Both the position numbers and the translations under genes were made by a program. A DNA stretch of 64,000 bases from the NCBI RefSeq assembly GCF_037935975.1, contig NZ_CP149817.1, positions 310,001 through 374,000 on the forward strand, written 5' to 3'. Below are positions 1 to 64,000 of this stretch, one piece after another (the stretch's first letter is position 1; each line of letters starts with the position of its first letter). The notes below the pieces were generated by a model. It was not told the DNA's origin and did no database searches. It saw only the letters and a program-made list of their open reading frames with translations. The DNA comes from Teredinibacter turnerae (GTDB taxonomy: Bacteria; Pseudomonadota; Gammaproteobacteria; Pseudomonadales; Cellvibrionaceae).

Positions 1-390
1 TTTGAACGTTTGAGCAGTCAATCGCAGCAGGAGCTTGAACGTATTTGTCAGTTTCTTGGTTATAGCGGTGCGCCAGTGTGGGACGACAATATGGAACGCA
101 AAAACGTGTCTGCGCAGCGTATTCGTAAATTTCCTTTTTACGATCTTGTGGTTGAATCGAAACTGATGACGAGTCTGCGCCGTAACCTGGTGCCGCGTCA
201 GCTGCGGGATGCGGTGAAAGCCAAACTGACAATGAACAAGCGACCAGAGCTTTCAGCCCAGACTCGGGCAAAGCTCGAGGCTGTTTTCAACGAAGACCTG
301 GCGCAGCTGGGTAAGTTGGTCGGCACAGAATTGAATTGCACTAATTTTAAAGACGTCGCCAAAAATGGGCCCGCGCCTGACTTGGTGTAG
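1..390 (+). CDS. Sulfotransferase, C-terminal part (cut by window edge)
   Basis: The reading frame is open from base 1 and ends at the TAG at 388-390, so only the last 129 codons are seen. The sequence (LGYSGAPVWD near its start, then a basic stretch, FPFYDLVVES and a charged end with NEDLAQLGKL) resembles the tail of PAPS-dependent sulfotransferases, where an acidic E-D-L-x-x-L-x-x-L segment closes the domain. The PAPS-binding loop would lie upstream and cannot be checked. The next gene, 60 bases on, recycles PAP, the by-product of sulfotransfer, and the two after it make PAPS, which supports the call strongly by context. Product assignment is inferred from the tail and the neighbours. Confidence 0.6.
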   Translation, partial: FERLSSQSQQELERICQFLGYSGAPVWDDNMERKNVSAQRIRKFPFYDLVVESKLMTSLRRNLVPRQLRDAVKAKLTMNKRPELSAQTRAKLEAVFNEDLAQLGKLVGTELNCTNFKDVAKNGPAPDLV

Positions 391-452
391 AGCCTAAATT
401 TTTGAGCATGTTTTTTGCTAAGTACGACATACCTAACTTTGAAGGATATCGC

Positions 453-1274
453 GTGGAGAATGAAATTACCGCTCTTGCAGAGCTCGTCGCCAAAGTCAAT
501 GAAATTGTGGTTGCTGCGGGTGACGCAATTATGGATATCTACCAACAACCGGATTTCAATGTAGAAATTAAGGATGACAATTCTCCGCTAACCCGGGCCG
601 ACAAAGCAGCCCACAATATTTTGGCCGCAGCGCTGGAAGCGCTTGATTGTGGCCCTGTTCTTTCTGAAGAAGATGCCAACATTCCCTGGGCAGAACGCCA
701 GCAATGGCAACAGTACTGGCTGGTAGACCCGCTGGACGGCACCAAAGAATTTATCAAACGCAACGGCGAATTTACGGTGAATGTTGCGCTTATTAAGGAC
801 GGTGTACCCATTCTCGGCAGTGTATATGCGCCGGATAAAGGCTGGCTTTACTATGGCGCTCAGGGCGTCGGCGCATTTAAAGTGGAAGATGCAAAAGCGG
901 CTACAGGCGCAGAGAGTATTTCCCCAGCAGTTGTGCCTGGTAGCGACGATGTCTGGCGCATCGTCGGCAGTCGTTCTCACCAGAGTGATGATTTCAAAGA
1001 ATTTGTAAAATCGTTCAACGGTACTGACATAGTGGCGATGGGCAGTTCGTTAAAAATATGTTTAGTGGCAGAAGGTGCTGCAGATCTCTACCCGCGTTTG
1101 GGGTTGACCAGTGAATGGGATACTGCAGCCGCACAAGCGGTCGTTGAGGCGGCTGGCGGAATTTTGCTTAACTGGGAAACGAAGCAGCCCTTGCGTTATA
1201 ACACCAAAGAGTCGCTGCTCAATCCATTCTTTATTGTGTGTTCGCAAACTTCACCCGTTTGGCTAAACGTTTAA
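453..1274 (+). CDS. cysQ: 3'(2'),5'-bisphosphate nucleotidase CysQ
   Basis: Hydrolyses PAP (3'-phosphoadenosine 5'-phosphate) to AMP and phosphate, removing the product that inhibits sulfotransferases. It belongs to the Mg-dependent inositol-monophosphatase fold. Visible signatures are SEED at about residue 71, DPLDGTKEF at 92-100 (metal-binding DPxDGT) and the late motif [17 protein letters not shown] chose the GTG at 453 because GAAGGA lies 6 bases upstream and the protein then starts at the usual point of the family (273 residues). The in-frame TTG at 402 and ATG at 408 would add 15-17 residues with no homology. It lies between a sulfotransferase and cysD in what looks like one operon. Confidence 0.9.
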
Positions 1275-1290
1275 CCGCTTAGGAGCTAGT

Positions 1291-2205
1291 ATGTCCCCCT
1301 CTGATCGACGCCGTTCACATCTTAAGCAGCTCGAAGCCGAATCGATTTTTATTATTCGCGAAGTCGCCGCGAAATTTCAGAACCCGGTGATGCTTTATTC
1401 TGTTGGCAAGGACTCAGCGGTAATGCTGCATCTTGCCATGAAAGCCTTTGCTCCCGGCACGCCACCATTTCCGTTGCTGCATGTGGATACCACCTGGAAA
1501 TTCCGCGAGATGATCGAGTTTCGCAACAACATGGCGAAACAAGCGGGCATGGAATTGCTGGTGTATACCAATGAAGAAGGCCGGGCGGCGAATATTAATC
1601 CGTTCGATCACGGCAGCGCAAAATACACCGATATCATGAAAACCATGGCGCTTAAGCAGGCGCTGGATAAATACGGATTCGACGCCGCTTTTGGTGGTGC
1701 CCGCCGCGATGAAGAAAAAAGCCGGGCGAAAGAGCGGGTGTATAGTTTTCGCGATAAGTACCATCGCTGGGACCCAAAAAATCAGCGGCCGGAGCTGTGG
1801 AACTTGTATAACTCTCGTGTGAACAAAGGCGAATCCATTCGTGTGTTCCCGCTCTCTAACTGGACTGAGCTGGATATCTGGCAATATATTTATTTAGAAC
1901 AAATCCCGATTGTGCCGTTGTATCTGGCGAAACCACGGCCTGTGGTTGAGCGTGATGGAAACCTTATTATGGTGGACGATGATCGTCTGCCGCTGGCGGA
2001 GGGTGAAGTTCCGGAAGAAAAATGGGTGCGTTTTCGCACGCTGGGGTGTTACCCCCTTACCGGAGCGGTGGAGTCGACGGCTCAAACACTGCCCGATGTT
2101 ATTCAGGAAATGCTGCTGACACGTACCTCAGAGCGTTCCGGTCGAGCCATTGATCACGATGAAGCGGGGTCCATGGAGAAAAAGAAACGAGAAGGGTATT
2201 TCTAA
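1291..2205 (+). CDS. cysD: Sulfate adenylyltransferase subunit 2 (CysD)
   Basis: Small catalytic subunit of ATP sulfurylase, making adenosine 5'-phosphosulfate from ATP and sulfate. The PP-loop reads SVGKDS at residues 37-42, the form typical of CysD, followed by DTTWKF and the arginine-rich [15 protein letters not shown] segment. Length 304 is normal for the family. AGGAG lies a few bases before the ATG. The stop overlaps the Shine-Dalgarno of cysNC, so the pair is translationally coupled. CysD/CysNC pairs beside a sulfotransferase recall the NodP/NodQ/NodH arrangement of Sinorhizobium, where they serve sulfation of an oligosaccharide rather than cysteine synthesis. Confidence 0.95.
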
Positions 2206-2215
2206 GGACGCCGTG

Positions 2216-4114
2216 ATGACCGAGACCAACAGCCTGCTGGCGACAGATATACACGCCTACCTGAAACAACACGAAGAGAAAGATCTGCTGCGTTTTATTA
2301 CCTGTGGTAGTGTCGACGATGGTAAATCGACCCTTATTGGTCGACTGCTACACGACACCAAAATGATCTACGAAGATCAACTGGCCGCGATATCAAAAGA
2401 CAGTAAGACTCATGGCACCACGGGGCAAGAGGTCGATCTCGCGCTGCTCGTTGATGGCCTGCAGTCGGAGCGCGAGCAAGGCATCACTATTGATGTTGCC
2501 TATCGCTACTTTTCTACCGATAAGCGCAAATTTATTATTGCGGACACCCCTGGACACGAGCAGTACACGCGCAATATGGCCACCGGTGCCTCAACGGTTC
2601 GCCTCGCCATTTTATTGATTGACGCACGCTACGGGGTACAAACCCAAACCCGCCGACACAGTTTTATTTGCTCCCTGCTGGGCATTAAGCATTTTATTAT
2701 TGCTGTAAATAAAATGGATTTGGTTGACTATTCCGAATCCCGTTTTAACGACATTTGCGCTGAATACAAAGAGTTCGCTAAAAATCTGAAGGTCGATGAT
2801 ATTCAGTTCGTTCCTCTATCGGCACTGGTGGGTGACAATGTTGCTCAACTATCCGATGCGACACCTTGGTATAAAGGCGCTCCTCTGCTGACTCTGCTGG
2901 AGGATCTTCCGCTTGATACGGATGACGACTTCGATAATTTGCGTTTCCCCGTGCAGTATGTGAACCGGCCGAACCTAAATTTCCGGGGTTATTGTGGCAC
3001 GCTCGCCTCGGGCGTATTGCGCCCCGGTATCGGCGTTAAAGCTCTGCCCTCTGGCAAAACCAGCCGCGTTGAGAAAATTATTCTGGCAGACAAGGAGCTG
3101 GCAGAAGCCTATCCCGGCGACTCAGTTACGGTTACGCTCGAAGATGAAATCGATATTTCCCGCGGCGATATGATAATCGCCGATACCGATTCACTGCAGC
3201 CCTCAAATGCGATGGTAATCGACTTGGTGTGGATGCATGACACTCCGCTGGAACTCAATAAAAACTATTACATAAAGCTGGGTGCAGCAGAAGTTACTGG
3301 CTCCATCAGTGAGATCGAATATCAGATTGATGTGAACACCCTGGAGCGTCAGCCGGTGAGCTCGGTTCCGCTGAATGGTATTGCGCGCTGCAAATTGAAT
3401 TTAACTGAACCCGTCTGTGTTGATGCCTACCAGAGCCATCCGCATACGGGGAACTTAATTTTTATTGATCGGCTGACCAACGTTACCGTGGGCGCGGGCA
3501 TGATTGCCGAGCCGCTGGGCAATGAAAATGTGGTTTGGCATTCAATGGATGTCTCGAAGAAAACCCGTGCGGAACGCTTCAAGCAAAAGCCTGCGATTAT
3601 CTGGTTTACCGGTTTGTCCGGTTCCGGTAAGTCAACCACCGCAAACGCGTTAGAAAAGCAGTTGTTTGCGATGGGGTTCAGCACCTATTTGCTGGATGGC
3701 GATAACGTTCGCCATGGTTTGTGCTCCGATCTGGGGTTCAGCGATAGGGATCGGATCGAAAATATTCGCCGCGTAGGTGAAGTCGCTAAATTGATGGTGG
3801 ATGCGGGTCAGATTGTGCTGGTTTCATTTATCTCACCGTTTCGCCGCGAGCGTCAGATGGTTCGCCAGATGGTGGAACCGGGCGAGTTTTTCGAAGTGTT
3901 TGTAAATACCCCAATCGACGTGTGCGAAACCCGTGACCCGAAAGGGCTCTACAAGAAAGCGCGCGCGGGAGAAATACGCAACTTCACTGGTATTGATTCG
4001 CCTTACGAAGCGCCTATCTCGCCTGAAATCGAGGTGAACACCGCGCAGGCGGATCTGGACATGCTGGTGCGCGAGTTACTCAAGCGATTAAAAGAATACA
4101 GCGTAATATCTTAG
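2216..4114 (+). CDS. cysNC: Bifunctional sulfate adenylyltransferase subunit 1 / APS kinase (CysNC)
   Basis: N-terminal part is the CysN GTPase that drives ATP sulfurylase; C-terminal part is CysC, which phosphorylates APS to PAPS. GTPase motifs are GSVDDGKST (31-39), DTPGHE (110-115) and NKMD (165-168); the APS kinase P-loop GLSGSGKS is at 466-473, followed by [10 protein letters not shown]. The fusion (632 residues) is the NodQ-type architecture. TAAGGA at 2203-2208, which includes the cysD stop, sits 7 bases before the ATG at 2216; a GTG directly before it is the only close rival. Upstream in-frame starts inside cysD are not supported. With cysQ and the sulfotransferase it forms a complete PAPS make-and-recycle unit. 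Confidence 0.95.
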
Positions 4115-4138
4115 GTCGCAGGTATAACAACGTCTCTT

Positions 4139-5137
4139 ATGGAACACAACTATCAACTGGGTATTGTGGTGATCGGGCGCAATGAAGGCGAGCGCCTGAT
4201 TCGCTGCCTGGAATCAGCACGGCCCGATGTTAACACTGTGGTTTACGTAGATTCCGGTTCAACCGATAACAGCTGCGCGCAAGCGCGTCGCCTTGGGGTG
4301 GCCGTTGTGGAGTTGGACTTGTCCAAGCCGTTCACTGCTGCGCGGGCTCGAAATGCCGGATGGCAGGCGCTGGTTGAGCAAAATCCGGCAATCGAATTTG
4401 TTCATTTTATTGATGGCGATTGCGAATTTATTGAGGGCTGGCTGGCTACCGCCTGCGGTTTTTTGACCTCGAATACCGATTATGCTGTCGTATGCGGACG
4501 TCGTCGGGAGCGATACCCAGAGCGCTCGGTTTTCAACCGTTTGTGCGATATTGAATGGAACACGCCAGTGGGCGACGCCACGGCCTGTGGCGGCGATGCG
4601 CTGTTTCGTGTTTCCTGTCTTCAGCAAGCCGAGGGGTACACCGACTCACTTATTGCTGGTGAAGAGCCGGACCTGTGTTTGCGTTTGCGTAAACTGGGCT
4701 GGAAAGTCTATCGCTACGATGCAGATATGACCTGGCATGACGCGGCCATGTTCACCGTTGGCCAGTGGTGGAAACGCATGAAGCGTTCTGGCTATGCGTA
4801 CGCCGAAGGCTACGCTCGCCACGGCGGGCGCCGCGCTGAACTCGAAAATTACCGCTGGCCAGATATTCGCCGTATTGTTTTTTGGGCGTGTGCCTTCCCC
4901 GTTGGCGTGTTTGCGCTAGCGCTCACCTATCCTTTGTTCGCTTTGTTGTTGCTGGTTTATCCACTGCAGGTTGCTCGTTTGACGGCAACGTACCGCAACC
5001 AATTATCGCAGAGCAAGGTCGCTTTTTTTTATGCCGCATCGAATGTCGCCTGTAAATTTCCGCAATTCGATGGTGTGCTCGAATACCTGTTTAATCGCAT
5101 GAGAGGCCGTGCAGGCACTTTGATCGAGTACAAATAA
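4139..5137 (+). CDS. Family 2 glycosyltransferase with C-terminal membrane segments
   Basis: Inverting GT-A fold transferase using a nucleotide sugar. The nucleotide site reads IVVIGRNEGERL, YVDSGSTDNS follows at 37-46 and the metal-binding DGD lies at 92-94; GGDALF and GEEPDLCLRLR match the acceptor loop and the E-D-L-x-x-R region of the family. One or two hydrophobic segments at about 243-275 anchor it to the inner membrane. It begins 24 bases after cysNC and leads a run of four glycosyltransferase genes. The sugar and linkage cannot be read from the sequence. Confidence 0.85.
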   Translation: MEHNYQLGIVVIGRNEGERLIRCLESARPDVNTVVYVDSGSTDNSCAQARRLGVAVVELDLSKPFTAARARNAGWQALVEQNPAIEFVHFIDGDCEFIEGWLATACGFLTSNTDYAVVCGRRRERYPERSVFNRLCDIEWNTPVGDATACGGDALFRVSCLQQAEGYTDSLIAGEEPDLCLRLRKLGWKVYRYDADMTWHDAAMFTVGQWWKRMKRSGYAYAEGYARHGGRRAELENYRWPDIRRIVFWACAFPVGVFALALTYPLFALLLLVYPLQVARLTATYRNQLSQSKVAFFYAASNVACKFPQFDGVLEYLFNRMRGRAGTLIEYK

Positions 5138-5155
5138 TCTAAGGAACAGTTCCCT

Positions 5156-6079
5156 ATGTCTTACCTGCTGGTATCCCCTTGTAGAAACGAAGCCGAATTT
5201 ATGCGGAAAACGCTGGACAGCGTTTGCAACCAAACAGTACCACCAGACCTCTGGGTGGTAGTCGATGATGGATCTACCGATGAAACCCCGGCAATCCTGG
5301 CTGATTACGCGCAACGTTATCCGTTTATTCAGGTGATCACGCGGGAAAATCGCGGTCACCGCAGTGTGGGCCCGGGTGTCATTGAAGCGTTTTATTACGG
5401 TTACGACAAAATTGATGTAACCCAGTTTGATTATGTCTGTAAGTTTGATCTCGATTTGGACCTGCCGCCCCGTTATTTTGAAATCTTGATTGATCGAATG
5501 GAAAAAAATCCCCGGTTGGGCACTTGTAGCGGTAAAGCCTATTTTATCGATAAAAATACCGGAAAAATGGTAAGCGAGAAGTGTGGGGACGAAATGTCTG
5601 TTGGCATGACCAAGTTTTATCGCCGCACTTGTTTCGAAGAAATCGGCGGTTTTGTACGCGAAGTTATGTGGGACGGCATCGACTGTCATCGCTGCCGTCA
5701 GCTAGGGTGGCTGGCAGAAAGCTGGGACGAAGAAGAGCTGCGATTTATTCATTTGCGCCCTATGGGCTCTAGCCAAAAAGGCATTGTTACGGGGCGCAAA
5801 CGCCACGGGTTCGGTCAGTATTTCATGGGCACCGGGCTCGCCTACATGACAGCGTCGTCGGTGTTTAGAATGCTGCACCCGCCGGTATTTATTGGCGGCT
5901 TTTCGATGTGGCTGGGATATGTGGAAAGCATGTTGGCAGGAAAAGATCGCTTTGATGACAAAGCACTGGTGAAGTTTATTAACGAGTACCAATGGAAGTG
6001 TTTATTCAAGGGCAAAAAAGCTGCGACAGCTGAATTGAACGCGAAACAGGAATCCGTCTGGCTGGCGAAACACGCGTGA
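5156..6079 (+). CDS. Family 2 glycosyltransferase
   Basis: Second GT-A transferase of the run, 307 residues. It starts SPCRNEAEFM, has VDDGSTDE at 36-43 and a DLDLD stretch at 98-102 as the likely metal site. The C-terminal part lacks the long hydrophobic tail of its neighbour but carries one hydrophobic patch near VFIGGFSMWLGYV. AAGGAACAG lies just before the ATG, 18 bases after the upstream stop. The last base of its TGA is the first base of the next ATG (TGATG), so translation is coupled. Substrate unknown. Confidence 0.85.
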   Translation: MSYLLVSPCRNEAEFMRKTLDSVCNQTVPPDLWVVVDDGSTDETPAILADYAQRYPFIQVITRENRGHRSVGPGVIEAFYYGYDKIDVTQFDYVCKFDLDLDLPPRYFEILIDRMEKNPRLGTCSGKAYFIDKNTGKMVSEKCGDEMSVGMTKFYRRTCFEEIGGFVREVMWDGIDCHRCRQLGWLAESWDEEELRFIHLRPMGSSQKGIVTGRKRHGFGQYFMGTGLAYMTASSVFRMLHPPVFIGGFSMWLGYVESMLAGKDRFDDKALVKFINEYQWKCLFKGKKAATAELNAKQESVWLAKHA

Positions 6080-7308
6080 TGAAAATTGCTTACTTGGCGC
6101 CGGAGCTGCCGGCGCTTTCCGCGACGTTTGTGTATAACGAAATACTTGAGCTCGAAGAACAGGGGGTTGACGTACAGTATTTTTCTGTACATCGACCGAC
6201 CGCTATCGCCACGGACAGCAAACTGGAAGCGATGCGCGAAAACACCCGATATTTGTACGCGCAGAGTAAACTAACGGCATTGCTCGCAAATATTTCTATG
6301 CTGTTACAAAAGCCTGTCGCTTATGTGTCGGTGCTTGGGATGTTGCTGGCAGATATTGTGCGTCTGGGCGTTATTACCCGCACGGCCATTGGCCAGGTCA
6401 TGCGTTTTTTCTACGGGGCCTATCTCGCGAAATTGCTCTGTAAACAAAAAGTTCAGCATTTACATATCCACTTTGCACATGTGCCGACGGACATTGGTAT
6501 GTACGCATGCAAGTTAGCGGGTATTCCCTATTCGGTAACTTCGCACGCTAATGATCTTTTCGAGCGCGGCTGGCTGATTAAACAGAAGGTTGAGCGTTCT
6601 GCATTCTTCGGCTCCATCTCCGCCTACAATATCAAACATATTGAAAGCCTGGGGGCGCCAAGTGATCGCTTGGTGATTACTCGCTGTGGTGTAGACGATA
6701 GAATTTTTCCTCCGATTGATAAATTACATCATATCGCGGCCAAAACTATCGGTGGTATTGGGCGTTTAGTTGAAAAGAAAGGTTTTGATACCCTGATTAA
6801 AGCCGTTGCGGTGTTAAAGCAACGGGACTACCCCGTGACCTTAAAGCTGGCCGGTGGTGGACCACTGGAGCAAGAACTTAAGCAACTGGCAGTCGCGCGC
6901 GGTGTAGAGCAAGAAGTCGAATTTTTGGGCCCTCTGGTGCACTCTGAGGTACCGGCTTATCTGTCTGAACTGGAAGCATTCGTGCTGCCCTGTAAGACTG
7001 ATAGCAATGGTGATATGGACGGCATACCCGTGGTGTTGATGGAAGCGATGTTGTCCGGTTTGCCGGTAATCACTACCCGCTTGTCTGGTATACCCGAATT
7101 AGTTGTTGATGGTTATTCCGGCTTGCTTATCGAACCGGAAGATGAAATGGCATTAGCGAACGCAATTCAGCAGCTGCTAGGCGATGCAGAGTTGCAAGCG
7201 CGGTTGGTGAAAGACGGAGCAGCGCATGTCGCGGATGAGTTTTCCCTGCGCACCAATGTGCAACGGCTTATGGCATTGTTCGAAAAAGCGATAGGAGATT
7301 CTCAGTGA
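6079..7308 (+). CDS. Family 4 (GT-B) glycosyltransferase
   Basis: Retaining transferase with two Rossmann domains. The N-terminal half contains HIHFAHVPTDIGMYA and SHANDLF, the C-terminal half GRLVEKKGFDTLIKAV, a glycine-rich LAGGGPLEQELKQL and the E-x7-E element around GIPVVLMEAMLSGLPVITT, which binds the donor phosphate. This pattern matches WcaL/AmsK-type exopolysaccharide transferases. The ATG shares one base with the upstream stop; the alternative GTG three bases earlier would overlap by four. Fourth glycosyl or sulfation gene in the same operon direction. Confidence 0.85.
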   Translation: MKIAYLAPELPALSATFVYNEILELEEQGVDVQYFSVHRPTAIATDSKLEAMRENTRYLYAQSKLTALLANISMLLQKPVAYVSVLGMLLADIVRLGVITRTAIGQVMRFFYGAYLAKLLCKQKVQHLHIHFAHVPTDIGMYACKLAGIPYSVTSHANDLFERGWLIKQKVERSAFFGSISAYNIKHIESLGAPSDRLVITRCGVDDRIFPPIDKLHHIAAKTIGGIGRLVEKKGFDTLIKAVAVLKQRDYPVTLKLAGGGPLEQELKQLAVARGVEQEVEFLGPLVHSEVPAYLSELEAFVLPCKTDSNGDMDGIPVVLMEAMLSGLPVITTRLSGIPELVVDGYSGLLIEPEDEMALANAIQQLLGDAELQARLVKDGAAHVADEFSLRTNVQRLMALFEKAIGDSQ

Positions 7309-8408
7309 AAATCGGCGAGGATCTTCTTCCGCGGCAGCTTTGCTGTGTCATGGGGTTGCCGTTTGACGTGGTCACAACGACCGCGGCTGTAACCCAGGTC
7401 GAACAGGCCATTGAATCTGGGCAGGATTGTTTTCTTTCCACACCGAACCTTAACTTTGTTGTTTCGGCAATGCGCGATGATGATTTCTATCAGTCCGTGG
7501 TGGAAAGTGATTTGATCATCGCAGACGGGATGCCCATTGTTTGGGTATCGAAGCTGCTGGGTATTAATTTGCCGGAACGAGTCGCCGGATCCACCCTGTT
7601 CGATGAGCTTTCGCAGCGTCCGGCAGAAAAAAAGATGCGTGTGTTTTTCTTTGGTGGACTCCCTGGTGTCGCAGAGAAAGCTTCAACTGTTCTCGCGGAT
7701 AAATTTCCTGGTGCAGAAGGCTGTGGTTATTTCGATCCGGGGTTTGGCAACGTTGAAGAAATGTCGACTGATGCCATTATTGACACAATTAACGCTGCGA
7801 ATCCCGATTTTATCGTTGTTGCGTTAGGGGCAAAAAAGGGTCAGAACTGGATTTTACACAACCGCGACAGATTGCAGGCCCCCGTCGTTAGCCACTTGGG
7901 TGCGGTGGTGAATTTTGTCGCAGGCGAGGTTAGTCGCGCGCCAAAAATGGTACAAAAACTGGGGCTCGAATGGTTGTGGAGAATTAAAGAAGAGCCTGGT
8001 ATATGGCGCCGATATTGGAATGACGGTTTGACCTTGCTGCAATTACTCGTAAAGAATGTGTTGCCTCTTTACCTGACTCGTAATAAAACGATTCAGAAAC
8101 AGGTTTGTCAATCGACATTTGATGAGACAGATTCCTGTGTACAGCTCACATTGACAGGGAAGATGGATAGGGATTTTTCCCGGAACCTCATGACTGAGGT
8201 GGTTGATCACGCCCGTGCGCAAAAGCCTTTGCGGCTCGACTTATCCGGCCTGGAATACATGGACAACAGCTTTATCGCGTTTTTGCTTCTCATGGACTGC
8301 CGCTTACAGAAGCACCAATCTCGTCTGGAGATCATTGCTGTCAGTAATGTCCTCGCCAAGACATTTCAGCAGCAAGGAGTCGCTAAGCGATTTATTTATG
8401 CGGCCTAG
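7305..8408 (+). CDS. WecG/TagA/CpsF (GT26) glycosyltransferase fused to a STAS domain
   Basis: Residues 1-245 are a GT26 transferase: TPNLNF (46-51), the acidic ADGMPIVW (73-80) and ERVAGSTLFD (91-100) are the family signatures, and the normal WecG/TagA protein ends near 245. An extra 100 residues follow. They read as a STAS fold (beta-strand VQLTLTGKMD, helix, LRLDLSGLEYMDNSFIAFLL, helix, LEIIAVSNVLAKTFQQ), similar to anti-sigma-factor antagonists. In the D-S-S-G site of SpoIIAA-like proteins this one has D-N-S-F, so the serine aligned with the phosphorylated one is kept. GTG start overlaps the previous stop by four bases (GTGA), with AGGAGA upstream. GT26 enzymes usually transfer N-acetylmannosamine-type sugars to a lipid-linked acceptor; the STAS part may regulate or dock the enzyme. 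Confidence 0.85.
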   Translation: MKIGEDLLPRQLCCVMGLPFDVVTTTAAVTQVEQAIESGQDCFLSTPNLNFVVSAMRDDDFYQSVVESDLIIADGMPIVWVSKLLGINLPERVAGSTLFDELSQRPAEKKMRVFFFGGLPGVAEKASTVLADKFPGAEGCGYFDPGFGNVEEMSTDAIIDTINAANPDFIVVALGAKKGQNWILHNRDRLQAPVVSHLGAVVNFVAGEVSRAPKMVQKLGLEWLWRIKEEPGIWRRYWNDGLTLLQLLVKNVLPLYLTRNKTIQKQVCQSTFDETDSCVQLTLTGKMDRDFSRNLMTEVVDHARAQKPLRLDLSGLEYMDNSFIAFLLLMDCRLQKHQSRLEIIAVSNVLAKTFQQQGVAKRFIYAA

Positions 8409-8429
8409 CCGCGCTGCTTTGCGAGTGTA

Positions 8430-9545
8430 TTAACTTTTTTCAAAAAGGTAGGCGAACTGGTCTACAAATGCGTTGTTAGCAAGATATTCGCGAATGGTTT
8501 GATAGGCTTGCTCGGCGATTTTGCGTCGCTCTTCCTCTGCGCCAATCAGGTGGATCACTTTTTCCTCAAGATCGCTGTAATCCCAGTTTAATGCAATGTA
8601 GGTACTGTCGGCCTCGTGAATATGCGGTGCCATTTCCAAATGTTCCATTGAGGGCTTTAGCAATACAGCACCTGCGAGGACCGCTTCAATATCTCGCCAA
8701 CAGATCTCCCCGTACCCAAATGGGCTAAAACAAATTTTTGAATTTTCCAACTCTTTCATAAACCGAGGTCGCGGGATTCCGGTACCTGTCGCGGTAGAAA
8801 TGCCAGGAATTTCGCCGAGCTTGTCGATGGAAAGCTGCCGCATTTTTCCATACCAGGACGAGCCGTTTGCAGCCAGGCGGGCATGGACATCAATCGGTTT
8901 ATCGCCACTAGGCGCGTGCGATTTTTCCAGGAATTCCTCCAGAATACACGGGCCGGTAAAAAAGGTCGGTCCGAGTTTCAGTTTCGGTAAAAAATCCTCT
9001 GGAACATGCCAATTTACCGTGTCCTCTTCCAGGTCAAATAACCCCGAGTAGTATTCCATCAAATTGGTATCGCCTACTTGCGGTTTCAGATAGCGGGATT
9101 TTTCCTTTAACAACGATTTTTTAATATACGAGGTTAGGTAAGGGTTTAATGTCTTTGCCAGACGAAGATCTGTTGGCGCGAAAGAATCGAGGAAATGTAA
9201 ATCGGCTGATGGATTTAATTTGTGTATTTTTTCAACGAGGGAAACAAGTTCGCATTTGTCGATAGTAAACCAGGTTTGAAAAAGTACGACATCGGCGTCG
9301 TGTTGTTTGCAATAATTTTCGGCGGAGTATTCGGGTAAGGTAACAATGCGAATCTCCGCATCAAACTTTTCCCGAAACAAATCGCGGTAATATAAAAAAG
9401 GGTAAACCTGGTTATAACTTATTCGATTCGGCTCGGTAATGAGCAACACTTTTGGTCCAGCGGCTTTAAACGACTGGTCGGTTAGTGCACTGACTAATGG
9501 CCAGCTGTTTAATTTTTCGTAATTTTTGTATAGATAACTCAGCAT
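8430..9545 (-). CDS. GT-B type glycosyltransferase (CgeB/exostosin-like C-terminus)
   Basis: 371-residue protein read on the minus strand, converging with the preceding operon. It opens with a region ending in KVLLITEPNRISYNQVYPF and has a GT-B-like second domain with FSPFGYGEICWRDIEAVLAG followed by PSMEHLEMAP, where the acidic residues would contact a nucleotide sugar as in CgeB-like and exostosin-like transferases. CAGGAAG stands 4 bases before the ATG. No membrane segment. Part of the surface-polysaccharide locus by position; substrate unknown. The fold assignment is by motif and moderately sure. Confidence 0.65.
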   Translation of the reverse strand: MLSYLYKNYEKLNSWPLVSALTDQSFKAAGPKVLLITEPNRISYNQVYPFLYYRDLFREKFDAEIRIVTLPEYSAENYCKQHDADVVLFQTWFTIDKCELVSLVEKIHKLNPSADLHFLDSFAPTDLRLAKTLNPYLTSYIKKSLLKEKSRYLKPQVGDTNLMEYYSGLFDLEEDTVNWHVPEDFLPKLKLGPTFFTGPCILEEFLEKSHAPSGDKPIDVHARLAANGSSWYGKMRQLSIDKLGEIPGISTATGTGIPRPRFMKELENSKICFSPFGYGEICWRDIEAVLAGAVLLKPSMEHLEMAPHIHEADSTYIALNWDYSDLEEKVIHLIGAEEERRKIAEQAYQTIREYLANNAFVDQFAYLFEKS

Positions 9546-9985
9546 ACTTCCTGCCTAAACGTGTATATCCATCAGCGCACTGGGGCGTCAGTTAATCGAG
9601 CCATATCGTCTGCTAAAATAGCGACACCCATTGTATCGTGTATTCTAACTTTCGGGGCGGACATACTTAAAGAAGCCAAAGCAGCCACCGGGGTCGAGGG
9701 TTTGTGTCTGGGATTTTGGCTAACGGGGTGTTTTGCCACTCCTAGAGAGTCGTAAATATCTTCGGGCATTAATTATGCAAGAACTTTACCGAAAGGCTGA
9801 AATCCTATTCTGTGAATAAACGTAGCTGATTGAGCTGTATTGGATACCTGCCAATTGTTCCCGTCTTTGATCATATAGCGCCCGCGTGACTGCGGTAGGT
9901 GTTGATTATTGATGGGTATGTTGCCACAGTTTCGGCTTGAGCGATTAAATTAGGAAACTGGCTGTCTGGTCAATTTGGAGTGAGA
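9546..9985. other. Intergenic region between divergent glycosyltransferase genes
   Basis: About 440 bases holding the promoters of the minus-strand gene that starts at 9545 and the plus-strand gene that starts at 9986. Two opposing open frames of about 65 codons fill 9561-9769, but neither has a ribosome site or recognisable content. The stretch from 9780 to 9975 is richer in A and T. I see no clear operator or hairpin. Confidence 0.5.
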
Positions 9986-11083
9986 ATGTCGAGAAAATTA
10001 ACTATAAATTGGATTTTCGATTATGTGGGTTTGTCAGGTGGAGTGAAGTCCAATCGACTAATCGCAGAGGCTATGGTGCGACGGGGCCACGAGGTGAATC
10101 TGGTTTATTGTGAGCGCCCAGATCAGACGCCACCCATTTGGCGTGTGCGCAGCTATCTAAAGCACAAGAAAAAAGAGCGTGAATCACAGGGCAAGCAGCG
10201 GCACCACCTGGAATCCAGTACCGCTAATCTACTGCCTGTGGCGCATCGCCCGCTGTTGGCCAGTGACGTCCCGGATGCAGACTTTACGGTCGCTACCTGG
10301 TGGCGCACTGCGGTATGGATGCAGGACTGGCCTGAGAATAAGGGTGTAAAGGGGCACTTCGTTCGCCACCACGAAGTGTATGGCGGCGATCCAGATGAGG
10401 TAGAAGCCGTTTATCGTATGCCAATCAAAAAATTTGTTATCGCCCGTTGGCTGAAAACGCTTATGGCAGATAGCTATGGCGATTCCTCTGCGGCGCTGGT
10501 ACCTAACGGTGTCGACTGGAATCAGTTCAACTATCAGCCGAGAGAGAAAAATTCCGTTCCAGCGGTTGGGTTCTTATATGGCGTGGCAAACTGGAAGGGT
10601 GCGGAGCTGGCGTTTACCGCAGTGCGCAAGATGCAAGAAATAATACCCGAACTTAAGGTTTACGCATTTGGGTCCCATCTTATTGATAAAAAATTCAACG
10701 ATATGTTGCCCGCAAACTTCGAATACTTTTATAAGCCTTCACAAAAAGAGATACCGGAAATCTATAGAAAAACGGATTGTTGGTTGATGCCATCGACACT
10801 TGAAGGTTTTGGTATGCCGGGACTGGAAGCGGCCGCGTGCGGATGCCCGGTAGTGTCGACCTTGTGTGGTGGCCCTGAAGATTATGTGGTTCCAGGAGAA
10901 AACGGTTATCTGGTTGCGGTCAATGACGCAGATGCAATGTCCGAACATGCACTTAAAATCCTGACAGCAGATCCCCAGGCCTGGTTGGTTATGAGCAAGA
11001 ACAGTGCGCGGATCGCTGAAGAATTTGACTGGGATAAATCCGCAGAAAAACTTGAACGGGCTATGCTGGAAGCCATCGAATAA
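9986..11083 (+). CDS. Family 4 (GT-B) glycosyltransferase
   Basis: 365-residue retaining transferase. N-terminal glycine loop reads YVGLSGGVKSNRLIAEAM; the C-terminal donor site reads CWLMPSTLEGFGMPGLEAAACG, with the E-x7-E pair formed by EGFGMPGLE, and then GGPEDYVVPGENGYLV. VPNGVDWNQF in the middle is the hinge motif of this family. GGAG lies 5 bases before ATG 9986; the in-frame GTG at 9980 overlaps that site and is less likely. It is a single-gene unit followed by a long non-coding stretch. Confidence 0.85.
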   Translation: MSRKLTINWIFDYVGLSGGVKSNRLIAEAMVRRGHEVNLVYCERPDQTPPIWRVRSYLKHKKKERESQGKQRHHLESSTANLLPVAHRPLLASDVPDADFTVATWWRTAVWMQDWPENKGVKGHFVRHHEVYGGDPDEVEAVYRMPIKKFVIARWLKTLMADSYGDSSAALVPNGVDWNQFNYQPREKNSVPAVGFLYGVANWKGAELAFTAVRKMQEIIPELKVYAFGSHLIDKKFNDMLPANFEYFYKPSQKEIPEIYRKTDCWLMPSTLEGFGMPGLEAAACGCPVVSTLCGGPEDYVVPGENGYLVAVNDADAMSEHALKILTADPQAWLVMSKNSARIAEEFDWDKSAEKLERAMLEAIE

Positions 11084-11896
11084 TGTTTTATGCAGCAGCT
11101 AATAAACAGCTGCTGCAGATGATTTTGTCCCGTTGAGCGCTGATGTTCGGTCGTCAGCAATTCCCGGGTGGCGTTGAATGATATCCTCTGTGAATGCGTG
11201 TGCTCCGTTAAACAGGAGCGCAGCGACCTACGCGCAGGCTCTCACTCGCAGCCACTCACTAGTAGCAACTTGCTAGTCGCTACTCTCCAGTAGTGCGGTG
11301 ATCGGGTGTAGTATGGTGACCAGGTGTAGTTCCGAGATCAAGAATAGTTCTTTGATCAAAAATAGTCCCGTGATTAAGCCATTCTTCCCCGGTAAAATAG
11401 ACGAGTACCCTTTTGGCCTATGTAAGTGCGCGCCTCAGAAATGCTGGCGCAAACGTGTGGTTTTTTAGTTTTTCAAGGGCTTGCATTGCCTTTCGGGCAA
11501 TGGCGGTACCTCCTTGCACAGCCTGTTAACTTTTGCCTGGTTTTAATACGGGTGAATACTTCAACGTGTTCACTGTTTAGCTGAACGTTTCACAAATTGT
11601 TGAAGTTGACGCCTAAATTTTTGTTGTAGCCACTTTGCGTAGTTTTGCGCCTTCAAATTTACGTCTTATCTCTCTATAGTCATACTTTTAGTGTTTTGCT
11701 GAGTTCTAGGCCTATGTGTAGATTTTTATGCCTATTATCTTTTGCTACCCCCGTGTCGTCTGGTTTGCGAATTACGTTGACTTGGTAGCGGCTGGGACGC
11801 TAGTCAGTGCCGCTGGGATGGCGGGCTGAGTTCTTCATTGTTTGACGTGGATGGTCACTGAGAACGGATTGAGGTAAAAGGATTGAGGTGCCAAGG
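11084..11896. other. Long leader region upstream of the first lipoprotein
   Basis: 813 bases with no supported gene. It holds an 18-base imperfect tandem repeat (11298-11387, listed separately), a 7-bp hairpin CATTGCC/GGCAATG at 11484-11502 and AT-rich sequence from 11580 to 11760 that could contain the promoter of the lipoprotein gene. Open frames on the minus strand that enter this region from 12627 are antisense shadows of the proline/serine repeats. The region is long enough for an untranslated leader or regulatory RNA, but I cannot recognise a known class. Confidence 0.5.
11298..11387. repeat. Imperfect 18-base tandem repeat, about five units
   Basis: Units start at 11298, 11316, 11334, 11352 and 11370. 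The first four share GATC/GACC-A/G near the start and TAGT at positions 13-16 (GTGATCGGGTGTAGTATG, GTGACCAGGTGTAGTTCC, GAGATCAAGAATAGTTCT, TTGATCAAAAATAGTCCC); the fifth keeps only GTGATTAAG. The spacing is exact with no indels. It does not code for anything obvious and sits 500-600 bases before the lipoprotein start. It may be a decayed array of protein-binding sites. Confidence 0.6.
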
Positions 11897-14416
11897 ATGA
11901 ATTTCCATTTTTCCAGTGCTCGTAACGCGCTGGCATTGTTTTTTGTTGTATTGACGGCCTGTGGTGGTCGAGATGAGTTCGACGCGGGTCCGGATCCGGA
12001 TACTGTGATTACAGAGGAGCCGACGCCGGATACGTTGACGCTGAGTGCTACCCCAACCCCTGTAGTCTCGCCGGTGCCCACGTTGTTTCCGCTGCCTCTA
12101 CCAAGTGACCCGCCGGTCACGCCTTCAGCTGGCCCTTCGCCTGAACCTACGTTGGTGCCGCCGCCAAGTGTGGACCCGACGCCAAGTCCGACGCCGTCAC
12201 CAAGTCCGACATCGTCGCCAAGCCCGACGCCGTCACCAAGTCCGACACCGTCGCCAAGCCCGACGCCGTCACCAAGCCCGACACCGTCGCCAAGTCCGAC
12301 ACCGTCGCCGAGCCCGACACCGTCGCCAAGTCCGACACTGTCGCCGAGCCCGACGCCGTCTCCAAGTCCGACACTGTCGCCGAGCCCGACGCCGTCTCCA
12401 AGTCCGACACCGTCGCCGAGCCCGACACCGTCTCCGAGTTCGACGCCGTCACCAAGCCCGACGCCGTCGCCAACCCCAGGCGACGTTGCTGGCGTACCTG
12501 TATTGGTTTTGGCGGGTGAGCGGGAGGTCGTGTTGGAAAAAGGGGACCCCTTTGTCGACCCAGGCTTGCTCTCCGCCCTTGATGGGGAAGACGGTGATCT
12601 GTTGTCGGAGGTCATAACCGACAACAACGTAAACCCAGACGTACCCGGAATTTACCGGGTGATTTACTCCGTGGTTGATAGTGACGCGAATTATGTGACA
12701 GTCGGTAGAAATGTAACGGTTATCTCTGCGGTGGGTAAAGAGCACGACGTCGTAGCCAGTCTCAAAGTACTTACGCGGGTGCGCGGGGTTTCGCCAGAAA
12801 CGGTGTACTTTTCTGCTATGGAATCTTCGGCGCCAAGCGAGACCGATCTTTCCAGTGGAACAGACGCGCTGGCAATCGCATGGTCGAAGCTTACCTATCA
12901 TTTTTCGTTCGACGACTCGGATTCCGGTTACTTTTCGCCGACGGGACGCAGTAGAAACCACCAGCTCAGTGGCTCACCGAGAGCGATTCATACTTTTCAC
13001 TGCAAGGGGGCAATGGACCCCAACTGGGATGCTAAAAATCGTGTTTGCGTATTTGATGTTGCGGTGAGGGTGAAAGACAGCTTTGGCAACTTTGACGACG
13101 CTGAAATTCGACTCGAAATTCTAGCTCAGGAAGACTACTACACCCCCAGCGATACCATCTGTGTATCGGCAACGGAAAACTGGCAAGGGTGTCCTTCGGG
13201 TGCGGTTCATATGCTGGATACCCCGGAATATGGCAGTTGGTCTGGCAAGCGCGTGTTGTTTCAGCGGGGCTCCAGCGGGGCCTACTCAAATATTCATATC
13301 GGGCATGGAGCTAAAAATGTCACCGTCGATACCTACGGCACGGGCAGCAGGCCCTTGATTTATGCTGTTGAGGTCGGTAGCAACCTGGTAAAAAACAATG
13401 CGGTCGCGGAGTTGTACGAACCGTTCACGCGTGACGCCGATGGCTATGTTATCTCGGGATGGGCGTATAACGTTACCGTGACCGGGTTGAGGGTCGGCAA
13501 GTTGAGCGGTGGTCATGCTTTGACTTTGGTGACGCTTACTGATCTGGATGCCGACTGGTCGGAAGAACCTAATGACAGTAAATACGGCAAAATCTATTTC
13601 TCGTCGCAAGCAAATAATTGCACTAAGGATAAAGACTTCCCTGATTTGGATTGCGATCATATTCATTACCCCTACGGAGTTTTCATTACAGACTCTGTGA
13701 TTAAAGCGAATTTGTCGAGTTTACCCACGATTAACATTGGCTGTTTTAACGGTTGTGCAATTGTGAACAGTGGCATGGCCGGCGTTGAGGTAAAAAACGC
13801 TAGAGAGCACAACTCCCGGGTGATGGGGAGCTGGGGCTTGGTGGTTACTGATTCTTGGTTCAGGGGAAATCACATCGGCGGTTCAGGAGCAAAAGGAAAA
13901 CTCACTGTTCGGGTACCCGGTTTTGAGAGTAAAGCGCACCTTTTGAACCTTGAGGCTGATCCTGAGAATTATCTGGAGCGGGGGCACATCCGCGGTAAAA
14001 CTTCCGACCAGATGTATTTGCCGCGTTACGCATCTATCATCAACAACTGGTTTAATGATGAGGATCAAGACCCGCGTAGCGTGGCGGGAGCATTTGTCGG
14101 CATAGACAGGTACTACAAATACTCGCAGGTATATGGGAACCTTTTCTTCACAGATCCGTTCAACTTGGAGAAATCATCCTTCAATGTTATCGGCCTGCAC
14201 GGAGAACATAATTTTAGTATGCACAATAAAGTACCGCCAGAGTTTAGCCCGTGTGCTACCGCGTCGGATTTTGTCGAAAATTACCACGATGCCGCGCTGA
14301 ACTACGCGATTGCAGAAAACTGGGACGATTATGGCGACGCGACAGGCTCACAGTGCCGTCGCTGGGTGCTGCCTGTCGTTGTGCCGGGGCCGCCAGGGCA
14401 CAGCGCTAGCGAGTAA
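11897..14416 (+). CDS. Large surface lipoprotein 1: Pro/Ser/Thr stalk, Ig-like and PKD-like domains, beta-helix-like region
   Basis: 839 residues. A signal peptide ends in the lipobox LTAC with Cys22. Residues about 90-193 are SPTPSP-type repeats, which would form a rigid stalk. Then come a DUF5011/HYR-like Ig domain (about 198-276), a PKD-like domain (283-411, PETVYFSAM ... LTYHFSFDD) and a long part rich in short beta strands (411-835), with [29 protein letters not shown] and GSWGLVV, suggesting a right-handed beta-helix. It is paralogous to the genes at 15135 and 25666. GAGGTG is 6 bases before the ATG. The enzymatic role, if any, is unknown; in a polysaccharide locus a glycan-binding or lyase-like role is possible. 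Confidence 0.8.
12172..12475 (+). repeat. Coding repeat array (SPTPSP, 18-base and 6-base periods)
   Basis: Tandem array inside the first lipoprotein gene built from near-identical units of the type CCGACGCCGTCACCAAGT, each coding six residues of a proline/serine/threonine stalk. Third-position changes (ACG/ACA, TCA/TCG/TCT, AGT/AGC) show that units drift and copy one another. Such arrays commonly change copy number by slippage or recombination, so stalk length may vary between strains. Confidence 0.8.
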
Positions 14417-15134
14417 CTACTTACTTCAGCGTGCTTTAGCGGCCACTGCGCCGCGCGAGTTATCTTCTTGGTGGCGTCGTTTTAGTAGCGACCCCTGTTT
14501 TTTTTCCGATAAAAAAGGGGGTGGCTAAATCCGTAATTTATTTGCGACTATTGTGCTAAAACAGCGTGTTTTTTGTAATTTTTTTAAAAAACGTTAGCTT
14601 TTTGTAAAAGCTACATGCCGAGGTGTCGTCGGCTGCATTTTTAATCCGTACACTACGGACGTCTTTAATCGGAATTTTGAACTTTGGTTGTTTACGGGAC
14701 TCACAAGGCCCGATCAGGCAGTTCAGGAGTGCTGAATTTGTGAAATTAAATCTGTTGCTGGAGTATTGGCGGGAATTGGATTGTGGTCTTTTTCTGTAAG
14801 TGAAGAGTGTGATTTGTTGATCCAGGTGAGTGTTGTCTTAAATTGGCGGCCAAAAACAGGAATCACGACACAAAATTACAAATTCACAAATCAATCTGCG
14901 TCTTAATACTCTACCCTAGTTTTAAAACCACGATTGCGTAACAGCGAATACTTATATTGTGTTAGCGAATTTTACGCATGTTCCAAAGTTCGAACCTTCA
15001 TCTTTTGCGCGTGGCACCGAGGATTGCCGTTAAAAACGTCTGTTGGAGGTTGCGTATTGAAATCCTAAATCACGTTATACCCTGGCCAGGTTCTGGTCTG
15101 GGAGGCAGCGTTTCTCGGGAGTTTAACGAACCAT
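14417..15134. other. Intergenic region between lipoproteins 1 and 2
   Basis: 718 AT-rich bases with two hairpins (14486-14527 and 14595-14613) after the first lipoprotein and no credible gene. The frame from 14978 has no ribosome site and no recognisable content. A TGGCAC element at 15012 followed by TTGC at 15024 resembles a sigma-54 promoter, but its spacing is one base too long. The second lipoprotein probably has its own promoter in the 14850-15000 stretch. Confidence 0.5.
14486..14527 (+). terminator. Hairpin after lipoprotein 1, possible terminator
   Basis: TAGCGACCCC pairs with GGGGTGGCTA (one mismatch) and a T-run/A-run pair continues the stem inward, giving a long hairpin about 70 bases after the stop codon. 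No T-tract follows on the plus strand, so it is an atypical terminator or an mRNA 3'-end stabiliser. A second perfect 8-bp hairpin, TAGCTTTT/AAAAGCTA, follows at 14595-14613. Confidence 0.4.
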
Positions 15135-17426
15135 ATGATTTCTACCAGTATCCGATTTGTTGTAGTTGGGGGCCTGCTTTCACTGCTCTCTGCATGCGGT
15201 GGAAGCAGCAAATTTGACGAAACTGCACCTAGGCAGTTTGGCGCCCAGCCGAGTCCAGTGCCTTCATTGGTACCGGCATCGCCCACGCCGACCGTGGTAC
15301 CAACCCTCGTGCCGACAGTTCATCCAACAACTGTGCCAACAGTGGTGCCTACCAATCCACCTTCTGCTGAACCGACGCAGACGCCCACCATGGTGCCGAC
15401 TACCGTGCCTACACTGTTACCCACGGTTACTCCAACCACCTTGCCAACGGTGACACCCTCTGTCATACCGACAATAATTCCGACAGTGATTCCAACGCCT
15501 GATATCCCCACCAACTATCCGCCGGTGATTGAGCTTAATGGCGACGAAGAAGTGACGTTGGAGGTGGGTGAGAACTTTGTTGACCCATACGTAGCCGCGG
15601 TGACGGACGAGGAAGATGGCAATTTGCTCGCGGACTTGGATGTACAGAGTGACCTGGACACGCAAAAACCAGGCATATACAGAATACTGTATGAAGTGGA
15701 AGACAGTGGCGGTTTACGCGCGAAAGTTGGCCGCAATATCACCGTGGCGACACCCGGAAATCGAGATAACAGCGTGACCGCAGAACTGAAAGTTCTGACC
15801 CGGGTGAACGGTGTATCGCCGGAAACAGTCTACTTCTCTGCGATGGACTCCACTTCTGATAAAGAATCCGACTATGCCGGAGGCACGGACCCTCTGGCGA
15901 TTGCCTGGTCCAAGCTCACCTATCATTTTGATTTCGATGATCCTGACGCCGGTTTTTATGAAACCACCGGGCGCAGTCGCAACCACCAGATGAGCGGATC
16001 CCCACGGGCGATCCACACGTTTTACTGTAAAGGGGAGCAAGACCCCAACTGGGTGAGTGGCAGTCAGGCTTGTATATTTGACGTGCGTGTTCGGGTGAAA
16101 GACAGTTTTGGCAGTTACGACGATGCAAGCGTAAAAGTTCAGATTCAAACCCAAGACGATTACTACAGCCCGGCCGACACCATCTGTATCTCTGCTACCA
16201 GTAACTGGCAGGGTTGCCCGGCTGGTGCGAAGCACACTACCAGCTCTCTAGAGTTGGGTGAGTGGAGCGGCAAGCGGGTGTTGTACCAGCGTGGTTCCAC
16301 GCAGCCGTACGACAACATAAAAATTAGTTTGGCAGCTAAAAATGTGACCGTCGATACCTATGGCGTGGGTGAGCGCCCACTGGTGTATCACGTTCAGATC
16401 GGGCCTGAACTGGTAAGTACAGATTCCGCTGCACTCGAGTTTGATAAGTTTACGCGTGACAACAAAGGGTATGTAACTGCTGGCTGGGCTTACAACATCA
16501 CTGTAACGGGACTTCGATTGGGCACTCTCGATGCTGGCCACTCGTCGACGCTGGTCACCGCCACCGATCTGGATCTGGATTGGTCTGAGACGCCAAACAT
16601 TGAAAAGTACGGTCGTGCATATTTCGCCAGTAGGGGAAATTGGTGCTCGGATGCTTACGATACACCCAACATCGATTGTAAGAATGTGCCCTATCCCTAC
16701 GGAGTGTTTTTTACAGATATGGTGATAAAGGGCTACAGAGACAGTCTACCGCTGATTAATGTTGGCTGCTTCAACGGCTGCTCTATGGTTAACAGTGGTA
16801 TGGCGGGAATTGAAGCGGAAATATCGGATGAGCATAACTCCAGAATCATGGGAAGCTGGGGGCTTGTGGTCAAGGAATCCTGGTTTCGTGGTAACCACTT
16901 AGGTGGCCCGGGTGCGAAAGCTAAGCTCACCATACGAACGCTGGGTTTTGGGGATACTGCCAATCAATTAGACCCGAACATCGACCCAGAGGACTATGCT
17001 GCAGGTGGATATGAGCGAGGCAATAATCTCGCTGAAGTTTACGTCCCTCATTACGCTTCGATCATTAACAATTGGTTCAATGATCCTATACAAGATGATG
17101 AGAGTGTATCGGGCACATTTGTCGGTATGGACAAATACCATGCATATTCCTTGATGTATGGGAATAAAATATTCTCAGATACTAAGACCCTGGAACAAGG
17201 TAACTTTGCAGCAATGGGTTTAAATGGTATTCATGTGTATGCGTTGCACAACGATATACCCCTGGAATATCCACCATGTGGCACATCTATGACCGAAGTG
17301 GACAACTTCCATGATCTATCAAGGGTCTTCATTGGGATGGAAGACTGGAGTGGTTTCGGTGACCGAAAAGGCAGCCAGTGCCCTCGTCTCACCGCCAGCA
17401 AAAGTGTGCCAGCCACGCCAGAGTAA
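15135..17426 (+). CDS. Large surface lipoprotein 2: Pro/Thr/Val stalk, Ig-like and PKD-like domains, beta-helix-like region
   Basis: 763 residues. The signal peptide ends in the lipobox LLSAC with Cys21. Residues about 39-125 form a stalk of degenerate PTVVPT/PTLVPT triplets, different in composition from that of lipoprotein 1. The Ig-like domain (128-205), PKD-like domain (213-340, PETVYFSAM ... LTYHFDFDD) and the long beta-rich region (345-755, [45 protein letters not shown]) align end to end with lipoproteins 1 and 3. Conserved cysteines in CISATSNWQGCP and NVGCFNGC suggest disulfides in the exported protein. A strong terminator follows. Function unknown. Confidence 0.8.
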   Translation: MISTSIRFVVVGGLLSLLSACGGSSKFDETAPRQFGAQPSPVPSLVPASPTPTVVPTLVPTVHPTTVPTVVPTNPPSAEPTQTPTMVPTTVPTLLPTVTPTTLPTVTPSVIPTIIPTVIPTPDIPTNYPPVIELNGDEEVTLEVGENFVDPYVAAVTDEEDGNLLADLDVQSDLDTQKPGIYRILYEVEDSGGLRAKVGRNITVATPGNRDNSVTAELKVLTRVNGVSPETVYFSAMDSTSDKESDYAGGTDPLAIAWSKLTYHFDFDDPDAGFYETTGRSRNHQMSGSPRAIHTFYCKGEQDPNWVSGSQACIFDVRVRVKDSFGSYDDASVKVQIQTQDDYYSPADTICISATSNWQGCPAGAKHTTSSLELGEWSGKRVLYQRGSTQPYDNIKISLAAKNVTVDTYGVGERPLVYHVQIGPELVSTDSAALEFDKFTRDNKGYVTAGWAYNITVTGLRLGTLDAGHSSTLVTATDLDLDWSETPNIEKYGRAYFASRGNWCSDAYDTPNIDCKNVPYPYGVFFTDMVIKGYRDSLPLINVGCFNGCSMVNSGMAGIEAEISDEHNSRIMGSWGLVVKESWFRGNHLGGPGAKAKLTIRTLGFGDTANQLDPNIDPEDYAAGGYERGNNLAEVYVPHYASIINNWFNDPIQDDESVSGTFVGMDKYHAYSLMYGNKIFSDTKTLEQGNFAAMGLNGIHVYALHNDIPLEYPPCGTSMTEVDNFHDLSRVFIGMEDWSGFGDRKGSQCPRLTASKSVPATPE

Positions 17427-17462
17427 CTCAGTGTTGAGACGCTGATCAGCACTATAACTACA

Positions 17463-17492
17463 AAATGCCGGGTTTCAACCCGGCATTTTTTT
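17463..17492 (+). terminator. Rho-independent terminator of lipoprotein 2
   Basis: AAATGCCGGGT pairs with ACCCGGCATTT, followed by a T-tract, 37 bases after the stop of the lipoprotein gene. The next gene ends on the minus strand at 17495, so the stem may also serve it, though that strand has only four Ts after the stem. Confidence 0.9.
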
Positions 17493-17494
17493 GG

Positions 17495-18523
17495 CTACCA
17501 AAACCCCGCACTATTACCACGTGACATCTTGATGTTGGCAAAAATATACACCGTAATATCAAATGCCAACCCAAATACTATGCTTGCAACGCCCTTCAGA
17601 CTTTTATGTTTTTTATTTTCGAAAGAGTTCTTAGTGCGCTTCAAAATAAATTTCGGGTGGATGTAACCGTAAGGAAACACAGGTAAGCTGCTGTTAATTA
17701 CATCTTTAAGCCAGTTCTCATCTTCGCTGCTTTTACGCAATTCTTCGATGCGGCTGTCTCTATCTTGGAGTGAGTCAAGACGTTGAAAAATAAGTCGGTT
17801 GATAGTGGTGCCAATAACGATACGTATTTGATGGCGAACCAGCGACCGCATTCCTCTGAGTGACTCGTAAACGTGCCAGATACTTTTTTGTGAATCGATT
17901 CTCCTGAGGTCTCGTTCCAGTGTAAAAAGATCTGTCATGATCATTGCGCGTAAAAATCCATCTTCGACGGGCAAGCCGATGGGCATATAGATGTCTCTAA
18001 CCGTGGAGGCTCGAGCAATATAAAGCTGTCCGCATATGGAATGACGAACAGTGTCAAAGTCGGCAGCGCCCATTTTAATGAGCTTATCCAACCCCTTCGG
18101 CTTCTCGCCAGTATGTTCTATGTCTTTGATGGGTAAGCTACTGGAGGCTAGCAGCAACTCTGAGTTTTCAATCATCCCCACCAGCCTGTTGAAAACAGTG
18201 GAGTCTGGAATCGCAATATCCCCATCTGCGAAGATTACCGCGTCTGATTCGTTGCTCAGTACATTGTGAACGAAATGGTTCCAGGTTCTGGATTTTCCCG
18301 CGAACCCAAGTTCCAGCAGTTCGAATTGGAGCTGCTTTTCTAAACTGAGTTTAGCTTCCCACTCACGTATAAGCGGGATGGAGTTGTCACGACAGCCGTT
18401 GGCCAGCACATAAATTTTGCATTTGTGCTCAGATTGAAATAGGTCCTGTTCGAAAATATTGTTCAGGGTTTGAATGATTGTGTCTTGCTCGTTATAACAA
18501 AAGACTCCAATACTGATGTCCAT
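17495..18523 (-). CDS. Family 2 glycosyltransferase
   Basis: 342-residue GT-A transferase: ISIGVFCYNEQDTI at the start, VLANGCRDNS, and the metal-binding FADGDIAIPD near residue 98; GLPVEDGFLRAMI matches the E-D acceptor motif. The C-terminus has one hydrophobic segment (VASIVFGLAFDITVYIFA). Last gene of a minus-strand block with Wzx, Wzy and a GT-C enzyme. AGGA lies 10 bases before the ATG. Substrate unknown. Confidence 0.85.
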   Translation of the reverse strand: MDISIGVFCYNEQDTIIQTLNNIFEQDLFQSEHKCKIYVLANGCRDNSIPLIREWEAKLSLEKQLQFELLELGFAGKSRTWNHFVHNVLSNESDAVIFADGDIAIPDSTVFNRLVGMIENSELLLASSSLPIKDIEHTGEKPKGLDKLIKMGAADFDTVRHSICGQLYIARASTVRDIYMPIGLPVEDGFLRAMIMTDLFTLERDLRRIDSQKSIWHVYESLRGMRSLVRHQIRIVIGTTINRLIFQRLDSLQDRDSRIEELRKSSEDENWLKDVINSSLPVFPYGYIHPKFILKRTKNSFENKKHKSLKGVASIVFGLAFDITVYIFANIKMSRGNSAGFW

Positions 18524-18642
18524 CGCAAAGCATCCTGAGGGCGAAATTCTAATTTGGTGTGCTTAGCCTGATTCTCGCGAAAGCACAGTTTATAAGTCTG
18601 TAGTTTTTGTTGAGACGATTTGCTCTTTGTGGCTGCATCGCG

Positions 18643-20019
18643 CTACAAAACGGGTACTTGTGGGTCAAGTGCAGGGAACACGTGAAGCAATGCCATTCGT
18701 GCAATAAACCAAAAGGCGATACTGGTCAGAATTATTGCGACGGTGCGCAGCTCATATTGTATTTTTATTTCGCAATGCTCTCTGTAGCGAATAAATATTA
18801 ACCAGCCTCCGATTAAGCGTCTTGCGGACAGGGCCAGTAAGATCCCTGTTACCCCAAAAAAGTAATAGCCAGCGGGTACAAATATAATGAGTGCCACCAG
18901 TCGCCTTATGGCGAGATCGAACTGTAGCCGCGTCTCACCCAGTGAAATGAGTAGTTGGTTTTTGTAGAAAAAGCATTCGATAAGCTGAGCAATGGTCAGC
19001 AACTGAAGATAAAAGCCCGCGTCCAGATAGCGATCATCGTACAGAATGGAGATTAGAATGTCGCCATTGATCAGTACGAGTCCAGCGGGAATGCAGACAG
19101 CCAGGTCCCGGTAAAGCCGTATTTTGTAGTACACCTTGGACAGATCACTCTTACCTTCTCTAATCACGCGGCTAATAGCGGGAAATAGGGCAGCATTTAT
19201 ACGTTTGAATACCGTATCCATCGCATTAAAAATCAATGCTGCGATCGAGTAAACGCCCATTTGGGTACTGGTCAACAAAAATCCGAACAGGAGTTTGTCG
19301 AGATTGTTTGAAATACCAACAATAGCGGTAGAACCCAAAATCCATTTGCCAAACGAAATAATTTCTTTAATTGCACTTTTGTCCCAGGCGAAGCCAAATG
19401 TTTTACGAGGGAACAGTAGATAGCTGCCCGCGACTGTTACAAAGGCGGAAACAACTTGTGCAAACGCAAGAGCATAGATTGATGGGTTTTCCCGGGAGAG
19501 TAATACAATAAACAGGAGTGAACAGGTCTGAGCTGAAATTTCGATGGCGGTTTGGCGACCAACATTTTGATTTCTGGCGGCCAACTCAATCTGGATTGAG
19601 CGAAAGCCTTGCATAAAAACGGCAATGGCAACAATGGAGAGCGCAATACTGAGCTCGCTTGTAGCATAGACCGAACCTTCTGCCAGCAGGTTATGCGAAT
19701 TTAGCCAGTAAAAAATTAATGCCAGCGTAATGATGATGGTTGCCAGTGCGCTGGTTTGCAATACCTTAAAACTGAAAACTGTACGCAAAAAATTGAGGTC
19801 GTCACCGCGTTTGCTTCTGATAACACTCAGGTTGAGGCCCACATCAGAAAAGAGTGCCACCAGTGTCGCGATCGAGGTAACCACCGCCATAATCCCGAAG
19901 AGTTCGGGCGCCAGCAAACGGGTGGTTATTAAGCTGCCGCCGAATCGTATTATTTGCGACACCATGTAACCGGAAACCAATATTGCGGTCGAATGGAAGG
20001 TTTTTCTTTTTATGTTCAA
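18643..20019 (-). CDS. Wzx-type polysaccharide flippase (MOP superfamily)
   Basis: 458-residue polytopic membrane protein with about 12-14 hydrophobic segments and the N-terminal pattern SGYMVSQIIRFGGSLITTRLLAPELFGIMAV shared by RfbX/WzxC-type translocases (quoted in parts: IIRFGGSLITTRLL, LFGIMAV). It would flip undecaprenyl-linked repeat units to the periplasm. The start is TTG at 20019 with AGGA 8 bases upstream; no ATG fits the family start. It lies next to a Wzy-like gene, so the polymer is probably made by the Wzy-dependent route. Confidence 0.85.
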   Translation of the reverse strand: MNIKRKTFHSTAILVSGYMVSQIIRFGGSLITTRLLAPELFGIMAVVTSIATLVALFSDVGLNLSVIRSKRGDDLNFLRTVFSFKVLQTSALATIIITLALIFYWLNSHNLLAEGSVYATSELSIALSIVAIAVFMQGFRSIQIELAARNQNVGRQTAIEISAQTCSLLFIVLLSRENPSIYALAFAQVVSAFVTVAGSYLLFPRKTFGFAWDKSAIKEIISFGKWILGSTAIVGISNNLDKLLFGFLLTSTQMGVYSIAALIFNAMDTVFKRINAALFPAISRVIREGKSDLSKVYYKIRLYRDLAVCIPAGLVLINGDILISILYDDRYLDAGFYLQLLTIAQLIECFFYKNQLLISLGETRLQFDLAIRRLVALIIFVPAGYYFFGVTGILLALSARRLIGGWLIFIRYREHCEIKIQYELRTVAIILTSIAFWFIARMALLHVFPALDPQVPVL

Positions 20020-20055
20020 TGTAGGTTTCCTGAGATAGGCGGTGCCGCGAACAGA

Positions 20056-21402
20056 TTAAGTACGATTTTTGATGGGGGTGAGAGCGCCAAAAAGCGAACC
20101 TGCCATCAAATAAGTGAGTGGGCTTAGTGAGGAATTGGGTATTAGGTCGACTAAGTTCATCGATAGAATAATGGCAAGCCCGGCTGTGTACGGTGGTATG
20201 GCCTCCTCAGCGACACTTTTATACCTTAAATACACGACCACGATGGATCCGCATAGAGCGCCAAATATCGACAAATAGCCTAGCCAACCAACCTGGCCGA
20301 AAATAATAATCCAGGTTCCATCCGCAATGGTTAAGTCCTCACCTGTGTATTCGGAGTAGACTCGCTGTCTGCCCCAGCCACCCCAGCCAAACAATGCGCG
20401 CTCTCTGGCTTTGTCTAGCAGAATATCTTCGTTTTTTAAACGGACCCCCAAACTGCCGCCTCTATCCTCATCTAATTCGGTGAAATATGCGTTGATCTGA
20501 TTCACGGGAATTAGTCCAGCGGCTCGTAGTGTGGGGTAGAGGAATACGATCACGGAGAGTGCCGCTGCGACATATAACCACTTTCGTTTGCCAAAGAAAA
20601 ATATTACGAAAAACGAGAGTATCGAATAGATTGCGGCGCTCCAGGTTTTACATAAGATAAGAATGGCAAAAAGGTAAAGCACCTTCAACATTCCCTGCTT
20701 TTGCATAAACTTGTGTTTGCCTTTAAAAAGTAGCATCGCACACATGGTTGCCATAGACATATACATGGCAACGTACAATCCATGCCCCATAAAAATGACA
20801 GGCCGAAACCCCCCGTTTCGAATTTGCTGGCGCCAGGAGGTAGTACTGAAACCGTAAATTTCCCTATGCAGTTGCGGACTCATTTTTATTTCCCAGAGGC
20901 ATAGTAACGAATAAACGAGGCCCCAAATTGCCAGCAGAAATACAAAATCCTTCTTGGCGTCTTCGGAGCTTAAAAAGTGCGCGCCTATCACCAACGGGAT
21001 GTAAATGAGTGCGAAATTATTAAACCCTCCACTGACGATGTCCTGAAATGACATTGCTGGGCGAACATTCAAGCCATAGTCCAGCACATCCATATTCGTT
21101 AACGCGGTCAGCACCGGAGATAAAAATACGCCAATCAACACGGTATTCAGAAACCGGGAATTTGGAAATAGATTGAAGTTTTTATCCCTGGCTTTCAACA
21201 TGAAAAACGCGGTAAGTGCCGGTAAAGTCCATTTGTCGATGGGGGGTAATAGGGGCAAATCAAATCGCATCCCATAGGGTAGCCACATGTAAGGAATTAA
21301 AAACAGCAATACAACCGCTTGGTTGAGTCGCTGCTTTTTCATAATCCAAAACGCAACTATAGGCCATCCGTAAAGAGCGATGTTTGCGAGTAAATTCGGC
21401 AC
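20056..21402 (-). CDS. Wzy-like O-antigen polymerase / ligase family protein
   Basis: 448 residues with about ten to twelve membrane helices and a large periplasmic loop (about 290-360) holding GVRLKNEDILLDKARERALFGWG, where the arginines and the FGWGGWG stretch match the Wzy_C region of polymerases and WaaL-type ligases. It would polymerise lipid-linked repeats. GTG start with GGAAG 7 bases upstream. Sits between wzx and the GT-C gene, transcribed with them. Ligase versus polymerase cannot be decided from the sequence; the neighbourhood favours polymerase. Confidence 0.75.
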   Translation of the reverse strand: MPNLLANIALYGWPIVAFWIMKKQRLNQAVVLLFLIPYMWLPYGMRFDLPLLPPIDKWTLPALTAFFMLKARDKNFNLFPNSRFLNTVLIGVFLSPVLTALTNMDVLDYGLNVRPAMSFQDIVSGGFNNFALIYIPLVIGAHFLSSEDAKKDFVFLLAIWGLVYSLLCLWEIKMSPQLHREIYGFSTTSWRQQIRNGGFRPVIFMGHGLYVAMYMSMATMCAMLLFKGKHKFMQKQGMLKVLYLFAILILCKTWSAAIYSILSFFVIFFFGKRKWLYVAAALSVIVFLYPTLRAAGLIPVNQINAYFTELDEDRGGSLGVRLKNEDILLDKARERALFGWGGWGRQRVYSEYTGEDLTIADGTWIIIFGQVGWLGYLSIFGALCGSIVVVYLRYKSVAEEAIPPYTAGLAIILSMNLVDLIPNSSLSPLTYLMAGSLFGALTPIKNRT

Positions 21403-21474
21403 TTAGTACTTCCGTTGAGTGATCTTTTAGAGCAAACCACGTCTACCTGATATGAGCTGCTCGTTTAATGTTTG

Positions 21475-23088
21475 CTACTTGCTGGGCGCGCCTTTGCGCT
21501 TGAAGACGGTCAGGTTTTCCTTTGTATCGCTGACTTCCAGAGTAAAGTAATCCAGCAATGGAGGTAATTCAGCCCATCCAGCCAGACCACTCCAGTCGGC
21601 GAGGTACTGTATATCACTTTGCACGATGTAGTACATCAGGCAGTTTTGATTGGCTTCGCTAGCCACGTTGTCCTCAGGACAATAGGCTTCACCGTGTTTG
21701 GCTTTGAGTGCCTCTGCGTTTACTTTGCCGTCCAGGTTGTAAGTCTTGTCATGGAAATAACCTAACGTCCCTGTCTGTACCGCCGCGACCCAGGTGTCCT
21801 CCGGTACGTGGCTTTCAACCCAGTTGACGACCTGAATGTGGGCGTGGGGTACGCCGGTTTGAAAAATGCGGTAATTCAGGCCGGCTTCTATCGCAAAAAT
21901 TACAACGGCGAACGCAGCGACGCCTGTCTTGAGGAGTGCTTGGCTGCGCTCGGCGATAGTGTGTAGCAGGAAGATGACCATGCCAAGCGAGAACAAGGCC
22001 AAGAAGGGAGCTATCGCGGCGAAGTACCGCCCAACAAAGTGTTTAGCGCCGAAGAAAATACCGTAGTAGATCGTAAAACACACGACCGTGGTCAACCCCA
22101 TGAGGATAAGGATTTTTTGTGGCTTCTCCACCTTGAAAAACGCCTTAACCGCGATGGCTGTCGCAGCCAGCATGGCAATCGTGGAAAATAAAATGACAGG
22201 CATTTTTTCCTGCAACGAAGAAGGGATAGGTATAAATACCAGTAAATACTCGAGCAAGGTGGAAGGAACGACTGGCGCATTTTGAGCCAGCATACGCGCA
22301 TTCTGCGCTTGCCCGCTTATCGGCATGATCGAGCCGAAATAGATGTAGTTATAGATTAGCCAGGGCGATGCGATTATCACACTGGTTGCACCGAAGATAA
22401 GTACCCGAATAAACCGCTGTTTTATGTGAGATATGCCCAAATCGCTTCCGCGATAAAGATAGGTTATACATGCGGCGAAAATAATGAACACCGAATCTAT
22501 TCGCACCCAGAACATCAGACCCAAGAGTACACCGACCAGCAGCGATTTCTGTATGCTCCACGGTGTCGCTGCCTCCTCCTCGGTTTCGTAAAAAACGTAA
22601 ATCACACAAGCGATAATGAAAACGTAAAATCCTGTCTCCAAAAAGTTCATGGAGTGAGGCAAGAGTTGAGGGCTGGTAAACAGTACGGCAGATAAGCCCA
22701 GCGCGTAGATGGGCGAATGCCTATGGAAGATTTTTTTCGCAACTTTGTAGATAACCCAGGCAAAGGCGATGCTGACTAGCACCTGAATGATGTGCGCGAA
22801 AATTACGCCTCCCAGCTTGCTGCCACCGGTAAGCAAATATCCCAGAGACCAGATAAAGGTCACAAACGGTTGTGTGCCGTTGGTAATTAAGGTTCCATCA
22901 GCTGTGCTCATGCCGAAGCCAAGTGCGAGGTATCTCGCAATCGTTAGCATCAGGTAGCCATCTTCTGTAGGGAATTGCTCGAAGATTCGCGATTCACCCA
23001 AAAATAAAGGAAGTACGCGGGAGATGAAGCCGATGAGAAAAAGTCCTAAAAAGAAGAAGCGTAGCGTTTTCTGTTGTGATGTTTCCAC
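21475..23088 (-). CDS. GT-C membrane glycosyltransferase (AftB/GT39-like)
   Basis: 537 residues, about ten to twelve membrane helices and a soluble C-terminal domain. The first periplasmic loop reads PTEDGYLMLTIARYLALGFG with NGTQPFVTFIW shortly after. This is the E/D-D-x-Y/F ... R-Y ... G-x-G ... N-P/Q-P-F-W arrangement of GT-C enzymes such as mycobacterial AftB and related transferases that use a polyprenyl-phosphate sugar. The sugar could therefore be a lipid-linked pentose or hexose. GTG start with AGGA 8 bases upstream. First gene of the minus-strand block that continues through Wzy and Wzx. Confidence 0.75.
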   Translation of the reverse strand: METSQQKTLRFFFLGLFLIGFISRVLPLFLGESRIFEQFPTEDGYLMLTIARYLALGFGMSTADGTLITNGTQPFVTFIWSLGYLLTGGSKLGGVIFAHIIQVLVSIAFAWVIYKVAKKIFHRHSPIYALGLSAVLFTSPQLLPHSMNFLETGFYVFIIACVIYVFYETEEEAATPWSIQKSLLVGVLLGLMFWVRIDSVFIIFAACITYLYRGSDLGISHIKQRFIRVLIFGATSVIIASPWLIYNYIYFGSIMPISGQAQNARMLAQNAPVVPSTLLEYLLVFIPIPSSLQEKMPVILFSTIAMLAATAIAVKAFFKVEKPQKILILMGLTTVVCFTIYYGIFFGAKHFVGRYFAAIAPFLALFSLGMVIFLLHTIAERSQALLKTGVAAFAVVIFAIEAGLNYRIFQTGVPHAHIQVVNWVESHVPEDTWVAAVQTGTLGYFHDKTYNLDGKVNAEALKAKHGEAYCPEDNVASEANQNCLMYYIVQSDIQYLADWSGLAGWAELPPLLDYFTLEVSDTKENLTVFKRKGAPSK

Positions 23089-23333
23089 AGCGATGTCCTT
23101 AATTACAGAAGCGAAAAAATAGTGGCTTTTTTAATGATTAAATCATTGTACCCGAGATAACCGCTCGATGTGCTTTTGTCTTTTTTCGATAGGAAAGCGT
23201 GGATAGCTTGCTATCGGGATTAATTTGCACGTATTGCGGCATCGAACAATTTAGCATTTTAAATAGTCAATTCGGTGAAAAGTGTGCGAGAATTTGTTGC
23301 AAATGAATTGGATGGATTTTCGAGTAATTCGCA

Positions 23334-24773
23334 ATGGCAGTGAAGCATTTTGATACCTTGATAGTAGGGTCCGGTTTTGCATCGACCTTCTTTCTGCATG
23401 AGTACCTCAAGTGGGCGCCTGAATCTGAGCGTGTCGTCGTACTTGAACGGGGCTTGATTAACAGCGCTACCCCAGGCAAGAACTATGCCGAAGCAAAGGG
23501 GATGCCTTTTCACAAAACAATGATCAATTTGAATCCAAGCAAAGTCTGGGTTCAAAGGCTTGGTTTCGGTGGTGGTACTTGCTGGACGGGTAATTCGCCG
23601 AGAATGCACCCCAACGACTTCAGAACCGCGTCGCTATACGGTCGGGGGGACGACTGGCCGTTTCAGTACAGTGAATTGGAGCCCTATTATTGCGATGCCG
23701 AAGATCTTATGGGCATTAGCGGTGGCGAGAGTGCTGTGTTTCCCCGTTCACGCCCTTACCCGCTTCCCCCTCACCGATTGAACGGTCTGGATCGCGAATT
23801 TGCAAAAAAATACCCAGGTTTACATTTTGCAATGCCCTGTGCCCGCCCGAGTGCGCCGGGCAGCGGACGAGCGGTCTGTTGCTCGAATGGTGTCTGCGAG
23901 TCGTGTCCGGTTGCTGCAAAGTTCCAGGTAGACTTTCATATGCGGGCGGTTTACGCAGACCCCAGGGTTACTCTGATCACCGAAGCAAATGTGGTTCAAC
24001 TCGATATTCAGAACGGTCAGGTTGTCGGAGCGCTTTACGAGTCCGCCGGTGAGGAGCATCGCGTTACATGTGATCTCGCTGCGGTAGGCGCACATGGCAT
24101 TATGTCGCCATTTATTCTCCTCAAATCCGGGTTAACTGACCCCGCGTTGGGGCGCTATTTGAATGAGCAGATCGCAATTTCTGTGGACGTGCTCTTGGAC
24201 GGCGTTAAAAATTACGACGGTAGTACCATTACCACGGGCTATGGTGCAATGAAACTCGATGGTGAGTTTCGCCGCGATCACCCCGGATTCCTGGTGGAAA
24301 ACTGGAACTTGCCCTGGTTGCGGGCTGAGCGCGGGCGTTGGCAGGAACGAGGCTATTTTAAGCTGGTATTCGAGGAACTTCCCCAGGAACGAAATTATGT
24401 TGCAATTTCGGACGTGGACCCGAGCAAACCCGCAGTTAACTACGTGGATAACTCGGATTACGGAAAAACAGCGTTCGCGATGGCAGACAGTTTTGTCGCT
24501 GAGTTGTTATCCGGTATGCCTGTAGAGAGTTATAAGGTCGAGGTGCCGGAAACCCTGGATGGGGAAGCGCATATTCAGGGTACGACCCGCATGGGGACTG
24601 ATCCTGCGACAAGCGTTGTGGATGCGAATCAGATCCATCACAAAGTGCGAAACTTATTGTGCCTGGGAAGTGGTGTGTTTACGACCTGCCCTGCGGCAAA
24701 TCCAACGCTCACGCTTTCTGCGCTTTCGTTGCGCGCCGCGCGAAAATTAAAAGGCCAAGCTTCGCCGGTATAG
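23334..24773 (+). CDS. GMC-family FAD-dependent oxidoreductase
   Basis: 479 residues. FAD-binding loop GSGFAS at 12-17, the GMC signature region FGGGTCWTGNSPRMHP near 80, and the C-terminal GMC segment with TTRMGTDPATSVVD, a histidine pair and NPTLTLSALSLRAA. A cysteine group (VCCSNGVCESCP) in the middle could bind an iron-sulfur cluster, as in the alpha subunit of bacterial FAD-glucose dehydrogenases, but its spacing differs from the described one. The ribosome site before the ATG is weak. Next gene encodes a small Tat-signal protein 26 bases on, so this looks like a periplasmic dehydrogenase pair acting on an alcohol or sugar. Confidence 0.8.
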   Translation: MAVKHFDTLIVGSGFASTFFLHEYLKWAPESERVVVLERGLINSATPGKNYAEAKGMPFHKTMINLNPSKVWVQRLGFGGGTCWTGNSPRMHPNDFRTASLYGRGDDWPFQYSELEPYYCDAEDLMGISGGESAVFPRSRPYPLPPHRLNGLDREFAKKYPGLHFAMPCARPSAPGSGRAVCCSNGVCESCPVAAKFQVDFHMRAVYADPRVTLITEANVVQLDIQNGQVVGALYESAGEEHRVTCDLAAVGAHGIMSPFILLKSGLTDPALGRYLNEQIAISVDVLLDGVKNYDGSTITTGYGAMKLDGEFRRDHPGFLVENWNLPWLRAERGRWQERGYFKLVFEELPQERNYVAISDVDPSKPAVNYVDNSDYGKTAFAMADSFVAELLSGMPVESYKVEVPETLDGEAHIQGTTRMGTDPATSVVDANQIHHKVRNLLCLGSGVFTTCPAANPTLTLSALSLRAARKLKGQASPV

Positions 24774-24799
24774 CCGCGCGATAACGACAGGAGTTGAGT

Positions 24800-25249
24800 A
24801 TGGCAGTTAGCCGTCGAAATATTTTGCTCGCAGCGGGTGCTGCGGTAGTGGGGGTAATGACCTATACGGGGTTTACCGCCAAACCAGAAGCTATCGTCGT
24901 CTCCATTTTGCAGCGCCGTCTCGGCTATTTGAAGGTCGCTGATGATACCTTTCAAAAATTTGCTGCTGAATACATTCTCTATAAGCAGAAGGATGCGAAG
25001 CGTTTACAGATGCTGGCACTGATCGCCAGGCCATTGCGCGTAGTGACGCCTTATTCCGTGCTGCCGCAAGGGCATGCACTGCGGCGTCTTGAAAATGATG
25101 TGGTAGGCCGTTTTCTGCTCGCTACAGATTTTTTTCAAAATGGGGCCGATGAGCAGCGCAGATTACAATACATTGGTTTTTTCGATCCTCTCGAACGCCC
25201 ATGTTCGAACCCGGTCATGCGTTTTGCGAATATGGAAAGCGCTTCTTAA
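24800..25249 (+). CDS. Small Tat-signal protein, likely partner of the GMC oxidoreductase
   Basis: 149 residues starting MAVSRRNILLAAGAAVVG, a twin-arginine signal (SRRNIL followed by a hydrophobic stretch). The rest is helical and has no motif I recognise. Small Tat-signal subunits often precede or follow GMC dehydrogenases and carry them across the inner membrane as a complex; the position here fits that. GGAG lies before the ATG at 24800; a TTG six bases earlier is not needed. The only gene between it and lipoprotein 3 is a non-coding gap. Confidence 0.6.
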   Translation: MAVSRRNILLAAGAAVVGVMTYTGFTAKPEAIVVSILQRRLGYLKVADDTFQKFAAEYILYKQKDAKRLQMLALIARPLRVVTPYSVLPQGHALRRLENDVVGRFLLATDFFQNGADEQRRLQYIGFFDPLERPCSNPVMRFANMESAS

Positions 25250-25665
25250 TTCGCAATAATTTCATTTTCGTTGCTTTTCCCCTCTTGAACCGTATGTTGC
25301 CGAAATTTCGTGACTTAAATTTCGGCTAATTCCTGTTTGATTCGCTACCTGACAACGGTTTTTACGCCGTTTGACTCGCTCCGCGCTGGCCTGTTTTTCG
25401 GACGTGGCATGCCATGTCTCCACGCGTTCCTGCACTGCGATGTTTCCTGCGCCCAATTTGTTGAACTCCTTCCGGTTAAAATGTGATCATTCAATAGTAT
25501 TAGAATAAATCTCGTGAACCCATTCTCAAGTAGTATATTTGTCGTAGATTTCTGCATACATAGTTAATTCTATAGTATTAAATATGTTCAACCTGATTCA
25601 TTCAGACAACACATTTAACTTCACAACACACTTTAGAAAACACTATCTACAGAGGTAATAGGGGC
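25250..25665. other. Intergenic region upstream of lipoprotein 3
   Basis: 416 bases, clearly AT-rich after 25480. ATAGTATTA occurs twice, at 25494-25502 and 25572-25580, 78 bases apart, in the likely promoter region. Small open frames on the minus strand (25262-25557) have no ribosome site and no recognisable content. No hairpin stands out. The GGTAATAGGGGC stretch just before the ATG carries the ribosome site. Confidence 0.5.
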
Positions 25666-27762
25666 ATGAAAAATTTCGTTGCTGCACCAACTTTCTTACT
25701 ACTCACCGCTTGCGGAGCAAGTCAGGTTACTGCAGGGACAGCTGGTAATAGCAACATTCAGTCAGACGTGATTCGTTCTGGCTATGAGGCGTCGGAATCA
25801 AAAGAATCCACAACTGGCGAAGCACCTTTGCTGACCATTCTTGGCGAGCAATCTGTGTCTGTCGAAGTGGGTTCTGCATACGACGACCTGGGTGTACTGG
25901 AAGCGATCGGCTCAGATGGAGAAGACCTTTCCAGCAACGTGACAGTAGACACCAGTGAGTTGAATCTTGATGAAGCGGGGTCTTACCGAGTGATGTATAG
26001 CGTGACTGATTCTCAAGGCGAGACCACCACTATTGGTCGCGACGTCACTGTGGTTACTCAGCCTCCATCGGCTCCTTTGGTTGGCAGCGCGGTTACCGCC
26101 CGTTTGAACGTATTGACCCGCAAAGTTGGGGTTGCACCAGAAACCATGTATTTCTCCGCAATGAAGTCTACGTCATTCAACGAGACTGATTACCTGGGTG
26201 GAACTGATGCTGAAGCGATAGCCGTGTCAAAGCTGACTTACCACTTCGATTTTGATGACACAGATTCCGGCTACTTCAGCACCACTGGCAACAGCCGCAA
26301 CCGTCAGGTGAGCGGAGCCTCGCGTGCGATCCACACGTTTGACTGTAAGGGGGATGCCGACCCGAACTGGGTGTGGAACTACTTTGGTGACGAAGAAGGC
26401 GACGGTGCTTGTGTGTTTAATGTTCAAGTACGCGTGCAGGACACCTTCGGTGAGTACGATACCGCAGCTGTCGAAGTTGCGATAAAAACGCAGGAAGATG
26501 CCTATGCCCCGGAAAAAACCTACTGTATCTCCGCCACCTCGAATTGGGAGGGGTGTCCTGCAGGCGCTATCCATGCCAACGATAGTTTGCTGCCCGGTGA
26601 ATACAGTGGCAACCGCGTACTCTATCAGCGTGGTTCACAGGTGACTTACTCAAACATCGGTATCAGCCATGGTGAGAAAAACGTGACCATCGATACCTAC
26701 GGTGTGGGTTCCCGTCCGGTGGTGGGCAATATCTACGTGGGTAGTGAACTCGTGAACGATACGACCGCAGCAACGTTCGATACATTCGCTGCGGAAGACG
26801 CGCCAAATGGCGATCGCACAGTGCACTCTGGCTGGGCTTACGATATCACTGTCACCGGATTGCGTGTCGGTATTTTAACCGGTGGTCAGGCGGTAACCTT
26901 GATGACTGCACACGACCTGGATATGGACTGGTCTGAGACGCCCAATGAAGACGGGTTTGGACGCATCTATTTCGCATCCAACTCAAACTGGTGTGGCAAA
27001 ACCGATAAGCTTGACTGTGCAAATGTGCACTACCCTTACGGTTCTTTCATTACTGACTCTGTGATTAAGGGTTACGTAGGTAGTTTGCCACTGATTAATA
27101 TCGGCTGCTTCAACTCCTGCATGATTGTTAACAGTGGTATGGCCGGCAATGAGGTAAATATTTCGGACGAGCACAACTCACGTGTTATGGGTAGCTGGGG
27201 TCTGGTAGTGTCCAACAACTGGTTCCGCGGTAACCACCTGGGCGGGTCTGGTGCAAAAGCGAAATTAACTTTGCGTGTACCGGGTTCTGACCGCACAGCT
27301 TATCAGTTGAGCACGACAGCTAACCCAGAAAATTTCGCGGCTAATGGTCACATCCGTACAGAAGAGCGGTCTGAACAGTTCATTTCTTCTTACGCGATGA
27401 TTGTGGATAACATGATCAACGACCCTGAACAAGACCCAAGCAGTGTTTCTGGTTCATTCGTAGGTCTCGATAAGTACCACCGCTACTCTGGTGTTTACAA
27501 CAACGAGTTCCTGGCTGATGCGGTGACTGCGGAGTCTGGTAAGTTCACGGTATTGGGTATGAATGGTATGCACCTGTACGCAGTAAACAACAGCATTCCA
27601 TCGGTGTACGCTCCATGCTCACGTTCATCAACGAATATTGATGGCTACCACGACACAGGGACAATTAAGGCGATTTCTACTGACTGGTCTGAATTCAACG
27701 CACCGAAAGGGTCACAGTGCTCGCGCTTGGAAGCCCCCATGGTGGTTCCAGCCGCACCCTAA
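25666..27762 (+). CDS. Large surface lipoprotein 3: Ig-like and PKD-like domains, beta-helix-like region, no Pro stalk
   Basis: 698 residues, third member of the family at 11897 and 15135. Lipobox LTAC with Cys16. Instead of a proline-rich stalk it has a short Ser/Glu/Gly spacer (17-55). Ig-like domain 56-128, PKD-like domain 140-275 (PETMYFSAM ... LTYHFDFDD), then the beta-rich region with [38 protein letters not shown] and GSWGLVV. Codon use looks more biased (many GGT, CGT, GAC) than its paralogues, which may mean higher expression. A strong terminator follows at 27790. Function unknown. Confidence 0.8.
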   Translation: MKNFVAAPTFLLLTACGASQVTAGTAGNSNIQSDVIRSGYEASESKESTTGEAPLLTILGEQSVSVEVGSAYDDLGVLEAIGSDGEDLSSNVTVDTSELNLDEAGSYRVMYSVTDSQGETTTIGRDVTVVTQPPSAPLVGSAVTARLNVLTRKVGVAPETMYFSAMKSTSFNETDYLGGTDAEAIAVSKLTYHFDFDDTDSGYFSTTGNSRNRQVSGASRAIHTFDCKGDADPNWVWNYFGDEEGDGACVFNVQVRVQDTFGEYDTAAVEVAIKTQEDAYAPEKTYCISATSNWEGCPAGAIHANDSLLPGEYSGNRVLYQRGSQVTYSNIGISHGEKNVTIDTYGVGSRPVVGNIYVGSELVNDTTAATFDTFAAEDAPNGDRTVHSGWAYDITVTGLRVGILTGGQAVTLMTAHDLDMDWSETPNEDGFGRIYFASNSNWCGKTDKLDCANVHYPYGSFITDSVIKGYVGSLPLINIGCFNSCMIVNSGMAGNEVNISDEHNSRVMGSWGLVVSNNWFRGNHLGGSGAKAKLTLRVPGSDRTAYQLSTTANPENFAANGHIRTEERSEQFISSYAMIVDNMINDPEQDPSSVSGSFVGLDKYHRYSGVYNNEFLADAVTAESGKFTVLGMNGMHLYAVNNSIPSVYAPCSRSSTNIDGYHDTGTIKAISTDWSEFNAPKGSQCSRLEAPMVVPAAP

Positions 27763-27789
27763 GTCGCAATACAAACCGATACAAACAGA

Positions 27790-27813
27790 AGGGGCCGAAA
27801 GGCCCCTTTTTCG
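27790..27813 (+). terminator. Rho-independent terminator of lipoprotein 3
   Basis: AAGGGGCC pairs with GGCCCCTT across a GAAA tetraloop, followed by TTTTT, 28 bases after the stop codon. The loop is a stable GNRA type. It separates the lipoprotein from the biosynthetic genes that follow. Confidence 0.95.
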
Positions 27814-28002
27814 TCGTTTATAGTTTCCATTCGTCGGGCTTTCATCATCCGCCTGCCGCTCGTCAACGTAACCGCTTTCACTTATTAATGCCGAGTTTTT
27901 TTACATTTAATCGGGCTCTGCCGCTGTTCGGTAATATTCATCTTCGTCAAAGGGGTTTTTGCTTTATAGTGTGACGAAGGAATTTAGGTTAGGTTTTTGG
28001 AT

Positions 28003-29301
28003 ATGGTTTCCTTTTTTAAAAATGCACTGAATGCAGTACACACGCAGGCACACTACTGGCTGCAGTTGAATTCGCAACCGCCGTCAGCAGAAATACTAAG
28101 CCTTACGGCGAGCACGGCTATTTACGGTCAGTTCGGTGGTAGCGTATTTGATGGCAGCCGTTATGTGGCCGCTAGAGATCATCTGGGGGTGGTCAAAAAA
28201 TTCTACACGCGACCTGGAGAGGGAGAATTGGTTTTCGCCGATTCCTTTATCGAGTTATTGCCCTACGAACAACCCATCTATGCATTGCCCCGGGGGAAAG
28301 TCGTAGAAATTTCGCCAGATGGCTTGCGCGAGTTGGCGAATGTCTCGCCTGCGCCACTCGCATCTGCACTGCAGTCGCAAGCGCAAGCGCTGCTGCTCGA
28401 ACAAAATTACGCAGGTTTTGCGCACTTGGTGGAGCGCCGTCTCGCAGTGGTATTCGACTGTATTAAAGCCGCAGAGGATGCAGGTTATACGGTGTTTGTC
28501 GCCCTCTCCGGTGGCCTGGACAGCTCGACAATGGCTCATTACGCCAAGCGGTTTTGCGCTAATCCCATTGCGGTGACTTTAGATTTGGGTGGCAGCGAAG
28601 ATGCTGAAAAAGCACAAAAAATCGCTGCGCAGCTAGAGGTTGGTCACTGTGTGTTCGGGGTCAGCGAGGACGAGATTCTAGCGGCAGTAGAAAAAGCGCC
28701 GTTGCTTTGCCAGGATTTTCGGGACTTTAATGTTCACTGCGCAGCGCTCAATTGCTTACTGGCTGAAAAAATTAATCAGTGGGCTGATGCAAATGGTGTT
28801 GCATCACAGCGGATGATCATCACCGGTGATTTGATGAACGAATTTGTGTGCGACTACGAAGAGGAAATTGTGGAACAAACTCGGTATTACCGGCTTCCAC
28901 GCATTGGCAAGAAGGCGTTGCAAAAGCATTTAATTGGTGGCCTGGATACGTCCGATAGGGAGTGGGGTTTGTTCGCGCAATACGGCCTGGAATGTGTGCA
29001 GCCTTACGCTGCAGTTTACGACTTATACGAAGCTGTACCAGAGTCGCTGCTGAGTCAGCCGGAGGTAAAACCGCTACTGAACAGCCATTTGGTGCCTGAA
29101 GATATTTTGCAGCATATCCCCAAGTCCAAACTGCGTGCGCAAGTGGGAGATAAAAAGTCCATGGGCGTGCTTGGATTGTGCCACAAGCACGGGATCACCG
29201 AAGCCGTATTTAAAGCTCGCTTAGCCTCAGGTCTGGCCGGTGCTGAAAATCGGATTCCTATCATGATGGGGCGTTACTCAACAGAAACGTTGCCGGCATA
29301 G
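28003..29301 (+). CDS. Asparagine-synthetase-like ATP-dependent ligase with truncated glutaminase domain
   Basis: 432 residues. The second half is an AsnB-type synthetase domain with the PP-loop SGGLDSS near 169-175. The first 150 residues align with the latter half of a class-II glutaminase domain (AARDHLGV ... VFADSFIELL ... LPRGKVVEIS), but the N-terminal Cys and its surroundings are absent; the protein begins MVSFFKN. It therefore cannot hydrolyse glutamine in the normal way and would use ammonia or form an intramolecular amide, as beta-lactam synthetases do. It precedes a complete AsnB and a carrier protein. ATG 28003 is chosen over the TTG six bases upstream; the ribosome site is weak. 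Confidence 0.75.
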   Translation: MVSFFKNALNAVHTQAHYWLQLNSQPPSAEILSLTASTAIYGQFGGSVFDGSRYVAARDHLGVVKKFYTRPGEGELVFADSFIELLPYEQPIYALPRGKVVEISPDGLRELANVSPAPLASALQSQAQALLLEQNYAGFAHLVERRLAVVFDCIKAAEDAGYTVFVALSGGLDSSTMAHYAKRFCANPIAVTLDLGGSEDAEKAQKIAAQLEVGHCVFGVSEDEILAAVEKAPLLCQDFRDFNVHCAALNCLLAEKINQWADANGVASQRMIITGDLMNEFVCDYEEEIVEQTRYYRLPRIGKKALQKHLIGGLDTSDREWGLFAQYGLECVQPYAAVYDLYEAVPESLLSQPEVKPLLNSHLVPEDILQHIPKSKLRAQVGDKKSMGVLGLCHKHGITEAVFKARLASGLAGAENRIPIMMGRYSTETLPA

Positions 29302-29443
29302 GGCGGGTAAACCTCTCCGAATTGAGTTAACGGCATAATTTATGCTTGATGACAGTAAGAGGCCCTGTGTGACATCTGTATTATCTTTTGTCTAGCAATT
29401 ATATTTTTTAAACTATGCCTCAAGTCTCATTTTAGGAAGAAAT

Positions 29444-31432
29444 ATGTGCGGTGTTTTTGCAATTTTTGCAACCAGTCTCGGAATTGAAGAGAAGCGAGAG
29501 CTGACCAAGCAAGCCCTGGCACAGCTGCAACACCGCGGGCCGGATGCTTGGGGGGTTTACAACAGCCCTAAGGCGACGCTCGGGCATGTGCGCTTGTCGA
29601 TTGTGGATGTCGCTGCTGGCCATCAACCTATGGTAAGTGGCGATCAAATCGTGTCGTTCAACGGTGAAATTTTCAATCATGTAGAGCTGCGCGCTGAGCT
29701 TGAATCACAAGGCGTGGTATTTGAGACCCGCTCTGACACAGAAGTGATTCTCAAGCTTTACCAGCGTGACGGAATTGATTGTTTCCGCCAGTTTAATGGC
29801 CAATTTGCCATTATTATTTGGGATAAGCGGGAGCAACGGCTTATTGCCGCGCGCGATCGCTACGGTATTCGTCCGCTGTATCTCCTGCCTTATCGGGGCG
29901 GTTGGGCTTTTTCTTCAGAAATGAAAGCTTTCGACTGTCTTCCGGGCTTCCGTCGTTCATTTTCTCCCGCCGGATTATTGGAGCACGGCCTGCTTTGGAA
30001 TACGCTCGGTGAGACTACGGTTTACAACGATGTCCGCAGTGTGGAGTCAGGTACCGTCAAGATTTTTGCCACTTCTGGCGAGGAGCAAACACGGCGCTAC
30101 TATCAACTTGGTGAAGAACTGTCGGCGCGCCGGGACCAGTTCTCTTCGTTCGAACAGGCTCAGGAAGGCTTAACGCAAGCCTTGTCAGATGCAGTTACCC
30201 TGCGGCTGCGCAGTGATGTTCCGGTTGGCGCCTACTTGAGCGGTGGCATCGACTCTACGGTTATTTCCCGTCTGGTGAAAGACGCCACCAATCACGATTT
30301 CCGCACTTTCTCAGTCGCATTCGAGGATGAATCGCTGGATGAATCGTTATACCAGAAAATGGCGAGCGAAGACGTTAACTCGCAGCACAACGAAGTGCGT
30401 GTTTCCCGCCAAAACATAGCAGACTCGATTGCCGACACGGTGCGCCACACCGAGCGCCCTATTTTTCGCACTGCGCCGACCCCCTTGTATTTACTCTCCG
30501 ATAAAGTACAGCAGGAGCGGATTAAAGTTGTGCTCACTGGTGAGGGCGCCGACGAAATTCTCTGTGGGTACGATGCCTTTAAAGAATTAAAAATTCTCGA
30601 GGCTTGGAAAAAGAACGGGTACTCACCGAAGGTGGAAGGTGCTCTGCGGGATTTGTACCCGCATTTGGCGCACTACTCAGATCCGAAGCACTTCGGACTT
30701 ATTCGCCTGTACTACGAGGGCTTTCTCGACGATTACGACAACGAGATGGCGGGGCTGAATATTCGTTTTAATAACAACAAAATCCTCGAACGCTATCTTA
30801 ACCCTGACTTTGGATTGCAGGTCGACAAAGACCGTATGCGGGAGCGTATAGCGGAGCAACTCCCTGCCGATTTTAAGCACTGGACATTAATGCAGCGCAA
30901 TAGCTTCCTCGAGATGAAAACCCTGTTACAAGGGTATTTACTCTCGTCACAAGGGGATCGCATGGCGCTGAGTCATGGGGTGGAAGGTCGCTTCCCGTTT
31001 CTTGACCACCAGGTTGTAGAGCAGGCATTCGCTATGCCTGACGAATACAAGTTACGTGGATTCGAGCAAAAAGCGGTATTGCGGGAAGCGTTCACCGGTA
31101 AAATTCCACAGCAGATTATCGACCGACCCAAGCGCCCCTACATGGCGCCCGACCTGATTTCATTTATTGATGATTCCGGTAACTTGCAGGGTATGGCTGC
31201 AGAAATGATGAACGACCAGGCCATCAGGGATGCGGGATTGTTCAATCACGAAATGGTCGCGAAATTTCTTAAAAAATTCAAACGCGGTGTACCTAAGGAT
31301 ATCGGCTACCGCGATAATATGATTTTTACATTTATCTACAGTACTCAGCTTTGCCACTACTGGCTGAATAAACCAGTACAGGATGCACCGGACTACGGTC
31401 TCTGTACAGTTGATATTGTAGACACACTCTAA
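29444..31432 (+). CDS. Glutamine-hydrolysing asparagine synthase (AsnB family)
   Basis: 662 residues. Starts MCGVFAIF, so Cys2 can act as glutaminase nucleophile; QHRGPDAWG and SFNGEIFNHVELR follow as in family members. The synthetase domain has the PP-loop SGGIDST at about 266-272 and GEGADEILCGY. Such proteins amidate aspartate but also carboxylates of other small molecules and exopolysaccharide sugars. AGGAAG lies 6 bases before the ATG. A carrier protein starts 17 bases after its stop, so a carrier-bound or cluster-specific substrate is plausible. It resembles amidotransferases of exosortase-associated polysaccharide loci, but no exosortase is seen here. Confidence 0.85.
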   Translation: MCGVFAIFATSLGIEEKRELTKQALAQLQHRGPDAWGVYNSPKATLGHVRLSIVDVAAGHQPMVSGDQIVSFNGEIFNHVELRAELESQGVVFETRSDTEVILKLYQRDGIDCFRQFNGQFAIIIWDKREQRLIAARDRYGIRPLYLLPYRGGWAFSSEMKAFDCLPGFRRSFSPAGLLEHGLLWNTLGETTVYNDVRSVESGTVKIFATSGEEQTRRYYQLGEELSARRDQFSSFEQAQEGLTQALSDAVTLRLRSDVPVGAYLSGGIDSTVISRLVKDATNHDFRTFSVAFEDESLDESLYQKMASEDVNSQHNEVRVSRQNIADSIADTVRHTERPIFRTAPTPLYLLSDKVQQERIKVVLTGEGADEILCGYDAFKELKILEAWKKNGYSPKVEGALRDLYPHLAHYSDPKHFGLIRLYYEGFLDDYDNEMAGLNIRFNNNKILERYLNPDFGLQVDKDRMRERIAEQLPADFKHWTLMQRNSFLEMKTLLQGYLLSSQGDRMALSHGVEGRFPFLDHQVVEQAFAMPDEYKLRGFEQKAVLREAFTGKIPQQIIDRPKRPYMAPDLISFIDDSGNLQGMAAEMMNDQAIRDAGLFNHEMVAKFLKKFKRGVPKDIGYRDNMIFTFIYSTQLCHYWLNKPVQDAPDYGLCTVDIVDTL

Positions 31433-31448
31433 TAATTGCGGAATTAGC

Positions 31449-31712
31449 ATGATTAAAGACGACGCTAGACAGGCGCTTGTTGCGTTTATTTCAGAAAATT
31501 ACATGGTCGATGAGGATGAAATTCCGTTAGACCAGTCCCTCATCGATGAAGGAATTATCGATTCGTTTGGTCTCATTGAAATCGCCTCCTACTTGCAAAC
31601 AGCTCACGGGATTGAGATTGCGGAGGATGAGCTCATCCGCGATAACTTTGGTTCGGTTAATAAAATGATCGATTTTGCGGCGCGCAAAGTGGGGACTTCC
31701 TGCGCCAGCTAG
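31449..31712 (+). CDS. Acyl/peptidyl carrier protein
   Basis: 87-residue acidic carrier protein with the phosphopantetheine site IIDSFGLIEI at Ser39. Four-helix pattern and length are normal. It would hold a substrate as a thioester for the nearby AsnB, NRPS or PKS enzymes. Free-standing carriers beside AsnB occur in polysaccharide loci and in NRPS clusters; here both contexts are present. The ATG is 17 bases after asnB. Confidence 0.85.
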   Translation: MIKDDARQALVAFISENYMVDEDEIPLDQSLIDEGIIDSFGLIEIASYLQTAHGIEIAEDELIRDNFGSVNKMIDFAARKVGTSCAS

Positions 31713-31742
31713 CGCGCAGCCGCAGGGAACTGATGGTTCAGG

Positions 31743-32684
31743 ATGAAATTGCTTTCCGGACATTTTGCTGTGCTCGCCGCACTAGTGGGGTTGATGCTGG
31801 TGTTGGGCCTGCTGTTGGCTGCTTACCGGTGGTACAGGCCAGCACCTGTGCCTAACGAGCGGCAACTCGCGCTAATGGATCTGATGCAAGGGAAGAAATT
31901 TGTCTACCGCGGTGATCGTGGCAAACTGACGCTGCCTTATCGGTTATTTATGCCGGAGCGCACCCGTACCGATAACACCAAAGCCGATAGTACTAATGCC
32001 GATAATACTAAAGCCAAAGCGTTGCCATTAATTCTTGTGCTGCACGCCTCGACTGGGCGCGGGAATAATAATTTTTCTCAGCTCTCGCCAGCGGTTGAAC
32101 AACTGACCAGCGCCAAACTCCAGTCGTTATCCGCTGCTGCTGTTATTGTGCCCCAGTGCCCGAAAGGTGTGGAGTGGACAGATGTTAAACCGTCCGGGCC
32201 GCCGTACGGTAACTATGCTATGGCTGGCACCACTGTAAGTGAACGATTTAAAGCGGTGCTGGCGTTGATCGACGATGTTATTGCGAACTACCCCATAGAC
32301 CAGCGACGGATTTATATCACCGGTTCGTCCATGGGGGCGAGTGCCACCTGGCAATTTCTCTACCATTTTCCTCACGTGTTTGCGGCCGCTATACCGATGA
32401 ATGGCCGCACCGACCCGAGCCAGGCGGCAATTATTGGGCAGACACCGCTGTGGATGTTTCACGGTATTCGCGACAAGGTCGCGCCTATCGAAAATTCGCG
32501 TGCGATGCAGGCTGCGCTTGAAGCGCAGGGTATCCCGTCGCAGTTAACTGAGCTTGATGCCGGGCACGGTATTGAATACGAGAGCTTCACTCCAGAAACG
32601 TATCTCTGGTTGTTGCAGCAGGAACTAACCACGGCGCCGCGCAGTGAACGCGAAAATACAGCCTCTGGTAAAAAATATGAATGA
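31743..32684 (+). CDS. Membrane-anchored alpha/beta hydrolase (esterase/PHB-depolymerase-like)
   Basis: 313 residues. One N-terminal membrane segment (FAVLAALVGLMLVLGLLLAAY) suggests an inner-membrane anchor with the catalytic part in the periplasm. Nucleophile elbow GSSMGASATW, acid in FHGIRDKVAP and catalytic His in DAGHGIEY make a full triad; LPLILVLHASTGRG supplies the oxyanion loop. This is the LpqC/feruloyl-esterase-like branch. A short TDNTKADSTNADNTKAKA repeat lies after residue 75. The last eight bases overlap the PKS start. An acyl-ester release or transfer role is possible. Confidence 0.8.
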   Translation: MKLLSGHFAVLAALVGLMLVLGLLLAAYRWYRPAPVPNERQLALMDLMQGKKFVYRGDRGKLTLPYRLFMPERTRTDNTKADSTNADNTKAKALPLILVLHASTGRGNNNFSQLSPAVEQLTSAKLQSLSAAAVIVPQCPKGVEWTDVKPSGPPYGNYAMAGTTVSERFKAVLALIDDVIANYPIDQRRIYITGSSMGASATWQFLYHFPHVFAAAIPMNGRTDPSQAAIIGQTPLWMFHGIRDKVAPIENSRAMQAALEAQGIPSQLTELDAGHGIEYESFTPETYLWLLQQELTTAPRSERENTASGKKYE

Positions 32685-35600
32685 AGTAAACGTTTCCGAC
32701 ACTGATATCGCCATTATTGGTATGGCAGGCCGCTTCCCAGGCTCCGACTCCATCGAAGAGTTCTGGCAGAACCTGATGCAGGGCAAGAGCGGTATCAGCG
32801 ATGTTTCGGAAAAAGAATTGCGTGATATCGGTATTCCGCAATCGGTTTATGGACAGCCCAATTATGTTAAACGCACAGCCTCCATAAGTGATGCCAAGTG
32901 TTTCGATGCGGAATTTTTCGGTTTTAGTCACGCCGAGGCCCGCTTGCTCGATCCCCAGCAACGCCTTTTTTTGGAGTATGCCTGGAAAGCGCTGGAAGCC
33001 GCGGGCTATATTCCAGACGAAATCGATTCGCCCGTTGGTGTCTATGCTGGATGTGGCCTCAACCGGTATTTGTTGACGAATATGGATATCGACACGGTCA
33101 ACTTCGATATCGACGAGTTTCAGAAAATGATCGCCAGCGATAAAGATTTTCTGGCGACGCGCGTGGCCTACAAACTAAATTTGCGCGGGCCCGCCATTAA
33201 CGTGCAGTCGGCCTGTTCCACCTCACTGCTGGCGGCGCAAATGGGGATTGCCGGTTTACAGAGCTACCAGTGCGATGTGGCGCTGTGTGGCGGTGCGACC
33301 GTTGCGGTTCCGCACGGTGCCGGTTATCTGCATTCAGACGGTTTAATTTTTTCCAAAGACGGCTACTGCCGACCTTTTTCCCCCGGCGCAAACGGCACCT
33401 TGTTTGGTGAAGGTGTTGGCGCGGTGGTGCTTAAACGCCTTGAAGACGCACTCAATGACGGCGACGATGTGGTGGCTATTATCAGTGCCGCTGCCGTCAA
33501 TAATGATGGCCGCGATAAGGTCGGGTTTACCGCTCCCAGTGCAAACGGCCAAACGGAAGTTATTTCACTTGCGCATGAGTTGGCGGAAGTGGCGCCGGAG
33601 CAAATCCGGTTTGTGGAGACCCACGGTACTGCCACAGCACTGGGTGATCCGATTGAGCTTACCGGTCTGGCGCGTGCGTTTGGTGATTTACGGGTAGCAG
33701 AGCCGTTCTGCGCGCTGGGTACTTTAAAGGCCAACATCGGCCACCTGGATGCCGCGGCGGGTGTTGCGGCCTTAATTAAGACGGCGTTGGTATTGCAGCA
33801 CCGGACGGTACCGCCGGTTTGCGTCAATGGCGCTGCCCCGCAGGTTGGCCAGGAGCAATCACCGTTTTATTTTAATCGCACCCCGGTGGATTTAAGTAAT
33901 AGTACAGAAACCCTCTATGCAGGGGTGAGTAGTTTCGGGGTAGGCGGCACCAATGTGCATTTAATTATGCGTGATGCGGCTGAGTATCAGCCCGCGGTTG
34001 AATTGCCCACGGGCGAAAAATATGCGTTGCCCATAAGTGCGCACCACCGGGATTCACTGAAAGCACTGCGCAAAGAAATTGCGCGTTATACCCGTCAGTA
34101 TCCTGCCTCGCTTGCCGATGTGTCTTGCGTATTGCGAGAGTCTCGCAAGCGTCTGCAACACGGCCAGGCGGTGGTGGCCTACCCGAAAGCCGACGGCGAG
34201 CCAATGCTGGTAAATGGTGAGCAGCTGAACCTCAATTGTAACCAGCGTGCGGCATTTATGTTTACTGGTCAGGGCGCGCATTTTCTGGGTATGACTTCTG
34301 AACTTTATGCGGCGCAGCCCTGTTACGCCAAAGAGTTGGATGCGGTGCTTGCGGTGTTGCAAGAGCTCGGCTTGGGCGAGGTTGTCAGTTACTTGCAGGC
34401 ACCGGAAAAACTGTCCCCGGCGGACGAAAATCGTACCGATCTGGTGCAGCCAGCGTTGGTTGCCGTGCAGTACGCGCTCGCTCGCTGCTTGATGCGTTGG
34501 GGAATTCAGCCAGCCGTGTTAATGGGGCACAGTATCGGCGAATACACGGCTGCTTGTCTCGATGGCATTTTTGACATTCGCACAGCGTTGCGCATTGTCG
34601 CGGAGCGCGGACGTCTAATGGCGGCGACCGAAGAGGGCGCCATGGTCGTTGCTTTCGCAACCCGTTCTGCGGTAGAAGCCTTGCTAGACGACACGCTGGA
34701 AATTTCGATTGAAAACAGCCGTGAAAATATTGTGGTGTCCGGCAGTCATGAAAATATTAACGCGTTTATTAAACGCTTGGACGGCGAGTCGATCAAACAC
34801 GCAACATTGCCTAATCGCCACCCGTTTCATTCACGCTACATGGAACCGGCGCTCGCACCTTTTGCGGCGGCAATGGGTGAAGCGAAATTCGCACCCGCTG
34901 CTGGTTTGTTTCAGCCCGCCTCCAAAGAGGCAAAAGCCGGTCAGGCGGCGACTGTGGAATATTGGACTGCGCACTTGCGTCACGAGGTCAATTTCAAGTT
35001 TGCAATTGAGCAGGCGGCAAAAGCCGGAATCGAAAACTTTATCGAAATCGGTCCCGGCGGTGCGCTCACCCGTTTTGTTAAAGACACACTCGACGCAAAT
35101 GTGAATGTATTTCGCACCTTAGGTAACGCAAAAACGGGCAACCCGGAAAATGTCAATTTTGACTTGGCGGTTGCAGGAATGGCGCTGCAATTCCCCCGCC
35201 TGGATATAGCCGCCTGGGGTTTTGGTGTCGACGGACGCCGCCGTGCGATACCCACCTATCCGTTTCGTAAAGAAGAACACTGGCTTTCGCCAAAGCGTGT
35301 TGCGCAGAGTTCGCAAGCGCAACAAACACCGGTGGCGCGCACGCAGTTAAATCCAAGTAACGACGATGAAGGCGGTGCGCGGCAGGATTTAGACCGCAGC
35401 CTACTCGCTGTCTGGGCGCAGGTTTTAGAGCAACCGCAGCTGACCATCGACACCAATTTTTTTGATTTGGGCGGCGATTCGCTTTCGGCCATTAAGTTGG
35501 TTAAAGATATGCATAAAGCGACAGGTATCGAGTTCACTCATTCCAGTGTGTTTGAACATCCGACCATTCGTGATTTGGTCGACCAGATGGGGGATGATGC

Positions 35601-36411
35601 AGAAAAGGCTGCGAGTGTGGTATTGCTCAATGGCGTCGCAGAAGGCGTGCCGGTATTTTGCTTGTGTGGAGTGCAAATTTATAAAGAATTTGCCAACCAT
35701 TTTTTGCACAACCCGGTATACGGTATGTACGCCAAAGAAGAGATTGCCATTATTCAGGACGAAGCCGAAGGCGAGGGCAGTGCTGAGGTATCCATCGACT
35801 CTTTGGTCGATACCTACGTGCAGGCGGTGATACGCCATCTGTCAGGCAAGGAGCTGATGCTGGTCGGCTTGTCATTTGGTGGTTTACTCGCGCTGGAAGT
35901 GAACCAAAAACTCACTGAGCTGGGGTACCGGGTAAAGCGGGTGGTGTTGTTCGATTCGTATCTGCAATCCAGCCATTACCGGACACTCCCCAAGCTTATG
36001 GTCGACAGTTTTGCGCGCTACCAGCAATATGGGTTACGGCGCTTCTCATCGATTATTGCGGGGCGCGTATCGCAAAAAGTGGCGGGCAAGCTGGGGCTTA
36101 AATCCGGTGCAAAGCGGGTTGTTTGGGATCACGAGAGTGCAGAGCGCAACCGTGGCGATGCGTTTCACCGGATTGCGCGCGCGTTTAACGCGACCGGCAA
36201 AACGTATGATTTTGACGCGCTTCTGATTAAAGCCAGCCGCACCAATGCGGGCTTTGGTATGGCGAGCAAGCCGGATTACGGTATGTCGAAGGTGATTACC
36301 GGTCACCTTGATGTTGCCGAAGTGCATGCGGACCATGTGGATATGGTCACTGGGGATGTGGTCGATGAAGTTTACGATCTTGTGCACAATTATATTAAAG
36401 CCGTTAACTGA
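32677..36411 (+). CDS. Type I polyketide synthase, single module KS-AT-ACP-TE
   Basis: 1244 residues. Ketosynthase about 10-435 with the active Cys180 (QSACSTS), THGTATALGDP and KANIGHLDAAAG histidines. Acyltransferase about 530-830 with Ser619 in GHSIGEYTA and HPFH at 715-718, the malonyl-type motif. Carrier with Ser935 (LGGDSLSAIK). Thioesterase about 990-1244 with Ser1066 in GLSFGG. No ketoreductase, dehydratase or enoylreductase, so one malonyl extension would keep its beta-keto group before release. ATG 32677 overlaps the upstream stop by eight bases; a GTG at 32644 would add 11 residues. Flanked by a carrier, AsnB and acyltransferase genes. Confidence 0.9.
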   Translation: MNEVNVSDTDIAIIGMAGRFPGSDSIEEFWQNLMQGKSGISDVSEKELRDIGIPQSVYGQPNYVKRTASISDAKCFDAEFFGFSHAEARLLDPQQRLFLEYAWKALEAAGYIPDEIDSPVGVYAGCGLNRYLLTNMDIDTVNFDIDEFQKMIASDKDFLATRVAYKLNLRGPAINVQSACSTSLLAAQMGIAGLQSYQCDVALCGGATVAVPHGAGYLHSDGLIFSKDGYCRPFSPGANGTLFGEGVGAVVLKRLEDALNDGDDVVAIISAAAVNNDGRDKVGFTAPSANGQTEVISLAHELAEVAPEQIRFVETHGTATALGDPIELTGLARAFGDLRVAEPFCALGTLKANIGHLDAAAGVAALIKTALVLQHRTVPPVCVNGAAPQVGQEQSPFYFNRTPVDLSNSTETLYAGVSSFGVGGTNVHLIMRDAAEYQPAVELPTGEKYALPISAHHRDSLKALRKEIARYTRQYPASLADVSCVLRESRKRLQHGQAVVAYPKADGEPMLVNGEQLNLNCNQRAAFMFTGQGAHFLGMTSELYAAQPCYAKELDAVLAVLQELGLGEVVSYLQAPEKLSPADENRTDLVQPALVAVQYALARCLMRWGIQPAVLMGHSIGEYTAACLDGIFDIRTALRIVAERGRLMAATEEGAMVVAFATRSAVEALLDDTLEISIENSRENIVVSGSHENINAFIKRLDGESIKHATLPNRHPFHSRYMEPALAPFAAAMGEAKFAPAAGLFQPASKEAKAGQAATVEYWTAHLRHEVNFKFAIEQAAKAGIENFIEIGPGGALTRFVKDTLDANVNVFRTLGNAKTGNPENVNFDLAVAGMALQFPRLDIAAWGFGVDGRRRAIPTYPFRKEEHWLSPKRVAQSSQAQQTPVARTQLNPSNDDEGGARQDLDRSLLAVWAQVLEQPQLTIDTNFFDLGGDSLSAIKLVKDMHKATGIEFTHSSVFEHPTIRDLVDQMGDDAEKAASVVLLNGVAEGVPVFCLCGVQIYKEFANHFLHNPVYGMYAKEEIAIIQDEAEGEGSAEVSIDSLVDTYVQAVIRHLSGKELMLVGLSFGGLLALEVNQKLTELGYRVKRVVLFDSYLQSSHYRTLPKLMVDSFARYQQYGLRRFSSIIAGRVSQKVAGKLGLKSGAKRVVWDHESAERNRGDAFHRIARAFNATGKTYDFDALLIKASRTNAGFGMASKPDYGMSKVITGHLDVAEVHADHVDMVTGDVVDEVYDLVHNYIKAVN

Positions 36412-36420
36412 GGTTGTTGA

Positions 36421-37524
36421 GTGAAGCTTGAGGCGTTAACGTCGCTGCGGTTTTTCGCCGCGCTAATGGTACTGTGCAGTCACCTGCGTTTTCTCGCGGA
36501 AAGTGACAATTCGCTGGTTAAACTAATTTACGATAAAGTCTTTTGGGAAGGTTATATCGGCGTTACCTTCTTCTTCATTCTTTCTGGGTTTATTCTAAGC
36601 TTCGCTTATCAGCAACGATTACAGAGTCAGCAAATAGGATTTTGGGAGTACATGAGTGCGCGCATTGCCCGCATTTACCCGCTGCATATTGTTACCTGGC
36701 TACTGGCGCTGCCTTTGGTATTTTTTCTTGTACCTTCATCGACCGAGTCGTTGGCGACCTATCTCGCCAACGGCGTGTTAATCCAATCCTATTTTCCTGA
36801 CAGAGCCATCCATTTTTCGGCCAATATTCCGTCGTGGAGTCTGTCAGACGAAATGTTTTTTTACCTGTTGTTTCCTTTTCTTTTGCGTTGCGGTACCCGG
36901 GTGCTGCTCGGCCTGGTTGTGGTTTTGCTGGCATGGCACTTCGCCATTGCACTGAGCGAGCTGTCTGAACAGCGCAAACATTTTTACAACTATGTTTTTC
37001 CTCTGGCGCGCCTGCTGGATTTTGTAATCGGCCTTTTGTTGTTCCGCTGGTACAAGCAGGTATGGAAGCCGTTGCCGGAAAGCAAGGCAACCCTTATTCA
37101 AGTTGGCGCTCTGGGTTTGCTTGCTGTGTTTTTTGCTGTTAAGGGTGTGATTCCCCAGGCGCTGCGTTTTGATGTTTTTTATATTTTGCCTATGGCGCTG
37201 GTAATTGCGGCGTTTGCGACGGATCGCGGCCTGTTAGCCAAAGCGCTTCAACATCGCATACTGGTGCTGTTGGGTGAGGCGAGTTTTGCGCTTTATCTCA
37301 CTCACCATTTGGTTATCCGCTATGCGGAAGTGGCGGCCGATAATTGGGGGTGGCCCATGGGTGCTGTTGCCGCAACGGTGTTACTTGTTGTGGCGATAAT
37401 TGTGAGCGTGGTGTGTTACCTGGGTTTCGAGAGGCGATTGCACCGTTGGGCGCTGAGTCAACTTATTCCACTGGGGAAATCACTGGATCATGGACGCAAC
37501 ACTGCAAAAACACCGTCGAACTGA
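36421..37524 (+). CDS. Acyltransferase family 3 membrane protein (OafA/NodX-like)
   Basis: 367 residues, about ten membrane helices. Starts LEALTSLRFFAALMVLCSH, the R-F-x-A-x-x-V-x-x-x-H motif whose His is thought to take part in acyl transfer, and has GVTFFFILSGFILSFAY next. These proteins add acetyl or other acyl groups to surface sugars from the cytoplasmic acyl-CoA pool. GTG start with GAGG 7 bases upstream, nine bases after the PKS. It overlaps the next gene by 35 bases, so the two are coupled. Acceptor unknown. Confidence 0.85.
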   Translation: MKLEALTSLRFFAALMVLCSHLRFLAESDNSLVKLIYDKVFWEGYIGVTFFFILSGFILSFAYQQRLQSQQIGFWEYMSARIARIYPLHIVTWLLALPLVFFLVPSSTESLATYLANGVLIQSYFPDRAIHFSANIPSWSLSDEMFFYLLFPFLLRCGTRVLLGLVVVLLAWHFAIALSELSEQRKHFYNYVFPLARLLDFVIGLLLFRWYKQVWKPLPESKATLIQVGALGLLAVFFAVKGVIPQALRFDVFYILPMALVIAAFATDRGLLAKALQHRILVLLGEASFALYLTHHLVIRYAEVAADNWGWPMGAVAATVLLVVAIIVSVVCYLGFERRLHRWALSQLIPLGKSLDHGRNTAKTPSN

Positions 37525-38380
37525 TGTAGAGCTGTTACGGATAATTGCCGCGTTTCTTATTGTCTATTTTCACGGCCAAGGAATTATTCCAGCGCATTGG
37601 GCGTATGCGGGCCTTACCGTATTTTTGATATTTATGGGTTATTACGCCTGTGTCGGTCGGCCTAAGTCTATTCTTGCAACGGCGCAACGTTTACTTATTC
37701 CCTATGTTGTGTGGTTTGTCTTTTACTTCGTGCTGCGCTCGCTTCTCGATAAGCCCATCTTTCGCGAGCACGACAATCTGTTAACTTTTGCGTTGTCTTC
37801 GCCGTCAATTCACCTTTGGTTTTTGCCATTTGCGTTTATCTGTATTTCCCTGTTGCACTATCTGCGCCGGGCGGTGCCGGCATTGTTACTGGGCAGCGCG
37901 GCTGTTGGCGTTGCGACGGTCCTTATTCTCGCAGTGCCGCTATGGAAGGGGCTCGGAATATCAACGCCATTTATCCAATGGGTGCACGCGCTCGCGCCAG
38001 TGTTGATTGGTGTGGGCATAGCGCAACTACAAACGCAACGCCCTGTTTATCGCGGGTTGGCTTTGCTTTCGGTCATTGCGGCCTTGATCATAGCCACCTT
38101 GTGTGGTGAAGGCCGAACGGCTATCGGTTATGCGTTGGGGATTGCACTGTGCAGTGTACTGTTCGCAAGAGAAAGCCTTATTCGGCCTAATCGATTAGTT
38201 GATACGGTAGCGCCAACCACCATGGGCATCTACCTGGTTCACCCTGCTGCATTGGTGACTTTGTACTGGCTGGGTTTGCGTGCGGATGCCAACGTGGTCG
38301 TGGGCTTTTTGGTTTCTGCTGCAGGTGTGTGGCTGGTGCAGAAAGTGATGCCGCCAGCCGTAACCAGACTTCTGTTCTAA
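37490..38380 (+). CDS. Acyltransferase family 3 membrane protein
   Basis: 296 residues, shorter than its neighbour. RRTDVELLRIIAAFLIVYFHG is the family start with an aligned His, followed by AYAGLTVFLIFMGYYACVGRP and about eight to nine helices. The shorter length is typical of WecH-like members. The ATG lies 35 bases inside the preceding gene, in a different frame, an unusually long overlap. A pair of acyltransferases next to a PKS could transfer its product or acetyl groups to the polysaccharide. Confidence 0.8.
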   Translation: MDATLQKHRRTDVELLRIIAAFLIVYFHGQGIIPAHWAYAGLTVFLIFMGYYACVGRPKSILATAQRLLIPYVVWFVFYFVLRSLLDKPIFREHDNLLTFALSSPSIHLWFLPFAFICISLLHYLRRAVPALLLGSAAVGVATVLILAVPLWKGLGISTPFIQWVHALAPVLIGVGIAQLQTQRPVYRGLALLSVIAALIIATLCGEGRTAIGYALGIALCSVLFARESLIRPNRLVDTVAPTTMGIYLVHPAALVTLYWLGLRADANVVVGFLVSAAGVWLVQKVMPPAVTRLLF

Positions 38381-38388
38381 ATACCCTG

Positions 38389-41300
38389 CTAAATGTTAGC
38401 CCGCTTGGGTTTGCGCATCGCTTGCCGCATTTTCTGAGCCCGACTACTTGCTGACGCTTTAGCGATGGGCGTGGCGCTTGGTGCGGAGCCGATGTTCGCG
38501 CGATTATCCAGGTGTTCCGCCAGAGAACGTATGCTTGGATGAGTAAACATATCTGGTCTGGACAAGCCAAAGTTATGGCGACTGTTAAGTAGTGAATGCA
38601 CAGTCATCATGCCTAAGGAGTCGCCGCCGGCTTCGAAAAAGCCCACATCAAGCCCGCATTGCTCCTTGCCCAAAACCTCACACCAGGCATCGTGAATAAT
38701 TTTCTGATGGCCGCTGAGGTCACCGGTGGGAGCGACGTCTTCCGTCAATTGAGGCAGGCTGTACACCGGAATGTGTTTGCGGTCGACCTTGCCGCTGGAG
38801 GTCAGGCTGAATGCCGCCAGCTGTTGAAAGTAGCGCGGGATTTCGTAGGCAGGGAGTTTGCCGCTCAGGTAAGCGATTAAATCGGCTTCCTGAACTGTCA
38901 CCCCGGATGCGCATGTGTAGTGAGCAACCAGTGCCGTTGAGTTACCGGTGTCGAGCGTGGTTACAACAGCTAATTCAATGCCGCTGAAGCTCATCATGAC
39001 GTTTTCAATTTCGGCCAGCTCGATGCGCAAGCCGTTGATTTTAACCTGGAAGTCTTTGCGACCGAGAAACTCGATCTCGCCGGCACTATTCCAGCGGGCA
39101 AAATCGCCTGTGCGATAAACTCGACCTTTGCCAAACGGGTTAGCAATAAATCGCTCTGCGGTGAGGTTTTCCGCACCCACATAACCCTGTGCGACCTGAA
39201 CCCCTGCAATGAGTAACTCGCCCATCACACCGACGGGTACCGGTCTCATCTGTTCGTCCACAATATGCAGCTGCGTATTGGCGACGGGTTTGCCAATTGG
39301 CAGCACATGTCCTGCAAACGTGGGGGTACAAGTCCAGCAGCTCACGTCAATTGCCGCTTCTGTCGGACCGTAAAGGTTGTAGAGAGTGGCAGTTTTAAAT
39401 TGTGCGTAAAATTGCTGTTGGTGCTCCTGTTTTAATTCCTCGCCGCTGCAGATAACGGTTTTTACTGAGGGCAGGCCGTCGACTTTTGCAGTGAGCAATG
39501 CCGATAGCATCGCTGGTACAAAATGCACTAGATTCGCCTGAAATTGTTTTATCTGCTCGGCAATACTATAAGGATCCAAATGGCTGTCAGCCGCAGCGAT
39601 GGCCAGAGTCGCACCGGTTTGTAATGGCCAGAAAATTTCCCATACGCTCACATCAAAATTATACGGTGTTTTGAACAACGCAATTTGTTCTGTGCCGAGA
39701 TGAAATGTCTCCTGCATCCAGAGCAGCCGATTTGCTACACCGCGATGGCTGTTGGCGACGCCTTTCGGACGACCAGTGGAACCAGAGGTAAAGATGATGT
39801 AGGCGGTGGCGTCGGGATCGCGAGTAACGGCAACTGTGTCCGTTGGCTGTGTTTGAGCGAGCGAACCGAATTCCGACTCTGCGAGTATCTGACCTGAAAA
39901 CTCGAGGCCCGTGGGCAATTCAACGCTATTGAGCAGCAGTTTACAGCTAGCCTGGCGAAGCATATACGACACGCGATCGGCGGGCAGTTGGATGTCGATC
40001 GGCAAATAGGCTGCTCCCGCTTTTTGAATCGCATAGATGGACGCGATCATGTCGCGGCTGCGACTATATAACAGTGCGACCACATCGCCCGGTTTTATAC
40101 CTGTCTCAATAAGAGCCCGTGCGCGGCGATTGGCTTCTGCATTTAACTCCGCGTAACTGAGGTCGCCAGATGAATCGCGCAGGGCGGTGTTGTGGGGTGC
40201 TTTTGCCACCTGCACTTCAAACAAGTCCATGAGGTGGGAGGCGGCGTCGTATTCTGTCTCTGTCGCATTCACCTCGGCGATCAGGGCGCAGTCTTGCGCT
40301 GGCTGATAGTTAATATCGCTGAGGGCGGCGTCGGGGCTGGATACCATCTGCCCTAACACGCTGATATACGACGCGTTGAAGCGTTCAGCAAATTCGTGAT
40401 TAAACACGCTGGTATCGTATTCCAGGTCGCCGTGCAGTGCGTTGCCATCCTGCCAGCAACGCATAAAGAGCGCGAGCTGCGGTTCGTTCGGGCGAATAGC
40501 TAAGGGCGAGACTTCCGCATCGTTAAGCGCGAGTGTGAACGGGTGTTCAAAGGTGAATCCGTTACAGAAAAGCTTACCGTTATCCTGCCCGCTACCGGCA
40601 ACGAACGACGGATAGAATGGGTGCCGGTGCGCTCCGAGCATGGCGAAGCGAATCTCTTTCAGGGCTGCGAGAAAGCTCGTGCCTTCTTCCAGCTTGGCAA
40701 TAATCGGGGCAACGCTGATCAGACAACCGATGGTGGTGTCGTTACTGCTGTTGCGACGCAGTGACAAGGGCACACCCACAGCAAAATTGGTCTCGTTCGC
40801 GTATTTACTCAGCAGCCAGTAATACGCTGTCAGCATCACTAAAAAGGGTGAGCTGCTATGGGCTTTCGCGAAGTCCACCACGGCCGTTTGCAATTGCGCA
40901 GGCAACGGCAAGGTTGCGGTTTTCATCAGGCGGTCGCTGGATTCTGCGCCGCTGTGAATCTGGGTGTGCTTCTGAATGCCGTTTGTGCGTTCCTGCCAAT
41001 AGGTTTTTGCGCGCTCTCCCGCTGGCGACGCGAGCCATGAGGCGGCATCAGCGGTAACCAGATCGTAGTTGTCCTGCGCCTGCTTGAATGCGCAGATATT
41101 GCCGTTGTAGGCACGTTCTATGTATTCCTTAATAATGTCCTTGCTGGCAAGATCCATCACTATATGATGAAACACGATGGCGACACGTTTGGTATCGGCT
41201 TGCGCGGTCGGCTCAATAATCAGACGACACAACGGGCCATGCTCAAGTGAAAAATCCGCTTGGCACTGGTCTTCAAACCAACCTTGAGCGCGCGGAGCGT

Positions 41301-41568
41301 CGGCAATTTTTACGTCCAGAGCCTTACCACTGTAATCACGATGCAAATCGCCGTTCGCAAAACTGTAGGTCGCGTTAAAAATTCGGAACTTGGCGAGCGT
41401 GGTTGATACCGCATTGATCAGGCGATCCTGATCCAGCCCGCGTATCTGAAGTGCGCAGATGACGTTGTAGGCATTTCGGCGTCCCTTCTGGTCTGCCAGC
41501 CAGAACTGGGTTTCCGGCTCTGAGGCAACCAATGCGGGGGGTAGGCTGTATGAGGTATTTTCCACCAT
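38389..41568 (-). CDS. Non-ribosomal peptide synthetase, single module C-A-PCP (serine-type pocket)
   Basis: 1059 residues from the ATG at 41568 (GGAG three bases upstream); a GTG at 41682 would add 38 residues without homology. Condensation domain about 8-430 with HHIVMDL at 134-140, so the HHxxxDG glycine is Leu. Adenylation domain about 450-950: IIFTSGSTGRPKG, FDVSVWEIFW, LYGPTEAA and the closing lysine in SSGKVDRK. Aligned by eye with GrsA positions, the pocket reads D-V-W-H-I-S-L-I-D-K, close to the known serine code. Carrier with Ser984 (AGGDSLG). No thioesterase or epimerase. It is transcribed away from the methyltransferase at 41846. Confidence 0.9.
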   Translation of the reverse strand: MVENTSYSLPPALVASEPETQFWLADQKGRRNAYNVICALQIRGLDQDRLINAVSTTLAKFRIFNATYSFANGDLHRDYSGKALDVKIADAPRAQGWFEDQCQADFSLEHGPLCRLIIEPTAQADTKRVAIVFHHIVMDLASKDIIKEYIERAYNGNICAFKQAQDNYDLVTADAASWLASPAGERAKTYWQERTNGIQKHTQIHSGAESSDRLMKTATLPLPAQLQTAVVDFAKAHSSSPFLVMLTAYYWLLSKYANETNFAVGVPLSLRRNSSNDTTIGCLISVAPIIAKLEEGTSFLAALKEIRFAMLGAHRHPFYPSFVAGSGQDNGKLFCNGFTFEHPFTLALNDAEVSPLAIRPNEPQLALFMRCWQDGNALHGDLEYDTSVFNHEFAERFNASYISVLGQMVSSPDAALSDINYQPAQDCALIAEVNATETEYDAASHLMDLFEVQVAKAPHNTALRDSSGDLSYAELNAEANRRARALIETGIKPGDVVALLYSRSRDMIASIYAIQKAGAAYLPIDIQLPADRVSYMLRQASCKLLLNSVELPTGLEFSGQILAESEFGSLAQTQPTDTVAVTRDPDATAYIIFTSGSTGRPKGVANSHRGVANRLLWMQETFHLGTEQIALFKTPYNFDVSVWEIFWPLQTGATLAIAAADSHLDPYSIAEQIKQFQANLVHFVPAMLSALLTAKVDGLPSVKTVICSGEELKQEHQQQFYAQFKTATLYNLYGPTEAAIDVSCWTCTPTFAGHVLPIGKPVANTQLHIVDEQMRPVPVGVMGELLIAGVQVAQGYVGAENLTAERFIANPFGKGRVYRTGDFARWNSAGEIEFLGRKDFQVKINGLRIELAEIENVMMSFSGIELAVVTTLDTGNSTALVAHYTCASGVTVQEADLIAYLSGKLPAYEIPRYFQQLAAFSLTSSGKVDRKHIPVYSLPQLTEDVAPTGDLSGHQKIIHDAWCEVLGKEQCGLDVGFFEAGGDSLGMMTVHSLLNSRHNFGLSRPDMFTHPSIRSLAEHLDNRANIGSAPSATPIAKASASSRAQKMRQAMRKPKRANI

Positions 41569-41845
41569 TAACTCCGGGAGTATAACTATGTCCTTGATGA
41601 CTACATTTGCATTAAGGGCTGTGGATAAAAGCGTCTGCTGGCATAAATCATGTTTAACAACAGGCTCTAATATCGACGTCACCTAATGGCTCAGGGTTAT
41701 ATATCGAATAGATGCTAATAACATGCCATTGGCGATTATTTAACCCGACGGTGACATGCAGTAACATTGGATAAAGTGGTCTAACCGGCGGGCACTAAAG
41801 GCTTTTTATACGTGAAGCTTTCTTTGCAAGGAGCATCGAATCATC
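41569..41845. promoter_or_regulatory. Divergent promoter region of the NRPS and methyltransferase genes
   Basis: 277 bases between oppositely directed genes, assuming the NRPS starts at 41568. It must hold promoters for both. The 41690-41780 stretch is AT-rich. No operator symmetry stands out, and no regulator gene is adjacent. If the NRPS starts at 41682 the shared region shrinks to about 160 bases. Confidence 0.5.
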
Positions 41846-43000
41846 ATGAATACGGCATACGAGGCAAGTCATTTCGCCAATAATCTCGACGATGAAATTC
41901 GGCGGTTGAACGCACAGGTCGCGCTTTTTTGGCCGCAGGAGGGCGATTTACTGGCACAAGCCGGCTTGCGCGATGGCATGTCGGTATTGGATATAGGTTG
42001 TGGCCCGGGCCACCTTATCGGCCTGATAAAGCGGCGCTACCCCAACTGCCAAGTTTCGGGGTTAGAGCGTGACCCATTACTGGTGACTGCGGCTGAACAA
42101 TATTTGGCCAACGAGCAGCTTGTGGATTGTCAGATTTTCCAAGGCGCTGCAGAATCGCCACCCTTGCCCGAGAGCAGCTTCGACTTTATTACCATGCGCC
42201 TAGTGCTTGAGCATGTCTCCGAGCCGGAAGTTGTGCTCGCGGCAGTGCGCGCGTTGTTAAAGCCCGGCGGTTTGCTCGCTGTTATCTCTAACGACTTTGA
42301 TTTCCATTTGCGTACCTGGCCCCCGGTTAATGCTCTGCAGCCGCTCTACCAAGCCTACTGCACCGCCCGCCGAGACGACGGTGGCGACCCAACCATTGGG
42401 CGCCGCGTGCCCCAGTTGCTTCAGGTTGCCGGCTACAGTCTGGTGTTTAATCGGCTGGAGATGGCGCACAACGCAGAGCTCGGTGATGAGCCATTTTTGC
42501 GAGCGGAAGGCGCGGGGATACCAGCGCAGCTTGTAAAAAGTGGTTATCTTGCGCAGGCAGCCTTCGATGAGTTGGCGCGTGATTGGAAATCAATGCTGGA
42601 CACGCCAGGGCACGTTATCAGCCGACAATTGTGGTTGGCTGTCGGCCGTAACTGGGTTGCGGAAGGCGCTGAGGTGGAAGCGCCCAGCGCCCGTCAGGTA
42701 AAGGCTGCAGTGGATTTGCCGCTCCCGGATCGCGCCGCGTTGCTCACTTTGGTTCGGCAAGTCCTGGAAGATGATTTGCTGGACACAGACGATACCCTGA
42801 GTGATGCGGGAATCGATTCCGTGAGCGCGATCATTTTGCAGGATGCCATCAAAAACCTGACCTCTGTCGAAATCCCCATCCTCACGCTCCTGGACAATCT
42901 GGGGATTGACCGCCTGTGGCAGTTGGTCAGCGAGGGAAGTGGCGCAGCGGGGCCTGCTGTACAGGGCTCCAACGGGGTTACAGATGAGGGCGAGCTCTAG
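41846..43000 (+). CDS. SAM-dependent methyltransferase fused to a carrier-protein domain
   Basis: 384 residues. Class-I methyltransferase fold with the SAM loop VLDIGCGPGHL at 47-57, an acidic residue at SGLERDP and the post-I motif FDFITMRLVLEHV. Residues about 295-370 form a carrier domain with Ser325 in AGIDSVSA, the phosphopantetheine site. The arrangement suggests methylation of something carried in cis or by a partner. AAGGAG lies before the ATG. It shares a divergent promoter region (41569-41845) with the NRPS. The next gene starts two bases after its stop. Confidence 0.85.
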   Translation: MNTAYEASHFANNLDDEIRRLNAQVALFWPQEGDLLAQAGLRDGMSVLDIGCGPGHLIGLIKRRYPNCQVSGLERDPLLVTAAEQYLANEQLVDCQIFQGAAESPPLPESSFDFITMRLVLEHVSEPEVVLAAVRALLKPGGLLAVISNDFDFHLRTWPPVNALQPLYQAYCTARRDDGGDPTIGRRVPQLLQVAGYSLVFNRLEMAHNAELGDEPFLRAEGAGIPAQLVKSGYLAQAAFDELARDWKSMLDTPGHVISRQLWLAVGRNWVAEGAEVEAPSARQVKAAVDLPLPDRAALLTLVRQVLEDDLLDTDDTLSDAGIDSVSAIILQDAIKNLTSVEIPILTLLDNLGIDRLWQLVSEGSGAAGPAVQGSNGVTDEGEL

Positions 43001-43001
43001 G

Positions 43002-44501
43002 ATGGATGGAGAGACGCTACTCGAAGCTCTCGCTAAAGAACGCGTTTTTCTGAAGCTGCATGGCGATAAACTGAAATACCGGGTACCGGGTGGTGAGCTC
43101 AGCCCGCAATTGGCCCATCAGATCAAGCAAGCCAAGCCCATGCTCGCGGACTGTCTTGCTGGAGAGACCGATTATTGTCTGATAAGCCCGCTGTCTGCGA
43201 ACCAGCAATCGCTGTTTTTCAATTATCAAGTTGGGCCTGAGTCCACCGCGTACGATTTGGCGATCGGCGTTCACCTGTCTGGCCGGGTCGATGAGCATCG
43301 CTTGCGCGCAGCGCTTGTGGGCCTGCTCACGCTCTACCCCTGTTTGGGGGCCAGTTATCGTGTGCTTACCATCGGGGGAAGAACGCTCCCCTGCCAGCTT
43401 GTTGGAATGGGTGACGTTGACCGCTTCGAGCTGCAGGTAGAAATGGTGGCGGATTTGGATGCAGCCCTGGAACTCGCACAAAATTTCTATGACGCGCCTC
43501 TCACTCTCGAGTCATCGCCTAACTTTTTTTGTAAATTGATAAATTTTTCGACATCTGAGTCAGCGCTTGTGCTGAAGTTTCCCCACCTCAGTGCTGATGG
43601 CTGGACAATGGGGATGATTGTTTCTGCTTTGAACAAACTGTATACAGATTCGACACCGACAGAAATGGTCTTTCCCTTGTACACTGACTATGTGATAGAT
43701 CAGCGCAACCAGGAGGCCGCTCGCCGGGCATCAGCACAAGCCTATTGGCAAAGTCAGTTGCGGCATATTCCTGCATACACGTCGCTTAGCGAGAGTGAAT
43801 CGCCACCACTCGAACAGGTTACCCAGCGCATTCCGCAAGGAGAGACCCAGTTTTTTGAGATTTCTTCTCAGGGGCGGGAGCGGGTAGAGGTTTTTGCTCA
43901 GCAACACCACACTACGGCGTCCGTGGTACTGCTGGCCGTCATGCAGCGTCAATTACTGGCAGTAAACTCAGAGGGTGTAATCGTCGGCGTGCCGACACTG
44001 GGGGCGAGGGCGCCTGGTTACTTCTCCAGCGCAGGGTATTTCGTAAACCCAGTGCCAGTATTTGCTGGGCCAGGCAGGCTGTCGCAGACATTTGGCGAGC
44101 ACTTGCAGGAGACTGCGACCGATCTGGCCGGCGCGTTAGAGTATCGCGACTATCCGTTTGCCTGGCTGGTCAAGGGCCTGGGGTTGGCGCCGGATTTAAG
44201 CACTACGCCGGTGTTCCAAGTGCTGTTCAATTTTTTGCAGCGAGAGGTACTGGGAAATCTGGTGGACTGGTTGTACCCCTGGACAGAGACGCCGAGCCGG
44301 CCATTCCTCGGTTTACCCACAAACCCCTTTCCCGTGTTTCAACAGGAAGGCCAATTCGACCTAACTCTCGAGTTTATCGATAACGGAGAGTCCTATCTCG
44401 GTCTATTGAAATACGATCCGGCCAGGCTCAGCGAGGATGCCGCCGGTGACTGGATCGACGCTTACCTGGCCGCGTTAGACCTGGCGCTCTCTGAGAGCTA
44501 A
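43002..44501 (+). CDS. Stand-alone condensation-domain protein with TubC-type docking domain
   Basis: 499 residues from ATG 43002. Residues 1-50 (LLEALAKERVFLKLHGDKLKYR ... LSPQLAHQIKQAKPMLADC, quoted in parts) match the TubC N-terminal docking fold that mediates enzyme-enzyme contacts in NRPS lines. The rest is a condensation domain with PHLSADG near residue 194: the first His of HHxxxDG is Pro but the second, catalytic one is present. No adenylation domain. It would accept carrier-bound partners from the NRPS and the methyltransferase-carrier fusion. An in-frame ATG at 42984 would overlap the previous gene. Confidence 0.85.
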   Translation: MDGETLLEALAKERVFLKLHGDKLKYRVPGGELSPQLAHQIKQAKPMLADCLAGETDYCLISPLSANQQSLFFNYQVGPESTAYDLAIGVHLSGRVDEHRLRAALVGLLTLYPCLGASYRVLTIGGRTLPCQLVGMGDVDRFELQVEMVADLDAALELAQNFYDAPLTLESSPNFFCKLINFSTSESALVLKFPHLSADGWTMGMIVSALNKLYTDSTPTEMVFPLYTDYVIDQRNQEAARRASAQAYWQSQLRHIPAYTSLSESESPPLEQVTQRIPQGETQFFEISSQGRERVEVFAQQHHTTASVVLLAVMQRQLLAVNSEGVIVGVPTLGARAPGYFSSAGYFVNPVPVFAGPGRLSQTFGEHLQETATDLAGALEYRDYPFAWLVKGLGLAPDLSTTPVFQVLFNFLQREVLGNLVDWLYPWTETPSRPFLGLPTNPFPVFQQEGQFDLTLEFIDNGESYLGLLKYDPARLSEDAAGDWIDAYLAALDLALSES

Positions 44502-44516
44502 ACCGACCCGTGTTGC

Positions 44517-44541
44517 GGTTCGCTCATTGATTGAGCGAACC
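44517..44541 (+). terminator. Hairpin after the condensation-domain gene
   Basis: GGTTCGCTCA pairs perfectly with TGAGCGAACC across TTGAT, 16 bases after the stop at 44501. No T-tract follows, so it may be a weak terminator or a transcript-end stabiliser. It closes the biosynthetic cluster before the tRNA gene on the other strand. Confidence 0.5.
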
Positions 44542-44706
44542 CTGAACCGTGCATCTCCCCACGTCGTATTACTCTCCAGGCAGATCCTAATCCGACCAGT
44601 CTGGTTGCAGGGAGTAACTTACATTTGAGCAAGGGGCGGAACCGTGTCGATTCGGCTGTGCGTCTTTATGAGAGAGGTTATTACGGAGAATAAGACATTG
44701 GAAAAG

Positions 44707-44783
44707 TGGCGCACCCGGAGAGATTCGAACTCCCGACCAAGTGGTTCGAAGCCACCTACTCTATCCAGCTGAGCTACGGGTGC
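44707..44783 (-). tRNA. tRNA-Arg (anticodon TCG), CCA encoded
   Basis: Read on the minus strand, GCACCCG pairs with CGGGTGC to form the acceptor stem; the D arm contains AGCTCAGCTGGATAGAG, the anticodon loop is CTTCGAA (anticodon TCG, reads CGA), and the T arm ends with GTTCGAATC. CCA follows the discriminator G and is encoded in the genome. The gene is 77 bases with CCA. It could be an integration target, but nothing beside it looks like an integrase. Confidence 0.97.
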
Positions 44784-44951
44784 GTAGAGGTTTCGGGGAG
44801 CCCCCGAAAAGAAGGTGTGCATAATACCCACGAGTTGCGACTTCGTCCAGCGCCTTGATCGATTTAACGCTGCCTATTTGTGTGGTTTCTCGCTATAATC
44901 CAGCCACAAAATTCGACTCGTTCTGTATCACAGGAAAACTGGGGAATGAAT

Positions 44952-45353
44952 ATGAAACTTTCCACTCTTGCACTGGCGGGTGTTCTCGCTGCTTTTTCCC
45001 TCGCCGTATCGGCGGAATCATTGGAAGAGCGTATCCAGCCTGTCGGCAAAACATGTATGGCCGGCGATGAATGTGCTGCGGCGGTACAGGTTGCAGATGC
45101 CGGCGGCTCTGCCAGCCGGTCCGGTGAGGAAATTTACCAGAAATGTTCAGCCTGTCACGCCACAGGTGCTGCAGGTGCGCCGAAATTTGGCGACAAAGAC
45201 GCATGGGCACCGCGCATCGCAAAAGGTGATGAGACCTTGTATACCCATGCGATTAACGGCTTTAACGGTATGCCCGCAAAGGGGCTGTGCTTCGATTGTT
45301 CCGACGACGAAATCAAAGCTGCTGTAGATTATATGACCAGTAATTCGCAATAA
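44952..45353 (+). CDS. Class-I cytochrome c (c5-like), periplasmic
   Basis: 133 residues. A Sec signal peptide (LALAGVLAAFSLAVSA) ends near residue 21. Heme site CSACH is at 65-69, the distal Met lies in GFNGMPAKG, and CFDC near the C-terminus matches the disulfide of the c5 family. It would carry electrons in the periplasm, for example to terminal oxidases. GGGGA at 44941-44945 is 6 bases before ATG 44952, while ATG 44946 touches it, so 44952 is the better start. A strong terminator follows. Confidence 0.9.
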   Translation: MKLSTLALAGVLAAFSLAVSAESLEERIQPVGKTCMAGDECAAAVQVADAGGSASRSGEEIYQKCSACHATGAAGAPKFGDKDAWAPRIAKGDETLYTHAINGFNGMPAKGLCFDCSDDEIKAAVDYMTSNSQ

Positions 45354-45367
45354 TTTTACAGTTGTAA

Positions 45368-45398
45368 AAAAGCCGCGCGAAAGCGCGGTTTTTTTTTG
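45368..45398 (+). terminator. Rho-independent terminator of the cytochrome c gene
   Basis: AAGCCGCGC and GCGCGGTT pair across GAAA (one G-T pair), with a long T-tract. It begins about 15 bases after the stop codon. Confidence 0.95.
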
Positions 45399-45708
45399 CT
45401 CGGGGGTAGCTGAGTTTCTACGCGGTCTCTTCTTCAAAATTGCCGGGGTAAGCGCGGTTTTACGGCGCTAAACTGAAGTGCACATTTTATTTTGGGCCGT
45501 CATATGCTCGATCCACGCCTTTAAAAATTTTGAGGGCACTATTATTGCTAACAAATCTTTGCGACCAGACGTGCGTGCGTGTTGTGCTGAGTAAGTGAAT
45601 GACTCACCGTAATGTGTGTAAAGTTTACTCGCTTCTATTTATTGCGGTGCCGATCAAACATGATCGTGCTGTACCGCGTGAAGGACCACCCCTAAAGCCC
45701 AAAAGTTC
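45399..45708. other. Intergenic region before the arabinose-donor operon
   Basis: About 310 bases after the cytochrome terminator. It should hold the promoter of the operon at 45709. ACAAATCTTTGCG and TGTGTAAAGTTTACTC are AT-rich patches that could be part of it, but no clear -35/-10 pair is recognised. A minus-strand frame of 62 codons (45625-45813) runs into the gene and is a shadow. Confidence 0.45.
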
Positions 45709-46662
45709 ATGCCATATCTCAATAAAATAATCACTGTTACTCTCATCAGTATTTTGGCCTATGCCGCCTGGGTTGTATTCTCCGGCTACGACGAGGTGTC
45801 CGCGGGCCTGCAACGCGTGAGTGTTCAGGGTTTCGCGGTGTTGGTTTTATTGTCACTTTTTAATTACGGTGTACGATTTTTGCGCTGGCACTGGATGATC
45901 GCCAGGGTCACGGGAGTATCCGTTCCATTGAAAGCCCATATGGAATGCTATGTTTCTGGGTTTGCGCTAACTGCAACACCGGGCAAAGTGGGTGAAGCGC
46001 TGCGCTCCGTTTACCTGAAGGAATATGGTGTTAAAGCCAGTGATTCTCTCGCCGCACTTTTCGCCGAACGCTTAATTGATTTAATTTCTGTGTTAATTAT
46101 TGGGTCGTTTGCGTTGTTCTATTTTGAGCAGTTTCAGTGGGCCGCCTATCTGGTTATTGCCGTTGTGGTTGTCAGCGGATTGTGTTTGCGCTCGCGCCTG
46201 TTTTTGCAAATGCTGGAGTCACTCGCTACAAACGCGAGGCACCCGACAGTAAAAAAAGTACTGTCAGGTTTATCCCGTACGTTACAGGCGGCAGCAAAAT
46301 TTATGGGCTGGCGTATCTGGTTGGTCGGCCTGGTGATGGGCGTTGTATCCTGGGGAGCAGAAGCCTGGGGTTTCGTACTGTTGGTTAAATGGCTCACTGG
46401 AAATGAATGGATTTTGTTGGCCGCGGGCATTTATTCACTCAGCATGATTGTGGGTGCGCTGAGTTTTATGCCCGGCGGGCTGGGGGGGGCTGAGGCCGTG
46501 ATGGCCAGTATGCTGGTTATGCTCGGCGTGTCGTTTTCAGATGCAACCGTTGCTACCATTATTTGTAGAGTGGTAACACTCTGGCTCGCTATATTTATCG
46601 GGCTCGCAGTAATGGCAAAATTACAGATGAGATATAAAGCCACATTTCGTGTTGAGGAGTGA
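45709..46662 (+). CDS. LPG-synthase-TM/UPF0104-family membrane protein (putative lipid flippase)
   Basis: 317 residues, about eight membrane helices. The motif ALSFMPGGLGGAEAVM near residue 245 and ALTATPGKVGEALRSVYL near 85 are those of the UPF0104/LPG_synthase_TM family, which includes the MprF flippase half and AglD/YbhN. No soluble domain. It starts an operon for polyprenyl-phosphate arabinose, and could flip that lipid to the periplasm; this role is inferred from position. The ribosome site before the ATG is weak. Its stop overlaps a GTG that could start the next gene. A second, distinct member of the family lies at 55527. Confidence 0.8.
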   Translation: MPYLNKIITVTLISILAYAAWVVFSGYDEVSAGLQRVSVQGFAVLVLLSLFNYGVRFLRWHWMIARVTGVSVPLKAHMECYVSGFALTATPGKVGEALRSVYLKEYGVKASDSLAALFAERLIDLISVLIIGSFALFYFEQFQWAAYLVIAVVVVSGLCLRSRLFLQMLESLATNARHPTVKKVLSGLSRTLQAAAKFMGWRIWLVGLVMGVVSWGAEAWGFVLLVKWLTGNEWILLAAGIYSLSMIVGALSFMPGGLGGAEAVMASMLVMLGVSFSDATVATIICRVVTLWLAIFIGLAVMAKLQMRYKATFRVEE

Positions 46663-46670
46663 TACGAAGA

Positions 46671-48119
46671 ATGATTGATAGCAGAGATCAAACCCCGCTA
46701 CTGGTTGACCTCGACGGATCGTTGATCTGTACAGATAGTCTGCACGAGACAGCAATGCTGTTGTTAAAAAATAAACCCTGGCTGATTATCCATATGTTTT
46801 TTTGGCTGATGGCTGGCAAACAGGTGTTGAAGGGAAAGTTATACCGCTACACCGAGCTGAACGTTGAAGCCCTGCCCTATCGCGAAGAGGTGGTCGCATA
46901 TTTGAAAGAGGAGCACCAAAAAGGCAGAGAGCTTATTTTGTGCACGGGTACCTGGTTTAAGCTTGCGGAGAAGATTGCCGAGAATCTTGGTGTGTTCTCT
47001 GGCGTCGTCGCGACGGACGAGCAGGTGAATCTGACGGGTAAGTACAAAGCGAAATATGCTTTAGATACCTATGGTGACAAAGGCTTTGCCTACCTTGGAA
47101 ATTCCTCACCCGACTTACATGTATGGCAGTATGCAAAATCTGCGGTGGTGGTCGGTGGCGAAAGTCTTGCGGCTAAAGCACGCAAAGTGTGTGAAGTTGA
47201 AAAAGTGATCACACCGTCGAAACTGACCCTCAAGGTCGTGTTGAAAGCGATTCGAATACACCAGTGGGCAAAAAACGGATTGTTGTTTGTGCCTTTGTTA
47301 ATGGCCCACAAAATAGATTCGTTGCAATCCATTACCGACGTGATCTGCGCATTTATCGCATTTGGCTTGTGTGCATCATCAACCTATTTGTTTAACGATC
47401 TGTTAGACCTTGAAGCGGATCGCAAGCATCACACAAAATGTAAAAGACCGCTTGCCAGCGGGATCTTGCCTATACCTGAAGGCATTATGCTATGTGCCGG
47501 TTTAATGCTTGCAGGTATTCTTATTGCGCTAACCGTAAACCTGCATTTTATCTACGTGCTGGCGGCATATTTATTTATTACGGTTTTTTACAGTTTTAAG
47601 TTGAAGAAACTGCAAACTGTCGATGTGATTGTGTTGGCGAGCCTGTTTACAATTCGCGTTATTGCCGGCGGTGTGGCGGCGGGGGTTGAGCTTACGTTCT
47701 GGTTGTTGAGTTTTTCGATGTTCCTGTTTTTATCGCTGGCAATTGTTAAACGCGTGAGTGAGCTTATTAATACCGCAAAAAATCAAACAACAGAAACCAC
47801 CGATAAACAAATTCTCGGCCGGGGGTATTATCAGTCCGACATGGAGATACTCCAGAGCCTGGGCGGCAGTGCAGGATTTCTCGCGGTACTGGTAATGGCG
47901 TTCTATATCAATAGTGACGATGTAATTCAGTTGTATAGTCATCCACAGGTACTTTGGCTGATCTGCCCGGTTATCGGCTACTGGATAATGCGAATTTGGA
48001 TGCTCACTGCACGGGGTCAAATGAACGAAGACCCCATCAGTTTCGCCATTAAAGATCAAAATAGTTGGTACGCCGGTGCAGTTTTGATAGTTATTCTTAT
48101 CACTGCGGGTATGCTCTAG
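46671..48119 (+). CDS. HAD phosphatase domain fused to UbiA prenyltransferase (decaprenyl-phosphate 5-phosphoribosyltransferase-like)
   Basis: 482 residues. The N-terminal 200 are a HAD-fold domain: LVDLDGSLICTD (nucleophile Asp13), ILCTGTW and GNSSPDLHVW as late acid motif. The rest is a UbiA domain of eight to nine helices with NDLLDLEADRKH (242-253), the Asp-rich diphosphate site, and KRPLASG. In mycobacteria UbiA (Rv3806c) adds 5-phosphoribose to decaprenyl phosphate, and a phosphatase then removes the 5-phosphate before DprE1/DprE2 act. The fusion therefore carries both first steps in one chain. GTG 46659 with overlapping stop is an alternative start. DprE1 follows 9 bases on. Confidence 0.85.
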   Translation: MIDSRDQTPLLVDLDGSLICTDSLHETAMLLLKNKPWLIIHMFFWLMAGKQVLKGKLYRYTELNVEALPYREEVVAYLKEEHQKGRELILCTGTWFKLAEKIAENLGVFSGVVATDEQVNLTGKYKAKYALDTYGDKGFAYLGNSSPDLHVWQYAKSAVVVGGESLAAKARKVCEVEKVITPSKLTLKVVLKAIRIHQWAKNGLLFVPLLMAHKIDSLQSITDVICAFIAFGLCASSTYLFNDLLDLEADRKHHTKCKRPLASGILPIPEGIMLCAGLMLAGILIALTVNLHFIYVLAAYLFITVFYSFKLKKLQTVDVIVLASLFTIRVIAGGVAAGVELTFWLLSFSMFLFLSLAIVKRVSELINTAKNQTTETTDKQILGRGYYQSDMEILQSLGGSAGFLAVLVMAFYINSDDVIQLYSHPQVLWLICPVIGYWIMRIWMLTARGQMNEDPISFAIKDQNSWYAGAVLIVILITAGML

Positions 48120-48127
48120 GAGCGACT

Positions 48128-49447
48128 ATGAAAAAGGAATCCTGGTCCTGGGGGGGAATCCCCAAGGCATCTCACCAGGTGGTTAATCTCAGGTGGCGCA
48201 CAGATACCATAGACTTCGCTGGCTTTGCAGCCAGCTGTCTGCCTTACGGTTTGGGGCGTAGTTATGGCGATGTGCCTATAAATGACGAAGGCGTACTGGT
48301 GCGAACCACGGCACTGGATCGAGTGATCGCTTTCGATCCTGAAACCGGTGTATTGCATTGTGAGGCTGGTATTAGCCTGGGCGATATTTTGCGTGTCGTT
48401 GTTCCCCGCGGCTGGTTTTTACCGGTGACGCCAGGTACGCAGTTCGTTACGCTCGGCGGCGCGATAGCCAATGATGTGCACGGCAAAAATCATCACTGCG
48501 CCGGTACCTTCGGCTGCCATGTGTTGGGTTTTGAATTATTGCGCTCCAGTGGTGAGAAACTCTGGTGTACGCCAACAGAACATGCGGATTATTTTGCGGC
48601 AACAGTCGCCGGCTTGGGGCTCACCGGGCTTATTCTCACCGCCAAAATTCAGCTCACCAAAATTGCCGCCAATAAAATTGATGTGAACAATCAGGCGTTT
48701 AACGGCCTCGACGAAGGTCTCGATTTATTCGAGCAGCACGAGGACACAACCTATACCGTCGCCTGGGTGGATTGTCTGACGCGCGGTGCGCAATTGGGGC
48801 GGGGTATTTTTTCCGGGGGGGAATTCAGCCAAACCGAGAGCCGAAAAAATCTGGCAACTAAACGCCTCGCCGTGCCGCTGGATTTTCCGTCGTTTTCATT
48901 GAATAAATACTCAGTACAGGCATTTAATAATCTCTACTTTGCCAATGGCAAACGAAAGTCGGGACGAGGAGTAACAGACTACGAGCCTTTCTTTTATCCG
49001 CTGGATAAAGTGCATGCATGGAATCGCATCTATGGCCGTAAAGGTTTTTACCAATACCAGTGCTGCGTCCCTTTCGGCGAGGCGAACGAAGGCAGGGAAG
49101 CGATCAGGGAAATGCTGAATCAGATCAGTTTATCTGGTAACGCATCTTTCCTCGCCGTACTCAAGGTATTTGGTGATAAGCAATCACCTGGTATGTTGTC
49201 GTTTCCAGAAAAAGGTATAACACTGGCGTTGGATTTTCCTAATTGGGGTGACAAAACCCAACGCTTATTTGACCGCCTGGATGCGATAGTACGCGAGCTA
49301 CACGGCAAAAATTACCCAGCTAAAGATGCCTGCATGAAGGCTGCGGACTTTCAGCGGCAATATCCCCAGTGGCAGGAATTTGCCAGTTTTATTGACCCCA
49401 AATTCAGCTCGAGCTTCTGGCGACGGGTAACACAGGAGAATGCATGA
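48128..49447 (+). CDS. dprE1: Decaprenylphosphoryl-ribose 2-oxidase-like FAD enzyme (DprE1)
   Basis: 439 residues. FAD-linked oxidase with the PP-loop region YGLGRSYGDVPIND and DVHGKNHHCAGTFGCHV, where the His equivalent to the flavin-linked His132 of mycobacterial DprE1 is kept. Near the C-terminus MLSFPEKGITLALDFP aligns with MLSFP...WNICVDFP of the mycobacterial enzyme, so the Cys targeted by benzothiazinones is Ala here; the active Lys in YPAKDA is kept. It oxidises the 2-OH of polyprenyl-phosphate ribose. AGGAG is 5 bases before ATG 48128; earlier in-frame starts lie inside the UbiA gene. It overlaps dprE2 by four bases. Confidence 0.9.
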   Translation: MKKESWSWGGIPKASHQVVNLRWRTDTIDFAGFAASCLPYGLGRSYGDVPINDEGVLVRTTALDRVIAFDPETGVLHCEAGISLGDILRVVVPRGWFLPVTPGTQFVTLGGAIANDVHGKNHHCAGTFGCHVLGFELLRSSGEKLWCTPTEHADYFAATVAGLGLTGLILTAKIQLTKIAANKIDVNNQAFNGLDEGLDLFEQHEDTTYTVAWVDCLTRGAQLGRGIFSGGEFSQTESRKNLATKRLAVPLDFPSFSLNKYSVQAFNNLYFANGKRKSGRGVTDYEPFFYPLDKVHAWNRIYGRKGFYQYQCCVPFGEANEGREAIREMLNQISLSGNASFLAVLKVFGDKQSPGMLSFPEKGITLALDFPNWGDKTQRLFDRLDAIVRELHGKNYPAKDACMKAADFQRQYPQWQEFASFIDPKFSSSFWRRVTQENA

Positions 49448-50190
49448 ACGTATTAATTTTGGGTGCGACATCGGCTATCGCGCAGGCCGTGGCTCGCCAG
49501 TTTTTGTTGTCGGCCACAACACCAGTAAAATTCGTTCTGGTGGGGCGCAATGAGGAAAAGCTTACGTTGATCGCAGAAGATTTAATGGGGCGTTCAGCGA
49601 CGGCAGCGCATGTGCAGGTGCAAGACCTCACCCAGCTGGATGCGATGGACGTCTGTATCAGCCGAGCCTGGGAAACACTGGGTAATATCGACGTCGCGCT
49701 TATCGCGCACGGCACCTTGCCAGAGCAACGCGAGATCGAAAAGAGCTGGGAGCTTACCGAGCAGGCGTTGCGGGAAAACGCGCTCTCCCATATGGCGTTG
49801 ATGGAAGCGCTGGCGTTGCGTATGGAAGCGATCAAGCGGGGTACGATTGCGGTTATCGGTTCTGTAGCGGGCGATCGCGGGCGGCAGAGCAACTATATCT
49901 ACGGTGCCGCCAAAGGTGCGACCGCCATTTACGCTCAGGGTTTACGTAACCGATTGACAAAATCCGGGGTGCACCTGCTGACCATTAAGCCGGGCTTTGT
50001 CGATACACCGATGACCGAATCTATTGCGAAAAAAGGGTTGTTGTGGGCATCACCCGAGCAGGTCGCACAAGATATCGTTAAGGCCGTCCAGAAAAAGCGT
50101 AACGTTATTTACACGCCGGGCTTCTGGTGGTTGATTATGACCATTGTTAAATCCGTCCCCGAATTTATTTTCAAAAAGCTGTCTATGTAG
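49444..50190 (+). CDS. dprE2: Decaprenylphosphoryl-2-keto-ribose reductase (DprE2), short-chain dehydrogenase
   Basis: 248 residues of SDR fold. NAD(P)-binding GATSAIA near the start, catalytic Ser in GSVAGDRGRQSN and YIYGAAK with the Tyr and Lys. A C-terminal hydrophobic helix (VIYTPGFWWLIMTIVKSV) matches membrane-associated DprE2. It reduces the 2-keto intermediate to give polyprenyl-phosphate D-arabinose. It starts in the ATGA overlap with dprE1 and is the last gene of the operon. A terminator hairpin follows. Confidence 0.9.
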   Translation: MNVLILGATSAIAQAVARQFLLSATTPVKFVLVGRNEEKLTLIAEDLMGRSATAAHVQVQDLTQLDAMDVCISRAWETLGNIDVALIAHGTLPEQREIEKSWELTEQALRENALSHMALMEALALRMEAIKRGTIAVIGSVAGDRGRQSNYIYGAAKGATAIYAQGLRNRLTKSGVHLLTIKPGFVDTPMTESIAKKGLLWASPEQVAQDIVKAVQKKRNVIYTPGFWWLIMTIVKSVPEFIFKKLSM

Positions 50191-50199
50191 TCTTTTGAT

Positions 50200-50224
50200 G
50201 GCACAGCTCCCGCTGTGCCTTCTT
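50200..50224. terminator. Bidirectional terminator between dprE2 and rep
   Basis: GGCACAGC pairs perfectly with GCTGTGCC across TCCC, with TTCTT after it on the plus strand. It lies between the convergent dprE2 and rep genes, overlapping the last bases of the rep frame. Confidence 0.75.
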
Positions 50225-52245
50225 CACAAATCAAACATGCCTTTGATAGAGGCCATGGCCTGTGCGCCTTTCTTTTCGTTTTCTTCTTTGGTGGCTGGCG
50301 AAAACCCTTCCCGCTCCACATCCTCCTCTGGCAGCTCTTCCAAAAAACGACTCGGATCTGTGGCTTGCTTTTCGCCAAACTGCTTTCGGGTTGCGGCCAA
50401 TGTCATGGTCAGGGTTTTTTTCGCGCGGGTAATTCCAACATAAGTGAGACGGCGCTCTTCCTCGATATTATTTTCTTCAATACTGTTGCGATGGGGGAGC
50501 AGCTCTTCCTCCATACCAATTAAGTAAACGTGTGGAAACTCCAGCCCTTTGGATGCGTGCAATGTTAGGAGTTGCACGCGGTCGGTCAGATCCTCCTCTT
50601 CCTGGCGGTCGAGCAAATCCTGCAACAGCAGGCGGGACACAGCGGTGTTGATCCGTTCTTCGCCAGTCATCTCGTCTTCGCTGATTTTCTCCAGGGTGCC
50701 CCGGATGGAATCCACCAGAGTCCAGATATTTTCCATCCGTTTTTCGGCGACTTTGGGTGAACTGGCGTTCTGGTGCAGCCAACCCTCGTAGTTGATGTCG
50801 TTGATCATCTCGCGGATGGCCGCGATTGGCTCATTGGTGTGGCAGTTGCTGCGCACGCGCTCGAGCCAGGTACAGAACTCACGCAGATTCTCCAGCCCTT
50901 TTTTGGGGATAACAGCCTGTAATCCCAATTCGTCACACGCGGTTAACAGGCTGACTTCGCGTTCCGTGGCGTAGCGACCGAGTGCTTCGAGCGTGCCGGT
51001 ACCGATTTGGCGGCGCGGGGTGTTGATTACCCGTAAAAACGCGTTGTCGTCGTCTGGGTTAACCAGCAGGCGCAAGTATGCCATGATGTCTTTAATTTCC
51101 GCGCGTGAGAAAAAGCTGGTGCCGCCACTCATGTTGTAGGGAATCTGGTGGTGCTGCAATTTTAGTTCGATTAAGCGAGCCTGGTGGTTGCCCCGGTAAA
51201 GTACGGCAAAGTCGCGGAATTTGCATTGGCGGCGCAGGCGCTGGGTCAGTATCTCTGTCGCCACCCGCTCTGCCTCGGCCTCCTCGTTACTGCATCGAAT
51301 CAGGCGGAGCGGCTCTCCCATGCCCAGGTCACTCCACAGTGTTTTATCGAACTCATGCGGGTTGTTGGCGATTAAGGTATTGGCGACTTTGAGGATGCGT
51401 GCAGTGGAGCGGTAGTTTTGCTCGAGCTTGATGACCTGCAGCGAGGGGAAATCCTGCTTTAACAGGCTCAGGTTCTCCGGTCTGGCACCCCGCCAGGCGT
51501 AGATCGACTGATCGTCGTCGCCCACTACTGTCAGCGCCCCCCGGTGACCTATTAACTGTTTTACCATTTGGTACTGGCTGGAATTGGTGTCCTGGTACTC
51601 ATCGACGAGCAAATAGCGAATTTTCTGCCGCCACCGCTGCAACACGTCGTCATTGCTGGCAAAGAGTAGTGAGGGCAGACGAATCAAATCGTCAAAATCC
51701 ACTGCGTTGTAGGCATGTAATGCCTTGTTGTATCGCTCATAAACACGGGCCCAGGCTTGTTCACCTGCGCTTTGTGCCAGCTCGGCCGCTTGTGCGGGCT
51801 CGATCAGCCCGCTTTTCCAGTTGGAAATCTGATGCTGAACGGTATCGACAAGGTCGGTATCGATATCGCCGTTTTTCAGCATGATTTCCTTGAGCAGCGC
51901 CTTGGCATCCTCAGAATCGAAAATGGAAAAGCCTGACTTGTAACCAAGGTGCTTGAGCTCGCGCCGAATGATGTTCAACCCCAGGTTGTGGAAGGTCGAG
52001 ACGGTTAAACCGTGGGCGGCCTTGCCTTTCACCAGCTTGCCCACCCTTTCTTTCATTTCGCGCGCGGCCTTGTTGGTGAAGGTGACGGCAGCAATGTGCC
52101 GCGCAGGCATGTCGCACTGCTGGATAAGGTAGGCAATCTTCTGGGTGATAACGCTGGTCTTTCCGCTGCCTGCACCGGCCAGTACGAGGCAGGGCCCATC
52201 GATATACATCACAGCTTCTTTCTGGCGCGGGTTGAGTCGGTTCAC
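50224..52245 (-). CDS. rep: ATP-dependent DNA helicase Rep
   Basis: 673 residues, superfamily 1A helicase. Walker A LAGAGSGKTS near 22-31, motif Ib/TFTNKAAREMKERV, Walker B DEYQDTN, GDDDQSIYAWRGA and the C-terminal LLTLHASKGLEFPHVYLIG and VGITRAKK motifs. Length and sequence fit Rep more than UvrD (around 720). Rep moves 3'-5' on single strands and clears proteins from forks. GTG start at 52245 with no clear ribosome site; the family start MNRLNPRQKEAV fits. Likely core chromosome. Confidence 0.95.
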   Translation of the reverse strand: MNRLNPRQKEAVMYIDGPCLVLAGAGSGKTSVITQKIAYLIQQCDMPARHIAAVTFTNKAAREMKERVGKLVKGKAAHGLTVSTFHNLGLNIIRRELKHLGYKSGFSIFDSEDAKALLKEIMLKNGDIDTDLVDTVQHQISNWKSGLIEPAQAAELAQSAGEQAWARVYERYNKALHAYNAVDFDDLIRLPSLLFASNDDVLQRWRQKIRYLLVDEYQDTNSSQYQMVKQLIGHRGALTVVGDDDQSIYAWRGARPENLSLLKQDFPSLQVIKLEQNYRSTARILKVANTLIANNPHEFDKTLWSDLGMGEPLRLIRCSNEEAEAERVATEILTQRLRRQCKFRDFAVLYRGNHQARLIELKLQHHQIPYNMSGGTSFFSRAEIKDIMAYLRLLVNPDDDNAFLRVINTPRRQIGTGTLEALGRYATEREVSLLTACDELGLQAVIPKKGLENLREFCTWLERVRSNCHTNEPIAAIREMINDINYEGWLHQNASSPKVAEKRMENIWTLVDSIRGTLEKISEDEMTGEERINTAVSRLLLQDLLDRQEEEDLTDRVQLLTLHASKGLEFPHVYLIGMEEELLPHRNSIEENNIEEERRLTYVGITRAKKTLTMTLAATRKQFGEKQATDPSRFLEELPEEDVEREGFSPATKEENEKKGAQAMASIKGMFDL

Positions 52246-52635
52246 TGGGTTCGGATCTCGGTCGCTTGCGGGTTAAGGGTGTAAAGCCGCTGGATTTTAC
52301 CAGATGACAATCGGCGATCCGAGTTCTTCCACACTAGTGTGGGCTCAGCTTCTTTTTCGCTTGTAGCATTTGCAAGCGGATGCAAAACCTGCTCGACCTT
52401 CGCCTGTCGTTTAGCCCGTGAAAGCGAGGGTGCATCGCTCCAGCCCAATCATCACGCGGCCTGCAGGCTTGCACTACAAATTGGCACAGTTATCGCTCCT
52501 ACCCCTGTGTGGAATCGCTAAAGAAGTACAAGACTCGCCACGCGTTGCTCGGCAACACCGGCTGAACCAAAAAAAGCCCATGCATGCGAATCTGTGGTTA
52601 GCGATTAAAAGTAAAAAATATGAGGAGATGAATTT
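52246..52635. other. Divergent intergenic region between rep and the outer-membrane barrel gene
   Basis: 390 bases. CCACACTAGTGTGG at 52329-52342 is a perfect 14-base palindrome about 85 bases before the rep start and could be a regulator site. A run of small frames on both strands has no ribosome sites. The GAGGAG at 52622 belongs to the barrel gene. Confidence 0.5.
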
Positions 52636-53223
52636 ATGTTTAACCGTAAAGCTATCTGCAAAAAAATGGCCTGTGTAGCTGGAGCATCCGTTATTTCGGC
52701 TGCAGCGTTGACTGCGCCGTCCGTATACGCTGACGATACCGGATTCTTTATTCAGGGTGCCTACGGTGGCTATAAAACGCATGGGGATGACTTTGACGAT
52801 CAAAACACCTTATATGAGCTGAGCGCGGGATACCGTTTTTTACCGTTTCTGGGCGTGGAGCTCGGGTATACAGATCTTGGCGAGTTCGGCGGTGATCTTG
52901 TGTCAGCCGAAGTGGACGGTTATTCAGCGAGTGTCGTTGGTTATCTGCCATTTACAGAATCGTTTAACGCATTTGTTGAATTGGGCCAATTCTACGGTGA
53001 TGTTGATGTGCAGGCCCTGGATTTCCAGGATAAGACCGAGAGCGAAACACCTTTTTACGGTATTGGGGTGAGCTTCCGCGTGACTGAGCCTCTGTGGATT
53101 ACCGCAGAATATGATCGGTACGATGTGGAATATGAAGATGGTGGTTGGCCTGATGACATCGTCGGCGGAGGCGATAGCACCGATGTAGACACCCTCAAGG
53201 TTGGGGCACGCTATTATTTCTAG
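52636..53223 (+). CDS. Outer-membrane beta-barrel protein (OmpA/OmpW-type porin-like)
   Basis: 195 residues. Signal peptide about 1-32 ending SVYADD, then about eight amphipathic strands (FFIQGAYGGYKT, LYELSAGYRF, LGVELGYTDL, AFVELGQFYGD) and a C-terminal ARYYF with terminal Phe, the mark recognised by the Bam machinery. Small 8-strand barrel, role unknown, perhaps structural or a small-molecule porin. GAGGAG lies 8 bases before the ATG. A strong terminator follows. Confidence 0.8.
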   Translation: MFNRKAICKKMACVAGASVISAAALTAPSVYADDTGFFIQGAYGGYKTHGDDFDDQNTLYELSAGYRFLPFLGVELGYTDLGEFGGDLVSAEVDGYSASVVGYLPFTESFNAFVELGQFYGDVDVQALDFQDKTESETPFYGIGVSFRVTEPLWITAEYDRYDVEYEDGGWPDDIVGGGDSTDVDTLKVGARYYF

Positions 53224-53250
53224 CCTCTGAAAGACATTTGAGATTAGAAA

Positions 53251-53286
53251 AAGAGAGCCGATGATCGTATCGGCTCTCTTTTTTTA
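53251..53286 (+). terminator. Rho-independent terminator of the barrel gene
   Basis: AAGAGAGCCGAT pairs perfectly with ATCGGCTCTCTT across GATCGT, followed by a T-tract. It begins 28 bases after the stop codon. Confidence 0.95.
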
Positions 53287-53406
53287 TGGGCGCTAATCGC
53301 AAACTGATTATTGTGCAGTTAGGCACAGTTAATGCTGTGCTCACTATTAGCAGGGTTTTCTACGCCGTTCAGGTGGAAATACTGAAAATGTTACTTCCCC
53401 GGTGAA

Positions 53407-54204
53407 ATGGTTACAGCGATGAGCTTGCCGGGAGCTAAACAGGAGTCCGATTTGTCAGTTAGAAAAATCAAAATCCTTACGGTGAATATGCACAAAGGGT
53501 TTAACGCATTTAATAGGCGCTTCACGCTTCACGAGTTGCGGGACGCTCTGCGAGAGATTAATCCGGATGTGGTTTTTCTCCAAGAGGTTTTGGGGGAACA
53601 TCGTCAGTTTGCTACGCGCTATACGGACTTGTGGCCAGAGCAATCGCAGTATGAATTTTTAGCGGATCAAGTGTGGTCTGCACACGCATATGGTCGCAAT
53701 GCGGTTTATCCACACGGGCACCACGGAAATGCATTGCTTAGCCGGTTTCCAATTGATCGCTGGCACAATCACGATATCTCGTTGAGTGGTATTGAGAAAC
53801 GAGGGTTGCTGTACTGCCATTTAGATCTCGGGGAACAAAAACTCCATGCGATTTGTGTCCATTTAAGTTTGCGTGAATCGCACCGGCAGATTCAGCTGAA
53901 ACGGCTGAGCAAATTGGTTAATTCGCTGCCAGCAGATGAACCCGTCGTGGTTGCTGGGGATTTTAACGATTGGCGTTTGAAGGCGGAAAATCTACTGTTT
54001 AACGAAAGTCGCCTGGTCGATGCTTATACTGGCCATCGTGGCAAGCCGGCAAGATCATTTCCGGTGGCGATGCCAATGCTGCGACTGGACAGAATTTATT
54101 TGCGGCGCAACAGTCGCTACGAGATCGAGCGGTTACATCGTTCACCCTGGTCTCGGATTTCGGACCATAAGCCACTGATGGTGGAATTAGATATTCAGGA
54201 GTGA
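53407..54204 (+). CDS. ybhP: Endonuclease/exonuclease/phosphatase family protein (YbhP-like)
   Basis: 265 residues of the DNase-I-like fold: LTVNMHKGF, VVFLQEVLGEH (metal Glu), the middle NALLSRFPI and the late GDFNDWR with SDHKPLMVEL. It lies first in a group ybhP-clsB-ybhN that has the same order as in E. coli. Family members act on phosphoester or phospholipid-derived substrates; the true substrate is unknown. The domain begins near residue 20, so a start later than ATG 53407 (ATG 53419 or TTG 53452) is possible. Confidence 0.85.
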   Translation: MVTAMSLPGAKQESDLSVRKIKILTVNMHKGFNAFNRRFTLHELRDALREINPDVVFLQEVLGEHRQFATRYTDLWPEQSQYEFLADQVWSAHAYGRNAVYPHGHHGNALLSRFPIDRWHNHDISLSGIEKRGLLYCHLDLGEQKLHAICVHLSLRESHRQIQLKRLSKLVNSLPADEPVVVAGDFNDWRLKAENLLFNESRLVDAYTGHRGKPARSFPVAMPMLRLDRIYLRRNSRYEIERLHRSPWSRISDHKPLMVELDIQE

Positions 54205-54207
54205 GTT

Positions 54208-55527
54208 ATGTTTGCATATAAAGGGGACAAAAAGTCGCGAGGTGGCAATACGCTAACTCTGCTAAAAGATGGCGAAGAGTTTTATGCTCAGTTGCTGCGT
54301 CGCATTCGGCGCGCGCGGCGGGAAGTCTTTTTGGAAACCTTTATATTGGCAGACGACAGAATAGGCAACCTGTTGCGTCGGGCATTACTTGCCGCTGTAA
54401 GACGGGGTGTCTGGGTGAGTGTCACCGCCGATAGCTACGGCACATTCTTCCTAAAAGATGAATATATCTACGAATTAAGTCGAGCGGGTGTTATTTTTCA
54501 AATTTACGATCCACAACCAAAATTATTTAACAGCCGTCCAAAAGTCATTCGCCGGCTCCACCGTAAACTTGCGGTGATAGATAACACGTATGCATTCGTG
54601 GGCGGCATTAATCTTTGCGACGATCACCTGACACACCACAATGCTAACGGCAAACGTGATTTTGCAGTGGAAATTGTCGGGCCGGTAGTGCAGGACGTAA
54701 GGCGTTTGTGCGCGAGCTATGTAAGGGAGGTTGCACCGGATCGCAAAGCCGTGTTTGACGATACCCAGGTAACGCCACCTCCCGCCCACTACCAGGTGCA
54801 CAAGAATGCTGAAGTAGCGTTTATCAGCCGTGATAATCGCCGCAATCGATCAGAAATTGAGAAGGCCTATTTGGCCGCGATTCACCGCGCTAAAAAAAGC
54901 GTGACTATCGCTAACGCCTATTTTTTTCCGGGTTATCGGATGATACGTGCGATGCGCAAGGCCACTGCGCGTGGGGTACGTGTGCGTTTGATTCTCCAGG
55001 GCAACCCCGACATTCCAATGGCGCTGCGCGCGGCACAATGCCTGTACGACACACTGATACGTCACAACATAGAGGTATACGAGTATACCGAGCGCCCACT
55101 ACACGCGAAAATTGCCACCATTGACGACAACTGGTCGTCCATTGGCTCGAGTAACCTGGACCCTTGGAGCTTGTCATTAAATCTTGAGGCAAATATTTTC
55201 GTAGAGCAGCCCGAGTTTAATACCCAGCTACGAGAAGAAATGGAAATGCTGATAGAGCAATCTCGTCGCGTGGAATACGAAACGCTACAAAAACTGGATT
55301 GGGTCGCGCAAATGAGAAATACATTGCTCTATCATTTTTTACGGCGCCTGCCTGGGCTGGTTACACGTATTCCGAATCCTCATCCGCGGGTGGAACAGTT
55401 GCGTCGCATCTTTACCACCAAGGCAGGCGAGTCGCGTAATAAACATCTAGCTCGCGAGTATCCCGAATCAAAAAATGCACGTCAGGTCATTGTCGAGCGC
55501 CGTTCGCAGACATTGGGAGAAGTGTAA
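54208..55527 (+). CDS. clsB: Cardiolipin synthase B (ClsB), phospholipase D family
   Basis: 439 residues with two HKD motifs: HRKLAVIDNTYAFVGG near 112-128 and LHAKIATIDDNWSSIGSSN near 290-310 (each H-x-K-x4-D). It makes cardiolipin from phosphatidylglycerol or another phospholipid. Absence of N-terminal membrane helices fits ClsB, not ClsA. It starts four bases after the ybhP stop and its own stop overlaps the next ATG (TAATG), so the three genes are coupled. Confidence 0.92.
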   Translation: MFAYKGDKKSRGGNTLTLLKDGEEFYAQLLRRIRRARREVFLETFILADDRIGNLLRRALLAAVRRGVWVSVTADSYGTFFLKDEYIYELSRAGVIFQIYDPQPKLFNSRPKVIRRLHRKLAVIDNTYAFVGGINLCDDHLTHHNANGKRDFAVEIVGPVVQDVRRLCASYVREVAPDRKAVFDDTQVTPPPAHYQVHKNAEVAFISRDNRRNRSEIEKAYLAAIHRAKKSVTIANAYFFPGYRMIRAMRKATARGVRVRLILQGNPDIPMALRAAQCLYDTLIRHNIEVYEYTERPLHAKIATIDDNWSSIGSSNLDPWSLSLNLEANIFVEQPEFNTQLREEMEMLIEQSRRVEYETLQKLDWVAQMRNTLLYHFLRRLPGLVTRIPNPHPRVEQLRRIFTTKAGESRNKHLAREYPESKNARQVIVERRSQTLGEV

Positions 55528-56513
55528 TGACCGTTCTGGCGAAGGCGTCTCACTCTGTGTCTCATATGAAGAATAAAATTCCCTGGGGAACCCTAAAAAA
55601 AGTCGCAAGTGGATTGTTCTTTCTGCTGGTTGCCTACTTGTTAGTCTCGAAGGCGCGAGAACTGGAGTGGAATAAAATCTGGTCCACCTTCCGGGAGACA
55701 GATCCCGCAACGCTGTGGTTGGCAACCGTTATTGGCATGGCCTGTTACTTGGCCTACGCCAGCTATGATTTGATTGGTAGAAAATTGTTCGACGTTGAGA
55801 TTCCCGCGTACAAAACGGTGTTGGCGGCGTGGATCAGCTATGCCTGTAACCTTAATCTGGGCGCGATTATTGGCAGTGTCGCGCTGCGCTATCGGCTCTA
55901 TTCAAGGCTGGGCGTTAAGCCCTCAACAGTCACCAAAATTATGGGTGTAAGTGTATTCAGTAACTGGGCGGGTTATGTGATGTTAGCTGGTGGGCTTTTC
56001 GTCACTGGCGCGTTCGAGCCACCGGAGTCGTGGGCTGTCGGGGATATTGGTTTTCGATTGTTGGGGGGGGTATTCCTTGCGCTGGTTGCCACGTACGTGG
56101 GTGTTTGCGCTTTCGCTAACCAGCGAACCTACCGGCTACGGGATCGTGAATTTACGCTACCCGAGTTAAAAATTGTTGCCTGGCAACTGACCACGGCGGC
56201 TGTTCACTGGACACTTATGGCAACAGTGATCTATCAGTTTTTTCAAGGCGACCTGGACTTTACAACGGTCTATATCGCGCTGTTAGTAAGCTGTGTGGCT
56301 GGTGCTGTTTCACATGTTCCTGGTGGGCTTGGGGTGTTGGAAGCTGTATTCGTGGCGTTGCTCGCCGGCGAGTTACCTCGGCACGAAATACTCGCTGGGG
56401 TGTTTGCATATCGATGTGTTTTCTACTTTGTACCACTGGCTTTTACACTGCCCTTGTACGGAATTTTCGAAACAGTACTGGCAAAAAAATCGGATGCCTC
56501 AACTGCTGATTAG
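55527..56513 (+). CDS. ybhN: UPF0104 membrane protein YbhN
   Basis: 328 residues with about eight membrane helices. Motifs NLNLGAIIGSVALRYRLYSRLG and SHVPGGLGVLEAVFVALLAG are those of the UPF0104/LPG-synthase-TM family. In E. coli ybhN sits after clsB, as here; a link to lipid or lipid-linked-sugar movement is proposed for the family but not shown for this protein. ATG 55527 overlaps the clsB stop by one base; an internal ATG at 55566 is an alternative. Confidence 0.85.
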   Translation: MTVLAKASHSVSHMKNKIPWGTLKKVASGLFFLLVAYLLVSKARELEWNKIWSTFRETDPATLWLATVIGMACYLAYASYDLIGRKLFDVEIPAYKTVLAAWISYACNLNLGAIIGSVALRYRLYSRLGVKPSTVTKIMGVSVFSNWAGYVMLAGGLFVTGAFEPPESWAVGDIGFRLLGGVFLALVATYVGVCAFANQRTYRLRDREFTLPELKIVAWQLTTAAVHWTLMATVIYQFFQGDLDFTTVYIALLVSCVAGAVSHVPGGLGVLEAVFVALLAGELPRHEILAGVFAYRCVFYFVPLAFTLPLYGIFETVLAKKSDASTAD

Positions 56514-56526
56514 CGTAGGGCTGAAC

Positions 56527-56583
56527 TAGGGCCTGTTAACACTAATTCGATTCATTCTGTTGAATTAGTGTTAACAGGCCCTA
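56527..56583. repeat. Perfect 22-base inverted repeat (MITE-like or terminator)
   Basis: Arms 56527-56548 and 56562-56583 are exact reverse complements (outer ends TAGGGCC and GGCCCTA, inner AATTC and GAATT) around a 13-base loop. The outermost pair is TA at both ends, as left by IS630/mariner-type elements. It lies 14 bases after the ybhN stop, so it may also act as a transcription stop, but no T-tract follows. Confidence 0.8.
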
Positions 56584-56631
56584 ACAGTGTCATGGCTTGA
56601 TATCTTCGCTACTGCGCTTGATGACAGAAAA

Positions 56632-56671
56632 GCAGCGTTTCTTTGCTGTTAACCTAGCAAAGAAACGTTGC
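56632..56671. repeat. Hairpin, 16-base arms with one mismatch
   Basis: Left arm 56632-56647 (starting GCAGCGTTTC) and right arm 56656-56671 (ending GAAACGTTGC) pair at 15 of 16 positions with an 8-base loop GTTAACCT. It lies 48 bases after the previous inverted repeat. Either a second mobile-element scrap or a structured RNA. Confidence 0.7.
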
Positions 56672-57207
56672 GAAGTTAATAAGCGCTACAGGGAAGCGGC
56701 GCTATTGCAGAAAGGAAAATAAAGCCATTGCAATATCAAAAAAATCATACACTGTCGCCTCATTTCCAGCGCGATATCAATTGACTGCATTGTCTAAATG
56801 ACTACCGGGTGGGTCGTAGAATCCAGCTTGATAGGAAAAGGCTTCGCATAGTTTGCGAATGGGTTTGGATAAGTTTAAGTAAGCTTAAAAGCGCTTAGGT
56901 AGTACTTAAAGCAAACAGGGCGCAAGATGAAGCCGTAGTAAAATATGTGCAGAAATATACCGCTATACAGATGGCAAAAAAATACAGGATTCGCGCCTAA
57001 TGTAAACAAAGTCGAACGATCAGTGTCGGAATCTTAGCGGTCGTAGTGACGATGGTGATATGGCGTGAGGTGAACTCGTCGGAGGGGAGGGTGTTTTACG
57101 ATGTGCAATACCCGCTGACTGTTGTGAGTGCTCGCAGTCTTAATTACGTGGTTCAATGGGTCTTTCGATCCATTGAACCGGTAAATACGCAAGCTTGTCG
57201 AATTCAT

Positions 57208-57654
57208 CTACTGAACTTCGTGCAGGGCTTCTTCTTTTTCTTCCTGAAACTCGCCACCTAGCGAGGTTTTTTCTTGTGGATTTAATACATCGCCGGCTTG
57301 TGGGAAGAAATCTTTTTCTTCGTCGTCAAGATGGTGATGAATTAACTCCCGTAATTCCTTGGCGGTAGCCAACCAGGCAGGAGATGATGGGTCGGTGGAC
57401 TCCAGTTTTTCCATCAACTCGTCCATCTCGTGATGTTCAGCTACACCATGGCGAGCCATTTCCTGGGTTTCGTCCGCCTCAATCAGCGGTACGTAAAAAT
57501 GTCGCTCCTCAGCAATGGCATGGGACTTAAGTTCTGCGGAGAGCTGGCCGAATAGTTCGTGGCGCTCCTTGGTATCGCCGGAAGTGCGCACCAACGCATT
57601 GGCCAGTTGTCGTTGCTTTTTATGATCTTCACGTAAGGCTTGAAAAATATTCAT
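57208..57654 (-). CDS. Hemerythrin-domain protein
   Basis: 148 residues. A four-helix hemerythrin fold with likely diiron ligands His11 (REDHKK), His45 and Glu49/50 (KSHAIAEERHFY), His74/75 (AEHHEMDEL) and His107-109/Glu112-113 (HHHLDDEE). It could bind O2, NO or iron or sense stress. AAGGAGA lies 7 bases before ATG 57654; the earlier GTG would add seven residues. A degenerate homologue is at 58549. The neighbouring CsbD and small membrane protein hint at a general-stress group. Confidence 0.85.
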   Translation of the reverse strand: MNIFQALREDHKKQRQLANALVRTSGDTKERHELFGQLSAELKSHAIAEERHFYVPLIEADETQEMARHGVAEHHEMDELMEKLESTDPSSPAWLATAKELRELIHHHLDDEEKDFFPQAGDVLNPQEKTSLGGEFQEEKEEALHEVQ

Positions 57655-58019
57655 GGAGAATCTCCTTTTATACACTTGAGCGGATTTGAAAAGTGATATC
57701 TGGGTAGTGTATTAACCGGAATTTTTTGCTTTAAAATGCCATGATAAAAATATTCATGACGTTTTAGGCTGATAAAATCACATCTTGGTCAATACAAAAC
57801 CAATTCGCCTGTTCGAATCTGCTATTGGTTTATGGTCCTTGAAAAAGACACTCGCGTTAATACGCGTTACACAAATAAGGAGCAATTAGTTTGCCAAATG
57901 TTAAGAGAAAATATTTTTTGTGTATTTTAAATCGTTCCGTTTAACTATTAATTCTTCGACGAGCAGGCACGATGGACACTTCAATAATCAAGCTGCATGG
58001 ATAATTCGGATTTTGGTTT
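57655..58019. other. Divergent intergenic region
   Basis: 365 AT-rich bases between the hemerythrin gene on the minus strand and a membrane protein on the plus strand; it should carry both promoters. No strong operator symmetry is seen. A plus-strand frame at 57920-58150 overlaps the membrane-protein gene in another frame and is a shadow. Confidence 0.5.
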
Positions 58020-58418
58020 ATGAATACAGTTCAAGTAGGCTTTCTGGTTTCTATCGCAATGGTGGTTCTGTCCTTGGGTGCGTTGGTTACCTTCATATAC
58101 ACAGCATCGGCAGATTTCTTTTGCGAGCATGTGTTCAAAGAAGCCGGTAACCCGGGATTGAGCCCGCTGCGGATTGTTAAAAATCTCGTGGGCTGGTGTC
58201 TGGTCGTGGCGGGTATTGCGATGCTGGTACTCCCAGGGCAGGGGCTGTTGACATTGCTGGTGGGAGTGGGATTGTGCGACTTTCCGGGTAAGTCGGCGTG
58301 TAATCGCTGGCTTCTAAAAAAGGGCTATTACCATCGAGCTGTGCGCTGGTTGAATCAGTTTAGAATGAAGCTTGATAAGCCCGATTTTGTCTTGCCCGAT
58401 GCCCCCGAGGATCAATAA
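58020..58418 (+). CDS. PGPGW-like small membrane protein
   Basis: 132 residues with two to three membrane segments: FLVSIAMVVLSLGALVTFIY at the start and LVGWCLVVAGIAMLVLPGQG followed by LLTLLVGVGLCDFPGK. The P-G-Q-G-L-L turn is that of the PGPGW family (usually P-G-P-G). Function unknown. Its ribosome site is weak (TTCGGATTTTGGTTT before the ATG). Confidence 0.65.
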   Translation: MNTVQVGFLVSIAMVVLSLGALVTFIYTASADFFCEHVFKEAGNPGLSPLRIVKNLVGWCLVVAGIAMLVLPGQGLLTLLVGVGLCDFPGKSACNRWLLKKGYYHRAVRWLNQFRMKLDKPDFVLPDAPEDQ

Positions 58419-58515
58419 AAGCGGATTGAACCAGGATAACCTTCAGAGCACTTGGTCACCGGGTTTTAATAAACGTGCGTAGGCGAACTCTGTGTCTGAA
58501 GGCAGGGTAGGGCTG

Positions 58516-58535
58516 GTGTTGTGTTGTGTTGTGTT
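58516..58535. repeat. Pentanucleotide repeat GTGTT x4
   Basis: Four exact copies of GTGTT lie 14 bases beyond the stop of the degenerate hemerythrin gene (on the minus strand). The short tract could vary by slippage but lies outside any supported gene. Confidence 0.7.
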
Positions 58536-58548
58536 TTGTAAAGAGCCT

Positions 58549-58986
58549 CTAAGCAACATCCTGTTGCATATGCGCGCGTTGGCTCGTGTTTGCGTGGAGC
58601 GGTGCGTTCGCGCTCTGCTGGCTGCCGAGCATGCGAGTAAAACGGGCTTCTTCTTCGGCGAGATGTTGGTAAACCGCTTCGCGTAGTTCGTTTGCAAAGG
58701 GGCGCCAGTGGTCGGCAGCAAAGTCTGCACCGTGTAGCTGCTCGATGAGCTGTTGGATGCGCTCGTATTCTGTGGTTTCGTGAAGGTCAGATAAGAAGCC
58801 GTAGTAGGGCGTCATGCTTTGCGGCTCAAGCTCATACTCAGGTTTGCCTGGGTAAAAATCGATCTCGCTCAAGAGCGCCTGGAAAACACGCTCTCGATCT
58901 TCCGGATCGCCGTGGGTTTCAACCAGCTCGTCTGCCAAGTGTCGCTTCTTATCTTGATATTCCTGAATCGTTTGCAAAAAATGCAT
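58549..58986 (-). CDS. Degenerate hemerythrin-family protein
   Basis: 145 residues, aligning without gaps for its first 50 residues with the hemerythrin at 57208 (QDKKRHLADELVETHGDPEDRERVFQALLSEI, quoted in parts, against HKKQRQLANALVRTSGD). Expected ligands are lost: Asp10-His11 is Tyr-Gln, and His45 is Tyr. The C-terminal His and acidic pair (YQHLAEEEARF) remain. It is unlikely to bind a normal diiron centre. GGGA lies 7 bases before the ATG. A pentanucleotide repeat lies just after its stop, in 58516-58535. Confidence 0.7.
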   Translation of the reverse strand: MHFLQTIQEYQDKKRHLADELVETHGDPEDRERVFQALLSEIDFYPGKPEYELEPQSMTPYYGFLSDLHETTEYERIQQLIEQLHGADFAADHWRPFANELREAVYQHLAEEEARFTRMLGSQQSANAPLHANTSQRAHMQQDVA

Positions 58987-59128
58987 GTTTCATCCCGCCT
59001 TTACAAAAGTTTTGAACGTTTTTCACGTAAATTGTTAAGCATCGAACTGTTTTAATAACAAATTCTTGCATCTGAGGCTGAAATAGCAATTTGTTTGCCA
59101 TAAAAAATCCGCAAATTGAATGTGGCAT

Positions 59129-59152
59129 AACACATGCACTATCTCATGTGTT
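59129..59152. promoter_or_regulatory. Inverted repeat upstream of the CsbD gene
   Basis: AACACATG and CATGTGTT are perfect reverse complements with an 8-base spacer, about 65 bases before the ATG. The position and spacing fit an operator site in the CsbD promoter region. The binding protein is not known. Confidence 0.4.
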
Positions 59153-59216
59153 GATGAAGCGGTGTTTAAGCTCCGTATTCAGGAAAACGAAAATTCAATT
59201 ATGAGGAGTATGTATT

Positions 59217-59414
59217 ATGAATAGCGATCAATTTTCAGGTCAGTGGCACCAGATTAAAGGCGGTATTCGAGCCAAGTGGGGCAAGCTGACCGACGACGAT
59301 ATGGAAATGGTTCAGGGTAACCGCGAAAAACTGGTCGGCAAGATCCAGTCGCGCTACGGTAAGACCAAGGAAGAAGCTAAGTCCGAAGTGAATAGCTATA
59401 TTGATTCACTCTAA
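59217..59414 (+). CDS. CsbD-family stress protein
   Basis: 65 residues, MNSDQFSGQWHQIKGGIRAK and KLTDDDMEMVQGNREKLVGK being the classical CsbD pattern (W-x-Q-x-K-G ... D-D). Small hydrophilic general-stress protein of unknown mechanism. GAGGAG is 8 bases before the ATG. The upstream 230 bases carry an AACACATG/CATGTGTT symmetry at 59129-59152 that may be a regulator site. Confidence 0.9.
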   Translation: MNSDQFSGQWHQIKGGIRAKWGKLTDDDMEMVQGNREKLVGKIQSRYGKTKEEAKSEVNSYIDSL

Positions 59415-59473
59415 GCAAACAGGCATGTACTGAAATGTTGGCAGAGCGGAGGCTTCTCTGGTCTGCCAACAAT

Positions 59474-59527
59474 TATAAGAACAGTAAAATAGAGGGCTTC
59501 TATAAGAACAGTAAAATAGAGGTCTTC
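59474..59527. repeat. Tandem duplication of a 27-base unit
   Basis: TATAAGAACAGTAAAATAGA followed by GGGCTTC is repeated directly, with one change (GGGCTTC to GGTCTTC). The two copies, 59474-59500 and 59501-59527, lie between the CsbD gene and the convergent response-regulator gene. No coding role is seen. Confidence 0.85.
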
Positions 59528-59579
59528 AAGGAATGGCTGTTCCGCCAGGCAGGTATTTTTTTGAACAGAAGGCAGCTGC

Positions 59580-59954
59580 CTACTGTAACGTCGCGAGTAA
59601 CAATTCCAGGTAAGTGCCTTCCAGCGGCTTTACCAAATAATCTTTCACGAACGGGTAGTCCATACACCGTATCTTATCGTCGCTTTGGTCGGACGATGTT
59701 AGCATGACTATTACCGAGCAAATATCATTTCGCGCAGCATAGGCGGCGAGGAATTCGTGTCCGTTCATTCCGGGCATACTGATGTCCACGAATATTACGT
59801 CCGGTAACCTATCCATTGCATCCAGCATATTCAGCGCCTCTTGCCCATCGTACGCGCTGTGCAGTCGTACATCCGTATCTAACTCATCAATGGCGTATTG
59901 CGCAATGACGTGGTCGGCTTCGTTATCGTCGATAACTAAAATATGATAGGTCAT
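59580..59954 (-). CDS. CheY-like response regulator
   Basis: 124 residues, a lone receiver domain: VIDDNEAD, phospho-Asp in IFVDISMPGMNG (near residue 56), LTSSDQSDD and the Lys in DYLVKPLEG. No output domain. Its ATG overlaps the TGA of the histidine kinase by four bases (ATGA), so the kinase is its partner. The C-terminus faces the tandem duplication. Confidence 0.92.
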   Translation of the reverse strand: MTYHILVIDDNEADHVIAQYAIDELDTDVRLHSAYDGQEALNMLDAMDRLPDVIFVDISMPGMNGHEFLAAYAARNDICSVIVMLTSSDQSDDKIRCMDYPFVKDYLVKPLEGTYLELLLATLQ

Positions 59955-60800
59955 GATGCTTGTGGTATGTCCTGAGCCGTGAGAGGGATGGAGAACTCAA
60001 AGACGGTCTCCGATGCAGTTGGCAGTAACGTAATACTACCGCCCATTTTATCGATGCTTTTTTTGACCATATACAAGCCAAGCCCTGCGCCAAAAGAGAC
60101 CTGGGGGTGAAATCGCTTGAACATCCCAAATATTTGAGGTAGAGCGGATTCAGGAAAGCCCAAGCCATTGTCGCGCACTCGCATGGTCAGTGCCGACGAT
60201 TTTATGGCTGCATCTATCGCTATGTAGGGTGCTTCGCTACGGGGGTTGTAGTATTTGATCGCGTTCGAGACGAGGTTTTCAAGCACCAGTGTCAAATTGC
60301 TTATGTCTAGTGACAGCGGGAGGTGGGGCTCGATATGCAAACGTATATCCAGCAGGTGGTAGCCATCAAGATTGGAGAGCTTTTTTAAAACGTTTTCAAT
60401 TAAATTCGTTAAGTCTACGGCCACTATTTCGCTGGTTGTGTGTCTTAATCTGGTCAAGCGTAGAATATCAGTAACCAGAGACTCCAGTTTTTGTAGCGAC
60501 TCACGTACGATAAAAAGATATTTTTCTGATTTTTCAGTGTCGCCTTTACGCAATATCTTTAGCGTTATTTCGAGAAGCTTTATTGATGAAACCAGCGGAG
60601 AGCGCAAATCGTGTGAGGTGCGATAAGCGAACTCCTCAAGCTCTTGGTTTGCTTGCTTTAACTCGCCTTCTGTTCGTTTGAGGTCGGTAATATCGCTGGA
60701 TACACCAAGTAAGAACGCCTCATTATTTTCGGTTAAAAATCGCTTTTTTCGGGTTAGAAGAACTCGATTTCTTGCAGTTTCCACTGTTTCAGAAAAACCA
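59951..60800 (-). pseudogene. Histidine kinase, N-terminus missing (broken in PAS domain)
   Basis: Readable from the middle of a PAS domain (RNRVLLTRKK ... LGVSSDITDLKRTE) through the dimerisation site EEFAYRTSHDLRSPL (His phosphorylated) and the HATPase motifs NLVSNAIKYYN, DNGLGFP, FGAGLGLYMVKKS to a TGA at 59951. The minus frame stays open to 60994, but beyond about 60800 it is antisense to the GGDEF-EAL gene, so the PAS N-terminal half, any sensor part and the original start are missing. No ATG with a ribosome site is seen near the break. Kinase domains look intact, so activity from a chance start cannot be excluded. Confidence 0.75.
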
Positions 60801-62339
60801 GTTGCGCTGCACCGTGATGATGTGAAGGCCACCCTGGAGGAGCTGCGAAGTGCGTTAAAAGTGGGAAATAATTTAAAACGAGAAGTCCGCCTGGTATCGC
60901 CTGTAGGCCAGGTGCGCTGGACGGAAATGAATACGCAGGTGTTGTTCGACGAACGTGGAGCTATTCTAGGGTTCTTGGCGACGTTTGCCGACATAACCGA
61001 ACGCTATATTCATCAGGAACGGCTGCGTCATGTGGCCGAGTATGACAGCCTGACAGGGCTCGCTAATCGATATCTATTTCAGGATCGACTGAAGCAGGCA
61101 TTTTTTACTTCCGAGCGAGAAGGGGCGGAAGTGGTAGTGATGTTTCTGGATCTGGATGGGTTCAAAATTGTCAACGACTCGTTGGGGCACGCGGTAGGTG
61201 ATAAATTACTTAAAAAAGTTGGCGAACGCTTGCTGAATATTTTACGCAGGGTCGATACCGTGGCGCGATTTGGTGGCGACGAGTTTGTTATTTTACTCAA
61301 TCCGCAAGAGAAACAATTAGCCGTGGCCGAGGTCGCCAGTAAAATCATTCAGTCTTTAGCTCAAACGTATCAAATAGACGGTAATGAAATTTGCGTGACA
61401 TCCAGTATTGGTATTTCCGGTGGTACGGCTAAAAACGCTTCGCCGGAAAAGCTAATGAAACAGGCGGATGCCGCTCTCTATCTCGCCAAGTCAGAGGGTA
61501 AAAATAATTTTCAGTTATTTAATGAAGCTCTGGATAAAGAAGCGAAAAAACGCGTATTTATGGCGAGACAAACACGCTCGGCCTTAAGGCACAACCGGTT
61601 CTTTCTGGAGTATCAACCCCTGGCGAATATAAAGCGAAAGGAAATTGTCGGTTTTGAGGCGCTGGTACGCTTTAACGATGAATTGGGACGCTGCGTTTAT
61701 CCCGGTGATTTTATAGCGATTCTGGAAGAGAGCGGCGCAATTGTTGAAGCTGGCAACTGGGTGATAGACGAAGCCTGCAGGCAACTTTCCCAATGGCATG
61801 CCCAGCAGCTCTTTCCGCTCGATGGTTTTATGTCGATAAATGTTTCCCCGAAACAGTTTTTAGACGATTCCCTGCTTGATTCGATTCTTGGTTCCTGTGA
61901 ACGGTATTCTATTCGGCCGCAGTGTCTTACGATTGAAGTCACCGAGAGTGTGCTGATTGATAAACCCGCGAAAATACAACGCACCATGAGTCAATTGAAG
62001 GAACAGGGTATCCGGTTTGCTCTCGACGACTTCGGTACCGGCTATTCATCGCTTACCTATTTACAGCAATATCCCTTCGACCACTTGAAAATTGATAAGT
62101 CTTTTGTGGCTAATTTAGGTTCCGACGAAAATAGCGCAAAAATTACTAAATCAATTATTGCCCTGGGTAAATCCATGGGGTTGACGGTAACTGCTGAGGG
62201 CGTTGCGGATGAGCCTACGCTAAAAATTCTATCTGTCTATGGTGCCGATTATTATCAGGGCTATTTTCTTGGTCGCTCCACTGTCGCCGATACGGCTATC
62301 GCACAATTTAATCGTGCTTTGGCTGCGGCAGCAAATTAA
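60801..62339 (+). pseudogene. GGDEF-EAL c-di-GMP enzyme, N-terminus missing (broken in PAS domain)
   Basis: Readable from the second half of a PAS domain (VALHRDDVKATLEEL ... LGFLATFADITERY) into GGDEF (SLTGLANRYLFQDRL, RFGGDEFVILL) and EAL (GFEALVRFNDE, DDFGTGYSSLTYL, KIDKSFV). Both catalytic signatures are complete, so the diguanylate-cyclase and phosphodiesterase parts look sound. Upstream of about 60800 the frame is antisense to the histidine kinase; the only open-frame start there is a TTG at 60678 inside it. The gene seems to have lost its own promoter, start and first half of the PAS domain. Confidence 0.75.
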
Positions 62340-62662
62340 CGCCCGGCCAGTCGTAGCTTTACAATAATGCTGGGGTTTGGCGTTATTTGCTGTAGCCGAC
62401 ATGCGGCATTTATCTTTTTGCTCGCGTGGCGTCATATTTTCTCTTTTGTTGCTTCCTACGTTCTCCCGTCCCGGGTAATCCGTTGCCTTGTCTAATTTAG
62501 TGACGCTCAATACCGGTATACAAGTAAATTTTTACGGTAAGCTTGCCAGGCCCCACGGCAAACGGGTGCGCGAAAGTGCAGTATCGCGTGTTTATCTGCC
62601 ATTTTTCGGGGTAAGCCGGTGGCATGTGCCACTATCAATCTTTCCGTGAAAGGAGAATAAGA
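62340..62662. other. Intergenic region before the GH30 gene
   Basis: About 320 bases, with AT-rich patches at 62510-62540. A minus-strand frame (62229-62510) overlaps the end of the GGDEF-EAL gene and is a shadow. A promoter for the GH30 gene is expected near 62540-62640; none is clear. AAGGAGA at 62649-62655 is its ribosome site. Confidence 0.5.
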
Positions 62663-64000
62663 ATGAATAACGCGCCAATAGGGCGGCTTTTACGTTGCAC
62701 CGCCGCAATCGTGTTTCTGGTTATGGGGGCAATACCCCGGGCCTATAGTCAAACTAACTGTGTCTGCAATTGGTATGGTCAGGGCGACTGGCCGTTGTGT
62801 AGCACGCAATCGAGTGGTTGGGGTTACGAAAATGGGCAAAGCTGTATAGGTGAAACGACCTGTAATAGCCAGGGAGAATACAGCCCTGGTGGGGTCGAGT
62901 GTACTAATGGCTCATCGAGTTCATCCAGTTCAAGCTCGTCCAGTTCGAGCTCCTCGAGTTCCTCTAGCTCCTCAAGTTCGAGCAGCTCATCCAGCTCTTC
63001 AACGTCTGCCAGTAGTAGCAGTTCCTCCAGCGGTGGCACAGCGCTGCAACTGGAGTTGGAAGACTTTGCAGGCCAGCCCGGTTTTGCACCTTTAACGGCG
63101 GTTGCCGACAGCTCGGCGTCCGGCGGTGCTTATGTGGTATGGGCAAATAGCGGCTCGCAGCAAATTAATACGACCAGTGCCGACGGCGTGGCGGGTCGAG
63201 TCGAAATTAATTTCAGTACCACACAGGCCACGGAAGTGGCGCTGTCCGTACGGGCGAATCTTGCCACCGCTGACGACGATTCGTTTTTTTATAAAATGGA
63301 TAGCGGCGCTTGGGGTACCCAGAATAATACCCAAACGTCGGGGTGGCAGGACATCAGCGTCGCGAGCTTTACTCTGGCCGCAGGCAGTCATCGGTTGCAA
63401 ATTCTACGGCGGGAAGACGGCGCGCGGATGGACGCTGTATTGCTCTCTGTCGCTGCAGGAACTATTGCGGCTGGCGGTAGCAGTTCAAGCTCCAGCTCGT
63501 CCAGTTCAAGTTCGTCCAGCTCGAGTTCCAGCGGCGGGCAACTGCCAGCAGACATACAGGTGATACCGCAAACCCGTTACCAGACGGTCGACGGCTTTGG
63601 TGCTGCGCTGCCAATGTGGACAACTAACATGTTAACGTCTGACGAGGTGCGCACGCTGGTGGGGATGGACGATGATGAGCTTGGCCTCAGTATTATCCGC
63701 ACCATTATCAGCCCGAATACCAGTGAGTGGTCGCTGGCTGTCGATAACCTGCGCGATGCAAAAGCGTTTGGCGATAATGTAAAAATTCTTGCCAGTCCCT
63801 GGTCGCCGCCGGCGTTTATGAAAACGAACAACAGCACCACCAGCGGGGGTAAGCTGCTTACCAGTTATTACGATGACTACGCTGAGCACTTGAACAGCTT
63901 CGTCGATACCATGGCTGCACAAAATATCCGGATTGATGTGGTGTCCGTGCAAAATGAACCGGACTGGCATCCAGATTACGATTCCTGCGATTGGAGCGGC
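62663..64000 (+). CDS. Secreted multidomain glycoside hydrolase: CBM10, poly-Ser, CBM, poly-Ser, GH30 (right end cut)
   Basis: Open to the window edge (446 codons). Sec signal about 1-30 (AAIVFLVMGAIPRAYSQ). Then a CBM10 cellulose-binding module (CNWYGQGDWPLC and paired cysteines), a serine linker, a CBM6/35-type module (LELEDF at its start, DAVLLS at its end), a second serine linker and a GH30 catalytic domain with VDGFGAALPMWT and VQNEPDW, whose Glu is the acid/base. GH30 enzymes of this kind cut glucuronoxylan or other beta-glycans. Poly-serine linkers are typical of Cellvibrio/Teredinibacter secreted enzymes. AAGGAGA is 7 bases before ATG 62663. The nucleophile Glu lies beyond the window. 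Confidence 0.88.
   Translation, partial: MNNAPIGRLLRCTAAIVFLVMGAIPRAYSQTNCVCNWYGQGDWPLCSTQSSGWGYENGQSCIGETTCNSQGEYSPGGVECTNGSSSSSSSSSSSSSSSSSSSSSSSSSSSSSSTSASSSSSSSGGTALQLELEDFAGQPGFAPLTAVADSSASGGAYVVWANSGSQQINTTSADGVAGRVEINFSTTQATEVALSVRANLATADDDSFFYKMDSGAWGTQNNTQTSGWQDISVASFTLAAGSHRLQILRREDGARMDAVLLSVAAGTIAAGGSSSSSSSSSSSSSSSSSSGGQLPADIQVIPQTRYQTVDGFGAALPMWTTNMLTSDEVRTLVGMDDDELGLSIIRTIISPNTSEWSLAVDNLRDAKAFGDNVKILASPWSPPAFMKTNNSTTSGGKLLTSYYDDYAEHLNSFVDTMAAQNIRIDVVSVQNEPDWHPDYDSCDWSG

Follow-up and report, generated by a model that had tools for sequence, protein, structure and literature searches.

A predicted polyprenyl-phosphate-D-arabinofuranose donor operon in Teredinibacter turnerae, with a PF03706 protein as candidate flippase

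We concluded that a four-gene operon of Teredinibacter turnerae very probably makes polyprenyl-phosphate-D-arabinofuranose, the donor for D-arabinofuranose addition outside the cytoplasmic membrane. The operon lies in the window, which is the whole 64,000-nucleotide stretch of DNA that we analysed. It is a donor operon of known kind: the HAD-UbiA fusion that it encodes is a common, previously characterised architecture and no discovery in itself, and the central phosphatase inference is already known for a homologue.

Results

Layout of the operon

The unit and its domains are as follows.

45709..46662, + strand: gene 1, PF03706/TIGR00374 (UPF0104) flippase-like membrane protein, 317 aa (family matches and neighbourhood)
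46659..48119, + strand: gene 2, HAD-UbiA fusion, NF006088, 486 aa (families, motifs, model, characterised homologue)
46695..47213, + strand: putative HAD phosphatase domain of gene 2, about residues 13-185 (D17/D19, T96, K130, G147/D152)
47226..48116, + strand: putative UbiA phosphoribosyltransferase domain of gene 2, about residues 190-486 (N246, D247, D250, D254, R365, E368)
48128..49447, + strand: gene 3, DprE1-like FAD oxidase, 439 aa (family match, start-site context)
49444..50190, + strand: gene 4, DprE2-like short-chain reductase, 248 aa (family match)

The whole unit (45709-50190) consists of four + strand open reading frames that overlap or nearly abut, with 4-base overlaps between genes 1 and 2 and between genes 3 and 4. 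Gene 2 begins at GTG. The ORF list started gene 3 at a TTG (48065); because the alternative ATG at 48128 is preceded by AGGAG and lies 8 bases past the gene 2 stop, it is the likelier true start. Consensus scans returned 3 promoter-like sites against 5.6 expected from shuffles and 10 terminator-like sites against 6.9 expected (sd 2.7), none of them clearly above the shuffles.

The reading frames and the family matches agree on the tight order flippase-like, HAD-UbiA, DprE1, DprE2 that the first-pass annotation had read from the sequence. That annotation also called the operon complete, which holds for donor synthesis but not for the transferase, since none is encoded inside the operon. It had noted this absence correctly, but a candidate arabinosyltransferase is present elsewhere in the same window (21475-23088, - strand). 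The arrangement of a three-component pentofuranose system, with a GT-C gene beside the donor synthase and flippase, was thus not found; the candidate is ~23 kb off.

The HAD-UbiA fusion

Gene 2 scored 656 bits with the curated whole-protein model NF006088 (cut-off 351), which NCBIfam labels just 'UbiA family prenyltransferase'. A single frame carries both PF12710 HAD (33 bits, cut-off 27) and PF01040 UbiA (84 bits, cut-off 34.2), which bears out the earlier claim that the two domains are joined in one protein. The structure model of gene 2 had a mean pLDDT of 93.1. Rv3806c came out as the nearest solved relative of the UbiA half in the sequence search (8j8j, phmmer 3.7e-28) as well as in the fold search (Foldseek 2.8e-11, TM by target 0.84). 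The HAD half matched SerB-type (phosphoserine-phosphatase) structures with weak Foldseek E values, from 8e-4, at a probability of 1.00. A PHROGs search with the fusion protein gave no match.

HAD motifs I-IV supply the nucleophile Asp, a Thr/Ser, a Lys and an Asp, and gene 2 has all four (D17/D19, T96, K130, G147/D152). Conservation was assessed on an alignment of 26 fusions, the window's included, out of 33 loci of the source's order. Residues D19, K130, G147 and D152 were invariant, D17 was nearly so (N in locus L068), and the motif II position was T or S in the rows checked. In the UbiA half, N246, D247, D250, D254 and R365 were invariant and E368 nearly invariant; gene 2 thereby contains every UbiA loop residue that PMC11127046 names (N, D, D, D plus R and E). 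The active-site comparison that had been suggested as a check on the phosphatase role found the catalytic residues retained.

The closest experimental precedent is Citrobacter youngae ORF15, in which Kelly et al. (2024, PMC11127046) describe an N-terminal HAD on a UbiA domain. ORF15 produces farnesyl-phosphate ribose out of PRPP, and its HAD domain removes the 5-phosphate; in the D18A mutant the 5-phosphate form is the main product, and a small amount of dephosphorylated product persists (PMC11127046). Residues N247, D248, D251 and D255, the counterparts of N246, D247, D250 and D254, were required in vitro, whereas R366A and E369A were still active (PMC11127046), so the presence of R365 and E368 in gene 2 is no proof of function. 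Families, motifs, model and this characterised homologue agree with the first reading of the HAD domain as a 5-phosphate phosphatase, and we propose that gene 2 is a polyprenyl-phosphate phosphoribosyltransferase with 5-phosphate phosphatase activity.

The DprE1/DprE2 pair and the sugar delivered

Gene 3 belongs to FAD_binding_4, has DprE1 as its best NCBIfam match, and has solved DprE1 proteins as its nearest solved relatives (E 2.8e-69). Gene 4 is an adh_short short-chain dehydrogenase. Gene 3 fell below the cut-off of the DprE1 equivalog NF053785 (367 bits, cut-off 500), as did gene 4 with the DprE2 equivalog NF053786 (163 bits, cut-off 250); gene 4 passed the general SDR model NF005489 (298 bits, cut-off 267). 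The DprE1/E2 reaction is established for the mycobacterial family.

These two unreached cut-offs leave room for an oxidase/reductase pair of different specificity, so that the delivered sugar would be ribose or another pentofuranose, and ribose and xylose versions of the three-component system do exist (PMC11127046). We consider this very unlikely. The alignment of gene 3 with solved DprE1 spans residues 33-425 of 440, and in the account of Kelly et al. (PMC11127046) candidate systems for arabinofuranose-containing glycans carry DprE1/E2 homologues, whereas those for xylofuranose carry an ORF13 homologue. The DprE1/DprE2 step and the pathway as first annotated fit the families, the motifs, the model and the characterised homologue, and D-arabinofuranose is the sugar that we carry forward.

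Distribution of the fusion

Among the 145 genomes sampled from the source's order, 33 (the source's own among them) carry a match over the NF006088 cut-off; none of 14 control genomes does. Scanning named genomes with a pattern from the fusion alignment recovered at least 470 relatives among at least 584 stretches; a scan of genome contigs with the single fusion protein gave 8 stretches and 0 confirmed relatives. The fusion is also present in other phyla: record titles of the best 80 of the at least 470 relatives included Gamma-, Beta- and Alphaproteobacteria, Nitrospira, Corallococcus, Myxococcota, Acidobacteriota, Verrucomicrobiota and Desulfobacterales.

Gene neighbourhood and the candidate flippase

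Gene 1 met the gathering cut-off of PF03706 (134 bits, cut-off 33.4) and also matched TIGR00374 (82 bits, cut-off 43.2). We compared 113 loci, namely the 33 of the order and the best 80 of the at least 470 named relatives; L054 and L072 are one contig, which leaves 112 distinct loci, 37 with a PF03706 flippase-like gene (FLP). Partner profiles for FLP, SMR-like (SMR), GtrA-like (GtrA) and DprE1/DprE2-like (E1/E2) genes were searched against six-frame ORFs and counted on the same strand within 7 kb of the fusion. MATE flippases were outside the profile set, and loci at contig ends were included.

Near the fusion we counted FLP in 38 of the 113 loci, SMR in at least 26, GtrA in at least 16, E1 in 83 and E2 in 69; the profiles came from uneven sources (22 loci for FLP, 4 for SMR, 2 for GtrA), so the figures for SMR and GtrA are minima. 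All three partner profiles of the operon matched near the fusion in 19 of the 33 order loci, window included, so the four-gene association is not chance. E1 accompanied FLP in 36 of the 38 FLP loci, while E2 accompanied SMR in 3 of the 26 SMR loci (both among the same 113). FLP and SMR never occurred together (0/113, Fisher 7e-6, a value that overstates significance since the loci are kin to one another), and they were still never together in the 75 loci of at least 17 kb (FLP 25, SMR 19). One SMR match on the opposite strand (L135) was left out of the counts. It is as if PF03706 and SMR-like genes substitute for each other beside the fusion.

The position of FLP took two forms. It was directly upstream of the fusion in all 22 FLP loci of the order, and behind E2 in 6 of the 8 Pseudomonas-titled loci among the best 80 named relatives (L093, L094, L101, L106, L111, L127). 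Two loci (L051, L058) had FLP and the fusion without E1/E2 nearby; in both genomes a DprE1-like gene sits on a different contig (246 and 356 bits). The source genome holds a further PF03706 gene (82 bits) at ~2,505,000-2,511,000 (locus L158), in one row with GT2, two PMT_2 and PAP2 genes. Such company for a PF03706 gene, a probable lipid-sugar synthase and GT-C proteins, is what would be expected of a lipid-linked-sugar flippase, and this locus may be a second sign, as context and not proof, that PF03706 serves lipid-linked sugars.

PF03706 proteins have been predicted as flippases, above all in archaeal glycosylation (PMC5898192). From the neighbourhood pattern we favour gene 1, with moderate confidence, as the flippase for polyprenyl-phosphate-D-arabinofuranose. 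A less probable but serious alternative is that the operon makes the donor while PF03706 moves an ordinary lipid or has a part in recycling polyprenyl phosphate, the donor being flipped by a different transporter. The flippase activity reported for PF03706, in the MprF N-terminal domain, concerns lysyl-phosphatidylglycerol (PMC5898192), and PF03706 proteins besides gene 1 number at least two in the source genome (window 55527-56513 and L158). Furthermore, FLP stands alongside GtrA in 3 of the 113 loci (L082, L105, L146; not significant) and in a fourth, L127, where GtrA was found by Pfam and missed by the profile; in these loci FLP need not be the flippase, because GtrA is also present. Against this alternative are the tie of FLP to the fusion and E1 in two gene orders, its avoidance of SMR, and the position of the L158 gene among lipid-linked-sugar genes. 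Arabinose flipping by gene 1 thus stays our preferred reading. In the titles and abstract openings of the matches listed by our literature search, no PF03706/UPF0104 gene was placed in such operons.

A candidate transferase in trans

A polysaccharide cluster of the same window contains the following genes.

21475..23088, - strand: candidate arabinosyltransferase, remotely AftB-like GT-C membrane protein, 537 aa (profile match; role inferred)
20056-21402: Wzy-like gene beside the GT-C candidate (31.4 bits, just under the Wzy cut-off of 31.7)
18643-20019: Wzx-like gene beside the GT-C candidate

On its own, the GT-C protein had no solved relative by phmmer and matched nothing in Pfam at E<=0.001; a genome search scored it at 37.5 bits with PMT_2, and its only NCBIfam match was NF047440, another putative glycosyltransferase family (68 of 200 bits). 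Its structure model was too low in confidence (mean pLDDT 52.5). Relatives were found in 5 of 144 other genomes: four with the FLP-type operon (G013, G017, G059, G120) and G027, which has no fusion over the NF006088 cut-off. The relatives in the profile are remote, 21-25% identical to the window protein, which is the source genome's only match of its own family profile at E<=0.001. Searched against solved structures at E<=10, the five-member profile (window included) returned one glycosyltransferase, AftB (9dlf, 9.2e-7), and two antibody chains. Residues D43, E151 and R196 were invariant in the five members and align with AftB D62, E172 and R221; in AftB, D62 and R221 mutants are inactive and E172 contacts the sugar (PMC12041299).

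The AftB model NF041481 (cut-off 1050) had no match at E<=0.001 in the source genome, where only the five-member family profile links the GT-C protein to AftB. The model matched at E<=0.001 in 16 of 145 genomes, the source's own not among these, and never over its cut-off; of the 14 controls only Corynebacterium glutamicum had a match. The 21 FLP-operon genomes other than the source's own included 10 with such an AftB-like match, versus 6 of the 123 others (Fisher 2e-6, for genomes that are not independent). Counted by family, the figures were 5 of 9 versus 6 of 38 (p=0.023). None of the 11 genomes with the fusion but no FLP had such a match. The other 11 of the 21 FLP-operon genomes had no AftB-like gene by this test.

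We put forward the 21475-23088 protein only tentatively as the transferase that uses the operon's donor. Other GT-C proteins of the genome could equally serve: two PMT_2 proteins in L158, beside its GT2, PF03706 and PAP2 genes, and DIE2_ALG10 with PTPS_related in L159, although both sets look like other lipid-linked-sugar systems. Among the 11 order loci without FLP, 6 had a large multi-helix protein near the fusion, either PMT_2 (L063, L067) or a protein with 7-10 predicted helices and no Pfam match (L045, L047, L056, L070). Of these, the GT-C proteins from L047 and L063 had no match in the source genome, in a search run without a control. In the order FLP loci no assigned GT-C was seen among the subset of neighbours scanned; the large neighbours in L041 and L054 were a TgpA-type and an exosortase protein. 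Named FLP loci with a GT-C nearby were L101 (PMT_2), L127 (GtrII) and L132 (PMT_2, other strand).

Because the GT-C candidate adjoins the Wzy-like and Wzx-like genes, an exopolysaccharide is a plausible acceptor. Alternatively, the arabinose might go to type IV pilin, which is the acceptor in Pseudomonas paraeruginosa, and the window's AftB-like protein would be unrelated to the operon. In that species the donor cluster and the genes for the pilin transferase lie far apart (PMC12369383), which suits such a reading; we judge it less likely than not.

Discussion

We propose the following pathway. The UbiA half of the fusion would act as polyprenyl-phosphate phosphoribosyltransferase and the HAD half would take off the 5-phosphate, two steps demonstrated for the homologue. 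DprE1 would then oxidise and DprE2 reduce C2, converting ribose to arabinose. We infer the steps that follow, including the acceptor: the PF03706 protein would flip polyprenyl-phosphate-D-arabinofuranose, and arabinose would be added to a surface glycan by a GT-C transferase from another locus, perhaps the AftB-like 21475-23088 protein.

It is conceivable, if somewhat short of probable, that the operon represents a widespread class in which PF03706 (MprF-flippase-like) is a dedicated polyprenyl-phosphate-D-arabinose flippase that replaces the SMR-like one and feeds AftB-like arabinosyltransferases encoded elsewhere. If true, this would be a Gram-negative arabinosylation branch outside mycobacteria. 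Since the operon is small and offers a single conserved candidate, from another family, it lets one ask directly whether PF03706 flips lipid-linked arabinose. Should AftB-like transferases from non-mycobacterial species share the donor, they would offer further models for arabinosyltransferase mechanism.

Comparison with known systems

The mycobacterial decaprenyl-phosphate-arabinose pathway (Rv3806c, Rv3807c, DprE1, DprE2, Rv3789) shares the chemistry, a homologous UbiA and DprE1, and a DprE2-type reductase. It differs in having a separate, unrelated phosphatase without fusion and the SMR-type Rv3789 as proposed flippase (both PMC11127046), where the T. turnerae operon has PF03706. AftB, the mycobacterial terminal beta-(1->2)-arabinofuranosyltransferase, is matched by the GT-C profile over profile positions 17-266; the match is remote and leaves the second half unaligned.

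The C. youngae O1/O2 three-component system (ORF15 PPPRS-PRP, ORF14, ORF12 GT136) has the same HAD-UbiA fusion with the same residues and a lipid-linked pentofuranose donor. There a MATE protein has been proposed as flippase, ORF13 rather than DprE1/E2 is the O2 epimerase, and the transferase lies within the cluster, whereas the T. turnerae operon has none inside.

Pilin arabinosylation in P. paraeruginosa (PSPA7_6245-6251 and TfpW) is alike in being a Gram-negative D-arabinofuranose donor cluster with its transferase elsewhere (PMC12369383). Its acceptor is the pilin (PMC12369383), and its phosphoribosyltransferase is described by Kelly et al. (PMC11127046) without a fused phosphatase, whereas in T. 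turnerae the two are fused.

Genes surrounding the operon

The PF03706 family, to which the first gene of the operon belongs, was also found in a second gene row of the window and in a row elsewhere in the T. turnerae genome (locus L158). These rows, and other genes surrounding the operon and the polysaccharide cluster, were as follows.

Gene rows in the window and at locus L158
402-4114: sulfate-activation-like genes (CysQ, CysD, CysN/C; by eye), adjoining glycosyltransferase-like genes
11888-14416, 15135-17426 and 25666-27762: three long lipoprotein-like proteins, similar in look (by eye)
32644-44501: PKS/NRPS-like genes (by eye) with two acyltransferases and a condensation domain, upstream of the operon
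53407-56513: consecutive nuclease/phosphatase-like and phospholipase D/cardiolipin-synthase-like genes (both by eye) and a PF03706 gene (by family match)
L158, 4495-11154 (genome about 2,504,500-2,511,150): consecutive PAP2, PMT_2 fused to PAP2, PMT_2, GT2 and PF03706 genes

The L158 row is likely a second lipid-linked-sugar system that includes a PF03706 gene. The row at 53407-56513 resembles the ybhP-clsB-ybhN trio. The three lipoprotein-like proteins flank the polysaccharide cluster, and the first two appeared by eye to be P/S/T-rich near the start. At 402-4114, the side-by-side placement of sulfate-activation-like and glycosyltransferase-like genes suggests a sulfated polysaccharide.

Variation in the HAD domain

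An alignment of the HAD-UbiA fusions revealed that the HAD nucleophile D17 is replaced by N in the fusion of another genome (L068, 1230-2720), whose phosphatase half may be inactive. The HAD motif is N-terminal in the Pseudomonas viridiflava fusion (L094, 7935-9431), whereas Kelly et al. (PMC11127046) describe the domain as C-terminal in P. syringae B728a.
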